64,000 nt of DNA from Isoetes taiwanensis (lineage: Eukaryota; Streptophyta; Lycopodiopsida; Isoetales; Isoetaceae), in the NCBI GenBank assembly GCA_021234155.1, contig JAJEKV010000055.1:2165090-2229089 (forward strand), in the 5' to 3' direction. Shown piece after piece: positions 1 to 64,000 of the stretch. A program made the position numbers and the translations under genes. The notes under the pieces are model-generated. The model worked only from the letters and a program-made list of their open reading frames with translations. It was not told the DNA's origin and made no database searches. How positions within the stretch are numbered: position 1 is the stretch's first letter; each line of letters opens with the position of its first letter.

Positions 1-291
1 AAAAATACTTTGCCACCCAAAGGCCTATTACTGCTCTGCGATTTCCATGTGTTCCAAATAACATCACTTAAGATACCACTATGTACCTTAGAAACTTAAC
101 TAGTACAAGACCGCGGGTTTTAAATTACACCAATTACAAGGGCAAGGAATCTGTTGGAAGTGCAGAGATCAGAGATACACTTCCGTAAGGGCCTTTCGGT
201 AGTGCCTCAAGAGGGCCTTTGCTTTGCGTCAAAAATTGCCGGTTACAACTTGGAACATATGATCGTTTGAAGTAAAAGGTTTCTTTTTCTC
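1..291. other. No gene seen
   Basis: Unremarkable mixed-composition sequence. I see no open frame with protein-like composition, no RNA gene and no repeat with a second copy in the window. Confidence 0.4.
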
Positions 292-595
292 ATGGGCTAT
301 CTTTTAAAAAAGATATCTTTGTTATGCAGAGAAGCATCATTGAAATTCCTGGCACTATGGAATAAAAGACAGGAAGTTGAATTGTGCTCTGATGATATTG
401 AGTCACTTGGCATAGCAGAAGCCTCTTATGTGAGTTCGGACATGAGTGGATCAGCAGAGCAAAAACATGTGGCAGGTCTACTAATCAGTGCAAATGCAAA
501 TGGGCAGGAACAAGTCTGGAGAGTCAGTTAGCTTACCAAAGGCATCCTCAGTGTGTTCAGATGTGGCTGGCTCGGCAGAACAAAAGCATCCAAAA
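292..595 (+). pseudogene. Decayed repeat-containing coding fragment, family unknown
   Basis: A 79-codon open frame (292-531) holds the peptide SDMSGSAEQKHV. A second copy of the motif, SDVAGSAEQKHP, lies 121 bp downstream (about 557-592) in another frame and beyond the stop. Two related peptide motifs in a regular spacing suggest a once-repetitive protein that has lost its frame by an indel. I recognise no domain. The ATG at 292 has no special support and the fragment could be internal to a larger lost gene. Alternatively this is a chance frame over a DNA-level tandem repeat. Confidence 0.3.
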
Positions 596-917
596 TAGTA
601 GCAGTCCAAAAGAGAAAGCATTGAGAAAGCATTGAGCACGTCCTTTAAGGATGCAGAACATCAGGAATACCTCTTCTGTTTAGAGAACTTGCAATAATGG
701 AGACATGGCACAGACCAAGAACCTTAAGAAAACAGACCGCACCTTAAAAAAATGGCTAAGCCTTGGACAAAGAGTGAATTGCACCAATCTATTGATCAGT
801 TCTTTGGCTTACACAGACTTGGCACTAGGCATGAAAATGTATAAAGTGATTATTATTACATGAACAAAATTTGATAACGTAGACATCAAAATTTGAGTCA
901 GATAGCTTACCTTAATC
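596..917. other. No gene seen
   Basis: AT-rich sequence with stops in all frames. No repeat partner was found in the window. Confidence 0.35.
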
Positions 918-1420
918 TAAGAGGTGCGCCGCCGCACTAGGTCTGCAGTCTGCTGCCATGACTTCAAAAAAAAACATGGAATACTATGGATTTCGGTTAA
1001 AAACATGCGCTTTTGCCTACCATCCCAGAGGGAGGTGCGCCACAAGACTAGATCCTCAGAGGGCCATTGTGGTGATGCATTCAAACCAAAAAACCCAACC
1101 ATTCTTACCTTTCCGAGGATGTGCGCCACCAAGACTGGTCGGATTGAAGCCGAACAAATGAAAATAGGCATGGTAAATCTCTCGTAAATTGGTCCTCACA
1201 AATCACGCTGACATGTGTTTTCCAAAACAGATCTTACCTTCTCGAATGGAGAGCGCCACCGACTAGGGTCGGATTGAAGCAAGAGCGCACCACTAGGTCG
1301 GATTGCAGCTGGAAAAAACATGAAAAACATCGTGGAAATCATGGAAATCATGCAAATCATGCAGCTTATTCAAATCGAACCTACGTTGCTGGATGGTGTG
1401 CGCCGCCGCACTCCTTCTGT
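918..1420 (-). repeat. Five to six degenerate GC-rich boxes, several ending in a splice-donor-like AAGGTAAG
   Basis: In otherwise AT-rich DNA a box related to GTGCGCCACCACTAGGTCGG recurs near 923, 1035, 1120, 1248, 1285 and 1396. Three boxes are preceded on the plus strand by CTTACCTT, which on the minus strand reads AAGGTAAG, a strong plant splice-donor consensus. Read on the minus strand, each unit looks like the 3' end of a duplicated exon encoding a peptide like SIRPVLVAHIL. Either a tandemly duplicated exon or a degenerate tandem repeat fits. No complete reading frame joins the units. Confidence 0.4.
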
Positions 1421-2949
1421 AATGGATAGAAAAATTTCCTTCGAACGATTTTGGGAGAGGTATTTTGAAAAAACAGAGGTACAGAAATATTTTCCGACGT
1501 ACAGAGGAATGTTTCGAGGTTTTTTTCGAATAGAGGTTAAAAAATAATAGAGGTTAAACAATAGAGGTTAAAAAATCATTAATTCCCAAACATCAAACAA
1601 CAAACATCTATTTTTTCAAAAGCAAAAGAGGTTGTAAAGGCATTATTCAAATTCTTGCTTCTCTTATACATTATTTTTTAACGCCTACATTTTCACACGC
1701 CCTAAAATATTTAAACGTTTTAAACCGGCTGAAATTATTGCATTTTGTAATTAGCATACGAAATTGTTGGCGTGCAATTCATCAATTATGAATATTCGTG
1801 ACAGTAATTAATTATTTTGCGGACCCCAATTGATTGTTCAACGTCTTCAAGTTAGCTATTCTAGTTTTAGTAGTCTAGTTTCTTGCGGAAGAGTTCTGTG
1901 TAGCACGAAGTTATTTGTTGTTGCAATGGCTGCAAAACGACCGCGGAGATTCTTTCTTTCACCGCAAATGACGGATAATCTCATCACCGGTAAAACATTG
2001 AGAATGGTATGCTCTTTTGTGAATGGAGAATGTCAACCGCCTAGGAAATGGTTGTGTGAGAGTTTCCAATTTCGAATGAAAAATTGTGTGTTGTGCAATC
2101 TAAAAGTGGTAGAGGAATGACAATTCTTCTTGGACGGTTGTGAATCAAGAGGGGCAGAGTGTGTATGTGGCCCTAGCCCGTAATGGGAACTTTGTCACAA
2201 ATCGAAGGCACGCCTATTATTCTTGAGGTCAAGACTCCTCAAGCACCAATAATTGTTGACAACCCGATCCAAAGATATTCGTGAGAGTAATCGTGAAACA
2301 TTATTTCCACGCTTCAAACACTTGTTGATAGTATTGGTTCTAGCAAACTTAAGAGATTGTGTTCATCCGTTCTCGCACCAATATCGCTGAGATGTCTACC
2401 CTCTAATTACAATGGCAATGTGGTATTTGAGCTACCTCCGGATGACTTGAATTCTATGGCGTGCATGGAAAGAAAGTTTGATCCACATCTCTCGATCTAA
2501 GCCCGAGAAGACAAGTCATTCATTCAAGGCATAGTTAAATATTCCAAGTCTTTGTGGTCATTTAAGGTGCATGAATCCAACGTGTGACTATTTTCTTTCG
2601 TAAGTGTGCCAAATGATGTCCAAAGGAAGGGAACTATGAAGCGCCTACCCGCACTTGGTCCTATATCCCGCTCACATGGAATTCTAGCTTGTGAGTACCG
2701 TGGAGGAACAGCCAACGTGTCTCGCAATATGCGCCATATGTGATATATTATGTTATACCCGACGAAGTCATGCACACAAGATTATCCATTCATGTTGGTT
2801 TACATGATCATCCTATCGAGAACTCCTCCAACTCGTGAAGAAATACATTTGCTTTGCAATGGTCAATAGTAGAGTTAATGCTTCCATAGGAAGCAAGAAG
2901 GGTGCAAAACAGATACATGATGGAGGTAGCTATGGAGCTCATCACAACA
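1421..2949. other. Mostly AT-rich; weak decayed coding sequence at the right end
   Basis: Short open stretches are present, for example a frame around 2420-2500 reading VVFELPPDDLNSMACMERKF before a stop. They may be upstream exons of the MULE-like gene that follows, but they cannot be joined with confidence. No RNA gene or terminal repeat was seen. Confidence 0.3.
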
Positions 2950-3046
2950 ACTTGATAACAACTACCGACAGATGACATACAGTTGTGGGGAGAGATAAAA
3001 TAGACAATCTTTTGAAGCAACTTCAACCTCTTTGCAACAAAAGAAG

Positions 3047-3118
3047 GTATTCTTATGCTCAAGTTTAAATTGTAACTATTTGATGCTCTTTATTTTCTAA
3101 AAATTTGTTCTGTTGTAG
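3047..3118 (+). other. Intron of the MULE-like gene (72 nt)
   Basis: Donor AAG|GTATTC and acceptor TTGTAG|GA. Splicing joins NLLKQLQPLCNKRR to IRQWINKSL in frame. Confidence 0.6.
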
Positions 3119-3430
3119 GATACGTCAATGGATAAATAAGAGTCTTGAAAGTAAAGTCCACCAAAAAGATGAAGTTGGAAAGATCATATACTTAAAACAG
3201 CACTGCAAATACCAATTCTTCCACGGTTCCAAATTTCCATACCAACTTCATGATGAAGAAAATGGTCGGTGCTATATCTTCAAAATGTCCACAACAGGAG
3301 CAGGTTCCGGAGTCGAACTCGTCAATCGAATGCGTCCAGGAGGAGATTTAGAAAACTCTTGGGTACATTTTGACCACGTAAAACGCACTGTTGGGTGGAC
3401 TACTTTAGCATGTCATGTGTATGACCCAAG

Positions 3431-3509
3431 GTGATATTCTTATCTATCATGTTTTTCACTTGACATTTCAAACTATTTATTTACTTACTGTAATTTCTGA
3501 AATGTGCAG
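3431..3509 (+). other. Intron of the MULE-like gene (79 nt)
   Basis: Donor CCAAG|GTGATA and acceptor TGTGCAG|T. Removing it joins HVYDP to MRCLLTIATCDMK through one split codon, which bypasses the in-frame stop that otherwise follows the donor. Confidence 0.65.
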
Positions 3510-5288
3510 TATGCGTTGCCTTCTTACAATAGCAACATGTGACATGAAAACGGAGGATACGGAAGCTCAGATAAAGTTCTGGACAAAGCTAAATAAAGTT
3601 ATGGCACTAAGGAACTCACCACCTGCTCAGTTCAAAGGATTCATGGCAGACGAAGCTCAGGCTAATTGGAATGCAATTCGGGTTGTGTTCAATGATGGCC
3701 AGCCCATGGAAGGAAAGGAACGTGGCTGTAAGTTCCATTGGGAACAATGTCTTCAACGACACACAAATAAGTACATATTCCAAGAGCATAGACAAGAGCA
3801 TCTAAATTTGTGCAGGGCATGGAGATCAGCACCCACTGCAGAGGATGCTGAGGTTGCATTCCAAAATATTGTCAGTTGGTGGCCTGGCAAAACTAGCCCT
3901 TCGCATTATAAGTTCATTAGGCTCGTGGCTAGCATGGTGGCATCAAAGAGTGAGCAGATGGGGCAACTTCATGGAGGATGGAGTGAATCTAGCAACTGCA
4001 GCTCAAATCCCTAACACTAATCTATCAGAATCTGTGCATGCTAGTTGGCTAGCATCAAGAGGGTACGTGAATAAATTATCCTTGTACGATGCATGCTTGT
4101 ACGATCTGACAGAAGCTGTGCTGCAAAGTGCAAAGTGCAAAGCACATAGAGAACACAATTTTGTTGGAATAGGTCCAGGGATGGATACCTTAATGCGCAG
4201 AATGGGCACTCCAGTGACTAGTAACGTTACTCCATCTGCTTGTGTCGGCCAAGCAAATAAACTCGGCAGTTTTACATAGTGGTTTAAGGCCCATTCATGC
4301 AGGTTCAGGAGGAAACAATCAGACTGTGCTAAAAAGGACCAGAGATAGCACGGAATATAACAAGGATGTGGGTTCCGGTAGCCATCGTCCAGACAAGAGG
4401 GCCCATACTCGGTCTAGAGTTAGGGTAGATGCTTCAGCAAAGCGGAATATAATCTTTGATGATGCTACATACCTTGTACAGGAGTATGATTTGCTGCCAG
4501 GGGAATGGGCTATTAGAAGAACGAGCCCCGGTAGTAAAAATAAGATGTCAAGGTAGAATAAAGTCCAATGGTCGCAGATGCAATGCTGAAATTAATAAAG
4601 TTCGTACAGAGTCTACTATTGCACCATGCTTCACTGGACAAAGGAAAGTAAATGGGAGAGAGGTCACACAAAGGTTTTGGTTTTGTCCTCAAAATGTGCA
4701 GCATACTTACTATCCAAATTAGCAGTATCATAGCCATACCAACTCGTCCAGCAGATTGGCCTGTGGCAAAAGGAGTAAATATAACTAGTGCAGAGTTGGA
4801 AACATTGGAGAGAGGGAACTATTCCGTTAGAGGGATTACCCCACGGAACTCAATGCCCGATATGGCTAGTGTGAATTCTTCTACTTTGACCAGCTCTGTC
4901 CACTTCATGGAACGTTATGGCAAGCGATGAACGCATTTTAGGGAAGCTTTGTGTAGAAGCTGAAACAAAGCTTAATCAAGCTTTACAACTGGAGTGTGAT
5001 ATTGAGTCTGTCAAGGTCAATATCACCAACAGGGATGTTGCTTACCAGTTGCGTCGACCAGATGAAACTTATACAGTGAGGGTATGCAAGCATCCCACCG
5101 CATTATGCCCGGATTTCATGGGTAGAGAACTGAAAAGGATATACATTCCATGCAAACATCCTCGATGTAATGATTTGGCGAAAGTCCCAAACCAATTTAC
5201 CCCGTGTTTTCTTGGACATCATTCAGCCTGTATTGACAGAGGATGTTCTCCAAAGGGTCCTCGCCTGAGGAACAACAGTTCTTGGTAG

Positions 5289-6014
5289 GAAGATTTCCAT
5301 ATCAAATTATAATAGTTATTAGTGTGGTAATCAGCAATTTCGCTACATGTTGACCCAAACTGATCTCATTATGGTATATGTTATAACCTTCACACTACAC
5401 ATGTTCATTAGATGAACGCAAAATTGTTCTATTTTAAAAGGTCTTATAGTGACTTTTGCTACATGGAAAAAAAATGGCGAGTGGTGCGACATGCCACAAT
5501 AGAATATTCCAAAGAATATTCTCCCATGAAACCCTCCAAATAAAATTCCCCTCTAGCACAAGTTTTATATACTGATGGTTGATGCTGCTCTTACTAAATG
5601 ATGCTGTGATGCATTTTAGCAAATAAATAGTCAGTGTATGTCTCTCATTTCATATTTTAGTGTATGTCTCTCATTTCATATTTCCTTTCTACGACCAACA
5701 AGAAGGTCGGAATGTAGATGCAATGTGGTCTGTCACTGCCCTGCTCTACTTCTAAAGGTTAGCCCCGATTTATATGCTTTCATTGCTCTGATTCTGCTAC
5801 ATTTTAATTGTACCCTTGTTTGTTTGCAGTTTGACAGAATGTCTTTTCTTGCTAGAAAATCCCAACTTTTAATAGGACGAGCTGAGCAACTCATGTTCTT
5901 ATAGGTAATGCTTGTACTCTATATATCTAGATTGTGCTTTCTGAAGCTGAATAGCACTGGGATATCAGGCTGGTGATGACTCAGTTTTGAGATGTTTTGC
6001 AACAATGTGATGTT
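5289..6014. other. AT-rich non-coding host sequence with a 24-bp tandem duplication
   Basis: No coding signal. At about 5635-5683 the unit TGTATGTCTCTCATTTCATA is present twice in tandem. The stretch ends at the gypsy target site TGTAG. Confidence 0.4.
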
Positions 6015-6019
6015 TGTAG

Positions 6020-7602
6020 TGTGACGCTCCCTGAATATATACTACGGACCCCTGGGTATACATACGGGACTTTCCTCCCATGCACCATCTCACCATGAGG
6101 AGGGCTCCCTCCATCCCGACCTCCCGACCGCCTAATAGAGACGCCGCGGGTGAAGGACACCTGAGGGGTCATTCGCCCACGCCGATGAAGCCTTCACGTC
6201 CGCGGAAGCATGAATACAAGGGTTAGCACGCAGCATAAATCATATACAAATAGCCACCTCGAAGGGTGGCGCATCCATCCAAATACCAACAACAAAGAAT
6301 ATGCATCTAAACTAAGAAAACACCCAAAACCCCGGTTCTACCCCGGCTCCGACTCTAGTGGGGGAACGACTGACGGCTGGGTCTCGTGGAATCAGCAGAC
6401 CGAAGTCTTGGCATGGCGCTGGCCGGCATAGAACATCGGCTAGGGTTGTCCACTCCATCCATCCTCCTCCCGCACACTTTGGTGATGGGTCGATTCACGC
6501 TATGGCTTCGCTATAGCCTTCCGGAGACGCAGTCTCAAGGTATCACCCTTTGAGCCTACTCCAGGTTCATGACACCTGGTCCGATGAGGCAGGTTGGGGA
6601 AGCGTCCCCTTCCAGGATCACAGTGGTTCCATGGGTGAGCTAGAGAACACGTGCCGCATCAGCGACCCCCGCATCCATACCCAACTTACTCACCCTAATT
6701 CTACTCAAAGTGCATGGTGCCCCATACGGGTCACACCACTACACCCAGGGAGTGTCAGACCTATACCCGGCCCTCCACGTGACCGGCTATCAGGCCTAGC
6801 TCACTGTAGGAGTCCCAGGAGCCTTTTATGCTCGTGCAAGACCCCACCCCCTACTTCACCACTGCGTCCTTTATCTGGTGCTAAGCCAGACCATAGTGCC
6901 TATGACCCGGTGGGCTCTTGTGCACAGGCCGAACTAGTAGGGTGTTAAGGAACACTAGGAGCATTCTATATGCTAGTTCAGAGGCCTCTACCCCCCTTTA
7001 ACCCCTCAAGCATCGAAACTCATCAACTAACTCATAGAGACATCGACCCTTTCATAACAGAGCATCATTCATAATTGAACAATATTCCTAGTTACCAAAG
7101 AAGGGGTTAATCTGAACCAAAGCTAGTCGACAAGAATACCAAAGTATTATCCTACAATTTGCAAGTTAAGCTACCATCGACCAAGAGTGTTTCGCTAGAG
7201 CCCGTTGTCAAGAGGCGCTTCCATGGTCTTTGCCAGACCGGGGTGGCAGCGACTAGCTAGCGGTGTCTTGGCGATTGGGTTCAAAGAATCGGGCTCGAGC
7301 GCTTAGCCGCTTCGGTCTTTGGTTGGGTCGAAATTGGGGTGATATGAGGATGGCGCCTCCCTTTGGTGGCCTAGTTTAGCAACCCTCATGTTTGGCCATC
7401 CCAAGTTATGCCAAATGGCTTTCCCACTATGAATTGACCTAATCACATGTCTTTAGATAATTATCCTTTATAATTAAGTTAACATAGCTAATTAAATCCA
7501 TTGTGGCCAACCCCCAGGTTATCATACCCTAGGTGACGTACCTATACTAGGTGATTTGTCAATATATTTATAATATACCGTATAAATACTTGGAACGTCA
7601 CA
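6020..7602 (-). repeat. Left (3') LTR of the gypsy element
   Basis: 1,583 bp, starting TGTGACGCTCC and ending GGAACGTCACA. A second copy, split in two, lies at 17443-18304 and 31943-32672. AT-rich blocks (for example about 6210-6330 against 17640-17755) are essentially identical, while GC-rich blocks differ strongly. No transcription start or polyadenylation site could be placed. Confidence 0.9.
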
Positions 7603-7616
7603 TTCTCCCCTCCTTA
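7603..7616 (-). promoter_or_regulatory. Polypurine tract of the gypsy element
   Basis: The minus strand reads CTAAGGAGGGGAGAA directly before the LTR TGTGACG, the expected plus-strand DNA primer. The same tract occurs at 61542 beside the second gypsy LTR. Confidence 0.8.
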
Positions 7617-8195
7617 GAATTAATGCTGTCCTCAGCATTGGGGTTAGTTACAGATATACTAATAAGGAAAATATATTATAAAGGAAGGTAATTCCTTATT
7701 TCCAATGGTAATATATATTAAAACTTTTGAAGTTCAAAACAGTTTAAGCACTAAAGTGCATTTCAGATGATTTATCATAATCAACAAGTTCAAGGACCAA
7801 GGTCCAATGTCGACATTAGAGCAACAACAAAAGAAGACGTGTAGACAAAATAAACTTGAAGAGTTCGGGTCATCAGCAACCCTCTAACATTTGCAGGTCA
7901 CGTACTGCTCACTGGCCTGCACATGTCAGTATATCAGTATATATATATTTAGATTGTGGTTGAAGGGACCACCCCCTTATAGTAAAGAAATAAACTCTAT
8001 CTACCAGGGGACCTATCCTGTCTATGGTTTGCAGTTCATTGCAGCATAGGGAATGGTCAAGTTCCCATTGTAGCCGAGATGAACGTAGCCTATGACCTAT
8101 ATGCTGTCGTAGCAAGTCGTGGTCAGCCTATGACCATGTCCTAGAGAACACAAAGGTGATCTCATCATCGATAACGATTATTACTTGCGATGCAT
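7617..8195 (-). other. Gypsy 3' untranslated region
   Basis: AT-rich sequence between the chromodomain stop and the polypurine tract. No further domain was seen. Confidence 0.5.
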
Positions 8196-8744
8196 CTACC
8201 CCTCTAGGGCGCTACTCTTGGGAATAAAGCTTCCAAGCTTACCACCGGGTGCGGGGTTGATAGCATCGTTGATGGTGCGGCCTTGAGATTCCCGCATAAA
8301 GTCCGGATAGTGCTTGTCAAGGTCTATCTTCATTACCCACGTAGCATCCTCAACTGGTAAGTGTTTCCACTTAACCAAGTATTGCAACATTTGAGTCCTT
8401 CTGGTTTGTTTGTAAGCTCGATCAAGAAGAGCTTCGGGCACTATTTCCAGTTGCTCTTCTGTCATTTCTAGGAGGGTTGGGGAATCCAAAACCTCCTCTG
8501 GATCAGGGGTATGTTGTTTCAGAAGACTCACGTGAAAAACCTTGTGGATCTTTAAGCGGGGTGGCAAATCCAAACGGTACGCCTGCTCACCAACATGCTC
8601 AATAATCTTGAACGGTCCAGCCCATCTGGGTGCCAACTTCTTGCAGTTGCCAATCTTAAGCTTGGCTTGTTTCACCTTAATCTTAAGCCAAACCGAAATT
8701 ACCGCCCCTGAAAATGCGTGGGTTCTCAGGTTTGTCGGCCACAC
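8196..8744 (-). pseudogene. Gypsy integrase C-terminus with chromodomain
   Basis: About 180 residues. The first half has the gypsy integrase C-terminal (GPY/F-like) pattern KLAPRWAGPFKI, then LDLPPRLKIHKVFHVSLLK. The second half has LLDRAYKQTRRTQMLQYLVKW followed by EDATWV, the signature of a chromodomain, expected to bind methylated histone H3 tails and steer integration. It stops at 8196, consistent with the end of the polyprotein. The frame is offset from the catalytic core upstream, so an indel lies near 8726-8744. Confidence 0.8.
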
Positions 8745-9516
8745 TCTTCCTCCGACATCGCGTGCGTTAATAAATAACCACGAACTTCTTCGACCAGCGC
8801 TTGCATCTCTAAGAGGAGTTGTTGAGAAACCTCTACTTTAGAGACGGGGTTATGCCATGTATCTGGGGTAAGGCATTGATAACCATAATTTATCATAAAG
8901 GGAGACATCCTGGAAGATTCCTGCTTCATGCTGTTATAAGCAAACTCGACCAAATAAATATAGTCAGCCCATTGTGATTGCTTACTCCATACATAACTTC
9001 TTAGCATATCCTCTATAATGCGATTGGTCCTCGTCGGCAATCTGCTTGAGGATGATATGCTGTGCTCATAGCAAGCTTGGTCTGAATGGTGGTAAAGAAA
9101 TCTTTCCAGAATGCGCTCACAAATTTGGGATCCCTATCCGACACAATTACTCGTGGCATTCCGTGTAATCTGAAGATTTCCTTGGCAAATAGCAGAGCAG
9201 TATCAAAGGCTGTATCCGTGGTACGACATGGCAAGAAATGAGCCATTTTCGACAATTTGTCGACCACAACCATCAAGGCATCATATCCCCGGAGAGTTCT
9301 TGGAAGGCTCACAATAAAATCCATGGTTATCACTTCCCATTTGGCGTTGGGCACATCCAGAGGTTGTAGCTCACCCGAATTCTTAATCGCTACGCTTTTA
9401 GTATGCCGGCATACCCGACAGCCGCCTAATATATCCGCAATGTCCTTCTTCATAGAAGGCCGTAAATAGCCGGAGCGAATCTTAAAGTAGGTTTTCATAA
9501 ACCCCTGCGTGTCCAA
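8726..9516 (-). pseudogene. Gypsy integrase zinc-binding domain and catalytic core, frameshifted
   Basis: From the minus-strand start: CRVCRHTK (the CC half of the HHCC zinc site), MDFIVSLP with the first catalytic Asp, VSDRDPKF with the second Asp, then STAYHPQAD. The frame breaks just there (about 9013-9040), at the segment that should carry the catalytic Glu, and continues in another frame as TRTNRIIEDMLRSYV and WADYIYLVEFAYNS. The domain would join element DNA to the target. Confidence 0.8.
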
Positions 9517-9630
9517 AATATAGGGCTATTGTGTGTGTCATGAAGAATGAGTTTCCATTCTTCAGTCTCAGGGTACACACAACTTATCCTTGTGGTATAA
9601 TAAGTTGCCCTCTTTCTTATAGGCACGCAC

Positions 9631-10140
9631 TTAAAGCGCCACGCTCGCCAGATCCGTCGCGAGCTTCCTTAGCCAAACTCTCCCAAATGTCCGCGTAACT
9701 CCTGGATCGTGGCCAAGGTCCGTTTCTATCTCGCTTGCCAAACTCACCGTAAGCTGAGAAATGGCATTGCAATGGGTTCGGTCACCAAGGGGTGGCGTGA
9801 TAGCATCCGCAACCACGTTGTGCTTGCCGGGCTTATACATAATCTCAAAATCATACTCCTCGAAATTCCATCCATCTTCTCCGACGGAGATTGAGGTTCT
9901 ACCGGTGGATAAATAATCGGAGACTTTGATGATCCGTATCCAATTGGAATCTTCTACCAAGAAGGTAGTGTCTCCATATCGCAAAGCACCTAACAACAAC
10001 GCTAACAATTCCCCGATCATGGGTAGGATATCGCTGCTCTGTCTCATTCATCTTCTTTGAATCGTAGGCAATTACCCTCCCTCCCCGCATTAGGACCCCA
10101 CCGGTGGCAATTTTACCGGCATCCGTCGCCACTAGCTTAT
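9631..10140 (-). pseudogene. Gypsy RNase H, frameshifted
   Basis: Two overlapping frames together give ATDAGKIATGGVLM, GGRVIAYDSKKMNETEQRYP, QLDTDHQSLR and EYDFEIMYKPGKHNVVADA, the usual gypsy RNase H order (primer removal and RNA template digestion). A frame change lies near 9900-10047. The segment after ATDA is shortened compared with the family. Confidence 0.75.
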
Positions 10141-10259
10141 CCCTGCTCGGGATCGGGTAATGTGAGAACCGGTGCTGATGTTAGGGCATCCTTAAGCTGG
10201 CCGGAAACTCTGGCGAACTTTCGCCTTCCGCTGGGTCCATCCAATCTTTCACCTTCTCA

Positions 10260-11060
10260 TGCTTTGTAAGAGGAGCTGCAATCTTCGCGAAATCCTTTAC
10301 AAATTTTCGATAGTAGCCTCGCTAATCCCAAGAAACTCCGACTTCGAAACATTCCCCGAATAGGCCATTCCCTTACGGCCTCTATCTTTGTGGGATCACA
10401 GAGCAATTCCCTCTGCTGAAATGATATGGCCTAAATAATCAACCTTCGGAGTGGCGAACTTGCACTTAGAGAACTTGGCATAGAGTTGATGACGCCCTCA
10501 GCCTTTGCGAGGGCCAGTCTAAGATGTCCGCATCATGTTCCTCAAGGGTCTTGCATCAGAGATGAGAATGTCGTCAAGAAGATAACAACAAAATCATCCA
10601 AGTATTGTCGGAAGACATCATTCATCGGCCGCATGAATGTTGCCGGGCATTAGTTAATCCAAAAGGCATAATCAGAAATTCATAATGCCCATACCTAGTG
10701 CGAAAAGCGGATTTATGGATGTCCTCCTCCTTGATCCTTATCTGATGGTATCCGGGCGATCAATCTTTTGAGAAATACTTAGCCCCTTGTAACCCGATCC
10801 ATTAGGTCATCTGCCCTAGGCAAAGCATAGCGATTCTTGATGGTATGCTTGTTAAGTTGCCGGTAGTCAATACACATCCTCGCCAGTCCGCCCTTTTCTT
10901 AACGAAGAGAATAGGGGCAAAGGCTTAAACACTAGGTCGAATGAAACCTAGGTTTAGCAGCTCTCCGGTTGTTTCTTAAGTTCCCGCCAATTGCGGAGGA
11001 CTCATGCGCGGTGCAGAGCCTTGCTGGTAGGCTTGGTACCGGTTTCTAAAGCTATTTCAC
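10260..11060 (-). pseudogene. Gypsy reverse transcriptase, heavily broken
   Basis: No long frame survives, but the minus strand reads [18 protein letters not shown] and [15 protein letters not shown] near 10660-10760, then YLDDFVVIF near 10580-10600, where a further frame change follows. These are RT palm-region motifs including the catalytic YLDD. Breaks occur roughly every 100-200 bp. Confidence 0.7.
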
Positions 11061-11640
11061 ATTCCACCCCTCTAAAAGGAGGAAGCTTCGGATCTCATCC
11101 GAAAAAGATCACCATATTCGAGAAGATTAGCAATCCCCTCGGGAGGGCTGCGCCGATTACTTGTTTTGCTTAGCATCCGACTCGATGGAAGCAAGCATAA
11201 CGATGCAAAGGAGCTTTTCCTTGTGTATAGCTTTATCTAACCGTCTCGATGGACATAGACCGCAGGATAGGGTTGAAAGGTTCACCTTTGATAGTGACGC
11301 TTCCCATTAGTCGTTGAAGGTAACTTCTCTCTTCTCAGCCTATGTTGGCTTTTGCAGATGCCAAGAATTCCATACCAACAATGAGGTCATATTTGCCAAT
11401 ATCCATCAATTCAAACCTAAAGCAACCGGTGCACCCGGGAGTTGCATGTCGAGATTGATGTGACGGCCATGGGTATGTCCGACTTTACCACCTGGCTAGA
11501 GTAACAGCCTCGGTGGGACCTCAATGTTTCTAGACGTAAGACATGGGCCATCCTAGGAGAAGCAAAATTATGTGTACTTCCCCCGTATCCATAAGAATTA
11601 CAAAAAGGCTTCCCCGCCTACTTGGCCTATGTTAGAAATA
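11060..11640 (-). pseudogene. Gypsy aspartic protease region, broken
   Basis: Near 11575-11620 the minus strand encodes VILMDTG followed by a one-frame shift and THNFASP, the active-site region of a retropepsin. The rest of the linker to RT is not open. Confidence 0.55.
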
Positions 11641-11739
11641 ACAGCAGTGACTCCTCAAAGATTGCCGGTTTCTATAGTTTGCAAAGGATATGAGACGCAC
11701 CGCGAATGTAACGGGAGCCTCCTCCTCGACGGGTTGTGT

Positions 11740-11860
11740 TGCTTCGAGGTCATCCCAATCGAGATCGGCCATGGCCAGTCGGGCGTCTAGCGTGACATAA
11801 GGGCAATTTCGCATGAAGTGTCCTGGCCTCATACACTGTAGCATGCCTTATCTCGGCGAG
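11740..11860 (-). pseudogene. Gypsy gag zinc knuckle, first Cys out of frame
   Basis: The open frame reads QCMRPGHFMRNCP, the last three ligands of a CCHC knuckle. The first Cys codon (TGC TAC) is present immediately upstream but one base out of frame. It would bind genomic RNA during packaging. Confidence 0.65.
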
Positions 11861-12098
11861 CTGTTCACGGGCCTCTTTAGGAATAGATCTGTAAGAGGTT
11901 CAACTTTCTTCCGGCATTGTTCTCGCTTATCAGCGCACTAAAAGGTGACCTTCTTTTCCCCGCGGCCATAAGAGTTCTGGCGAGAGGGCCCGGACTTGGC
12001 GGCGAGGTTTATAAGGTGTGGACGGCGTGGGTCGCTAATAAGGAGCGGGGCCAGGCGATCTCGGTTCCTTGGTGTGTCCCCCGCCGAGGCTCAATGCT

Positions 12099-12898
12099 TT
12101 AGCCTCGCCCTCTAAGAATCGATTTCGGGTCTATGGCCTTAACCATGCGTTTGATTGATGGTGCCAATCCTTCAATATAGCCTTCCACCGCCTTTTTCTC
12201 ATTCATACCCGGTACATACGGTCTCAAGCGCGATAAACTCATCCGGTGTAGGCCCGAACCGACATACCCTTTCGTTTCTAACCTATAAAAGGTGCGGATC
12301 TGTTGGCATTTTGTGCGACGGGGGGCACATAATCGACTTAAAAGCCTTGGCAAACTTCACGAAGTTGCATCTGCTCGCCCGGATGTTTGGCTCTAGCATA
12401 GCCCTTCCACCAAATGCGGGCAGCTCCCGTAAGATTTGTGGTAGCAACCTTCCCGGTATCCTTTTCTGTCATGCCATAGGAACGTCCAAACTCCTTCATC
12501 TCGTCGAGCCAGGACTCTGCATTTAGTCCGCCTCTAGATTTCCCATCAAACTGGGCCAGTTTTCTGTTCTTCCATATACTGGTTATGGCCGTGTCAACCG
12601 TTTTACGGTACTCCTTGTCCCGGCGCTTCGTATGATCACTGGACGATGCAGACGACGCAGAGGACACAGAGGTGGCCGATTGCGAGGAGGTGGCGCTATC
12701 CTTGGAGGAGCCCCGACGACGCTTGGGCTGAGGCTTCCTTGGCACAGGGCCAGGACTGGCTTCCGGTGGTGACGGCTGTTGTGCAAGTGGACTAGGCGGC
12801 AACGGAGGTAACTCCGGCCCATCCTCTTGTAGGCGCTGGGGTGGATTGGCATGCAATACATAGGCTTGCAATTCACCTAGCTGCCTTTTCATTAGCAT
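12099..12898 (-). pseudogene. Gypsy gag (capsid) region
   Basis: The main frame (12338-12898, 186 residues) begins MLMKRQLGELQAYVL, continues with a Pro- and Ser-rich stretch, and ends with the capsid-like SWLDEMKEFGRSYGMTEKD and LTGAARIWWKGY. The capsid continues in another frame at 12099-12353 (YVPGMNEKKAVEGYIEGL, SIKRMVKAID). The ATG at 12896-12898 is a reasonable gag start. Confidence 0.7.
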
Positions 12899-13281
12899 AA
12901 GTTCCCTGTTTCAGGGGGTTAGCCTCTGCAGCATTCGAGGGCGTTTGCCAAGCGGCATTACGTACACCGTCTATATCGAGCATTCATGAAAGTATAAGCA
13001 GACTTACAGTAACATACAATTTTATTTAGATAACATTTGCTGACAGTGACCAGAGAAAATACAAACAGAAACTGATGCTTCATTCCATTCAAGTTGAGTA
13101 CAACAACAAGTTGATTGGTGCATAGGTTGGCACAAAAGGAGGTATTATCTGATGGAAGTCTTAAAGTTCTACTTCGCACCGCAACAACAACATGAAAAAA
13201 ACATAACCGGGGCCAAGCCTAGGGGTTATGAAAGGGTACGAGGATCGGTATCGGACACTCTCCCGCATAACCCTAACGAGC

Positions 13282-13548
13282 TTATAGCATGCCCGTGCCG
13301 GACAATGACTGGTGATAGTCCCACATTGGGCTAATAATGAGAAGATTGAAAAGCTTCCTCAAAGCATAGAAGAGTTGCCACAGGTGGTCATTAGCGTCCT
13401 CGAAGGCTTCATGCCTGGTCATGCTCCAGTAGTCCCAGGGGCGGCACAGGGTTTTCTTCAAGTCCTCAAAAGCTCTGTCCCTGAGAATATTAACTATCTC
13501 CATCCCTTTTGCTGGATCATAAGGTTCTCCTGGTGGCGGGGGTTCCAT
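13282..13548 (-). CDS. Unrecognised leader frame
   Basis: 88 residues, starting MEPPPPGEPYDPAKGMEI and containing DYWSMTRHEAFEDANDHLWQ. Composition is protein-like, but no family comes to mind. It could be an exon, since the following minus-strand sequence is AT-poor and open in other frames. Confidence 0.3.
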   Translation of the reverse strand: MEPPPPGEPYDPAKGMEIVNILRDRAFEDLKKTLCRPWDYWSMTRHEAFEDANDHLWQLFYALRKLFNLLIISPMWDYHQSLSGTGML

Positions 13549-13898
13549 CTCGTAACCTTCATCCCATTCTGGATATTCTCCATATCTCTGGCCATAGTCC
13601 TGTTCGGGCGGCCCGGGGTCATCCCTCCTAATCAGGTCTGTAATCCTTTCTTCATAGTCCCAAGGTGTCTCCTCTGAAAGACAACGGAAATGAATATAAA
13701 GCGTTGCATACTTTCATTATGCTCTGAACTTCAATAATTAGAAGAACTTATCATGGAAAAGAACAATTGTATTCCACGATACCGTAATTACCGTTCATCA
13801 GAAAAAAAAGGCATATCATATTATAGTATGGCTAAAGAATTTGCCAAACCAAAATTTTACAATCATACGCGATACAAAAAAATATGCAGTACAATTAT

Positions 13899-14189
13899 TT
13901 AAGAACTAGGTCCTCCCTCTTCATTCGTAGGCCTAGGAGGTGGTGGTGGCGGTCGATGTCGCAGTAGAGTCACCCCGGGATCCACTGTGGCAGCCGCAAT
14001 AGATGCAACCTCTGGTAGATAAGCAACTGCCAAAGGGGCTGCCGTGAGGAGCTTCATGCTCATCCAGGGTACAATATCCTGACCCAAGGCCGTTAGAGCA
14101 AGATCCCGTCGCACGAGTACATAAGTAAACGTACGATAGGGGAGCTTCTTGTGGCCGGCCAGTGTAGAGAGAGACGGAGGGCCCACCAT
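13899..14189 (-). CDS. Unrecognised leader frame, Pro-rich C-terminus
   Basis: 96 residues, with TFTYVLVRRDLALTALGQDI in the middle and a run of seven prolines near the end. No domain recognised. Confidence 0.25.
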   Translation of the reverse strand: MVGPPSLSTLAGHKKLPYRTFTYVLVRRDLALTALGQDIVPWMSMKLLTAAPLAVAYLPEVASIAAATVDPGVTLLRHRPPPPPPRPTNEEGGPSS

Positions 14190-14350
14190 GAAGCTTCAGC
14201 CTCCGGCCCTAAATCCCGGGCTATAAAAAGGACTTGCCCCTGTCGAAAGGCTGACAAAAAGCGGGGCAAGGTGGTTGCCCGATACCTTCCCTTTAAGGGG
14301 TCTCCGATGTGGCCACCTCCTTATCCAAATCCATGGAAACCTCCTCTTCC

Positions 14351-14821
14351 TTAAGTTCTTCTTTGCTCCTCCTTCACATGAGCAGGGTTATGATATAAAT
14401 CCTCTCCCTCGTCATCTGAACCCGAGGGAACCTCAACCATATTAATATTTGGGACGTGAGGTCCCATAGCCGTGAAGGCATCTTGTGAGGGCTGAGAGGC
14501 CGCTCTCGCATCCGCGAAGTCCCGGGGCGTAGCAATGTCTCGCTGGTTCGATAGTCTCTGGCGAACCGGAGCAGGCGCCTGCACCTCCGGTAGCTCAATA
14601 GAAGTGAAGTCGATGAAATCATCCATACAATACTCTGCAAGCTCATAAAGCACGTGGTCTTTACGCTTATGTCCTAAAACCGCCACCATGTGATAAGTCC
14701 GGATAATATCATCCAAGAGAAGATATTCTTGCCCTTGGTGATAAATAATCGGAAGGGCATCCAGCCCGACAAGCCTATAGCTTGCTCCCGTGTGGCAGCT
14801 CTTCCGCTTAATCGCTTCCAA
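14351..14821 (-). CDS. Unrecognised leader frame, longest in the leader
   Basis: 156 residues. The first half is hydrophobic/mixed (YLLLDDIIRTYHMVAVLGHK), the second half acidic and disordered-looking (EVPSGSDDEGEDL). No catalytic motif seen. It could be the core exon of an extra gene of the gypsy element. Confidence 0.35.
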   Translation of the reverse strand: MEAIKRKSCHTGASYRLVGLDALPIIYHQGQEYLLLDDIIRTYHMVAVLGHKRKDHVLYELAEYCMDDFIDFTSIELPEVQAPAPVRQRLSNQRDIATPRDFADARAASQPSQDAFTAMGPHVPNINMVEVPSGSDDEGEDLYHNPAHVKEEQRRT

Positions 14822-16550
14822 TCGGAGTGAAGTCGCCCATGCCTATGTTTCATCTTCCCCCTCCTCGGAAGACTTCGTGCGGTTTGCCTTTCTCTCTGAG
14901 CAAGGTTTCATCCTCGACGTATTGGTCCATGAGGATAGCTAGGGCTTAAGGCGACCTCAAGGTATTGCCGCCCACGATCTTTACAACGGCGGTGTTTGCC
15001 CCATCGAGCTTTCCTTCGAGGACATCATATGCGAGTGTCTCCCCGAGCATCTCTCGGACTACCTCCCGCTCCGGATCTGCTTGGGGAGGATCCCCAAGAG
15101 GAATACACGTATGAGCATCTCCTCCCTATAGAAATCAAAAATCCGGTAACGGGTGCCTCTCGCATGTTGGCAAGGAGATCTAGGGCGCCGCATAGCAAAG
15201 GCCGCAGCAGTCGAAAAGGGACTTATGATCCCATTGCTCTCCCGGTCATGGTACCAGCGGCAAGGTCGGGCCGCCATGGCGCTTAGAAGGGAGGAGGAAG
15301 CAAGAAAATAAAAGAAAACAAGTGGGAGTACACACTAAAAACCCTTTTAAACCCCTTTTTTATTATTATTTATCGAAAAAATATGTACAATGGGAAAACC
15401 ACGGTAACACAAGGCTAAGGATGCTCCCCAAATCCTGGCGGGCGAGGGGCTAGAAGTCCTTTGGCATAATGGTAACTCTCTTCCATTGAATCAAAGAGGT
15501 TAAGCGTCACCAAAAGTGCCACCAAATAGGCTTCAAGAACCTCTTGAGCGCCAAAATTGCAAAGGTCCGGAAACGGAGGTCGGTCTTGAACTCTGCAGCG
15601 ATCTCCGTACCGGCCTCTGGAAGGGAAGCTTCGTGACGGTTGGGTTGACTTCTCTCGAACTTGCGGATTTCCTCAAGAAGGCCACGGTACAGTGTCGGTA
15701 CCGATGGGGGGGCCTTTGTGGGGCGGTTTTTGTAGGCGCCCTTCGGTCTTTGGCACCGTCTTAAGCGCCAACAAATGGGCCGGGAGTCATTCACCGCATT
15801 CTTTGTCTCCCGCTGGAGCTGGTATTCTTGCCAAAAAAGCTCGGCGGTCCTTAGTTTCTCCTTGTATTATTTGCCGGTCTTTTGGGCTAAACCCTTCCTC
15901 CGGTGCTTAATGGTCACATGTTGCAGCCGAGGTTGGGCCCGCCACTCCCGATTGCCCCCTCCGTCCTGCGGGTTCGGTGAGTCTGCCCGATCCCTCTCCT
16001 CTGTTCAAAAAGCTTCTCCCGTTCCTCGGGGCTCTCCTCGGATCTTCTTGAATCTGAGCAAAATGTTAAAGCTGCCCTTGGCTGAAAAAGCTCGGCTAAT
16101 GTCCGGCGAGGGCCTTGAGACCCATATCTATCACGAATGGTTGTCGGATCGTCTATCTTGATATCGGGGATTTCTCCCCATATAAAAGCTTTGGAACCCT
16201 CGTGCCAGCGGTATGGGGAACCTCTATTGCTCTACCATCTATGGCCCGGCAAAGCCATCCCCACAGAGATCTGGGTACTCCTTCCTCGGCGGGTATCGGC
16301 CCGCTCTATTTCCCGGTGGTCATCCTCCCCGCCAAACCTCGACACGGTCGACCTCCGATCCGATGTCTTCCTCCCCGGTATGCCCTTCCCTGCCTCGAGG
16401 ATAGAATTTAATGAGCATCATGACCATGTCGGTTGCTCGACAATGGTGTAGGAGAGTCAGCGGAGGTTCACCGGATCAAAAATGGCTCGAGAAGTGATAG
16501 ATAGGATAGGGGATCCTATCGTTGTTCTCAAACCTGGTTCACCAACTCAT

Positions 16551-16800
16551 CTAAAAAGGATGTCGATGAAGGCGGATCTGAACCATGTACCGGGCGATCA
16601 TGGCATAAATCTCCACGATCTTTGAGGGTGGAAGGGTCCGGGCCCTCTTGGTATTGGCCATAGCGGTAGCACTAAGGTCTGAAGTCGGCCGGTGGGCTAC
16701 CGGGTGGCGGAAAAGCGGCAAGGAAGGCGCTAGGGTTCCCCAAGACACAAGGGCGGCACGGCAACGCCAAGTCCGGTGGCGATGGCGGCGGCATGGCTCG
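16551..16800 (-). CDS. Unrecognised leader frame near the PBS
   Basis: Contains an internal ATG with MANTKRARTLPPSKIVEIYA followed by MIARYMVQIR. It lies closest to the PBS and could be the first exon of the leader gene. No domain recognised. Confidence 0.25.
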
Positions 16801-17427
16801 GGCGGTCGAAGGTCTTTGAAGGCAAGGGAAAACAAATAACAAGAAGAAATTTTAAACGGCCGGATAACTTTGAAATTTTAAAATTTTCCTATTAACTTTT
16901 AAATTTTATTATTATAAAATAATTATACTGGCCCGAAATCACGCGAGGCATACGGTCGGTATGTTTGCATTATCGATGCTCCACCTCGACTAGGGTCGTC
17001 CGAAAAACAAGTGGCGCCCAGTTGACTGGCGGGCGCGTTGACTCCGTCCGGTCGAGCGCCGACTGCATTTTCGGCTCTTCTACCGTGACTGCAAGACGAC
17101 AAAAAGCAAGCGGCGCCCGAGTTGGTTTTCGGGCCTGCCCTTGACCATTTTTCGCCTAGAGACGACCGTTCTAGGGTAATTTGAGTATGTCCGGTCCAAT
17201 GGACGCACCTTCTCCGTCATTTGAGCTACCCACTGACATTTACAATTCTTCCAATTCTTGGGCCCTCCAGTTGCCCTATCCTTCTTGAAGCTACAATTTC
17301 CTAATTTAACCTAACACCGAACCAAACATCAAAGAGGACTAACAACACATTAACTTAGCCTCCTCCTAACTACCGGGTACTACGAGTTAGTGTTTGGCGG
17401 TGCTATGATTTCGAAAGCAACAAATCC

Positions 17428-17442
17428 GGCTCTGATACCCAG
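17428..17442 (-). promoter_or_regulatory. Primer binding site, initiator-Met tRNA type
   Basis: The minus strand reads TGGGTATCAGAGCCG directly inside the 5' LTR, close to the plant iMet primer site TGGTATCAGAGC with one extra G. It fixes the orientation of the element. Confidence 0.8.
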
Positions 17443-18304
17443 CGTGGCGCCTCACGAATATATACGACCCCCTGGCCGTATACATCTGAGGACTTTCCCC
17501 TCCCATGGCGACCATCTAAGCCATGGCGCGAGAACCCTCCATCGACGGACCGTCCTTTCCACGTAGAGATGCTCGGGTGAAGGACCGGGAGGGGTCATTG
17601 AATACACGCCGATGGGCCTACGTCGTGAAGCATGAATACAAGGGTTAGCACGGCAAAGATAAATCATATACAAATAGCCACCTCGAAGGGTGGCGATCCA
17701 TCCAAATACCAACAACAAAGAATATGCATCTAAACTAAGAAAACACCCAAAACCCCCCTGTTCTACCCCTACCTCGACTCTAGTGGGGGGGGACGACCAA
17801 TGTGGGTCTCGGGGAATCGGCCAGACCAGAAGTCTTGGCATGGCGTTAGGCGGCATAGAACATCGGCTAGGGTTGTCCACTCCATCCGCCCTCACGTGCA
17901 CACTTTGCGGATGGGTCGATTCACGCTATGGCCGCTATAGCCTTCCCTCGAGACGCTTGATCTCAAGGTATCACCCTTTGAGCCTACTCGGGTTCATGAC
18001 ACCGGTCCGATGAGGCGAGGTTGGGGAGGCGTCCCCTTCGGGATCCGCTGGTTCCATGGGTGAGCTAGAGAACACGTCTTGCATCAGCGACCCCGCATCC
18101 ATACCCAACTTACTCACCCTAATTCTACTCAAAGTGCATGGTGCCCCATACGGGTCACACCACTACACCCGAGTGTCGGACCCCCTTGCCCGCCCTCCAT
18201 CGGCCCGAAGCTATCGGGCCTAGCTCACCGTAGGAGTCCCAGAGCCTTTTATGCTTTCGTGCAAGACCCCACCCCCTACTTCACCACTGCGTCCTTTATC
18301 TGGT
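17443..18304 (-). repeat. 5' LTR, inner part
   Basis: Matches the 6020-6884 half of the other LTR and ends at TTTATCTGGT, exactly where the nested transposon begins. The match resumes at 31943 (GCTAAGCCAGACC). The inner edge near 17443 is degraded (GTGGCGCC against TGTGACGC). Confidence 0.85.
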
Positions 18305-18336
18305 AACCATCATTCAATTAAATTGGGATTATGTCT
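18305..18336 (+). repeat. Left terminal inverted repeat
   Basis: 32 bp, perfect inverse of 31907-31938. Starts AACCATCATTC. Confidence 0.93.
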
Positions 18337-19286
18337 ATTCCAAAATCATTATATAAGCTATTTATTGACCATTATATTGAATTTGCACTGAGTTCATTTT
18401 CGGGCTAGGAAGATGCATTTTATGTTGAAATGCAAGGGCATCCAAATATTCGGTGCAAATGACCCATATTATGAAAGAATGTTGGCAATATAAAAAGTAG
18501 GAAATTGCTTATTAATTGCACAATCACCGACGACAACGAAATCTAAACGTTGAAATTGTAGTGTTTTCTGAATAAATAACAGCAAACAAGTTGCTACAAA
18601 GCAGAGATTTCAAAGGTCAAATCGCTGCGTGGGCGCGATTTTATTCGCATAAATAGCGTATTATAGTGGAACATAAACTTTAAAAACTAATCCGAATCAT
18701 CGTCGACAAAATATTTGCGGCAGTCTTTGATCCCTGTCGATCATGAACAAACCATGCTCTGGATTCCATATAAGATGGATTACAACATCAAAGGGATCAG
18801 GATAGAAGCGGGCCGGGATTCATAGCAACGACATCAAGCCGATCCCGAAGTTCTATTTCTAGCTCAAGGCATCTGCAGAGGTCCGCATGGTTCATCTGGC
18901 GGGTAATAGAATGTGCCATAATAACAAGCGTAAGGCGAAGCCGGCCGATGGTTTGCCAATTTCATGCATACGTATTTATAGACACCTAAATTATTGGCCG
19001 GTATATACATACAAATTATTGCAAGTATAGCAAACCATACACATAATATAAAAAAGAACAATACGCATACCGTAACTAATAATCTTTGATATAAGAACAC
19101 AATATATATTGAAAGAGTTTGGTGTAAAGTATATTTCATATTCAAAACTTTTTGGAAAGTGTATTTCCTGTATACATATATATATCAAAAAGTTCCCTTT
19201 CTAGAACGATCTTCTCTAGGTCCCCGCAATTTCCCTGTCCGATTAAGTTGCGTATAGTGTTTGTATCTCTTGACCTTTTTCTGTAG
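18337..19286. other. Subterminal region of the DNA transposon
   Basis: Largely non-coding. One short minus-strand stretch (about 18690-18880) encodes protein-like pieces (IWNPEHGLFMIDRD, DLCRCLELEIELRDRLD) that are not joined by any frame. One copy of the palindrome family is at 18620-18643. No shared gene was recognised. Confidence 0.35.
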
Positions 19287-19837
19287 CTATTTAGGTACGA
19301 ATCTTACGACAAAACGAAGCGAGAAGTCATCTTTGTCAAAATCCTCGGGATGATAGGATGGTGGATTTAGTGATGGATGATTGAAGCAACACTTCAAGGC
19401 GTCATCATCAACTATAATGATGTCTTCCTTCTCTGAGCATTAAGTCATCCATCATGTCGCTCAAGCATTTCACAAATATTTTTTACATGGGATCCTTGGG
19501 TTATTGAATGACTTACATTTGCTCGATCCCAAACGGATGCCCAATCTCTATGTAACTTTCGGGAACTACTCTCAAAACTTCACCGTATATTTCTATTCTC
19601 CATCGGCGACCAAATTGCACAACGAAATAAAGTGAAAGCTTGGTCTAACATCTCCTTTCCATATCTGTGCGCGGATATACCCATTTTAAGATATGTCTCA
19701 AATGGTTTACATGCATACCATGATAAAGGGAATTGTGCTTTAGGTAACGTTGCGAGCACTCCATTCAAATCGAACACCGAAATTTTGGAGGAAACTGGAT
19801 TAGGTGCAGAATAATAAAGCACACACTTGTGAGACAA
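19287..19837 (-). pseudogene. FCP1/SCP-like HAD phosphatase-type domain, likely inactive
   Basis: Frame 19837-19580 contains ISVFDLNGVLATL (19780-19745), then KPFETYLKMGI and FRCAIWSP, followed in a shifted frame by WASVWDRANV and, near 19418-19290, KEDIIIVDDDALKCCFNHPS and NPPSYHPEDF before a TAG at 19287-19289. This order (DxD-like box, a PF..YL segment, IWS, VDD-x-K...NP) is that of the FCP1 homology/NLI-interacting factor domain, which dephosphorylates proteins such as RNA polymerase II tail repeats. The first motif is DLNG, with Asn replacing the second catalytic Asp, as I recall for a family of plant FCP1-like proteins; catalysis is therefore doubtful. At least one frameshift lies between 19580 and 19430. 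Confidence 0.6.
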
Positions 19838-19851
19838 GGAAAAAGAAAATT

Positions 19852-19960
19852 GAAATCGCGCTGGCGGCGATTTTCAATTGTTTGAAGAATTGAAATCGCG
19901 CTGGCCCAGCGATTTTCAATTCTTTGAAGAATTGAAATCGGCGCTGGCGATTTTCATTTC
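19852..19960 (-). repeat. Three tandem ~40-bp hairpin units inside the FCP1-gene coding region
   Basis: The unit TTGAAGAATTGAAATCGCGC plus its near-complement recurs at 19852, 19892 and 19934. The middle unit forms a near-perfect palindrome of about 46 bp centred near 19905. In the minus-strand frame the repeats encode RFQFFKELKIAGP-like peptides. Confidence 0.7.
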
Positions 19961-19972
19961 GTTTGAATAACA

Positions 19973-20033
19973 TACCTTTACGGTTCTGTTCAACATCCGC
20001 AATGCCTTTACGGTTCTGTTCAACATCCGCAAT
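19973..20033 (-). repeat. 30-bp tandem duplication
   Basis: The unit CCTTTACGGTTCTGTTCAAC... (30 bp) occurs twice, giving IADVEQNRKG twice in the minus-strand frame. Confidence 0.8.
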
Positions 20034-22031
20034 GATGAGCTTACTCTCACTTTTGTCTTGATGGTTCGCGGAAGTGTCGACCACATCACTTAGTGTATGA
20101 ACTATGGTTGATACTTCATTACTCTTTATGCTAACCCCGACTCGAGCTTTCCAGAATCCATTGTATCATCTAGGATTTTGTCTTCTTCGTTTGCGTTACC
20201 TACATCCACTTCGATCGGGATTTTCCAATGTGATTGGAATGATAGGCACGCGCTCTCGGCGATAGTTAAAGGCTGTTGCTTGTCGATATTCTTCTTTATG
20301 CCCTCTAGATGCTTTCTCATTTCTTCGGCTCTGCAGCCCGGATCTGCGGGTAAATTCGGACTTAGAGCTGGAAGCTTTATTTTTGCACTACCTAGCGGAC
20401 CCCTAGGTGCCACCTCTAGCACTTTCTCGAAAAAATATCAAGGAAGTCCTTGGCTTGACCATCGAGAGACCACACTTTGGCATTTCCTAGCTAGCTTGAG
20501 CTTCCCGCCCGACATAACCTCCAACATGAAACTCCCAACACGTAGACTCTAAAGGGCGAAGGCTTCAATCGAAAAACGAAAGGGCCAAAGAAAACCCGTG
20601 ATTTATTCAAATTCCCCTTATGCGCCGTCCAGGTAGCTCATACTTGATTGGTGAACAAAGGGCGAGGGTCGACCAGTTTTCTTCTTCCTCTTCCTCTTCC
20701 TCTTAAGTCCTCTATAAGGTCCACATCCACATCTGCAGTCCCTTTCCCTTTGTCTTCGCAATTGGATTCGACATAAAAACATTCTTCATGGGGGTTCATC
20801 TAGCCATAGCACTGCCAAAGCAATCTTCTCTCCTTCTGGTTTCCCCTTGAGTCTTTCATATTCTTTATCATCCATAATGGCTATCATAAGGACTAGCATA
20901 TGTGAGATCTTACTTTCGGTACTAAGCTCACTATCTTTGTTTTCATCTATCATTCTTTGCTTGCCTCATCACTTTAATGCATTGACATCATTTGCGCGAG
21001 CTAGTGCATATCGTAGGGAAATGTCGGAGTGGCAAAATCCGCGATAGTATAATGCATCTCGGTCGTCAAACCATCGCATGTGTTGAAGAAGGTCTTTGTA
21101 ATCATCCCGTGTCCATCTCGTTGCCACGCTATCAAGAACAAATAGAGTGATGTCGGTTGGCCCTTCACCCACCTCGGCATGGCACACTTATAACCGGTGG
21201 ACACCTTATAGAAAAAAGGAGACTTCGTCTCTGCCGTCTTCTTCACCAAAGCAACTTTTCTTTTTTTTTAGGTCGGGCCGCAACTTTTAGGTGAATCCCC
21301 TTAAGAGTTGCCACATTCTTAAGCCTTTGTTTGCTTCACAAAATCTTTTGACCAAAATACATATTTCTTAATGTCATCATTAGATACGTTGTACTTTTGC
21401 ATTAAGCCTATCTCGATAACATCATGTCTCCCGAGAGCCTTTTGCGGTTCTTATGCCAACGGCTTTTTTTTTGGGACTTTCATATTTTTATCGATTAGCA
21501 TGCATCTTGAAGATGTCAAGTGCTTTTTCGCAGACGCGTTTTCTTGTAGATAACTTCCTTTCGATGCAACTATCTAGAGCGATTAATTACGCATCATCCA
21601 ATCCTTGTGCCTTTCTCATTTTACGTGATATGTATATCAAAATAGGCGTATCTTGCGGAGGAAACACGCCATACGAATCGGCAACTTCTTTTCCGAATAG
21701 AGCGTCCCAAAATTAGTTCCACTTTTCCCATACACGGTGGGAAGAAAAACAATCTTGCGGGCATCCTTTGGCACCGTTTTGCTCTTACGTACCGGCTTGT
21801 GCATCCTTTTTCTTCTTTGATCTAGTGCCCTTGGTCTTGTCCCCATTATGGTTTGGCCGCGGTGTGTCCTTTCTAGTAATTTGAATTGGCACTCTTAGAT
21901 TGCCCTTGTGCAGTCGGCATTGGTTTCCATATTCGATCCATTGTTTCTGGCGTCGCCGCCTGCTCCACATACTGGTTTCGCAAAATATGGGCCGTTAGAT
22001 AAAAAATAAACGGTAGCGAAAGTAACAATAT

Positions 22032-22302
22032 AAAACAGCGTCGGTGGCGTTTTTTAGTTAACTCCTGATTTACAAGAAAACGCCACAGTGCGATTTCTTC
22101 ATGATGAAGAATTCGCGCCAGCGCCGTTTCTTTTGTAATCCGTCCACAATAACAACATAAAAACGCCCGCTAGCGCATTTTACGCTAATCACGTTATTTA
22201 AAAAAGCGGCCGGGCGCGATCTCTTCATGTATGCCATATGAAGAAATCGCGCGGCGCCGCTTCTTGTAAATACGTGATTAAAAACGCTACCGCGCTGATT
22301 TG
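22032..22302. repeat. Array of seven short GC-core palindromes
   Basis: Imperfect palindromes of about 20-24 bp with consensus arms GAAATCGCGC / GCGCGATTTC start at 22032, 22077, 22109, 22158, 22201, 22243 and 22279, spaced 32-49 bp. Some spacers also pair (GATCTCTTCAT at 22218 with ATGAAGAAATC at 22238), so larger stem-loops are possible. Other copies of the same family are elsewhere in the transposon, and none was noticed outside it. Confidence 0.7.
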
Positions 22303-23490
22303 GAACGCTATGTGTGGAACATAAAATACCTTTTGTATAGGAATGTCTTTCCCATGTCATTCATGGCGCCCGATTTTAGGCTAATTCTGCCGCACGTTGT
22401 GGAGCCACCGAGGAATCGGCAATTTACGGATGAATACGATCTATAGAATAACCGATTTCCGTTTTTTGTGCTTGATCAAAACCTTCAGCGCCTCCATCGA
22501 ATCTTTGGCTATCTATTATCATGAAGTGAATATCGAGGTTGCCAATTAAATCTTCAAGTTTATTCCATATCAACACCTTCTTCGTCTTCATATCAAAAAG
22601 GCACCACATCTGCCCAAGCATTGGCACATCACCCCGGTTTTCTATCATCTTTGTTGACTATTTCCATTATGCGTTTGCTTGTGCGTATCTTCTGGCGACA
22701 AACATAGCCTTCGTGGACTGAAAAAGCCCGGCGACATGGATAGGATCGCGTGAAGCTAAGGCCAAGTGGATGCTTGTCGGATATTTCTTGAGTTTGCTCA
22801 TGGCCTCTAACTATCTCGCCTTTGTCATCATCACTAGTCATATCCAGAATGCCTAGAACGTCACGGTGTTTCCACTGGCTCTAGAACTTGCATCTTCCTT
22901 CTCTTTTAAAGCTTGTAGGTACGGACTAGGTTTGGGCTTGTCTTGATTGCTCTTCTCACGGTGAGAGACCTTCACATATTTTTTTTGGTGTCAATAGATC
23001 ACCACCCGACCAGATAAATTTGAAGAGGTTATCTGCGGCCTCATCCGTTCTTAGGGCAGTCTCTTTAAAGGAACCGCAATCAGCTGCGATAATTTAACTT
23101 CTTCAATACTTTTTATTTTTTCAATTCGCTTCAAGTAATACGGAACGGTAAGAATCGTCCCCGTTCTTCGCGATGTGATCGAATACCTTGTTTCTTCATT
23201 TGATCTGTTTCCTTAACTCTAGACATGAAAATCAGATCTGTCTTCCGCTTAGTCTTGAAGATCTCCACATACCATTGAGCCCTCGGTAGATCTTCTTCGG
23301 ACATGGAGGCTCTACCTGAGCCTTCATTATTTCGGTCAGATCGTCAATGGTCTAACGTGTGCCAAATCACTCGATACATCTTCATCCGTTCTTGGTTTTT
23401 CGTGCGGATGTCCACGGACCTACTGCTGACCTTTGCTTTTCTTTTCACATTTTAGAAGATCCTGAAAGTTACAATCATGTGGTGAGTAAT

Positions 23491-23615
23491 GAAATCGCGC
23501 CGAGCGCGTTTTGATAGACGCCTTACTTTCAAAAACATAAATTGTACACAGGAAAGTAGCAGAGACAACCAAAACCAATCATCTCTACATTATAAATCGC
23601 GCCGAGCGCGTTTTT
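23491..23615. repeat. Two further copies of the GC-core palindrome
   Basis: GAAATCGCGCCGAGCGCGTT at 23491-23512 and a near-identical copy at 23593-23615, about 100 bp apart. Confidence 0.7.
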
Positions 23616-25073
23616 AAGAGGGGCCCTACAGACACTTCTCTTTTATAAGAGACATACTAGGCTACAAAAAAGACTTGTCAAAAGAACTGGAGAATACAGA
23701 ACAAAAGACTTAAACGGTCTACATTATACAAAATGGAGAATACAAAACAAAAAACATATCGGAGTACAGGAGAAGATTATAACAAAAAACACACAAAACA
23801 AGGTAGCAAAAGCAGTAGAAATGACACGTAAAACAATATAAAAGGTAGACAATACACGAGACACGCATACCACGTAAAATACACGGTAGAAAAACATCCT
23901 AAAACCTAACAATAAAAGGACCACGTAAATCAATTACAAAACAAAAAAGCGGATCAATTACCCGAGGCGCTTTTGGATTTGTGCTTTCGCTTGTTCAAAG
24001 ACCTCCGGCTTGGGATTTATGCTTTAGGTCGTCGCCCACCTCTACTGGCGCCTCGCGGCCGGATCCTCTAGGCATGTCATAGAAACGCAAGTCGCGATAG
24101 TATGAGATCAGGGGTTTTGGTTTAAACTTATATGTATCGTTCATAATCTAGGCCGCCGATTTACAACCGTAAATTCAAATTCGCGTCCTTTTAAATTTAT
24201 ACCGCCTTAATTAACCGCCCGTCCGGCTCATTTACAAATTTAAATTGTGTTTTCTTTTTTTAGTGCAATTTCAAGATAACAATTAATTATTAATTTCAAG
24301 AAACGATATGTGGCAATCTACTACCACCTAATCGCCACCCTACTATCGGGCGCCAAGATCATTCCTACTATCGGCCCCAAGAACAATCGACTATCGAGCG
24401 CCCAAGATCCGTTCGATCGATCAAGATTCGTTCAATCCCATTCGACGATCAAGCGCCTTCAATCCATTCGATCGAGCGCAGCTTCAATTCCCATTCGATG
24501 TCTGGCTGAACTATGGTGAGTTCGAATGCATTCTCTTGTTCTCTATTTTTCGCCCTCTATTTTTACAATGCATTCTCGGTTTTTTATCGGTGTCGAGAAG
24601 AATGCTATCTTTTAACAAAAAACTTGAAGCGCCGAAAGTAGGCTTATGTAAAATCGAAGATCTGAATCCAAGTTCTATGTGTCATGGTGTTCCTCTTGGA
24701 AACAGTTTACGTAAGATTTCCATTATAAACCTGCAATTATGAAGATGAGGCTCTTCCAAGAAGACATCCCTGGCGTCTACATTTTGGTGAAAGCGTGGGC
24801 ACATTTGTAGCATGGCCAAAAGAACGTCTGAAAAAAGGTATGTATATTTGGATATTCAAAAATAAAGAATATATCATAACATCTGCGTGATGTTGTGAAT
24901 TTTGAATACGTGATGGTCTTTAGTCTTATCAACCCCATGAAACTACAAATTAATGAAAATATGTAGTTTCTTGGGGTTGGTCATAATCGGCCGGAGGCTA
25001 TCACGAGATTCAATGTTTTCGACATTGCATATAAAAAAACATAATAAACTAATAACGTAAAAGTATAGTGCAA
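23616..25073. other. Transposon interior without a supported gene
   Basis: A/C-rich and AT-rich sequence; short frames only. Around 24350-24500 a loose repeat of GATCGA / TTCGATC words occurs (for example ATTCGATCGAGCGC). Confidence 0.35.
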
Positions 25074-25848
25074 AATTACGCCAGCGCCGAGTTTGTATTC
25101 ATATTCCAAAAAAGTATATGTACATTTCTTCTTACGCAAAAAATGCGCCAAAAGTAATTTCTTTCTATCTCTACAATATGTCACACAGGCCCACTTCATC
25201 GCCCCAATCCAAAAGTCCCACCTGAACCACCCCCGATATGACAGGATCCTCATCTTCCTGCTTGAATGTCGAGTCTCCAAACGCAGTGTTGTATCGATCC
25301 TTGATACTATAAATCAAATCCTCGTTACTTATTTGTTGGCATGAGCCTTACTAAGAGCATGAGGAGCCGCGATATGTCCGTGAGATGCGATGGAAGTGTT
25401 CCCATGGCCCCGATACGGACCGCCTAATGGATTCTCCAACTCTCTTTGAACGTTTTGAACAAAGACAATCAAGTAATATCTTGTCACAGGGTCGAGTTGA
25501 TGGTCGCCCGGGGAAAGTGTATTTGATCTAGAACCAAACGATTGTATTTGAACTAGGAACAGCCGATTAATCCGCGTGCATAAGGAAAATCCATGGCACT
25601 AGAACGAGAGAAAGTAATTAGCAAATAATATATTACTCTCCCCCATAAAAACGATTCAACATACATAATTCAAAACGCCGCCCGGTAGCGCTTTACATTT
25701 TCACAGATCTATTTCACACGCCACCGGGCGCGATTTGTATAGAGCCGTATGAAATTGAAAAGCCAAACTAAAACGCTACTGGCGCTTTTGATTAACCTAG
25801 TGGAAAAAGCGTGAACCCAAAAATAGAAATGCGCCAAGCGCCGATTTC
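25074..25848. repeat. Five further copies of the GC-core palindrome
   Basis: Copies near 25074, 25672, 25716, 25770 and 25826. The last four are spaced 44-56 bp, similar to the array at 22 kb. Confidence 0.65.
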
Positions 25849-26026
25849 TCCCATTCCAAAGATATTATTCTAACAAAATGCATAATGCATAATGCGAATG
25901 CAATCGTAATTCAAAATATAAAGCCAGTTAGAGCAGATATATAATAATAATACTCCTTGTTTAGTTCAATATTTAGTTCATTGTTTTAGTTCATTATTTA
26001 GAGCAGATAGAGGAAGAGCTAGTGAA

Positions 26027-26072
26027 GATCTATGATCTATGATCTATGATCATAGATCATAGATCATAGATC
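26027..26072. repeat. Perfect 46-bp palindrome made of 7-bp repeats
   Basis: Left arm is three GATCTAT units; right arm is the exact complement, ATAGATC units. Symmetry centre is between 26049 and 26050 with no loop. Could form a cruciform. Confidence 0.9.
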
Positions 26073-26146
26073 ATAGATCATAGAGCAAGATCATAGAGCA
26101 GATATGAAATAGAATAACTTCATTATTTTAGATCATTAACTAGAAC

Positions 26147-26204
26147 AGATAGAGGAAGAGCTAGTGAAATAGAATAACTTCATTATTTTAGATCATTAAT
26201 TAGG
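26147..26204 (+). repeat. 58-bp direct repeat, left copy
   Basis: Begins AGATAGAGGAAGAGCTAGTG and ends AGATCATTAATTAG. A nearly identical copy lies at about 27480-27536, with partial copies at 26003, 26100, 27456 and 27541. Confidence 0.8.
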
Positions 26205-27455
26205 TTCCCAAAATGTTGTTGGGGGGTCGTGTAACATAAGATTTTGCAAGGTTTAGGAATGTATTCGTATCTAAAAATGGTATTTTGCTGACTCACAAAT
26301 TTGGGTTTTGGTTTGGCAATGGTCGAATGGGTTGTATTGGTTTTTTTTGGAAGGGCTAATTTTTAGAAGTGGTGTGGTGTCGATGCCTTTGCGTCCGCGT
26401 GGGGCGGATGGAGGAGAGCAGAGGCAGTTCCGACGAGAGCTGCGGAGCATGCTTTTGCCGATTTGTAGGGTAGAGCAGGATGGAGCAGGCGCAGGAGGTG
26501 ACATGGCCATGGCAAAGAGCTTCCGCCAGGAGCCAGGTTTGGGACTTGATTCTGGTGCCACGCTATAGCATGTGCATCTTTTCTTCTGTGTATGTCTTGA
26601 AGAGGGTAAATTAGGGATTTCGTCTTCCGCCATAGCCAGAAGCTTATTTTGCATTCTTCTTCTCCTCATTCCGGCAAAAAATATGCTTGGCTGGTTGGCC
26701 ATAACCCAATGGCGGAGGCACAGAGGCACAGAGGCAGTTCAGGGCACAGAGGCAGAAGCACTCATGCAAAATCCGATAGGCCAGACTCAGAAGCCCTCAT
26801 TTTCTTTCTTCACAAGCATTCTTTCTTCAGAAGCATTCTCAATTTGGTTTTTGCAGAGGTTTAGGTGCAGTGAGATTTCTGCTTGCTCTGATGAAATCGT
26901 TTTTTTCTTAAGCCATCTTTTTCCAGCTGCTTACAGAGTGTGTTTCTATTTGGCTTCAACAGGTTATGTCTTAAGGTTTTCATCTTGAGGTTTTGTGGAA
27001 CTGCCTCTTGGGCAGGGGGTTCAACTCCCCGTGCTTCATTATGGTATTTCTTTGTTTATTCTGTTGTGAAGCTGCTGTAGCAGGTGCAGCAATTTGTTCT
27101 GCAGTTTATGAACAGGGTTAGTTTCTTCCTTCATTTTGGTGGGTCGTTCTGTAATTTCCTTTTGCAAGTGACACAGGTGTGCACAAGATTGCTTCATAGC
27201 AGGCGTACTGCTCTAACTGTATGGAGTTGGTTAGTTATCACTTGTGTGTATTTGTGTGTATGTATGGAGTTGACTTCAATTGAATACTTCTTCATGAACC
27301 TTAGGCTGACGTGGAAATGGGGTTTTGACCCCATCTTGACTTGGGTTGGACGGCTGTGCTTTTGGGATATGGCATGTGCTTGGGTATATGCCATATTTGG
27401 ATGGCTAGGATGTAGCGATTATAGGCAGGCTTGGGGCAAACAGTTATAAAGTGCT
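26205..27455. other. 1.25-kb segment bracketed by the direct repeat
   Basis: GC-richer than its surroundings and flanked by copies of the 58-bp repeat, so it may be an insertion or a captured fragment. Open frames are present, but none looks like a known protein. A tRNA T-arm-like sequence, GGGGTTCAACTCCCC, is at about 27016-27030. Confidence 0.4.
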
Positions 27456-27575
27456 AGCAGATAGAGGAAGAGCTAGTGAAATAGAGGAAGAGCTAGTGAA
27501 ATAGAATAACTTCATTATTTTAGATCATTAATTAGAACAGATAGAGGAAGAGCTAGTGAAATAGAATAAGAGCAG
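27456..27575 (+). repeat. Direct repeats, right copies
   Basis: Two and a half copies of the AGATAGAGGAAGAGCTAGTG unit, one of them full length. Confidence 0.75.
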
Positions 27576-27939
27576 ATCATATAGGCAAGATCACAGAACA
27601 AGATCATAGAGCAGGATCTATATATGAAGGTGGTAGGGCAGTTTAGGACTGATGCATGTAAAAGTAAATAACATGCTTTATGGAAAATAACTACTTTATG
27701 TAAATAACAGTAAATACTAACCCGAGAAACCTTAAGAAGTGATTCGAGAAGCCTTAAGAAGCCGAGAAAAAGCAATAGCAGCTAATTTGGAGAAAAAGCA
27801 ATAGCAAATGGTAGAAGCTTTTTAACACAAAACCAAAAGTTATTCAAAGTTAGAGAGATTGTAGAGAGCCTAAAAAGCCAAAAACCGTAAAAACCTTGTA
27901 TAGAGCCTACAAACCTTGTATAGAACCTTGTATTGAGCC

Positions 27940-28230
27940 GAAACCCTAAAGCAGATGATTGTAGAAGCCTTCTGCATATAGAAGCCGAGTTTAAAGCAGA
28001 TAGAAGCCGAAAAGTCGAGATTGAAGCAGAGAAGCAGATAGAAGTCGAGATTGAAGCCGAGAAGCAGATAGAAGTCGAGATTGAAGCAACGAGCGACAGT
28101 GTCTTCAACGAGATTGAAGTCGAGATTGCTCGAAAGCGCCAGAAAAGCCGATTGCATGCAGAGATGCTCGAAAGCGCCAGAAAAGCCGATTGCAGATAGG
28201 TCGAAAGCGCCAGAAGAGAAGATCGAAAGA
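27940..28230 (+). repeat. Two adjoining minisatellites
   Basis: A 30-bp unit (GTCGAGATTGAAGCAGAGAA...) occurs about three times from 28010 to 28090, then a 27-bp unit (CTCGAAAGCGCCAGAAAAGC...) three times from 28130 to 28215. The plus-strand frame 27933-28199 reads EIEAEKQIEVEIEAEKQIEV, which could be an exon of the transposase gene or a chance frame over the repeat. Confidence 0.7.
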
Positions 28231-28339
28231 GAGACAGAAAACTGGAAAAGTTGGAAAGGGATTGTAAACTGGAAATAATAACTGCTTTAAAAAATTCGTA
28301 CCGCGCCATAATAACTGCCGCGAAAATTTATTACAAGGG

Positions 28340-28640
28340 TTATAAGTTATAAGATTTAAGGTTAATAATTTTAAGGTTAATAGATTTAAGGTTAATAGTT
28401 TTAAGGTTAATAGTTTTAAGGTTTATAAGTTAAGGTTATTAGTTAAGATTAATATTTTTAAGTTCATAAATAAGGTTATAAGTTTAAAAGTTTATGAATT
28501 TGAATTTAGAAGTTGTTTCTAAGGTTACAACATTTAAGGTTATTATAAGTTAATATATTATAGGTTCACTTATTATTATTATAGATTAAGTTATTATAGG
28601 TTATTAAGGTTATTATTAAGGTTAACTTTCATTTAAGAAC
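28340..28640 (+). repeat. AT-rich TTTAAGGTTAATAG-type tandem repeat
   Basis: A word related to TTTAAGGTTAATAG is repeated about ten times with decay. It directly precedes the first transposase frame and probably lies in its 5' intron or leader. Confidence 0.6.
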
Positions 28641-28707
28641 ATGTTAGGGAGATGTTATTTGGATATGCTAACTTACTATAGGTTTTTATGCATTTTAGGT
28701 CAATGGC

Positions 28708-29022
28708 ATGCAAAATGCTAAATCCCCCAAGGCCCCCAATGATGGTGATCAAGGCAAGGAAAAATCCCCAACTAATGAAGATGACAAAGATGATGGGAAA
28801 AGAAAGGAAAAGACCAGAAATGAAAAGGATGAAGATGACAAAGATGATGGCAAAGGAAAGGAAAAGACCTCAAATGAAAAGGATGATGCCAAAGGAAAGG
28901 AAATTGTACTTTATACTTTCGAAATGATTGGAAAACAAGAAGGTCAAGATCCCGCATGCATGCAAATGAGAGGCGAGGGAGAAGGGATTATTGTTCTAGC
29001 GGATCATATCAATGCAAAGGAA
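28708..29022 (+). CDS. Transposase N-terminal segment, charged tandem peptide repeats
   Basis: 105 residues from MQNAKSPKAPNDGDQ. Three copies of DDKDDGKxKEKTxNEKD follow, probably a disordered nuclear-localising region, then IVLYTFEMIGKQEGQDP. It stops at 29023-29025, and the continuation is in another frame. Confidence 0.55.
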
Positions 29023-29762
29023 TGATGAAAGATTAGGGGAGGACAAAGTTAGGTGTGGCAATCTCAAAATTATATGACAATTGGAAGGAAAAGGGTTCGG
29101 GCAAACAAGAATGCCTAGCTTGTGTGAAGCAACTAGAGGTTCCAACTATTGTTGCATGGCCTAGGGACAAGATTCAACAAGAGGGGAACTACACGTTTCC
29201 TATAGATGTAGAACCATTGTCAACAATGTTCACACAATTGTAGCAAGAGGCCACTTCCAACTTTCAAACATTATCCCACCAAAAGATGCAAGTCGAGTTA
29301 TGGATTGTTCTCCACCCCGAAGCTATGATGAAGGTTAGAGGAGGTGAATGTTGTTGGGCTTCTTGTGTTAGAATGTTCACAATAGAGGAGTTGGTGGGAG
29401 CAAGAGCTACATATCAGGGAACATAAGTGTGATAGCGGAGGAATTTCATGTACACCATATTTGGCTATGCAATTCGGGATGAAAGATCAAAGAAGAAAAG
29501 ATTCCCATTGAATGGAAAGTGGATATGTTCAAAAGCATGATGGTTATACATGGAATTCCAACCTCTTCTTGGCACAAACCGCAAAAGAGACATGAAAATG
29601 GTAGTAAAATTGCATTGCATGGGAACACTGGCCCGTAAGGCCTACCTCAAGAACTATAGTGCAAAGGAAATATTTGAAAGATATGTGGATTTCAATGCGA
29701 GAAAACATGCCACATAAGAGTAAGAAGGATGAAACAGGGGTAGAGTTATTGTTGAAAAGAGA

Positions 29763-30287
29763 TTGCCATCCCATTGTACCCAGAAGAGCATATTAGAGGA
29801 AATAAATGCATTGCTTCGGGAACTTGGAGTGGCCTCTATATCCCAACCCAGTTTTAGTAGGCTATGGAATAGGCATTTCAAGCATGTGACCATAGCAACT
29901 TCAAACAACTTTGCCAAGTGCAATTTATGTGCTAAGTTGAAGGAGACACTAGATAAGATCAGGCAACCAAGTCTAATGGCAAAGATAAGGGAACATATGA
30001 AGGACCATATGACGGATCAACTATCATGTAGATCAACTTATTGGATGTGGAGGACCTTATCTGCAATGGAACCTAATAACTATCTATGTATTATACATGA
30101 TAAAATGGACCAACAGAAGACTTGTCTTCCACAATTCAAGTACATTCCTAAGTCATGTGGAAGATCATATCCTTTGCAGATTTCAATGACTGGGGCAATA
30201 TTGCATGGGCAGTCTCAGACCTATTATGACCATTTCGGTTTAGAGTTGTGGAGTGATGGTCCGTTTTTCACATTGGGAGTATCATGA
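29763..30287 (+). CDS. Transposase central segment with the first catalytic Asp
   Basis: 174-residue open frame. Contains FSRLWNRHFKHVTIA, a Cys pair NFAKCNLCAKL (zinc ribbon-like), CRSTYWMW, and IIHDKMDQQKTCLPQF with the proposed first Asp. The upstream segment 29330-29760 has further protein-like sequence in another frame. Confidence 0.6.
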   Translation: MPSHCTQKSILEEINALLRELGVASISQPSFSRLWNRHFKHVTIATSNNFAKCNLCAKLKETLDKIRQPSLMAKIREHMKDHMTDQLSCRSTYWMWRTLSAMEPNNYLCIIHDKMDQQKTCLPQFKYIPKSCGRSYPLQISMTGAILHGQSQTYYDHFGLELWSDGPFFTLGVS

Positions 30288-30512
30288 GGTGTTTAGAAAA
30301 CTATGAGAAGGGTTACAATGGTCACCTACTGGATCCTCTGACTAGCCCGGGCACTACATAGTGCATTGTTGGATGGAACCCCTAATAGTATTGAAAAGTT
30401 TAGCAAGGCAAGATTTAGGAGGAATGGACCTAATGAACATGTTGGAGCTTCAACATCTCGGTGCTAAACCTCGAGATCTGCCCGAGAAAAAGCTCCTCTT
30501 GCAACTAGATAA

Positions 30513-31003
30513 TTGTCTTTGGTCAAAATAAGAACAGTGCATGTTTTCTTTCCTATCCTACTTAACAAATTGTGGGGTATTTTTGAAAGAGTCAATTTGG
30601 GGTTCCTAATGCCCGGACATACTCATGAGGATGTGGATGCATTGTTTGGAAAATATAGTCATGTATTGAGACAACAGACAGTTACCAACTTTCCCAGGCT
30701 ATTGGAAATATTTCATGGATGTACAAATCCATCTCCTATAGGATCTATCATAGAAGAAGTGCACGATTGGAAGAGTTTTGTGGATGGTTATGCTCGACAT
30801 GGAAGGTCATTCTAGACCTCTTCAATTCACTTTTGGGTGAGAGAAGGGATTCCAATCATGCAATGGAAAATGAGACCTTCAGAGGAGAAGTGGAGAGGTG
30901 GGGCAGAAATTTGGCCATGCTAGGATGCAAATGGCAAGCCTATGATACCTCTGGTCAACCAAAAGCTCTAAAACCAATCAAGAAGTCAAGCAATTGGGCT
31001 TGA
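30513..31003 (+). CDS. Transposase segment with the catalytic Glu (GHTHED)
   Basis: Starts within RTVHVFFPILLNKLWG, then FLMPGHTHEDVDALFGKYSH. After about 100 residues the frame shifts at about 30800 and continues to 31003. The proposed second Asp (LQLDN, 30508) lies just before, in a frame that ends at a stop near 30530. Confidence 0.6.
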
Positions 31004-31606
31004 CTAAGGATGGCATCAATGACTACATCAAGCATTGGCAAAACTAATTCAGATGACACTAATCGTGCATTGATAGATTATTGGAAGAAGGTGATCAACT
31101 TGTTGGATGAGGTAGACACATCCTCCGAATCACCGCTAGAAGGGTGGTTCCCTAAAAGTAAGTGGAAAACATTAGTCGGGTCTTTGGCCGAAGATGATGG
31201 TACCATTAGTAGCATTGTGAAGGCATATGCTCCTCCTCAATCGATAAACACTATGTTGGTCCTAAGAAGGATAGGCCAAAATATTTAGGCATGGATTGTT
31301 ATGAACCTTCTATCGACGCGGAGTGCCACCAATTTGTAGTAGTAAAACCAAAGAGATCTAGAGACCTATCCAAAGTGGTTGGGATACACTATCTCGGATA
31401 TTTGCAAAGAAGAAGGTGGTGTTAACTTCAATAAGGTGCTTGGCGTGGAATGGTGGTGTCCAAGACATCGCTTGAGTAATGTCACCGATAAAGAAAGATA
31501 TTCAGATTGTTGGACAAAGAGGTGGAGGAGAAATCCAAGTGATCCCGATCTTTGGCTAGACATTGAAACCGTATTGTACTCTTGGGACTCCAAAAACTAT
31601 TCCTAG

Positions 31607-31906
31607 TAAAACAAATGAGAGTTACAATACCTCAGGATATAAGGAATAAGGTTCTCATATCCTTGGGGATGCTAGTGGAAAAATGAAAAACAGTTACTAT
31701 GTATCTTTTCTACAGTTAATAAAAGTTGTGTACTACTTGAGTTCCATGATATATGATTTTGTAATTTGAAGTTAAGGTGTGAATTTATATTCCCGCGTGT
31801 GATTATATGTTAAAGTCTATTCTAGTCTAAGGGCAAATAAGTTACTAAAAAAGTGAATTTAACAAAGTTACTAAAAAAGTGCAATATAAAATTTATCCCA
31901 AAATTA
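31607..31906. other. Right subterminal region of the transposon
   Basis: AT-rich, non-coding. Two copies of AAGTTACTAAAAAAGTG lie at about 31838-31880. No GC-core palindrome here, unlike the left half. Confidence 0.4.
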
Positions 31907-31938
31907 AGACATAATCCCAATTTAATTGAATGATGGTT
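31907..31938 (-). repeat. Right terminal inverted repeat
   Basis: 32 bp, perfect inverse of 18305-18336, ending GAATGATGGTT before the TGGT duplication. Confidence 0.93.
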
Positions 31939-31942
31939 TGGT

Positions 31943-32672
31943 GCTAAGCCAGACCATAGCGCCTATGACCCGGTGGGCTCTTGTGCACAGGCCGAACTAG
32001 TAGGGTGTTAAGGAAACACTAGGAGCATTCTATATGCTAGTTCAGAGGCCTCTACCCCCCTTTAACCCCTGTTTACTGGAAACTACTGAACTAACTCATA
32101 GAGACATCGACCCTTTCATAACAGAGCATCATTCATAATTGAACAATATTCCTAGTTACCAAAGAAGGGTTAATCTGAACCAAAGCTAGTCAGACAAGAA
32201 TACCAAAGTATTATCCTACAATTTGCAAGTTAAGCTACCACTGACCAGTGTTTTGGCTAGAGCCGTTGTCAAGAGGCGCTTCCATGGTCTTTATCTTGGG
32301 GGTGGCGGCCCGACGGTTAGCGGTGTCTTAGCGATTGGTAGCGGTTCAACAATCGGCTCGGGCTCTTTTAGCCGCTTCACCAGTCTTTGGTTGGGTCGAA
32401 ATTGGGGTGATATGAGGATGGCGCCTCCCTTTGGTGGCCTAGTTTAGCAACCCTCATGCTGGCCACCCGGGTTATGCCAAATGGCGCCTTCCCACTATGA
32501 ATTGACCTAATCACATGTCTTTAGATAATTATCCTTTATAATTCGGTTAACATAGCTAATTAAATCCATTGTGGCCAACCCCCTAGGTTATCATACCCTA
32601 GGTGGCGTACCTATACTAGGTGACGTGTCAATATATTTATACGTATACCGTATAAATACTTGGAACGTCACA
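31943..32672 (-). repeat. 5' LTR, outer part
   Basis: Continues the LTR from GCTAAGCCAGACC to GGAACGTCACA and is followed by the TGTAG target duplication. Confidence 0.88.
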
Positions 32673-32677
32673 TGTAG

Positions 32678-35600
32678 ATGGCTTGAGTCTTCAAGATTAG
32701 GTTTGATATTATCGATGGAGTGATACCTATATCTTTGCTTATTTCAGAAAAGCTGGAGCAGGAACATTTTTGCTTTTTCTTTCATTCTTTTTTTTCTTTG
32801 AAGTTCATTTGTATTTTATCCTATACCCTCATCCAAAAATAATGGGGAGGTAGTAGAATAGTTTCTTTGTGGGTGTATATGATTTGAAATTTTATGGCTG
32901 CATGGTCTGTTTTGTTGTCATTTTCTTGAATGTATTTAAAGATTTTATCGATGCATGTTGTTGCTTTATTGGAATGCACTTGGTCTTCGTCTTTCGTATT
33001 AGACAATCAATTGAATGTTATCTCTTGATTGATTCTGCAGGCACCATAGCTGCTGGTATCACATCCATTCATCCCTCCATAGGCTCCTGCAGCACTATAA
33101 CTTTCCACTTGCACAGTAACTTGTTGCAACTATTTTCTTTTAAGGAGAAAGAAACATGTTTCTGTAATTTCTTCAATGCCTTATTAATGTTACATCTAAT
33201 CTGTATCTTGAACTGTGAATCAAATTCTAAATTCCAAATTTTGCTTGTCGGTTTTGTATTTTGTAGGCGAGATTTTAATTTGTAGGAAATTAGCTTGTTG
33301 GATTCGAAGCTACAGGAAGTTGTAGGTAGGAACTAGAAATTAGCAGGTTTGTTTACGAAATACAGGAAATTTTCCTTGAGTAGTTCAAAAATTTCCCGAA
33401 CCAAGTCCTAAGAGGGCAGTTATATAAATAGTGCACATCAAGCCTTAAATTTGAATGGGACCTCTAGTATTTTTTTAGGGGCAATTTTTCGACACGCAAA
33501 TTTTTGGCCTGCCATTCTTTTGCATGTCAAAGTTTTTGAAAGACAGACTTAAACTATAAGAATTATAAGGATAAGATAGAATAGAATGTATTTTTACTGT
33601 CTAGGGATGCCTATGGACCCAAAGGAAAAAAACACCAAAGTCATGGATAATATATTTTAAGTCTTGATAAATATAACTACAAAACAAAGTTCAAAATAAC
33701 TCATAGTCTTAGTAATATTAATATATTTCACATTGACATATTGCCATTGCCAATGCAAAAAATAAGGAAAATCGTTATGTGCAATTTGTTGTTCAAAATC
33801 GAAAATCTTTATGCAAAAAACAAAGTTGCCCATTCAAAAAACGAAAATTAATCTATTCAAGAGATAAATGCTATGAAATTCCTTTGTGTTGAGTGGGCTT
33901 GAAGCTGATTAGCCGAATTGGTCGGATTCAGATCAAATTGCATGAAGATAAAGAAGCTCGATGCTGGGTGGGAAAGAATGGAAATAAGATAGATAGATAG
34001 ATAGTATTTTAACGTCACGCCACTAGGCAGCATCCAACTGGACATGTGACCACACACCACACTGCATTGCTTGGTTGGGGTATGCAAAAAACAAAGTTGC
34101 CCATTCAAAAAACAACAAGGTGCTACGCACGAAGGGTTGCCCTTCTGTGTTTCGAGAGGATGCTTGCATGCTTTTTGTTTTCTTGTTTCGTAATGGATCT
34201 TCTTTGTTTAATATCGAGCCTTCATTTTGTTGTTTCGTAATGGATCTTCTTTGTTTAATACCGAACCTTCTGAATGCTACAAACATAGGAATTCATTTTC
34301 ATAGCCCAAAAGTTCTTAGATTTCACAACTTGTGAGGTTAATTCATACAACTAAAGAACAAAAGAGAAGAGAAACTACTTGATAACTTCATTGTGATGAA
34401 GAATGCATTGGCTCTCATGCATTAGAATACAAAACATTCAGTTGGTCATTTTTTCTCATTTGCACCTAAAGACAAAATATCAAGTAGCATAGTATTTCTA
34501 GCAAAAAGAACATTTTTTATGAAACTTTAAAACAATGATCCACAAACTTCAGCTCCACAGAAGAATGATCTTCAACAATAACATGGTGGTCCTTGAGGAA
34601 AAGATGACGTCTTTTCTAGAACAAATAGGTCTTTTCTATTCTATTCTTTTGGTTAAGTATGGTGCTTCCATGGTATAAGTTGTGGTGTTTCTATGACCAT
34701 TCTTGTGTTTTTGGACATCTCTTGGGTGCACAACTCTCATTTCCTTACTTTTCAGGGTTGCATTTGAGTGTTCAAGAATTTAGAAACCATTGAATCACAA
34801 AAAATCTTAAGGTAGCATCAAACTTCCCAAAGAAATTTTAGGCAATATCTTTTCCTCGTAGACTAGGTTGTGAAAGCAATTGGTAATTGTGAATCTCCCA
34901 CATTCTTCTACTGCAATGTCGCGGACCATAACCTCATAATTGTTATGCCACATTTATCATAATCATGTCTCACATATGACAAAACCTCTTGATTCCTAAG
35001 TATTTTAGAAAGTAAACAAAGGAACAATTTGGCTCCTTTGTTTGTTCCTTCTAGCATGTCCGAGTCACAATTTTTGAGAGCTATGAATTATTGGCATAAG
35101 GAATCGATCAGTAAAATAAGGGAGATATGATAAGATGGTTAGGGTAAAATAAAACTATATCAATCAATGGCATGAATCATGTGAATTGGTCAAGGATTTA
35201 TCCATTGGCCTGATTTTCTTGCATGTTTTGCTTGGCTGCTTTTTGTTTGTTCGTTTTTGTTGTTTTGGTTCATAGGCTCGCGGCATTCATCCTCAAATGT
35301 TGCAGTGCAATTATATCCCTGAACTATAATTTACACCAACCATGATCCTATATGCAAATTTCATCCTAATGGTCGACAACTATTTGGACTTATGAACCTT
35401 AGGAACTTTGCTACAAATCTAAGAATTAGCATGCCAACAAGTTTATTCAATGATCTACACATCCTTTGTGGATATATCGAAAGAAAACTAAGCCACCAGG
35501 TTTGTTACACTAGCATAATTCAAAAATGATGCAATTCATCAGAGAAAGATACTGCTTTTTTATAAAGCTAAGCAAGGTGGATTTTGCCTTCACAAATGAT

Positions 35601-36099
35601 TTTATTTCACTCTTGATTGGGGTAAAAGAAGCATACTTGCAATAAACCTGTTTCTCTGTAGGTAAGTAGTAGTTGATCTCTTTGCATTTAAATTCACATG
35701 CATGGCCCATCTCATATGTTTCGCAATTGCCAGAACTTCCTTTATATTGCAGCATATTAAGGAAGGCAGATTGAATAGAGGAGACTTACATAAAAGCATT
35801 TTGCAGCCGTATCCACATTGGGGTATTTAGGACACACTCACATCACTGATTGTAAGAGTGGCCCAATTAAAGCTTTAGTAAAGATATGAGGAATCACAGA
35901 ACCCAATTGAACCTAAAAGCCTCACCAAGCAAAAAGGCCTTCTTACTAAAATGCCCTGCATTCAACCAGGAGGATAACAAATATAAAACACAAGGAATGG
36001 ACTAGCAGAGATCATGGGTCTAACCACAGAAACTGGCATCAAAGTTTGCTAAAATAGACGCATGCATTCCCTTGTCAAGTTGGCCATGCTTCCATTTAC
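32678..36099. other. AT-rich host sequence, no complete gene
   Basis: Continuation of the pre-insertion host sequence. Mostly AT-rich. A minus-strand segment near 33040-33110 reads VESYSAAGAYGGMNGCDTSS and could be a small exon of the minus-strand gene to the right, but it lacks a clear donor. The templated duplication at 33810-34113 is listed separately. Confidence 0.35.
33810..34113. repeat. Inserted copy of a segment from 41 kb, flanked by a 33-bp direct repeat
   Basis: 33844-34077 is about 95% identical to 41126-41358, including a GATA run and the 3' part of a SINE. The 33 bp TATGCAAAAAACAAAGTTGC... occur at 33810-33842 and again at 34081-34113, on either side of the copied block. The copy at 41 kb has the full SINE, so it is probably the source. 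Confidence 0.85.
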
Positions 36100-36154
36100 C
36101 AGGTGTGCCAAACCTCCGCCAACAGATCTGCAATCGCAACACCTCCAGATCGAC
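36100..36154 (-). CDS. Exon of the unassigned minus-strand gene
   Basis: 55 nt between TTTTAG acceptor and a GTAAAT donor, encoding RSGGVAIADLLAEVWHT in phase 1 to 2. Confidence 0.5.
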
Positions 36155-36805
36155 CTAAAATCAAAGTCTTAAACACACAAATTCAAGGAATTCTATTCTC
36201 GCTATAGAACTTCACCTTAGCTGCAATATACCTGAATATTCTTGTCAACACTGCAAAGATGAAATTCCCAACAACAAATGAGCAAATGAACAACAAATGA
36301 GCACCCCTCGGCAACCCACAAGGTCAATAGATAGAATCACGTCACAATTTGCCATTTAGCTAATCCTTGAAATTAACAAATAAAAAGCCCCCTTCTAAAA
36401 AAGGGTAAAACTTTAATACCATGTTCACTGACTGAAAGGCCACTTTGAAATGCAAGGTCTTGAGAACAAGTCAGATTTATAAGACGGATAACAGTGATCA
36501 AAATCCTCGTGCACCAAAAAAGAGCAGGCATCATGAGATAAGCGGATGTGTTTATTCAGTGAATGGTTAGCTTGTTTGAAGTTGCACATCCTTGTGAATA
36601 TTCTGTCAAGATAATTAATCCGGATACAAGATTCAAAATAGAAGTCACTGCGATTGCCTCTTAGACAAGAGCAAGACCAAAATGCAAATCTTGCCTGATA
36701 ACAATATGAGTTGTTTCAGAGCCCATTAACCATATAGACATCTTCAAAGCTGTACCCTTGGAAATCTCCTTGCTGATTTCCATCATGCACATAAGATTGA
36801 CATAC

Positions 36806-36925
36806 CTTAACAACAGTAGAATTACACCTTTTGTTTTGGGAGTATGAAAAAATTAAAAGTCTTCGTTGCACGTGCTCCTTGAACATCAGTCTCTCAGTCA
36901 TGTCAGAGACCATTTGTGGAACAAC
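36806..36925 (-). CDS. Exon of the unassigned minus-strand gene
   Basis: 120 nt, 40 codons, acceptor ACGTAG and donor GTATGT. Reads VVPQMVSDMTERLMFKEHVQ and continues to CNSTVVK. Confidence 0.6.
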
Positions 36926-38287
36926 CTACGTGTCACAGCATCTGGAAAGCATCTTCTCTTCATCATCTCATCTAAAAGGATATGAACCTTATCTTTATTC
37001 CCTATCCTACAGATAAGAGCAGTGTAAGTTATGACATCTGGAAGGCATCCTCTTTTAATCATATCGTCTAAAAGAGCAGTTGCCTCATGGACTTATGCTT
37101 TTAGACCACGAAGAAATGCCACTACATGAAAACATTTTCTTCATAGAGCAATAATAAACTCATTCACTGAACCAGTTAACTAGAGCGGCATGTCGCAACA
37201 ATAGGTAGAATCATCAATGAAAGAAACTTATCACATAGTTGCCAATTGTTATATGCAAAAAGATCTGCAGCCTTTTTAATTTTTCTTAGGATGACAAACA
37301 ATTTCTGTCCACCGCCATGTCAAATGGTAGAGCTGATGATATCCAGAGTCACATTCCAGAAGGATATATGCAGCCATGGGGAGCCTACTGATCTTGTTTA
37401 AATGCCACAGTTCTCATACAATATGCTCCAACATCTTTTTGCGTACACCTCTAATCTTTATTTTGCGTACACCTCTGTTTCAAAATCCATAGTAACTCGA
37501 TAAACAGGTGTGCAGTTAGACATACCAATAGAAGAGACATGCACCAAGTGCCAATAAAAAGTTTCGCTGAGATTTGAAAGTTTAATACAGCAAAGGATGT
37601 GTTAGAAAACTTCACAAGAAAATTATATTTCTAGATGAAGTATATTTTATAACCACAACTAATTGCACAGGTTAAGGTGATGGAATATACAATTCTTTCA
37701 GAACGAACTCGTTCAAGTAATGTGCAACTCTCTAACTGGCACTGTAGCCAGTGTTCACCTTCAAATATAAATCTGAAACAATTTAAATAAAGTACACATG
37801 TAAGCTGAAATGTGCTAAGCAAGTTGGTATCAGACTTTGAAAAGTCCTCATAAACAAGTAGTACAATTCACTTCATTTGTGGACAATCCAAGGGCATTAA
37901 ATGGATATTTCCCAAATTCATACATCACTAAGGGCTCATCCAGCTCAAAATTGAATCTTTGCTCATTTCCCTTGCTCCACCCTTAACTAGGGTAAGAAGT
38001 ATCTGCATTGTTGATAGGTTAACTAAGAATAATGCCTTTGGAAATACTGTACTGCCATCCACAGAACACAACCATTATAGATTGAGGAAGCATGCAAAAT
38101 AAATAGCAGAACTAAAATAAATTATTATGCAAAAGTAGTTTTCGCTCAAACATGTCTGCTGCCTTAAAATGAACTTGTAGATATCTGCTTTATCTAGCCC
38201 ATCCTAATGGTTATCTTTACCAATGTATTTAAAACAAAAGGAATTCATATCATTAAAATGTCAATGTGAAATGTTTTTTGCCTCAGC

Positions 38288-38473
38288 TCATTTTTTTTTC
38301 CTGATATTGGACAAGGCTTTATAGCATGCTTTCTCACAATTTGTTTCGCAGGACTTTTTCCAGTTTCCCCAAGGTTCAATCAGTTCTCTCTCAGTCTTTA
38401 CAAGTTCTTCAAGTTTGCAGTTCTTTGAAGATATTGATGCAGAAGCTTTCTGTAATGCTCTATTCATGATCCT
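38288..38473 (-). CDS. Possible terminal exon, charged helix
   Basis: Acceptor CTCTACAG, then 61 codons (RIMNRALQKASASISSKN ... ALSNIRKKK) and a TGA. No donor seen, so it may be a last exon or an alternative end. Its phase does not fit the preceding exon without another exon between. Confidence 0.4.
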   Translation of the reverse strand, partial: RIMNRALQKASASISSKNCKLEELVKTERELIEPWGNWKKSCETNCEKACYKALSNIRKKK

Positions 38474-38728
38474 CTGTAGAGTGTGCATTCTAACCAGAGC
38501 CTAAGCTTTGAACTGGCCATTTGTTATGTTGGGAATGAAAGCTATAGATATAGCTCCTTGAACATCCTAAGAGGTCCCGGCTTCTCATAATACGGAATAA
38601 ATGGTCATATGTACAACCTGTAGCTAATCTAAATTTTGTAGCAAAAGCATCGGAATATAGTTTGACATTAAAAGAAGATGGAGGCTCCTCTAGGTTCTGG
38701 ACCTACAGGTTTTTTGAAGCGCAAATAC

Positions 38729-38815
38729 ATCTCTTTCTGACTAGGTGTAGCGGCAGCAAGCTTGAAACAACCATCATTTTTGCCCCTCCAAATTCGTCAT
38801 CTTTTATGGCAGATC
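38729..38815 (-). CDS. Exon of the unassigned minus-strand gene
   Basis: 87 nt, phase 1 to 1, acceptor TTCGAAG and donor GTATTT. Encodes SAIKDDEFGGAKMMVVSSLL plus PLHLVRK. The phase matches the exon at 39031-39244. Confidence 0.55.
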
Positions 38816-39030
38816 CTTCGAAAGAAGAAGTCCTTAGACAACAGCTAAGAACATTGACATGTCTACAGTTTATATTATGTATACAATCATGTAAAACATA
38901 CGAAGTCTCTGAGCATCATCGTCACAAATGTAATGAGAATTTAGGAGTTTTTCTTTCAAGGAAGCCTAGATATCTTGACTTTAAGTTAAAACTAAAGACA
39001 AAAAGCACACAAGGATAGAAGAGAACTAAC

Positions 39031-39244
39031 CAATTGTCTGGAACAAGGAGAAGGGTATGATTGCTGCCAAGGGTTGCAAAGCTCTAGAGATCATGGAAAC
39101 AAAGCGGGTCTGAAGAATACGAGGCCTACTACCTTAACCGAGTAACTGAGGCATGCCAAAGCAGATGGACAGTTGTTGCATAAGCTGAGGCGCTTGTCGG
39201 AGAAGATATCTAGACATTGCTTTCCACTCCGCACTCCTGCAGGA
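39031..39244 (-). pseudogene. Exon of the unassigned gene carrying an in-frame TAA
   Basis: 214 nt, acceptor GTTGTAG, donor GTTAGT. Open reading SAEWKAMSRYLLRQAPQLMQ to FGMPQLLG, then TAA (39134-39136), then open again through RPRILQTRFVSMISRALQPL to FQTI. Both sides of the stop look equally protein-like. Confidence 0.6.
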
Positions 39245-40203
39245 CTACAACTTATGATATTAGACTCTGCAGTTGTTTAAAAATTTGCCAGGCATTCAAA
39301 TGCGGCCAGCAAACTACTTCAGTTCAGCAACAAATAACAAATGAAGAGCAAGCTACAAAGTACACACCTGTAAATAAAGAGATTCATAAACAATAACCAG
39401 GTGATAACAAATATACAAAAAAAGGTACAAAAGTGAACAAAATGGAAGGACTTTGCTCGCGTTTAGAAATCAGCATATATCTGTGAAGCAAACACATAAA
39501 GATGGTATGAGAACTAAAGCCATAGAAACCAAAAGCAGTCTTAACATGATAGAATTTAAGCAACTTATTTCCACAATTGGGAATGTCAAATACTCTTCCA
39601 TTCAGTGTCAACAATGTGCCCGTGCATGGGCTTAGGTGGGGTGGCTGTGCACACAGTTTTACACGTTAAAAGAATGCATCTTGAGCATGTTTTACATGAA
39701 CATCAATCAATGGAGCAGGTTCTTCACTGATCTAAATGCTGCAGTGCAAAAGCAACTTAAAGATGGACTTGGATAATGTCGCTATTGCTACTTAGCAGGA
39801 GATACAGCTTTGCACGGTAAAAAATGCATCTTTGAGCATGTTTTGTACATCAGTCAATTGAGCAGGTTCTCCACTCATCTGAATGCTGGAGTCCAAAAGC
39901 AACTCGATGGAGATAAATCTGGATAATGTTGTTGTATTACTACTTAGCCTAGCTAAGCAGGAGGTCAGTCAGCTAGTGAACCTGATTTGAAAATCCTCCT
40001 TACAAAGATAGGATTCTACCATTACTCAAATAGGTTCCATAGCGCTCAAATTATGTGGATATTCATCTATCCAGTGTGCAATGGGACACTTAGCTGAATG
40101 AAAAGGAGACAGACCAAGAACAGGATGCAGAATCCACCATTTGGCAACGTTTGCAAGCATCATATTACCATATACAAAAATACAGATAAATGTACGTTCT
40201 TAC

Positions 40204-40245
40204 ATGGGGCTGCTGATGAGGGGTTCCACTTCCAGCACTCACAAC
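40204..40245 (-). CDS. 42-nt exon of the unassigned gene
   Basis: CTCAG acceptor and GTAAGA donor, exactly 14 codons (VVSAGSGTPHQQPH), phase 0 on both sides. Confidence 0.6.
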
Positions 40246-40331
40246 CTGAGAATAGAGCGAAAACATGCCAAAATGGAAAACCAAAATTAACAAACAAATC
40301 TGGAAAGCTGAGAGAAGACGTGATTTTCTAC

Positions 40332-40577
40332 CTCGGCCCAAGAATTTCGATCTGAAGAATTGTGAGATGCAGATGGCGCATCACTATTCAAAGCATCCAA
40401 GGCGCAATCTAACAGCCCTTTTATGAGCCCATCCATAGCTTTGCCACTGGAACAGCTTATATCCAATCCACAGGATAAGGAACCCCGAACTGCAAGTCCC
40501 CATGCCCCAGATCTATCCACTAGTAACACCAAGTTGTGGCGTTTGCGCTTATGCTTTGGCCCAAATGTGTCTTCAAA
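40332..40577 (-). CDS. Main exon of the unassigned gene
   Basis: 246 nt, 82 codons, phase 0 on both sides. Starts FEDTFGPKHKRKRHNLVLLV and includes SCGLDISCSSGKAMDGLIKG. A basic KHKRKR patch may be a nuclear localisation signal. Confidence 0.65.
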
Positions 40578-40749
40578 CTTTTACGATCCAAAAGATGGAC
40601 CCATGCACACAAAAATGTCAAACGCGTGGATTTAAAAGAGACTTGTTGGGTGATGATGGAACTCACTTTAAGCGTGTAGAACAAGAAGAATCAAATCTAT
40701 TCATTTCCATTGTAGAGCATATCATATTTTCCCCGCTTGGTCTCCTTCA

Positions 40750-40921
40750 AAATAACGATAATGATCCAGAAACTTTAGTCTGCATTTCCTCACGAAAGGT
40801 CTCCAATTCCCTCTTGACCAATGACTCTAGTGTTTCCTACAGTCATAACAATCTCAAATCCTTGTCAATCAAATCATCAAATGAGCAAGCAAAATAGAAC
40901 ACTTACCGAACCATCGACGAT
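40750..40921 (-). CDS. Upstream small exons of the unassigned gene
   Basis: A 15-nt exon (40907-40921, IVDGS) with a GTAAGT donor joins across a 70-nt intron to an exon starting at 40836 (ETLESLVKRELETFREEMQT), a likely helix. The 3' border of the second exon is unclear because a TGA follows at 40747. Confidence 0.45.
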
Positions 40922-40984
40922 CTGGAAGGAAGCTCCTTAGATTGAAGCTCATGGTGGAGAATGCGGCCCTTACTATTCTGATCG

Positions 40985-41122
40985 ACAACAGGGCTGACCG
41001 CCAGTTTACTGGCAACAGCCAGTTTGGAGCAGTCACCAGCATATCCTAGGAATATGCTGGCATATTCCTGGATATGCCACAAACCCACACAAACAAGGGT
41101 TTGCCCCCCTAGGGGCAACCCA
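40985..41122. repeat. Cluster of hairpins next to the duplicated segment
   Basis: Three inverted repeats within 140 bp: CCAGTTTACTGG-type at about 40998, GCATATCCTAGGAATATGC with its near-complement at 41037-41075, and GGGTTTGCCCCC/GGGGCAACCC at 41097-41121. Confidence 0.7.
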
Positions 41123-41125
41123 AAA

Positions 41126-41358
41126 ATTAATCTATTCAAGAGATAAATGCTATGAAATTCCTTTGTGTTGAGTGGGTTTGAAGCTGATTAGCCGAATTGG
41201 TCAGATTCAGATCAAATTGCATGAAGATGAAGAAGCTCGATGCTGGGTGGGAAAGAATGGAAATAAGATAGATAGATAGATAGATAGTATTTTAATGTCA
41301 CACCATTAGGCAACATCCAACTGGACATGTGACCACACACCACACTACATTGCTTGGT
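41126..41358. repeat. Source copy of the segment duplicated at 33.8 kb
   Basis: Matches 33844-34077 with a handful of differences. It includes 140 bp upstream of the SINE tail plus part of the SINE. Confidence 0.85.
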
Positions 41359-41490
41359 TGAGCCCTGCCCCCAACCACTTTACATTGCATCTATGGGTTT
41401 TGATACCCAAAACAGTTCAGAGTGTGATTCTGGGCGGTCTCGAACTCGAGACCTATAGTTGCTAGACCTAGTATGTTACCACTAGACTGG
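41266..41490 (-). mobile_element. tRNA-derived SINE
   Basis: About 225 bp on the minus strand. The 5' end has an A-box-like TCTAGTGGTAACATAC and a B-box GAGTTCGAGACC about 30 bp further, the two internal RNA polymerase III promoter elements. It ends in GTGACATTAAAATACTATC followed by a TATC run (41266-41288). A 5'-truncated copy lies inside 33986-34077, and a related 3' end is at 62465. No clear target duplication was found. Confidence 0.7.
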
Positions 41491-43377
41491 AAGGGAAACT
41501 CTTATCGTTCTATTGTTTTTTCCCAATTACTTGCCTCATCAATTAGCCAATTTTAAAAAATGCATTCATTGAGAGGAGATTGTTAAGAAATTTAAATATC
41601 ATAATTTAGTTTTGATCAAGAATAATAACAAATAAAATATAAAGCATAAACCGAAAAATATATCAAAACATATATAATGCATTCACTTTGATTCTATTCT
41701 TCGAGATTTTTTTATGCTCCAGTGCATGCGCGCCAAGTGTCGAAATTTTTTTTGGGGGAACATTTTTTTTTTTTATTTTTCTAGTTAATATTGGTGTGGC
41801 GACTACGGCGGCTATGGCGGCCTTTTCCCTGTTTTGTGCCTTGCCATTTGCTTTGCCGGTATGATTTGCCGATGATCGCCGTACGCGTTCTTTGGTAGAT
41901 CGGCTATGGCGGATCCAACTCCATCTCCTCCTGCTCGACTCTTCTTCCGGTGCATTAATAAGTAGATCCGCAATTGCCTAATGCTAGAGATTTGAGCGTA
42001 AGAAGGGGATATGGTTCTTGATAGCCATCGAATTTTCATGCAGAGGAGATTAGCGGACTGGATTGCTTCCATGGTTACCGAGGAGTGGAACCAAAACAAA
42101 TGGTTTAAAGAGGTAAGGTAGAGGTTGGAGCACAATTGCTTTGCTTCGGGGCAGGGCTGCGGTTATAAATGGCGGGCTCACGAAAGCGGCGGAGAAGAGT
42201 CTAGGTTTGATCATACAAGAATTTACTTCTAAATATTTTGGGTACCCTAATCGAGCAGCTCCATCCTTGGTGCGGAGGTGATTCTCGTAAGCTCTTTTTA
42301 AAACGGGGGAGGAGCTCTTTTCCCTTGGGTTAAGCCTCTCGGATTCCGCACCTTTGAATCCCGTTTAAAGCTCTTGCTTGCCACAAGAGGGGCAAGTATT
42401 GGAAGCATATGAAGATACGTTGGGTCACTTTTGCTGGTGCTGGCCGAGATGCTTCTGTTGTAGTGCATTGAACGCATTTCTAGTTCTACACATGTTAACA
42501 CTGAGGCATTTGAGTTCATAGAAACGTCGTTGCAAATCCTTCTGATGGAAATCAACAGCCTGAGCCAATGGTAAATATTGCTGATGCAGGTTGCAAGATG
42601 AAGTCTGCAAGCACCCGACAAAGTTATCCAGATGTAGGATTGGAATGAAGCCCATGCTGCTAATTATTTCTTCTGCCTTTTCCAGCTTTCAAGCTCCTCC
42701 CGTAGGTCCAACATTATGTGACAATGTTGCATTGTAAGGATGATGCCATGAGCTTCACTATTTGAAACATATAATGGCAACCTTCAGCCTGACATTTGTT
42801 CCATAGCTAAGTGTCTGGTCGAGTCTTGGAAGAAATTACTTTCAAGATAGCCAGAAGCGTTTGCATTCTTATAAGACTAAACAAATATTGTAAGGCATTG
42901 AATGATTCTAATATTTGAACATTTTACGCAGCAATGAATCTTCAGCAGGCAAAGATAATGCTAACAAACATTGTTTGGCACAGTGTCATGTGCTTCAAAA
43001 ACTCAGAAACATCATTATCCTTGAGCATATGCTGCAAGCATGGATGTGCATTGAGGCGTAGCATTGCACATTTGTTATACATATTAATGACATTCCATCC
43101 TGGTCCATTAAATTGTGCAGACATACCATAACATGCACAAAGAGCAGTTGCATGTGTGAAATTGTCAGGTAATAGCGCTGTTAATTGCATGCGAAAGCGC
43201 AGCCACTTTATGTTTCTTCATTTTCTTGAACACCCACAACATAACCTAAAGCGTTGGCATGGCATGTAGCATTTAAATTTTGTGCTCAACTAGTTAGTAC
43301 TATGCACGTAGCATTTAAATTTTGAGCAAGACTCTACAATTATATGGTCTATCTTATGATAAGGACACGCGTTTCAT

Positions 43378-43470
43378 ATATTCAATACGTTCAAGAAAGC
43401 CTTTTGCGCAAATGCGAATTATGATATTCAATACGTTCAAGAAAGCCTTTTGCACAAATGCAAACTATGA
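43378..43470 (+). repeat. 46-bp tandem duplication
   Basis: ATATTCAATACGTTCAAGAA... twice, with small differences (GCGCAAATGCG against GCACAAATGCA). Confidence 0.85.
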
Positions 43471-43542
43471 TAAATCCATTACTAAACAAGACTAGAATTT
43501 AGACTCGGGCCAACTTTATAGGGTTAGAACTAAAGAAATGTT

Positions 43543-43564
43543 CGCGGCGGCCTTGGCCGCCGCG
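43543..43564. repeat. GC-rich hairpin
   Basis: CGCGGCGGCC-TT-GGCCGCCGCG, ten perfect base pairs with a 2-base centre, in AT-rich surroundings. Confidence 0.8.
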
Positions 43565-44798
43565 ATAAATTTCTTGTAATATAAGCAATAATTTTTTTGT
43601 TTCATAATCATATAATCATGGCCATTCTATTGAAGGGCAATCTTTTCCTAAGCTTTTCTATTGAATGGTAAAAAATTTCCCTTGCCATTCTTAAGAATGT
43701 CTAGACAAAATTTTGCCATTCTATGCATGGCTAAGACCCCCAAGAATGGTACCGAACATTTCAGATTTAAGGTTGCACATGTATATTGGTAATGAAAGTA
43801 TACATAAACACTAGTAAATGTGTGCCCGAATATAATGATAATAAGATAGATAGTAGTTTTAAAAGGAGAAATGTGGCCTACCCTAACATTTCGGATAACC
43901 CAACTTCTCCCTTGACTAATTGCACCATAACGAGGCAATCCAATAATCCAGACTTTGTCCCGGGGCCACACGTCATCTGATACATCAGCATGAAGAAGAG
44001 GAACGAAAGGTTTTTCCTTTCTGATGTCGTTGCAAGAGTATATATATTTTTAGGGTAGGAGGTTTAGCGTCCTGCTTTTGATCTTAGTTTCGTGGGCAGC
44101 AGCGGCATAAGCGGCATCTCCACCGAAGAATTTTCACCGTATCTTACGTAGATTGATGGACTCTTTTCTAGCTGAAATTTACAGCCTCAATATTGCTTGC
44201 GCTGTTGCAAACTTGATTACCGGGACGAGTGTATGAATACATTATGGTTATTGGCCTACATTGGAAGATAGTATTTACAGTTTTGTTAACCACAAGCAAC
44301 GGACATGACATCTTTTACCCAAATATCTTCCGCATCATAATTTTGCAGCTGGAACTTTGTGGTTCAATCCCACAATTTATAGCCACTCGCCAAGACGTTT
44401 TTAATGAAGCCTTTTACTTTCAAACATGGTGGTATGGCTTCTTGTATTTCTTGCTGTCATCTGATTAATTGGCTGGAGAGTTGTTTATTTTATCATTCTA
44501 TTTCAAGCTTTGCAATAGAAGCCTAGTATATGGTACATGGTGATAAGATTCAATTGTTCAGATAATTTTATTAGAACAGTTACTCTAGTCATACATTTAC
44601 GAATTCTTTTTGGAATGATACTACCTTGAAGTATATTTCATTGAAACATGTGCCACCTTATTATGCACCTTAACCTGACATATTGTTTCCGACTGTAATG
44701 CAGATTGAGGGAATGCTAAGCTCAACAATATTCAATTTCCAAATGTTAGAGCATTTAGTCTCACATGTTTGATTTTCACAAGCAAGCACTATAACACC

Positions 44799-47703
44799 AT
44801 GGATCCCGTCCCCAATGATTGCAGTGTGTCATGCAGCAGGTGTGGAGTTGTATCGTGTCAATCAGTAAAGATGATTGGAAGTACTTTTCAAATGATGGAT
44901 GATGCAAATGAGCTTTTAAGCAAGGCGTCTCGTCAACTAATAAATGCTGGGAAAAACCTGATAGATAACTCTAGGAGCTTGCCTGGAGAACAGACAGAAG
45001 ATGTCTTGGAAGCTAGTTTACATACTATTGAAGCATTCAGAAGTCTACTACAAAGCATTAGTGATGCCCTTGAATACCTTATGAACTGGTCTGACACAAT
45101 CAATGATGACAAGCGAGTTCAAAATGGGTGTTGTCAAAATGAAATGCATCCAGTGCAGGATCAAGAGTGTCCTTTCACAGAACAGATAAAACAGCTTGCA
45201 GGTACATAATCGGTAACTCTACATGGTTATAGTGTGTGATACATATATCTAGATACATATAGGGCCAGATGGCCTGAATGCTTTTTGACTGTGCTTGCTA
45301 AGAACAAACTCTTATGTTTGGTTTAGAAAATTATATAAAATCGACTATATCCAAGGTTGTTATGAACGTGGTAGCCAACATAGGTTCCAACATTTCATTT
45401 GAAGACCAAAAGAGGCATACACCTGGAAGGCAACCAAATGCTAGTCTTCAGCAATTAGAAGTCATGAACAATGCTTTCGGATTGACAAAACAGGCTGCTG
45501 AGCTGATCTTAAAAGCATCACAGACATTACAAACCGGTGGACCTGTAGCAGACAAAGCAGGACTAAGTATGCAGCAAATTTTGAGCACCAACACGGAAGA
45601 AGTTAACGTAAATGCTTCTTTTCAAAGCAACAAAATCATAGGTAGTCTATATTCTTTATTACTCGTGTTTAGAAAAGGAAACAAGTTTATCTGGTTTATA
45701 TTCTGCAAGGTCGCCTGGAAGAAGTTAGGGACATAATTGCAACGGATAAGGAATGTGCTTGCATGGTCTTGCAGACCTTACCGCGGAGAAGATCAACAGC
45801 AGACCTGTTGGAAATGGTTAATACAGTCAATGAATTACAAATTCAGGCCCAGGAATTTACACGGCTTGGTAAAGAGAATGGAGTGCAGGGTGAGAAGGAT
45901 GAATCGGGTAAATTTTCTCTACTATTCTCAGAGGTAAAAAGTAACTATAGGATTATCCATAAGTACAGAGTGATGTAGAGCATTCTTTACTCTGGCGAAC
46001 TGGGAACGAAACAACTTTTGGTAATTAGATTTTGAGATTCCAGGTGCACACACTGTAATGCAGGAGCCAAGGAATGTGGTGGAAAGGGTTGAACAGAGCC
46101 AACAAATCTCCAAGGAGATTTGTAATGTTGTAAATGCCTTGCAAATTCAATCTCTGGAGTTTTTGAACCAGAATGTAGTGCAGCAGATTGAAGATGAAGC
46201 AAGAAAGGCTAGTAATACCGGTATGATATTCTACTAGATATATTTAATTTGTCAAATGACAAGTGATTTTTGGCTTTATAGTAAGGAGATCGTGTTATGG
46301 GTTAGATTGACTTGAAAAGGGTTACAGGAGGAGACATGGTAGAAGTCGCCAAAGAATGCACACATGATGTTGCTCAAGAAAGATCAGTTGCTGGTGAGAC
46401 AACAAAGATAGCAGAAATTGTCGTGTGGAGTGGTTCTATAGATGTTCTTGATTTTGCTGAAGCTAATGAAGTGCAGCTTGGAGAAGACGAGCCAAGGAAA
46501 CAGAGTAGTGATGGTATATGTTGCATTACCATAAACCATGTTCCAGTAATAACCATTTACTTGGTACAGTCTTAGAACATGACCTTTCTTTTGAAGGCTA
46601 AACAAGAATGGTGGATAATAAGTCTATTGCAGTTAAAAAGTGAGCAGCAAAAGTGCACAGGCAACCTTTTTTAATATCAAAGTGCTTCTTTCAGGATATC
46701 CTAGCTTTAGCTATCTGTTGGACTGTCCATTTTGCACAACAAAAGATGGTGGCATGTGTGTCAAGTTGTATCGGCCCAGAAAATCAGATCTGCTCAAAAG
46801 AGTTGATAAGTCAAGATGTACCGTGCTGCAGCAAAATTTTCCAACCATTGAAAATATCAGACCATGGAACACAAAGGAGCTCAAACATTGGGTTTCCAGA
46901 AGAAAAATAGCATCTTCTCAAGGCATTGCAAAATGCATTTATATAATTTATCATCACTGGAGGAAATTTTGGACAAATGTTTGAAAGCATATTCCAATTG
47001 GTATACTAGGATTGAAGTATTTTGTTATGTCAGGAAGCTTAGGGGCTTGCAGAGAATCAACAAGTGCTCAAGACAACTGTTAGAAGTTTTGTGCAAGCAT
47101 TTGAATGATCCAAATCAAAGAGTTGCTTACGAGGCTCTGCTAACACTGGCAGAACTTTTTTTGGTTGTTGAGCTCAGTCTTGAATCGTCATTACAAACTG
47201 TTGTTCCACGTATTTTCCCGTGTTTGAAATGTTCCAGGGATTCTGTTAGGACGTTGAGCAAATCTGTGTTGGCAATTCTAGAAGAGATGTATGGGTTTCA
47301 GCCATTGTTACCGGCACTATTACGTTCACTTCATGAGCTGCATCCTCCACGTGCAAAAGTGATAATCTTGGACTTTGCCACAGCTGCATGTGTTAAATCA
47401 TCAACTAAGGGACATTCTGCTGTTTCAACCAAGCTTCTTCATCTTTGGTTAGCAAAACTTTCTCTTCTCTCGAATGGAAAAGATTCAAAATTGAAAGAGA
47501 CTGCAATTAAGAGTATTTTGGTTATCTTAACATGCATAGGGCCGTCTCCAGTATTCAATTCACTTCTTGGGTTGTCTTTAGATGAAAAGCATAACGTTCA
47601 TAAACTCCTACATCATTTGCCATTAGATGGTTATGAGATCCTTTCCTTCTTCCATCATCAATCAAGAACTGCAAGTAGGAAAAAGAAGAGGCTAGAAAAG
47701 TAG
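44799..47703 (+). CDS. Host gene: symmetrical coiled-motif exons followed by a HEAT/TOG (CLASP-like) region
   Basis: Exons 44799-45201, 45384-45641, 45710-45907, 46044-46220 and 46328-46513 have GT-AG borders. All their introns are phase 1, so the inner exons (258, 198, 177 and 186 nt) are symmetrical. Exons at 45710 and 46044 share a motif (VNELQIQAQEF and VNALQIQSLEF). The last open part, 46864-47703, reads ILDKCLKAYSNW, RQLLEVLCKHLNDPNQRVAYE, LQTVVPRIFPCLKCSRDSVR and RSLHELHPPRAKVIILDFAT, which resembles the C-terminal TOG/HEAT domain of CLASP microtubule-associated proteins. The link between 46513 and about 46930 is uncertain: three frames are open and a poly-A run at 46908 may hide an indel. 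The ATG at 44799 (ACACCATGG) is the best start, although upstream exons are possible. An AATAAA lies at 47867. Confidence 0.6.
46864..47703 (+). CDS. HEAT/TOG-like terminal exon
   Basis: The longest host-like frame. The real start of this exon is probably not the ATG at 46864 but an acceptor upstream. The domain begins near SSLEEILDKCLKAYSNW (about 46950). Two-helix repeats with LLP.LLRSLHELHPPRAKV match the pattern of a TOG array that binds tubulin or kinases. The protein ends RTASRKKKRLEK, a basic tail, with TAG at 47701-47703. Confidence 0.6.
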   Translation: MEHKGAQTLGFQKKNSIFSRHCKMHLYNLSSLEEILDKCLKAYSNWYTRIEVFCYVRKLRGLQRINKCSRQLLEVLCKHLNDPNQRVAYEALLTLAELFLVVELSLESSLQTVVPRIFPCLKCSRDSVRTLSKSVLAILEEMYGFQPLLPALLRSLHELHPPRAKVIILDFATAACVKSSTKGHSAVSTKLLHLWLAKLSLLSNGKDSKLKETAIKSILVILTCIGPSPVFNSLLGLSLDEKHNVHKLLHHLPLDGYEILSFFHHQSRTASRKKKRLEK

Positions 47704-47866
47704 CCAGGTTTCTAGTGCGCATCCCCTCATCACTGTGTTGTGTATCTTAGAAGGCATTGGTTTGCTTCACAAAAAAAAAAAAATCGAGAGAGGGCCACGT
47801 AAATAGACAAAATAGAAATCGAGATTTTGTGGCTCGTAGCTAGCTCAAGGAACACAATGCTAATTG

Positions 47867-47872
47867 AATAAA
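47867..47872 (+). terminator. Possible polyadenylation signal
   Basis: AATAAA 164 bp after the stop codon of the TOG-like exon. Confidence 0.4.
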
Positions 47873-48904
47873 CTACACGTTGTAAGCACAAATTTAACCA
47901 GTTTGTAGTGTTAAAGAGATGGAGAAATACAATGAAAAGACGAGAGAATAAAATTGCATTTAGGCACTTTCAATCTGGATTTTGAAGTATATCTTAAATA
48001 AATTTAGCATTTTGAATATACACATTCCATGCATCCTAATTATTTTGCCGTTTTTGCCCAAATAATGTGGAAGGATTGTGCAATTATTGCATTACCTAAA
48101 GAAGACTTAGCTTTTATATGTCTCAACAAGTCAATGTGCAGTATTTGAATAATTTATTCTAAAGAACAATGAGTTTCTTCAAACGTAAATGAATGGTGGT
48201 TTGTATACTTGTTTAAAAAGGCACGAAGGGTCTGTGTGTATACTAGTCTCGGACAAAAAAGGATTTTATTCATTTGTCAAAAATAAAAAATAAAGTGTCA
48301 CCAAAAAAAAAAAAAAAAAAAAAAAAAACTACGTAACAAGTAATTGATACTGTAAAATCACAAGACACTGATGCTGGGTAATAGGAAATTGATACTTGGA
48401 GTTGGGAACGTAATTTACTAGGCTATAGAAGATATGCATAGCTGTATAGTCGATTTACCATATAGTTTATTTTGCAATGAATAAGTCTGTTAAGTGTGGA
48501 AGCATGAACCGGGGGTTGCATGGCTCGATTGTGGGGTACTGCAGTCAAGTTCTAGTACTAGTAAAGTTTGACCAAGTACCAAGGGGGTTGTTATTCGAGT
48601 ACATACTAGTATTCTATGGTATATGTGCATGCAACATGGATGAACCATTGGAATGGTCCATGTGAAGGATCGTAAGATCCTCTAATGGATACAAGTTTAA
48701 ATCATCTAGATGTATGAGAATCAACGTGCTCTTGGGGATATGTAGAGAAGAAGTATGAGTTGGTATTTTAAGACATGTATATACAGGCCTCAAAAAGGGG
48801 TTATGCATCAAGGTATTGCATGAAGTAGGATGATCGCTAGGAAGAAAAAGTTGTCCAATATATTTCATGAAGAAGGATCCATAGACCTTTAGGCCAAAGT
48901 CCTA
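47873..48904. other. Non-coding, with a 26-nt poly-A run
   Basis: A run of 26 A residues at 48303-48328, which might be the tail of an unrecognised retroposed sequence. No gene seen. Confidence 0.4.
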
Positions 48905-48924
48905 TGGAAGGAAGGAAGGAAGGT
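48905..48924 (-). repeat. LINE 3' microsatellite tail
   Basis: GGAAGGAAGGAAGG on the plus strand, immediately before TATTTTTATCGTCC. Replaces a poly-A tail. Confidence 0.75.
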
Positions 48925-49405
48925 ATTTTTATCGTCCACAGAGACCAATCGGTCTATGGGACCCAATACAAAAGCGCAGCAAGCGGATTACTACCCGGAT
49001 TAAAAAACCCCCGCCCCGAAAGGGTTTTCGAGGGAAAAATCGTGGCAGCAATCAGCCTGCTGACAAACTGTTCCAATATACAAAATGAAAAAACACACAA
49101 ATATATACACTCATGCACCGCGAGTGCAGAGTGCGATGACGGCGGCGACGACGGGGGCAAAGGTGAGCTCGCGGATCCAAAGTACCACCGAATGTACGAC
49201 CCCGAAAGCACGCATCGAGGGCGTGTTCATCGGCAAATGTAGGGCAAGTCCTACCGCATTACTAAGGGAGCGTGATCACGGCCTTGATCGACCGGATCTT
49301 TGGGCAACTCTGGAAAGTGTGACACTCATCCTCAATGGCACCCGTTTGACAAAGACAGACAGAGCACATCCGGCCGGAGCTCCCCAATCCACCCGCCTGC
49401 CTCGA

Positions 49406-49978
49406 TCACGAAGATGGTGGGCACCGTGCGAATGGAGGCAATGAGTCCAGGCTTTTCGTGGGTGGGGAACGCAGTAGAGCTGCGGGCCCCGCTAACACTG
49501 GGGTTGATGTGCTCCTTGTAATGGGCCTTGACCTCGCTCTAGGCCCGGTCCCGTGAGCTTGCCAAGGAAGCAAGCGTCCCGTGTACTCCCACAGGCTGTC
49601 ACGATCGGCCTCTGTGTCCACCTGCACGCACCTGTGCTCCTCGCGACGTTCCATCCGGGCGAACCAATCGATCTCTCTTACCCCTCCAACAAGTTCCACG
49701 AGCCGGCTGCGGGCCCATTGCCACAACAGAAGCCCGTGTGGGAGCCGAGCATCACCCATATTAACCACTTTTTGAAAATAGACGATGTGTCTATCAAGGG
49801 CTGCCACGCTGGCGGCAAGAATCCGGTTCCTGCAGCCCGACCCGATAGGGGACCAAGGTTTCACCCAAGTGCCCGTGCCAAAAATGCCTTCTCGTGCACC
49901 GCCCAAGTCATTCCAGTTTGCCAAAGAGACGCACTGTGCCCCAAACCTCGACCCCCGCATGAAGGACCGCTCGACCAA
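49406..49978 (-). pseudogene. LINE C-terminal domain
   Basis: 190-residue frame after the RT. Contains GCRNRILAASVAALDRHIVY and WARSRLVELVGGVREIDWFA. No catalytic motif recognised. Typical of the helical region between RT and zinc finger. Confidence 0.6.
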
Positions 49979-50065
49979 GGTTCAAAACAGATGTGACTGA
50001 TGGCCCCAATCATAGAGCTCACCGGTGATCAAGTTCAAGATGGCATAAAGCGCCGGCCTGCATTG

Positions 50066-51074
50066 TCACATTGGATGGGCGCCCCAACAGAGCGAGGAGG
50101 GGAACTCCACCCCTAGGTACTTGTAGGTGGGCGTGACCTCCACAGTGCCGCCCCCGATATGTGAGTCTTGAGGAGGCGTGGGGGTGGCATGAAGAGGATA
50201 TGAGAACCACCACGGTCTTGGTCGATTCACGCCGCATGTCCAGAGCCCCAGTAATGTGTCTAGGCATCCGCACGAGACCGCATAGCTTCTAGGGTGTGGG
50301 GCGGTAAGGTCAACATCATCCGCATAGATGAGCCGCGGATGACCGGTATGCCATCCCCCCATGCGCAGAGAAGCCGTAGGCTCTAACCGACAATGTAGAG
50401 GCCAAAATGTGTTGGTGAGAGGGGGGGCCCCCCGGACCCCTGATACATCGGGTGAATGCTTGGCCCGCCGGTTGCCCCAGTTCATACGTACCAGATATGG
50501 CATTCCGCACATTGCAGCGTAGCCCCCGCTTGACGCAGTTTAGCCCATAGCTTTTCCTGGGACCGTATCAAAAGCCTTCAAGTCCACAAAGCAAAGATAC
50601 AAGTCCCGGCCGATGGTTCCGGGCTGTCTTCAATCGCGTGCCCGCAATGTAAAGATATGGTCAATCGCTGAGTGGCGGGGTCTAAAGCCTGTTTGTGTGA
50701 GGGCTCGCGACATCTGCCGCCCGCCTAGCGGGTCAACTGGCCGCCGAGAATGCCAAATGCAACAGTTTGGCAAGCGGAATCGACCATGATCGTCCGGAAT
50801 TGGCGGACAAAGTGGGTCGCCCCGCCTTGTGAATGGGGACAACCCTGCTTGTGGTCCATTGTCGGGGGAAACCTTCCTGCAATGCTCTGTTGAACAAGGT
50901 AGTGAGGATCGGCACCAGCGGCTGCCCTGCCCATTTGAGTAACTTCGGCACGATACCATCGAGGTCAATCGCCTTCCCATTAGCCCGACCATTGCGTGCC
51001 CTCCATAACATCCTCTCATGAGAACCAATGGGGGCCATCCCGGGGGGTATGGGCGACGCCCCCTCGTGGATCAT
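50066..51074 (-). pseudogene. LINE reverse transcriptase, frameshifted
   Basis: Frames 51074-50733, 51028-50630 and 50512-50066 cover the RT. The active-site motif is IYADD near 50320-50330, followed by TPTYKYLGVEF. It copies the element RNA at the nicked target. Confidence 0.8.
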
Positions 51075-51874
51075 AGAGCCGCCGTAGTAATCGTCCCACC
51101 GCCCGTGATGTCCCTCAGAGGGTCAATGGCCTTCAAAGCACTCTCTCTCTCGCCAAAAGGTTCGAGGATGAGTGTCCAAAGAAGCCGAACATCTCCCTGA
51201 TGATACCGGCAAGGTACCGCGCCTTTGTCTCCTTCAGATGGGCGCCGTACTGTGTGGTGGCCTGCAAGCGGGTACCTGGATCCAGGATGTGACGGAGCTG
51301 GCGCTTGCGTTCTATACACTCCGCATCAAACCACCGGTTACGCGAAAATGTTGCTGTCCCCGAAATATTCGCTGGGGGGGGGTTGCTAAAGCACCTCCGG
51401 CCCGCCGCATCCCGTAATAGCCGAAGTCAACTGGTCTGCCTGGCCGCTTCTAGTGTGGGGTCCGCAGAATTGGCCGGGTAGCGCCCATGAGCATCTCGGG
51501 CGTAGTCCTCTACCCGCTCATAATCTAGTCGCGAATCGAGGATGGCGAGGGTTAGCATTTGGGGGTTCTCCGCGCTTGCCAAACCATGTCCAAATAAAGT
51601 GGGAGGTGATCCGAGTCGACCTCCTCATCCCCGATCGCTTGCGCCCACCCGAAACGACCGATGAGATGCATATCTTGCGCAGCCTAGGAGCACATAGTCC
51701 ACCACACTAGACCCTCCCCCGGATTGTCCCTACCAGCAGGTGCACTTAAGCAGAAGCGGCCACCGTGATGTGCCATTGCAAATCATCAAGTCAAAAATAC
51801 CACATAATGTAAGCAAATCGGCTCGCTAAAGCGAGTGACTTTGGCCATCATCCGATCCTCCGCCAGGTTGCGTC

Positions 51875-52057
51875 TCATGGGACGTAAGCCGCAGGACATC
51901 GTCGTCGTGAGGGGTCAAGTCTCATGGGCTGCTCTACTCCTGTCCGTGCATTGAAATCCCCAAGAAGGACAACCTTACCCAACTGCTTGTGCTGCTGTAT
52001 GTCATCATATAGATGGGAGGGGAGGAAATTGTTATAGCTATTATAAGAGCGTGCCAT
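51875..52057 (-). pseudogene. LINE endonuclease fragment (APE type)
   Basis: 60 residues with VVLLGDFNARTG, the GDFN catalytic motif of apurinic-type endonucleases. Upstream part absent. Confidence 0.75.
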
Positions 52058-54076
52058 GCATACTAATCCCTAGGGCATCCAAGGTTAAGGAACTTACCAG
52101 AAGGTGGTTTAGTATATGTTAACTAGTTGTAGATTGCCTCTTGTAGTTAGAGATAATTTTAAATGGCCAAAGTTTTGTAACTAAAGTGGAAAAATTAAGA
52201 AACATTAAAGTGTCTTGAAATTAAACCCAAAACTATTGGGTTGGACGTACTTGACGATTTTTGAATGGCTGCATATCTAAAAGGGTGTTCAAAATTGCCT
52301 TCTGAACTTCCACTGAGATACGATCTATTCAGGGAGAGGAAGATAGCATAACAAAGACTTGACACAATCCTATTAGCTCCTTCTTGAGATATCAATCAAT
52401 GTCTTTACCTTACTATTCTGGCCTTCCATTGTTTAGCCTATGTTCGTCACCAGGTTTTCCATTTATCTACGCGGTTCTTTTGCTTCCTCAGTTCCACTGC
52501 TCATATTGTTGTTTTGCATAATTCCTCGTTGCTTTATTAGTCCGATTAATCCATTTGATTGCATTAGTTTTGGTTGCTCTATTTGCATTGGTTCTTTGAG
52601 CCTCATACTGCTTTTCTCCATTTATACATGGTTGGCTTCCATTGCTTGTTTGGTTGTCTTTACTATATCTTGTTGTTGCCATGTGTCTCATCGCTTCTAA
52701 TGTGTCTATTCTATTCTATTCTATTCTATTCTTTGTTCAATTTGCCATTAGTTACTCCCATTATCTCCTCCTTTGCCTTAGTTTCTCCATTGTTCCATTG
52801 CTTCTTGGCTTCACTGCTTCTACTTTAATCTTTATCCTCTTATCCCAGTTTCTCAACTTTGTGCGTACCACCGAAATGGCCAATTTTTCCTAACTCTAAC
52901 ACTTTGACAGTTGCCGTGGTTGATTTTTCCTTGCCTTGCAGTTTGGAGCGATAGTCGAGACGATGGATTTCGGCATATATTTTGGGGCTGCATGTCTCGA
53001 GGATCATTGGGTTCTTTCGAGTTGTCGCTTTTCGTGGACTGTCATGGGCATGGGCGCATTTCCACCGCATTTTTCGGTTAATTGCTCTTCGCATCGGTTA
53101 TTTATCGTTAGGGTCTCGAAAATCCGAGTGGACGAGGGTTTTTAATCTCGATGTGACCAAACTTTCACATATTTCTACAACTTTTCTCTGATAGTCATTT
53201 CAAAAATCAGCCAAAAATATTGAGTAAAACTCGAGATATCATCATTTTAGTGTGCAGACCTTTTTTTTGTCTCAGGGAAACGCAATCGCCACGGGAGATT
53301 CACCTCCTTTAAAAGAAATATGGCACCTACATACATAGGGTGGTAAAAAAAACCCTATATATGCCAGTTCTGTAATAAAAAACACTTAGCATACAATTTT
53401 TGAATTGTGCCACACATATATCCCCTCCAAGTTTTGTAAGTCAATTCCTCATTAAAGAACCCCTCTATATGACCTTATATCAAAATTATTTTCATATAGC
53501 CCCCTATTTGTATACATAATATTTTTTTTTTTAATATATACATTTACCAAATATTGTTGATAATTGAGCTGAAATATAATGTTTGCTCAATATAGTGTTT
53601 ATAGTGTTTTAGTTTTGGTGTGTTATGGGAGATGTTGTTTTTTTGGGTTGGAAAATAAATAAAAATTCAAAAGCATTGACAAGTTTATGCATAACATATA
53701 AAATATTAAATATAACCCAAATTTTGTAACACACCAAAATAAAAAATCTCAAATTTTTTTGGATAAAAAACACGGCCAATAAACCGTGGCCACTATAACA
53801 TCATCTCCCAAGTAAAAAATGAAAGAGGCCCAAAAACTAAACTGCCCAACCCACCAATCTTAGTTTCAATATCTTCATAAAAGCTTACTGCACTACAATG
53901 ATGTTTGGCATATAGTTTGCAGTGCTGCCTTTTGCAGGTCTTCTGGTTTGTTTAACCATGGTTAAGCTTTGGAAGTATCCAAGCCTCTTCTGTTCATCTT
54001 CTCTTTTCTGTTCTACTGTATGAATCCAAAATCGAGCCCTAAATTTTGCTATGCATACACTTGGAAAGGCAGATAA
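52058..54076. other. Non-coding; TATTC microsatellite and interleaved inverted repeats
   Basis: A (TCTAT)n run is at 52706-52734. Positions 53602-53624 pair with 53722-53744, and 53626-53639 with 53798-53811, in an interleaved order. Around 52900-53250 the sequence has mixed composition with no recognised gene. Confidence 0.4.
52706..52734 (+). repeat. (TCTAT)n microsatellite
   Basis: Almost six units, perfect. Confidence 0.9.
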
Positions 54077-55142
54077 TGTGATGCTCGAATTTATACGATG
54101 CTCCCATCATATAAATATGGGAAATTCCCCTCCCATGGCGGCTACATCACCACAGAAAGGCCCTCCGTCTGCCTCAGACCACTTGTGATGGCCAAGTGTC
54201 CAGGTAAAGGACGCGAAGGTGTCATTTAGAAAAATATAGCGGAAGCGTACATACATATTAGCACCTAGCACATAATATATAAAATAGTAAGCCACCCTAA
54301 AGGGTGACCCATCCATCAATATTACAACACATCATAACAGTAGGAAACATAACAAATGCATCAAAAATGAAGGGCCTATTCCCAGGCTTAGACTCAATGG
54401 TGTCAACTGACATGCAGGGCCTCCGGATATCAACAGACAGAATAGTGGCAATGGCGTTGGCTGGCATAGAATGATGGCTAAGATAGTCCACTCCATCCGC
54501 CCATCCTGTGCACAATTTGCAGATAGGCTGAATCATGCTATGGCATGGTTGTAGCCTTTCGGAGAGGCAATCTCATGGAGTCACCCTATGAGACTACTCT
54601 GGGTTACATCTCCCCGGTCCGATAAGGCAAGGAAAGGAGGAATCCCTTCCCAGAGCATGGTGCTTCCATGGCGGCTAGAGGATCGTGGCTCAACTGGCGA
54701 CCACGCATCCGTACCCGACTTGAACCCCCCAAATCCATTGGCCATTTCAGTGCACCCATCGAGCCCAGGACGTCCCTATAGGTATGTATGTTGCGACCCA
54801 TGAGGTGTCAGACCCATACGCAATGATCGATTATAAACCCAGCCACTATAGGCAGCCTTGTAGCCACGCTAGGCAAGGTCCCACCTCCACTTTACCACCA
54901 TGATCCTTATATGGTGCTCAACCAGATCATACCATCAACAACCAGGAGGGCTCTTGTGCACAGGCCACATTTAACGGGATTTAAGGGTTCTAACTAGGAG
55001 CATCTCTATTCCTAGATGGCCTTTATGTCTCTACCCTCCTTTAACCCATACACACAGGAGGAACAGAAAGAGAGCAATCATATACGAACATCCATCCTAA
55101 TCTCAAATAAAACATAAAATAGAGTCTACTCATCCATCTAGT

Positions 55143-55996
55143 TGTTAAAATTATGGTTCATCTCATGATTTATCATTTAACAGAAGGAGAACAAATATGG
55201 TTCATTCATTTAACAGAAGGAGAACAAATCACGGGAATAATAGATCAGGTTGATTCTGCAACACTGAAAGATGACATGAACCTCAGTTTATTATGGTTGA
55301 GCTAGGCCCAATTCTAGTCCTTCAAATCCAGCAAAGTGAATGTGAATACTCAAAGGTATTAATATGTATTCACATATCGAAGGTTGGAGTTTACTAGGTA
55401 ATATTGTGCAGTATGCACATTTCGAAGGTCGAAGGTTAAGAAAATTATTGTACATAAAATGGAAAGTTGACCCTAAGCAAATCTCGGTCCAATGAACCCG
55501 AGACAGTTAGAAATTCATGGAGCTCGGTCGAATGCGGATTGTACAGGTATGATGATTGAGTTCGGTGGTCTCCCAAGACCGTCGGACCGATTAATGTAAA
55601 TACAAGAAGAAGAGTTGTAGATAGGGATGGAGATTACAGGGGAAAGGGGAATCCGGAGGATAACACATCAAAGTTTTACTTACGATTTATAAGGTGAGAC
55701 ATTGTATATGGATAATGCTGAAGTTAAGTCCTTTCGAAATTATCATAGTCTTTGATTTCATATAAATGTGGTTGTGAAGCATTAAACTATATGATAAGAA
55801 ATTAAATTTGTGGTAAGTCATTAGATTAATGACTTGAAGTTCTTATGACAAGGATTTCTATCTTTGATGATATTGTTATTAACATTGAGATTGTTGTAAG
55901 CATTGAGCTAAATCCATTGTGATTATTGAGCACTATGACATAAGGTGTTTTACACATTGCATTGTTACTGTGGAAAATTCAGTCTGCATACTAACA
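55143..55996 (+). repeat. Copia 5' LTR
   Basis: 854 bp, TGTTAAAA...CTAACA. Confidence 0.92.
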
Positions 55997-55997
55997 G

Positions 55998-56009
55998 TGG
56001 TATCAGAGC
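55998..56009 (+). promoter_or_regulatory. Copia primer binding site
   Basis: TGGTATCAGAGC, exact initiator-Met tRNA site, one base after the LTR. Confidence 0.92.
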
Positions 56010-56023
56010 TAGTTACAGCAATC

Positions 56024-56812
56024 ATGTCCAGCAGATTTGGAGCAGGCCTCTTAAGTGCCATAGAGGTGTTCAAAGGAGACTCGGGTTTCCAAGTTTGGAA
56101 GGAGAAAATCAAGCACATGTTGCAGGTAGAAGACTTATGGGATCTGATAGATTCTGCTGAAGGGGAATCTAGGATCAGGAGTCTTACTAGCAGAACTGTT
56201 GAAGGCAGTTCCAACTCGAATGATGGAGAGACTGTTGAAGTCACAAGTGAGACATCAGCAAGAAGGGGAGTGGGCGAAAATGCTAGGGTAAGGGAGGCCC
56301 AAGGCATAATTATAAGCAAGGTAAGTTCCAGCATTGTGCTAAAGCTAAGGGGTATGACACCCAAGCAAATGTGGAATTACCTGATCTCAAACTATGAGGA
56401 AAAGACATCCTCACAGATAGATGTATTGGAGAATGAATTGAGGAGACTGAAATTCCACGAAAATGATGACATTAATGATTTTCTACAGAAATTTGACAAT
56501 GTTATTGCAGATTTAGAGGGAGCTGGAGTAATGTATACTCAAAGAATGTTAGGCCGCCATGTCTCGAAAGCAAGATCCAGTTTAGGTAACATCTCTATGT
56601 TCATAAAAACCATTGCAAAAACAAAAGTTGAGGCAGAACGAATGCTTAAGACAGAAATTGAGCAAGGAAAAGTGCTAGGTGAGGAGGAAGCATCACAAAT
56701 ACTGTTTGTAAAGGGGAAAAATGACAGCAAATTAGGTCCCTGTTACAACTGCAATAAATATGGGCATCTCAAGGTAAATTGCCCAAAGATTATCAAAGGA
56801 AATTGTTTATAA
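56024..56812 (+). CDS. Copia gag
   Basis: Frame is open from 55919, but the ATG at 56024 (MSSRFGAGLLSAIEVFKGDS) is the likely start, 15 bp after the PBS. About 260 residues with the UBN2-type capsid pattern (FQVWKEKIKHML, LRGMTPKQMWNYL, VLENELRRLKFHE) and a zinc knuckle CYNCNKYGHLKVNC near 56741. It ends at 56812; the pol frame starts nearby in another frame. Confidence 0.85.
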   Translation: MSSRFGAGLLSAIEVFKGDSGFQVWKEKIKHMLQVEDLWDLIDSAEGESRIRSLTSRTVEGSSNSNDGETVEVTSETSARRGVGENARVREAQGIIISKVSSSIVLKLRGMTPKQMWNYLISNYEEKTSSQIDVLENELRRLKFHENDDINDFLQKFDNVIADLEGAGVMYTQRMLGRHVSKARSSLGNISMFIKTIAKTKVEAERMLKTEIEQGKVLGEEEASQILFVKGKNDSKLGPCYNCNKYGHLKVNCPKIIKGNCL

Positions 56813-57471
56813 CCGGTGGTGGCAGGGTCACATTGCTTCAACCTCGCTCTACTCCAAGAAATAATGATTTCAGGGGAAAACCAAAGGGAGGTAGAGGCTC
56901 AGGATCAAGGGGAAGAGGTCGAGGCAGAGGTAAGACACCATATCGTGAAGCCAATGTTGCAGAGGAGGTTAAATTAGAAGAAGATCCAGAAGAAGAAGAA
57001 GAGGTAAGCAAGTCTGATGCATTTATGGCTTCACAAAGCAGAACTAACAAGGATGACTTCATGATTATAGATAGTGGAGCTGAGAAAACCATAGCTTGCA
57101 CATCCAAAATTCTAAAGGAATGCAGGGGAGATCTGGGAGGTCACATTCAAGTTGGAAATGGACAATTACAAAAAATAGAAGATGTAGGAGTGCTTGAACT
57201 TTATGATTTGGAAGGAAACACCATAGATTTGAAAAATGTACTATGTGTTCCTAGCTTAGTAAGAAATCTGATTTCTGTATGCCAACTAGTTGACATGGGC
57301 TTCAAAGTAGTCTTTGAGCAAATGGAATGTAAAATTTATGAAGGCAATAAACTGAAATTTCTTGGAAAACGTGTGGGAAATCTTTATGGTATGAATGCTA
57401 AGAGTGTAGAAAGTATAAATCTAACCACATTACCAGATGTGTCAACTTGGCATCTCAGACTTGGGCACTAA
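56779..57471 (+). CDS. Copia protease and pre-integrase segment
   Basis: An Arg/Gly-rich linker (GSRGRGRGRGK), then the retropepsin site FMIIDSGAEKTIACT, the flap and C-terminal part, and the start of the gag-pre-integrase domain (STWHLRLGH), where a stop after one lost base ends the frame. It would process the polyprotein. Confidence 0.82.
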   Translation: MPKDYQRKLFITGGGRVTLLQPRSTPRNNDFRGKPKGGRGSGSRGRGRGRGKTPYREANVAEEVKLEEDPEEEEEVSKSDAFMASQSRTNKDDFMIIDSGAEKTIACTSKILKECRGDLGGHIQVGNGQLQKIEDVGVLELYDLEGNTIDLKNVLCVPSLVRNLISVCQLVDMGFKVVFEQMECKIYEGNKLKFLGKRVGNLYGMNAKSVESINLTTLPDVSTWHLRLGH

Positions 57472-58080
57472 ACTATAACAATGTTGAAATGATGAAACAG
57501 GGCATGATCAAAACTTCAAACAACAAAGGAGAAACTCAAATCTGTCCAGGCTGCATGATGGGCAAACAGTGCAGAATATCATTTACTAAATCAAAGGGTA
57601 GAGCAGATGGAATTCTTGATCTAGTACACACGGACCTATGTGGTCCACTAAACGTAACTGGTATTACTGGCAAAAGATACTTTATAACCTTTATCGATGA
57701 TTACAGCAGAAGAACACAGATTTACTGTTTGAGAAACAAATACTTAGCATTTGAGGCTTTCAAAACGTATGTTGCTGATGTCGAATAAGGTTAAATGCAT
57801 ACGAACAGACCGAGGAGGTGAGTATATGTCTTCTAAGTTTATAAGATTTTGCATGGAAAAGGGAATTAAGAGACAATTCACGTGTAGCTACACACCTCAG
57901 CAAAACGGAGTAGCTGAGAGGAAAAATAAAACCATTATGAATGCCACTAGGGCAATGCTTAAATATGCTGGCTTACCAAACTTCCTTTGGGAAGAAACAG
58001 TGAAGGCAGCAGTGGAAATACAGAATGCTCTTCCTACTGCCAACACAAATTGGAAATGCCCTGAAACTTTGTGGTCATGA
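57447..58080 (+). pseudogene. Copia integrase, two frames
   Basis: Zinc-binding CPGCMMGKQ, then VHTDLCGPL with the first Asp and FIDDYSRR (frame ends 57788). It continues in the next frame: IRTDRGGEYMSS with the second Asp, and YTPQQNGVAERKNKTI with the Glu. Ends near PETLWS at a further break (58080). Confidence 0.85.
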
Positions 58081-60253
58081 CAAGTTCAGAACTTATGGAT
58101 GCTTGACTTATAAGCACGTTCCAGAGCAACTGAGATTCAAATTGGATGATAGATCTACAGTAACATACCTAGTCGGATATGATACAAACTCAAAGGGATA
58201 TAGAGTATTCAATCCAAAGAATAGACAAGTTACAACAAGCAGGGATGTTGTATTTGTTGAAAGTGTGCTATACAAACCAAAACTAGTCGATGAGGTACAA
58301 AAGAAACATGTTGATACACTGACTAAAACAGATGCTCAAGAGGATAATACAAGGATTGACCAAAATGCAGAAAATGAAGAGATGGAAGAGATTGTATCAG
58401 AGGGGCAGAACTCGACAGAATATGATTCAGACAATGGAGACACAAAAGATGAAATGGAGGAAAAGTCAGTTGCTGAACCAAAGAGAGACAGCAGCAAAAG
58501 CAATGAGTTGGCAAGCAGCAGTCAAACAACAGAAAATCTGGGCAACAAGACAAGGCACAGGAAAACAGAAATACAAAAGCTTAAAGAAGGTATGGAATTT
58601 AATGACAATCATTATGGGAGACTAGCTGATGGCAAAAGCAGCAGGTTTAGAAGGCAGCAAGACATTCTAGATGAAGCATTGATAGTGTTAGAGACTGGAA
58701 TACCCGAAAGTTTTGAAGAAGCAGTTCAAAGCCTAGAAGCAGACAAATGGAAATGTGCAATGGATGATGAAATGAATTCATTTGAGAGAACCTCAACATA
58801 TAAAATTGTTGATCTTCCTGAAGACAAACATGCAGTAGGAAGCAAGTGGCTTTATAAAATAAAGATTGATGCAAACGGCCATACTAAATATAAAGCCAGG
58901 TTGGTGGCTCAAGGATACTCCCAGAAACATGGTGTAGATTATGGAGAAACGTACTCTCCTGTAATCAAAATGGCCAGTCTAAGGATGATAATTGCTATAG
59001 CAAATGGGCTGAATCTCGAGTTACATCACATGGATGTAAATACTGCATTCTTAAATGCAGATCTAGAAGAGGATGTTTACATGGCTCAAGCTCCTGGATA
59101 TGAAAATGGCAAAAATAAGGTTTGGAAACTTAGCAAAGCAGTGTACGGCCTGAAACAATCGCCTAGACAATGGTATAAATGCATTGATGGCTATTTGAAG
59201 GAGAAAGGTTTCAGAAAACTGAATAATGATGGAAATGTTTACATATATGAAGAAAGAAATGGATACTGCATTATTGGGATATATGTTGATGACTGTGTGA
59301 TGGCCAGTTCAAATTTGGAAACACTAAAACATTGCAAAGAAATTCTACAGGACAAATATCAAATGTCTGACTTAGGTGAGCTGAGGAAGTTTCTTGGCAT
59401 TGAAGTGATACGTGACAGGGAAAATCAGAAAATAACACTTTCTCAAAGAGGATACATACAAGCAGTTCTGAACAAATTTAACATGGGAGAATGCAAAGAA
59501 GTTAACACTCCAGTGGTTGCAGGATGCAAAATCTCAAAGGAAATGTGCCCGAAGACAAGAAGTGAAGAAGAAGAAATGAGTAAGGTTCCATATAGACAAC
59601 TGACAGGAAGTTTACTATTTATTGCAAATAACACTAGGCCTGATATTTCATTTATTGTCAATATTCTAACAAGGTACAACAACAATCCAGGAAAAGGTCA
59701 TTGGGTAGCTGCCAAACGAGTTCTCAGATATCTAAAGGGCACTAGTGATATTGGCATTCAGTATGACTCTAATGATTTAATTCTGAAAGCTTATTGTGAT
59801 GCAGACTGGTGTGGCGATCCAGACGAAAGAAAATCAACATCAGGCTATTTACTGAAATTAGGAGGAGGGCCTGTTAGCTGGAGAAGTAAGAAACAATCTG
59901 CAGTTGCACTTTCCACAGCAGAGGCAGAGTATGCTGCCTCAACCTTGGCAGCAAAAGAGATTGTATGGACAAGAAGATTTTTAGAAGAACTTGGGTTGAC
60001 ACAAACAGCAAGTACAATCTTAAACTGTGACAGTCAGAGTTGTATAGCAATGGCCAAGAATCCGATCTTACATGAACGAACTAAGCATATTGAGATGGAG
60101 CTACATTTCATAAGAGATATGGTAAATAAAAACTTGATACAATTGACATATGTGAAGTCAGAGGATCAGTTAGCAGATATTCTTACAAAGGCAATCAGCT
60201 GCAATAAATTTACAAGTCTGGCTGAAAGAATGGGATGCAAACCAGTTGGATAA
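58025..60253 (+). CDS. Copia reverse transcriptase and RNase H
   Basis: Largest frame of the window (742 residues; the coding match begins about 58080 at KFRTYGCLTYKHV, so the ATG at 58025 is not the true start). Integrase C-terminus, a charged linker, then RT: WLYKIKIDANGHTKYKARLV, MDVNTAFLNADLEEDVYM, AVYGLKQSPRQWY, IGIYVDDCVMASS (catalytic YVDD near 59284). RNase H: AYCDADWCGD, STSGYLLKLGGGPVSW, STAEAEY. Ends LAERMGCKPVG just before the polypurine tract. Confidence 0.92.
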   Translation: MLFLLPTQIGNALKLCGHDKFRTYGCLTYKHVPEQLRFKLDDRSTVTYLVGYDTNSKGYRVFNPKNRQVTTSRDVVFVESVLYKPKLVDEVQKKHVDTLTKTDAQEDNTRIDQNAENEEMEEIVSEGQNSTEYDSDNGDTKDEMEEKSVAEPKRDSSKSNELASSSQTTENLGNKTRHRKTEIQKLKEGMEFNDNHYGRLADGKSSRFRRQQDILDEALIVLETGIPESFEEAVQSLEADKWKCAMDDEMNSFERTSTYKIVDLPEDKHAVGSKWLYKIKIDANGHTKYKARLVAQGYSQKHGVDYGETYSPVIKMASLRMIIAIANGLNLELHHMDVNTAFLNADLEEDVYMAQAPGYENGKNKVWKLSKAVYGLKQSPRQWYKCIDGYLKEKGFRKLNNDGNVYIYEERNGYCIIGIYVDDCVMASSNLETLKHCKEILQDKYQMSDLGELRKFLGIEVIRDRENQKITLSQRGYIQAVLNKFNMGECKEVNTPVVAGCKISKEMCPKTRSEEEEMSKVPYRQLTGSLLFIANNTRPDISFIVNILTRYNNNPGKGHWVAAKRVLRYLKGTSDIGIQYDSNDLILKAYCDADWCGDPDERKSTSGYLLKLGGGPVSWRSKKQSAVALSTAEAEYAASTLAAKEIVWTRRFLEELGLTQTASTILNCDSQSCIAMAKNPILHERTKHIEMELHFIRDMVNKNLIQLTYVKSEDQLADILTKAISCNKFTSLAERMGCKPVG

Positions 60254-60263
60254 ATCATGTGCT

Positions 60264-60273
60264 GAAAGGGGAA
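60264..60273 (+). promoter_or_regulatory. Copia polypurine tract
   Basis: GAAAGGGGAA directly before the 3' LTR. Confidence 0.88.
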
Positions 60274-61125
60274 TGTTAAAATTATGGTTCATCTCATGAT
60301 TTATCATTTAACAGAAGGAGAACAAATATGGTTCATTCATTTAACAGAAGGAGAACAAATCACGGGAATAATAGATCAGGTTGATTCTGCAACACTGAAA
60401 GATGACATGAACCTCAGTTTATTATGGTTGAGCTAGGCCCAATTCTAGTCCTTCAAATCCAGCAAAGTGAATGTGAATACTCAAAGGTATTAATATGTAT
60501 TCACATATCGAAGGTTGGAGTTTACTAGGTAATATTGTGCAGTATGCACATTTCGAAGGTCGAAGGTTAAGAAAATTATTGTACATAAAATGGAAAGTTG
60601 ACCCTAAGCAAATCTCGGTCCAATGAACCCGAGACAGTTAGAAATTCATGGAGCTCCTACGAATGGATTGTACCGTGTATGATGATTGAGTTCGTGGTCT
60701 CCCAAGACCGTCGGACCGATTAATGTAAATACAAGAAGAAGAGTTGTAGATAGGGATGGAGATTACAGGGGAAAGGGGAATCCGGAGGATAACACATCAA
60801 AGTTTTACTTACGATTTATAAGGTGAGACATTGTATATGGATAATGCTGAAGTTAAGTCCTTTCGAAATTATCATAGTCTTTGATTTCATATAAATGTGG
60901 TTGTGAAGCATTAAACTATATGATAAGAAATTAAATTTGTGGTAAGTCATTAGATTAATGACTTGAAGTTCTTATGACAAGGATTTCTATCTTTGATGAT
61001 ATTGTTATTAACATTGAGATTGTTGTAAGCATTGAGCTAAATCCATTGTGATTATTGAGCACTATGACATAAGGTGTTTTACACATTGCATTGTTACTGT
61101 GGAAAATTCAGTCTGCATACTAACC
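60274..61125 (+). repeat. Copia 3' LTR
   Basis: 852 bp, ends CTAACC where the 5' copy ends CTAACA. Confidence 0.9.
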
Positions 61126-61541
61126 CTAGTCATACAAGGTTAGATGGAAACACAAACTACCTAAAGACTAACCTGTCTCTTGGCTAGATCCGTTATCCCG
61201 AAGAACGTCCATGAATCAGGTCTGGTTACAGTATTCAAGCAGCTCCTCCCTTCTCCAATCCTTCCCCAAATTGATTTGGGGCAAAATTGGGGGTGGAGGC
61301 CCAACTTGGCCTCTTAAATTAGCAAGCCTTCCCTGTCCAATCGAGCTGGGCCAACCCATGCATAGTAATTAATGATATTAATCATCCTGATTAGGTTAAT
61401 TAGCTTAATTAACTTATGACAATTAGTATAGCTAATGTAAACCCTTTTAATTTAACCCCTAAGGACCCATGATGGTCCAAATATGCCTAGTGATGTGCAG
61501 GGTATTTATATGTATAGCATATAAATATGTGGAATGTCACA

Positions 61542-62460
61542 TTCTCCCCTCCTTAAAAATGATGTTGTCCTTAGCATCAAGGCTATTCCATGGGTCCGGA
61601 GGTGCTCCCAGGTATATGTGGCATACTAGAAGGTAAAGTCTCCCATCCTTAAAGAGGTAACGTGAGAGTTATAAGTTACACAGAAGTTGTCATGGTCAAA
61701 GTGATCAAGTTTAAAATGACTTATAATGTGCAATTTATAAGACTGAGAAAATTCATGTCATGGGGAATGCGATATATGGGTTTATGGAAATGTTCGAATA
61801 CGAAAAGCATATCTCACGATGAGACGAGTATGGAACGAAACATTAAAAGGCATGAGGCCAATAATTGCAGGGCATATGTCCATTATACGGATACTTTAAA
61901 GCTGACATGGGTTGTGTAACGAGCCTTTAAAATATAATGAGAAATCTAGGATTTTATTTTGGACTGAGTTGACTGACTTGTACATGAAAGTGCGGGATTA
62001 CTTTAAGTGATTGAGTTATGAAACTACAAGAAAAAAGGTAGATTATCCAAAACAAAAATACCTTGGTGGTTCAAGCGATTTTGGACTATGCATGGCCTAA
62101 GGAAAAGTAACCGATTAAGTGATATGGTAGGCTGAAGACGAAGCAGAATATTAAATATTTTATTAATAAAAAAAAAGAAGTAATTGTATAGAAGTGCTGA
62201 AGGTTTAGAATAATGAGTGGGAATGTATCCGTAACTTGGATCCATACTCAGGGAAAATGGCTATCATGGTACCTGTAATCCCATTGAATCACTGGGATTT
62301 AAGCGACCTAGAAAGGTGTACTTACTAATTACGAGAATTCAGTTGCTATTTGGCATATATATTACGATGTTGGGGGTACTGCAAGGCACCTATTCATAAA
62401 GGGGAGGGGGGAGGGGTATACAATTCAACTTATAGTGACACTAGATATACCACCCTAAGT
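61542..62460 (-). mobile_element. Internal remnant of the second gypsy element
   Basis: The polypurine tract and the words GTTGTCCTTAGCATCAAGG match the region next to the first gypsy 3' LTR. Similarity fades after about 100 bp and no integrase or chromodomain is visible, so the element is deleted or replaced further right. Confidence 0.55.
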
Positions 62461-62461
62461 T

Positions 62462-62540
62462 GAGGAAGGAAGGAAGGAAGCATATTTTAACGTCACACCA
62501 CTAGGGAGAATTGGCCAAAGATTATGTGTTATATGACATG
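62462..62540 (-). repeat. 3' end of a SINE/LINE-type element
   Basis: On the minus strand it reads CTAGTGGTGTGACGTTAAAA then a CTTC repeat, nearly the same end as the SINE at 41266. The body is too short to classify. Confidence 0.6.
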
Positions 62541-62672
62541 TTACGGAGGTAATGTACGAAGGTACTAGCTAATTCATAATTATCCATCATAGGAAAAGAA
62601 TATCAGTTTGGAAGTGGAAGTTTGCCAATTTTGTTTCGCAAATGAACTCCCTCCTCCCTCTTTCTCTCTCTC

Positions 62673-63014
<342 letters not shown>

Positions 63015-63137
63015 GAGGAACTAAGGGTCCATGATAACCCCTTTTGGATATATCCAAGTGAGCACTTAAAATTTGAATTCCAGTCTAAAGACCAATTTCA
63101 TGGTCATTTCCTTAGGACGGAAATTGACTGCTCCAAT

Positions 63138-63470
63138 ATGAACAATGTGATGATAAATAAATATGATAAAAGACGAGAGTTGAACTTTAAATTTATCCAA
63201 TTCATTCACTTTGAGTCTAATAGACCTATTGGTAATGCTTACAAAGTCATTCTTTCACAAGTATTTCCACTTGTGTATTGCTGCAATTTATTGGAGGGTT
63301 TTGTAAAGGAGTTGAAAAACTTAATAGAGGCATTTGTGTTCAATGGCTTCCAAGAACAGAGATTGTTGGCATTAGTGCGCAAATATTTGAAGAATAACAT
63401 ATTTCCAGCAGCGGCAAGGTTCAGCATTAATGATGCGGCATCCTCGCCACTACTAGAAAGTAAACATTAA
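63138..63470 (+). pseudogene. Possible Penelope-like reverse transcriptase fragment
   Basis: 110-residue open frame. FIQFIHFESNRPI, then VFPLVYCCN, VKELKNLIEAFVFNGF and LLALVRKYLKNN resemble the segment after the palm in Penelope-like or related RTs (HxDSxHP..., then a helix with EL...L..NGY). No catalytic YADD is included and no GIY-YIG domain is seen. The ATG is arbitrary. A chance resemblance is possible. Confidence 0.35.
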
Positions 63471-63479
63471 TAAGGTATT

Positions 63480-64000
63480 ATTTGTTCCATATTGTGGCAA
63501 TTGTTGCATTTTCTTCCTTATTAATTTAAAGACAAGTGTTAATTTAAAGACAAGTGTGAATTCAACAGTTATGTATATAGCCTTGTGCGGAAAAAAAATC
63601 AACTTGGTATTACCGAGAATCCTTGTTTTTGTATTGCTTTAAGACCACTAAGTTTTCTAAACCAGAATTGGTACTATCTACAAGTGCGATTGTCAATTAT
63701 TTTAACATCTAACAAACACAATTGTCATTGTCTAGCAAAAAGCTAGGGCAACTCTACCTTTGCTATTTTTCCATTCTTGGCCTGATTTGGATGGGCAAAT
63801 GGAGGAGCCTGATCCATGACCCAAATCGATTCTGACAGATGGAGATGCCGGATGCCTAAATTCAGATCTGATCCACCTCTTCCAAGTGGTCTATTTGCCA
63901 TCGGTTTTGCTCTGGAAGCTGCAACTGACACATCATAGACTGCATGAACAGGTATTGCATGCTGATTTCGAATTAAATAGTGTGATTAAACATGGGCTAC
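63480..64000. other. No gene seen
   Basis: AT-rich sequence with a short duplicated phrase (TTAATTTAAAGACAAGTGT twice near 63522-63560). Confidence 0.4.

Follow-up and report, generated by a model that had tools for sequence, protein, structure and literature searches.

A large two-gene DNA transposon with a DUF7869 protein inside a gypsy LTR of Isoetes taiwanensis

One LTR of a gypsy element in the quillwort Isoetes taiwanensis is split by a long insertion with inverted ends, which raises the question of what kind of element this is and to which transposon superfamily it belongs. The insertion was analyzed within a window, i.e. the whole stretch of 64,000 nucleotides taken from contig JAJEKV010000055.1. 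We conclude that it very probably works as a two-gene cut-and-paste DNA transposon, based on its ends, target duplication, empty site, copy number and protein families, as well as the predicted fold of a relative of its transposase.

Ends, empty site and genomic copies

The insertion and its host LTRs have the following features:

18305..31938, no strand: complete DNA transposon of 13,634 bp, with TIRs, target duplication, empty site and six relatives fetched whole that have the same ends
18301..18304, no strand: target site duplication TGGT, left copy
31939..31942, no strand: target site duplication TGGT, right copy
18305..18336, plus strand: left 32-bp TIR, starting AACC, a 100% match to 31938-31907
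31907..31938, minus strand: right 32-bp TIR, ending GGTT
6020..7602, minus strand: uninterrupted LTR of the host gypsy element, the empty site
17444..18304, minus strand: first piece of the LTR that the transposon interrupts
31939..32672, minus strand: second piece of this LTR, beginning with the duplicated TGGT

The TIRs at 18305-18336 and 31907-31938 are reverse complements at 32 of 32 positions, and the flanks, when joined across the element, align to the LTR at 6020-7602. An earlier sequence-only reading had used this LTR as an empty-site control, which it truly is, and had placed the element ends, the 32-bp TIRs and the TGGT duplication correctly to the base. The empty site is the sister LTR of the split one within the same gypsy element, an identity absent from that reading; this element is flanked by the 5-bp duplication TGTAG (6015-6019 and 32673-32677) and has integrase and chromodomain frames between its two LTRs. 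Integration of the gypsy element came first, and this transposon copy then inserted into its LTR.

The exact 32-mer end occurs 685 + 685 times on the two strands of the 1.66-Gb assembly, whereas the same 32-mer written backwards occurs 0 + 0 times; the exact ends are therefore more than chance, and at least 685 insertions of the family have such an end. The ends are exact in all six further copies fetched whole, each of which is flanked by a 4-bp duplication of its own (AAAT, CTAT, GATG, GTTT, AAAC and ACTT), the duplication of copy C5 is CTTT, and among 22 more plus/minus end pairs an exact 4-bp repeat was present in 20 and a longer repeat in none, the pairs without a 4-bp duplication being C24 and C284. 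Thus, an exact 4-bp duplication borders 28 of the 30 complete elements examined, the window copy included. The neighbouring end pairs seen (n = 25) all span at least 12 kb, with no short derivatives in that part. The two doubts that the sequence-only reading had raised, namely that the ends might lack a second copy or that the junctions might be misassembled, are answered by the 685 exact ends per strand and by unrelated sites that show the same kind of junction. A misassembled or chimeric junction could draw on the matching assembly, which was built from nanopore reads and polished with Illumina data (PMC8566536), and on the many small indels by which the copies differ, but it is refuted by the recurrence of the same ends 685 + 685 times and by 27 other elements with their own 4-bp duplications, and we give it practically no chance.

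The genes of the window copy lie in broken frames, to which indels in the assembly may have contributed. A codon-position test between copies gave no clear third-position excess in 6 copies of the transposase gene or in 9 copies of the second gene, and selection on the present copies is therefore not demonstrated.

The transposase and the Sola superfamily

The element contains two divergent genes, a transposase that runs rightward and a second gene that runs leftward. Parts of the transposase gene were located as follows:

24638..24724, plus strand: probable first exon (tblastn, P0005 residues 21-49, E 0.005)
29205..30968, plus strand: transposase core, broken into frames (tblastn, P0002 residues 234-826, E 6e-73)
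30099..30101, plus strand: codon of the first catalytic aspartate (IIHDKMDQ; column D524, D in 28 of the 28 rows of alignment A1 that reach it)
30508..30510, plus strand: codon of the second catalytic aspartate (LQLDN; column D667, D in 29 of 29 rows of A1)
30627..30632, plus strand: two codons for the third acidic residue, either the E or the D in GHTHED (alignment A1)
30953..31597, plus strand: C-terminal part (tblastn, P0001 residues 222-434, 55% identity)

The frame at 30513-30812 matches DUF7869 (PF25273) in Pfam with an E-value of 1.1e-17, and the score of 64.7 bits, obtained on the uncorrected window frame, lies well above the curated cut-off of 26; the sequence-only reading was right to point to DUF7869, and the GHTHED motif that it had noticed is located at 30615-30632, inside this match. 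At the first position of the third acid, 26 of 29 rows have E and the other 3 have D; the second position is D in all 29. P0005 residues 21-87 also match copies L011 and L013 (tblastn, E about 1.5e-8). A query made of the short exon gave no match in the protein database; the 785-residue read-through did find relatives, among them P0002 (37% identity over 99% of the query). The structure was predicted for this relative instead of the window copy (mean pLDDT 77, pTM 0.55), and it has the predicted RNase-H fold of DDE transposases, with the acidic residues in catalytic places. Taken with the conserved D, D and E/D residues, the prediction suggests that the transposase is a DDE/D-type enzyme with an RNase-H fold. 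Retroviral integrases, IstA, TnsB and the Mos1 transposase resemble it in predicted fold only, at 7-13% identity, with no sequence match at E 1 or better.

In the proposed mechanism, the DUF7869 transposase, with its RNase-H fold and catalytic residues (two aspartates plus E/D), would bind the 32-bp inverted ends, excise the element and insert it at a 4-bp staggered cut in the target; repair would convert this stagger into the 4-bp target duplication. The sequence-only description is supported: a large TIR transposon that duplicates 4 bp, encodes a DDE/D-type protein, carries a second gene and is lodged in a gypsy LTR.

That reading had also suggested Sola, and by published traits the lengths of the duplication and of the TIRs, the element size and the acidic residues fit. 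Two papers describe Sola elements as having a DDD transposase, a 4-bp duplication and TIRs of 11-1124 bp, as usually 2-9 kb long but in some cases over 15 kb, and as present in a moss (PMC10741241, PMC9033089). Compared by these descriptions, the window family shares with Sola the 4-bp duplication, a DDD/E-type transposase, TIRs of tens of bp, the size range and seed-free plant hosts. The Sola triad is DDD; in the window family the third acid is E or D (26 and 3 of 29) or else the adjoining invariant D. A phosphatase-like second gene is not among the Sola traits in these descriptions. Dictyostelid Sola2 elements have AT-rich AWWT duplications, according to PMC3627910, a preference that only 1 of the 28 duplications of the window family fits. 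We regard it as an even question whether the family is a true Sola member (Sola1, 2 or 3) in a lycophyte, DUF7869 being the Sola transposase domain by another name.

By their traits, Ginger, CACTA, Kolobok and piggyBac were set aside. Ginger, as described in PMC10741241, has TG...CA ends, TIRs of 40-270 bp and a 4-6 bp duplication, and CACTA has CACTA/CACTG ends and a 3-bp duplication, in contrast to the AACC...GGTT ends, 32-bp TIRs and 4-bp duplication found here. Kolobok and piggyBac duplicate TTAA, which was seen in 0 of 28 cases. Academ elements have 3-4 bp duplications and carry extra nuclease or helicase genes.

The second gene and its counterparts

The second gene, which the sequence-only reading had reported and which was found on the minus strand, comprises three segments:

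19296..19825, minus strand: NIF/FCP1-like phosphatase domain (read-through matches PF03031, E 3.3e-12)
20792..21631, minus strand: middle part, without known family
22505..22918, minus strand: N-terminal part, without known family

Its phosphatase-like nature was absent from the sequence-only reading. An uncorrected frame of copy L013 matches PF03031 (E 2.1e-7, 31.2 bits against a cut-off of 21.8), and the uncorrected frames of the window and of L017 gave no PF03031 match. Outside the phosphatase domain, no match to a family reached the cut-off in Pfam, NCBIfam, PHROGs or PDB sequences. A possible ParB-like character of the protein, seen by eye, found no support in these four collections.

This protein, with its phosphatase domain at the end, would probably serve as an accessory or regulatory factor. 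Alternatively, the gene may be a passenger that plays no part in transposition, having been captured from a host as a phosphatase gene; we assign this explanation somewhat less than an even chance. The domain keeps the IIIVDD motif of NIF/FCP1-like phosphatases, whereas its motif I reads DLNGV in 15 of 15 copies, which favours a passenger. Active NIF/FCP1-type phosphatases have the active-site motif DxDx(T/V). A read-through query of the larger part of the gene yielded no homologue among 7992 scored candidates, again in keeping with a passenger. On the other hand, the phosphatase motifs are present in all 15 independent copies, and all three segments in the window copy and the six others fetched whole.

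Other DUF7869 genes, of which the Isoetes genome holds many, bear on both sides of this question. Three of them (L085-L087) have a nearly complete domain and open frames of 784-987 codons, are 21-22% identical to the window transposase and about 27-33% identical to Branchiostoma ones, and each has a divergently transcribed second gene beside it, as in the window element. The recurrence of such a gene argues against a passenger, but the neighbour is a different protein, weakly ParB-like instead of phosphatase-like. NCBIfam TIGR03764 matched the two neighbours scanned at E 0.0021 and 0.041, and Pfam DUF6551, which we take to be ParB-like, matched one of three at E 0.0086, all below curated cut-offs; one PDB search with such a neighbour returned nothing relevant. 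No blastp link joins these proteins to the window second gene, and a profile comparison (A3 to A2) with the neighbours of L086 and L087 gave an hhalign E-value of 0.37 from very shallow profiles. A search for literature on phosphatases in transposons returned nothing relevant among the matches listed. The recurring divergent partner, phosphatase-like here and weakly ParB-like elsewhere, is a testable oddity.

DUF7869 proteins beyond the window family

DUF7869 proteins of Branchiostoma and other sets have the same domain and D..D..GHTH[ED]D pattern as the window transposase. With the exact ends, the measured target duplication and the empty site, a 'domain of unknown function' of amphioxus and quillwort gains a likely job, DNA transposition. 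If DUF7869 is Sola, a Pfam name becomes tied to a known superfamily; if not, the superfamily is undescribed. The latter, in which DUF7869 elements would have only the 4-bp stagger in common with Sola, strikes us as a credible but distinctly less probable reading. It is favoured by scans of the family's transposases, in which neither Pfam nor NCBIfam returned a named transposase family and no PDB sequence matched, and by the literature, where no paper with the term DUF7869 was found. A literature search with the motif gave unrelated papers among the matches listed. The undescribed-superfamily reading is also favoured by the other domains on 44 relatives, which are limited to PF26133 (5 of 44, precomputed), Ulp1 (3 of 44) and laminin-type domains on one; the Ulp1 protease domain occurs on the lancelet proteins P0036, P0040 and P0041 and on none of the selected window-family frames scanned. 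However, with the comparison covering Pfam, NCBIfam and PDB, the lack of a known name counts for little.

Around the three other Isoetes genes, 10-kb stretches, which may be too short, contained no exact-seed inverted repeat enclosing the gene with a 4-bp duplication. Because no such ends were found, the link between DUF7869 and a 4-bp stagger rests on one family. Other inverted repeats are present in the same stretches.

A broader proposal, which we consider unlikely, is that large two-gene cut-and-paste transposons with DUF7869 transposases form an undescribed group in eukaryotes, in which the divergent partner is ParB-like in some and in others ends in a probably inactive FCP1-like phosphatase, and that this group is greatly expanded in the quillwort. 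In this proposal, the transposase, with a Tudor/KOW-like N-terminal barrel and a BAH-like C-terminal part, and its partner might together act as chromatin readers and segregate, steer or license transposition.

A bacterial or viral origin was rejected. Three DUF7869 loci were found in metagenome-assembled 'bacterial' genomes, on contigs of 4.3-6.4 kb that are probably mis-binned eukaryotic DNA, and viral contigs had no DUF7869 locus, nor was there a viral fold match at E 0.001. The metagenome loci had no unambiguous terminal repeats; in one of them, L024, positions 34-54 and 4071-4091 form imperfect arms of 21 nt.

Element ends and the empty site

The sequence-only reading described a DNA transposon with 32-bp terminal inverted repeats (TIRs) and a TGGT target duplication, lying within a gypsy LTR and with the LTR at 6020-7602 as an empty-site control, and our analysis bears out each of these points. 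Perfect 32-bp inverted repeats (AACC...GGTT) bound the element, TGGT flanks it on both sides, and joining the flanks without the element yields an uninterrupted LTR that resembles 6020-7602.

Features of the host locus and the element
6020-32672, minus strand: complete gypsy-type element with a 5-bp duplication (TGTAG) and integrase and chromo domains; its right-hand LTR contains the transposon
17444-18304 plus 31939-32672: split LTR of the gypsy-type element, partner of the LTR at 6020-7602
18305-31938: the DNA transposon
About 22.9 to 19.3 kb, opposite to the transposase: second gene, in three segments that recur in other copies

Minus-strand frames between the two LTRs match integrase (rve), Tf2-1-like SH3 and chromo domains, the same set as in chromodomain gypsy elements. 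Because of these matches, and because TGTAG occurs at both outer ends of the pair, the LTR at 6020-7602 and the split LTR are the two LTRs of a single element; the empty site is therefore the sister LTR, whose sequence matched the target exactly at the time the retroelement integrated. The parts of the split LTR are now 85% and 91% identical to this sister, and the DNA transposon thus arrived later than the retroelement.

Copies across the genome

The sequence-only reading depended on the existence of further copies with the same ends and 4-bp duplications, and these are abundant. In the whole assembly (1,658,258,908 bases in 1110 pieces) the exact 32-bp end occurs 685 times in each orientation, whereas its backwards control is absent (0 occurrences). 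A genome query with the left 196 bases returned 772 candidates, and all 40 that were scored matched. Six more copies, fetched whole, are 12.1, 12.3, 12.6, 18.9, 12.0 and 16.5 kb long, and all six have exact ends and their own perfect 4-bp duplication. Of the 1370 ends, the first 100 contain 25 neighbouring plus/minus pairs, none spaced below 12 kb; in 17 the spacing is 12.0-14.0 kb (median 12,392) and in six it is 18-27 kb, while two lie more than 100 kb apart and were left out of the duplication test. One pair (C5) is flanked by CTTT, and 20 of the remaining 22 pairs, including all six of 18-27 kb, have an exact 4-bp repeat and none a longer one; the other two show no repeat at their ends. 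In total, 28 of 30 complete elements examined carry an exact 4-bp duplication. The 28 duplications share no fixed sequence, and the base just outside is mostly C or G (20 of 28 on one side, 19 of 28 on the other). At a uniform length of 12.4 kb, 685 copies would make up ~8.5 Mb, or 0.5% of the assembly.

Although the two orientations have exactly equal end counts, a nearby exact partner is lacking for many of the 100 ends listed. On contig C2, three left ends (110578, 138734 and 161061) share an identical 10-base flank at distances of 28 and 22 kb, and reflect either a duplicated segment or an assembly repeat. The copy studied here exceeds the usual 12.4 kb on account of 26203-28218, a tandem-repeat-rich segment within the presumed large intron of the transposase gene that is largely unalignable to other copies.

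All seven copies that were read, this one included, have broken reading frames. The Isoetes taiwanensis assembly is described, in the available text of PMC8566536, as built from nanopore reads and Illumina-polished (1658.30 Mb in 204 scaffolds and 909 contigs). Small indels are nearly as frequent as substitutions among near-identical copies (64 substitutions and 44 indels of 1-2 bases between copies L011 and L015), which suggests that residual nanopore errors underlie them. Substitutions between copies show no clear codon-position bias. Over the right part, four copy pairs are 97.5-98.3% identical, and this sequence similarity points to fairly recent movement of the family.

The second gene and classification

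The claimed second gene is confirmed as a divergent gene with a C-terminal NIF/FCP1-like phosphatase domain (E 3.3e-12 for its read-through). An uncorrected frame of copy L013 also scores above the cut-off (E 2.1e-7), whereas those of the window and copy L017, taken alone, fall below it. All three segments are present in the window and the six other whole copies, and in two of three partial copies, the third lacking the middle one. For the rest of the protein, domain and homologue searches returned no family or relative above cut-off. Active enzymes of this phosphatase type carry DxDx(T/V). Here the motif is altered to FDLNGV, which occurs together with IIIVDD in all 15 independent copies (17 rows, as two of the copies are each represented twice), so catalysis by the predicted domain is doubtful.

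Most likely, the transposase would pair the two inverted ends, then excise the element and join it to the target with a 4-bp stagger, the excision and joining chemistry being that expected from its fold and residues. One guess for the phosphatase-like protein is that it regulates how the element is transposed or transcribed.

Ginger, CACTA, Kolobok and piggyBac each fail a defining feature. The suggested affinity to Sola held for general traits: the element resembles Sola, as PMC10741241 describes it in the accessible text, in its duplication length, acidic residues, TIR length and size. The target preference of dictyostelid Sola2 is not shared by this family. We file the element as a Sola-like DUF7869 transposon on the likeness of these traits; DUF7869 itself may be either Sola or a separate superfamily.

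Other DUF7869 genes and window features

DUF7869 is very abundant in the quillwort genome: a search gave 9902 first-look candidates, and the 150 of these that were scored all exceeded the cut-off, mostly with no stop within the matched region. The search gave no candidates in 14 control genomes. Three loci with long open frames of 987, 857 and 784 codons (L085-L087, on contigs C1018, C1081 and C1034) were examined, each in a stretch of 10 kb. The transposases they encode share 21-22% identity with that of the window and 27-33% with those of Branchiostoma. All three have a divergent neighbour gene; these neighbours are mutually related (46-87% pairwise identity), two match ParB-type models weakly, below cut-offs, and none resembles the second gene of the element in sequence comparison or in profile comparison with very shallow profiles. 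A search of the 10-kb stretches revealed no ends flanked by a 4-bp duplication. A divergent partner gene thus recurs beside DUF7869 genes, but with differing identity, and the 4-bp stagger is established for the window family only. Numerous palindromes built around TATTCCGGAATA occur at these loci, either in the space separating the two genes or close by. An open 947-aa DUF7869 frame at 595-3438 of locus L024, whose 4.3-kb contig is assigned to a cyanobacterial MAG, is probably eukaryotic contamination.

Other features of the window
33844-34004 and 41123-41283: 161-bp direct repeat (98% identity, 7.3 kb apart), possibly LTR parts of another element
62727-63467: long simple repeat that gives a frame with a very long run of SLSLSL
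55143-61125: young copia-type element with RVT_2 and copia gag domains and LTRs of about 853 bp (99% identical)

The copia-type element is flanked by CTAGT on either side if its LTRs end one base past the match.
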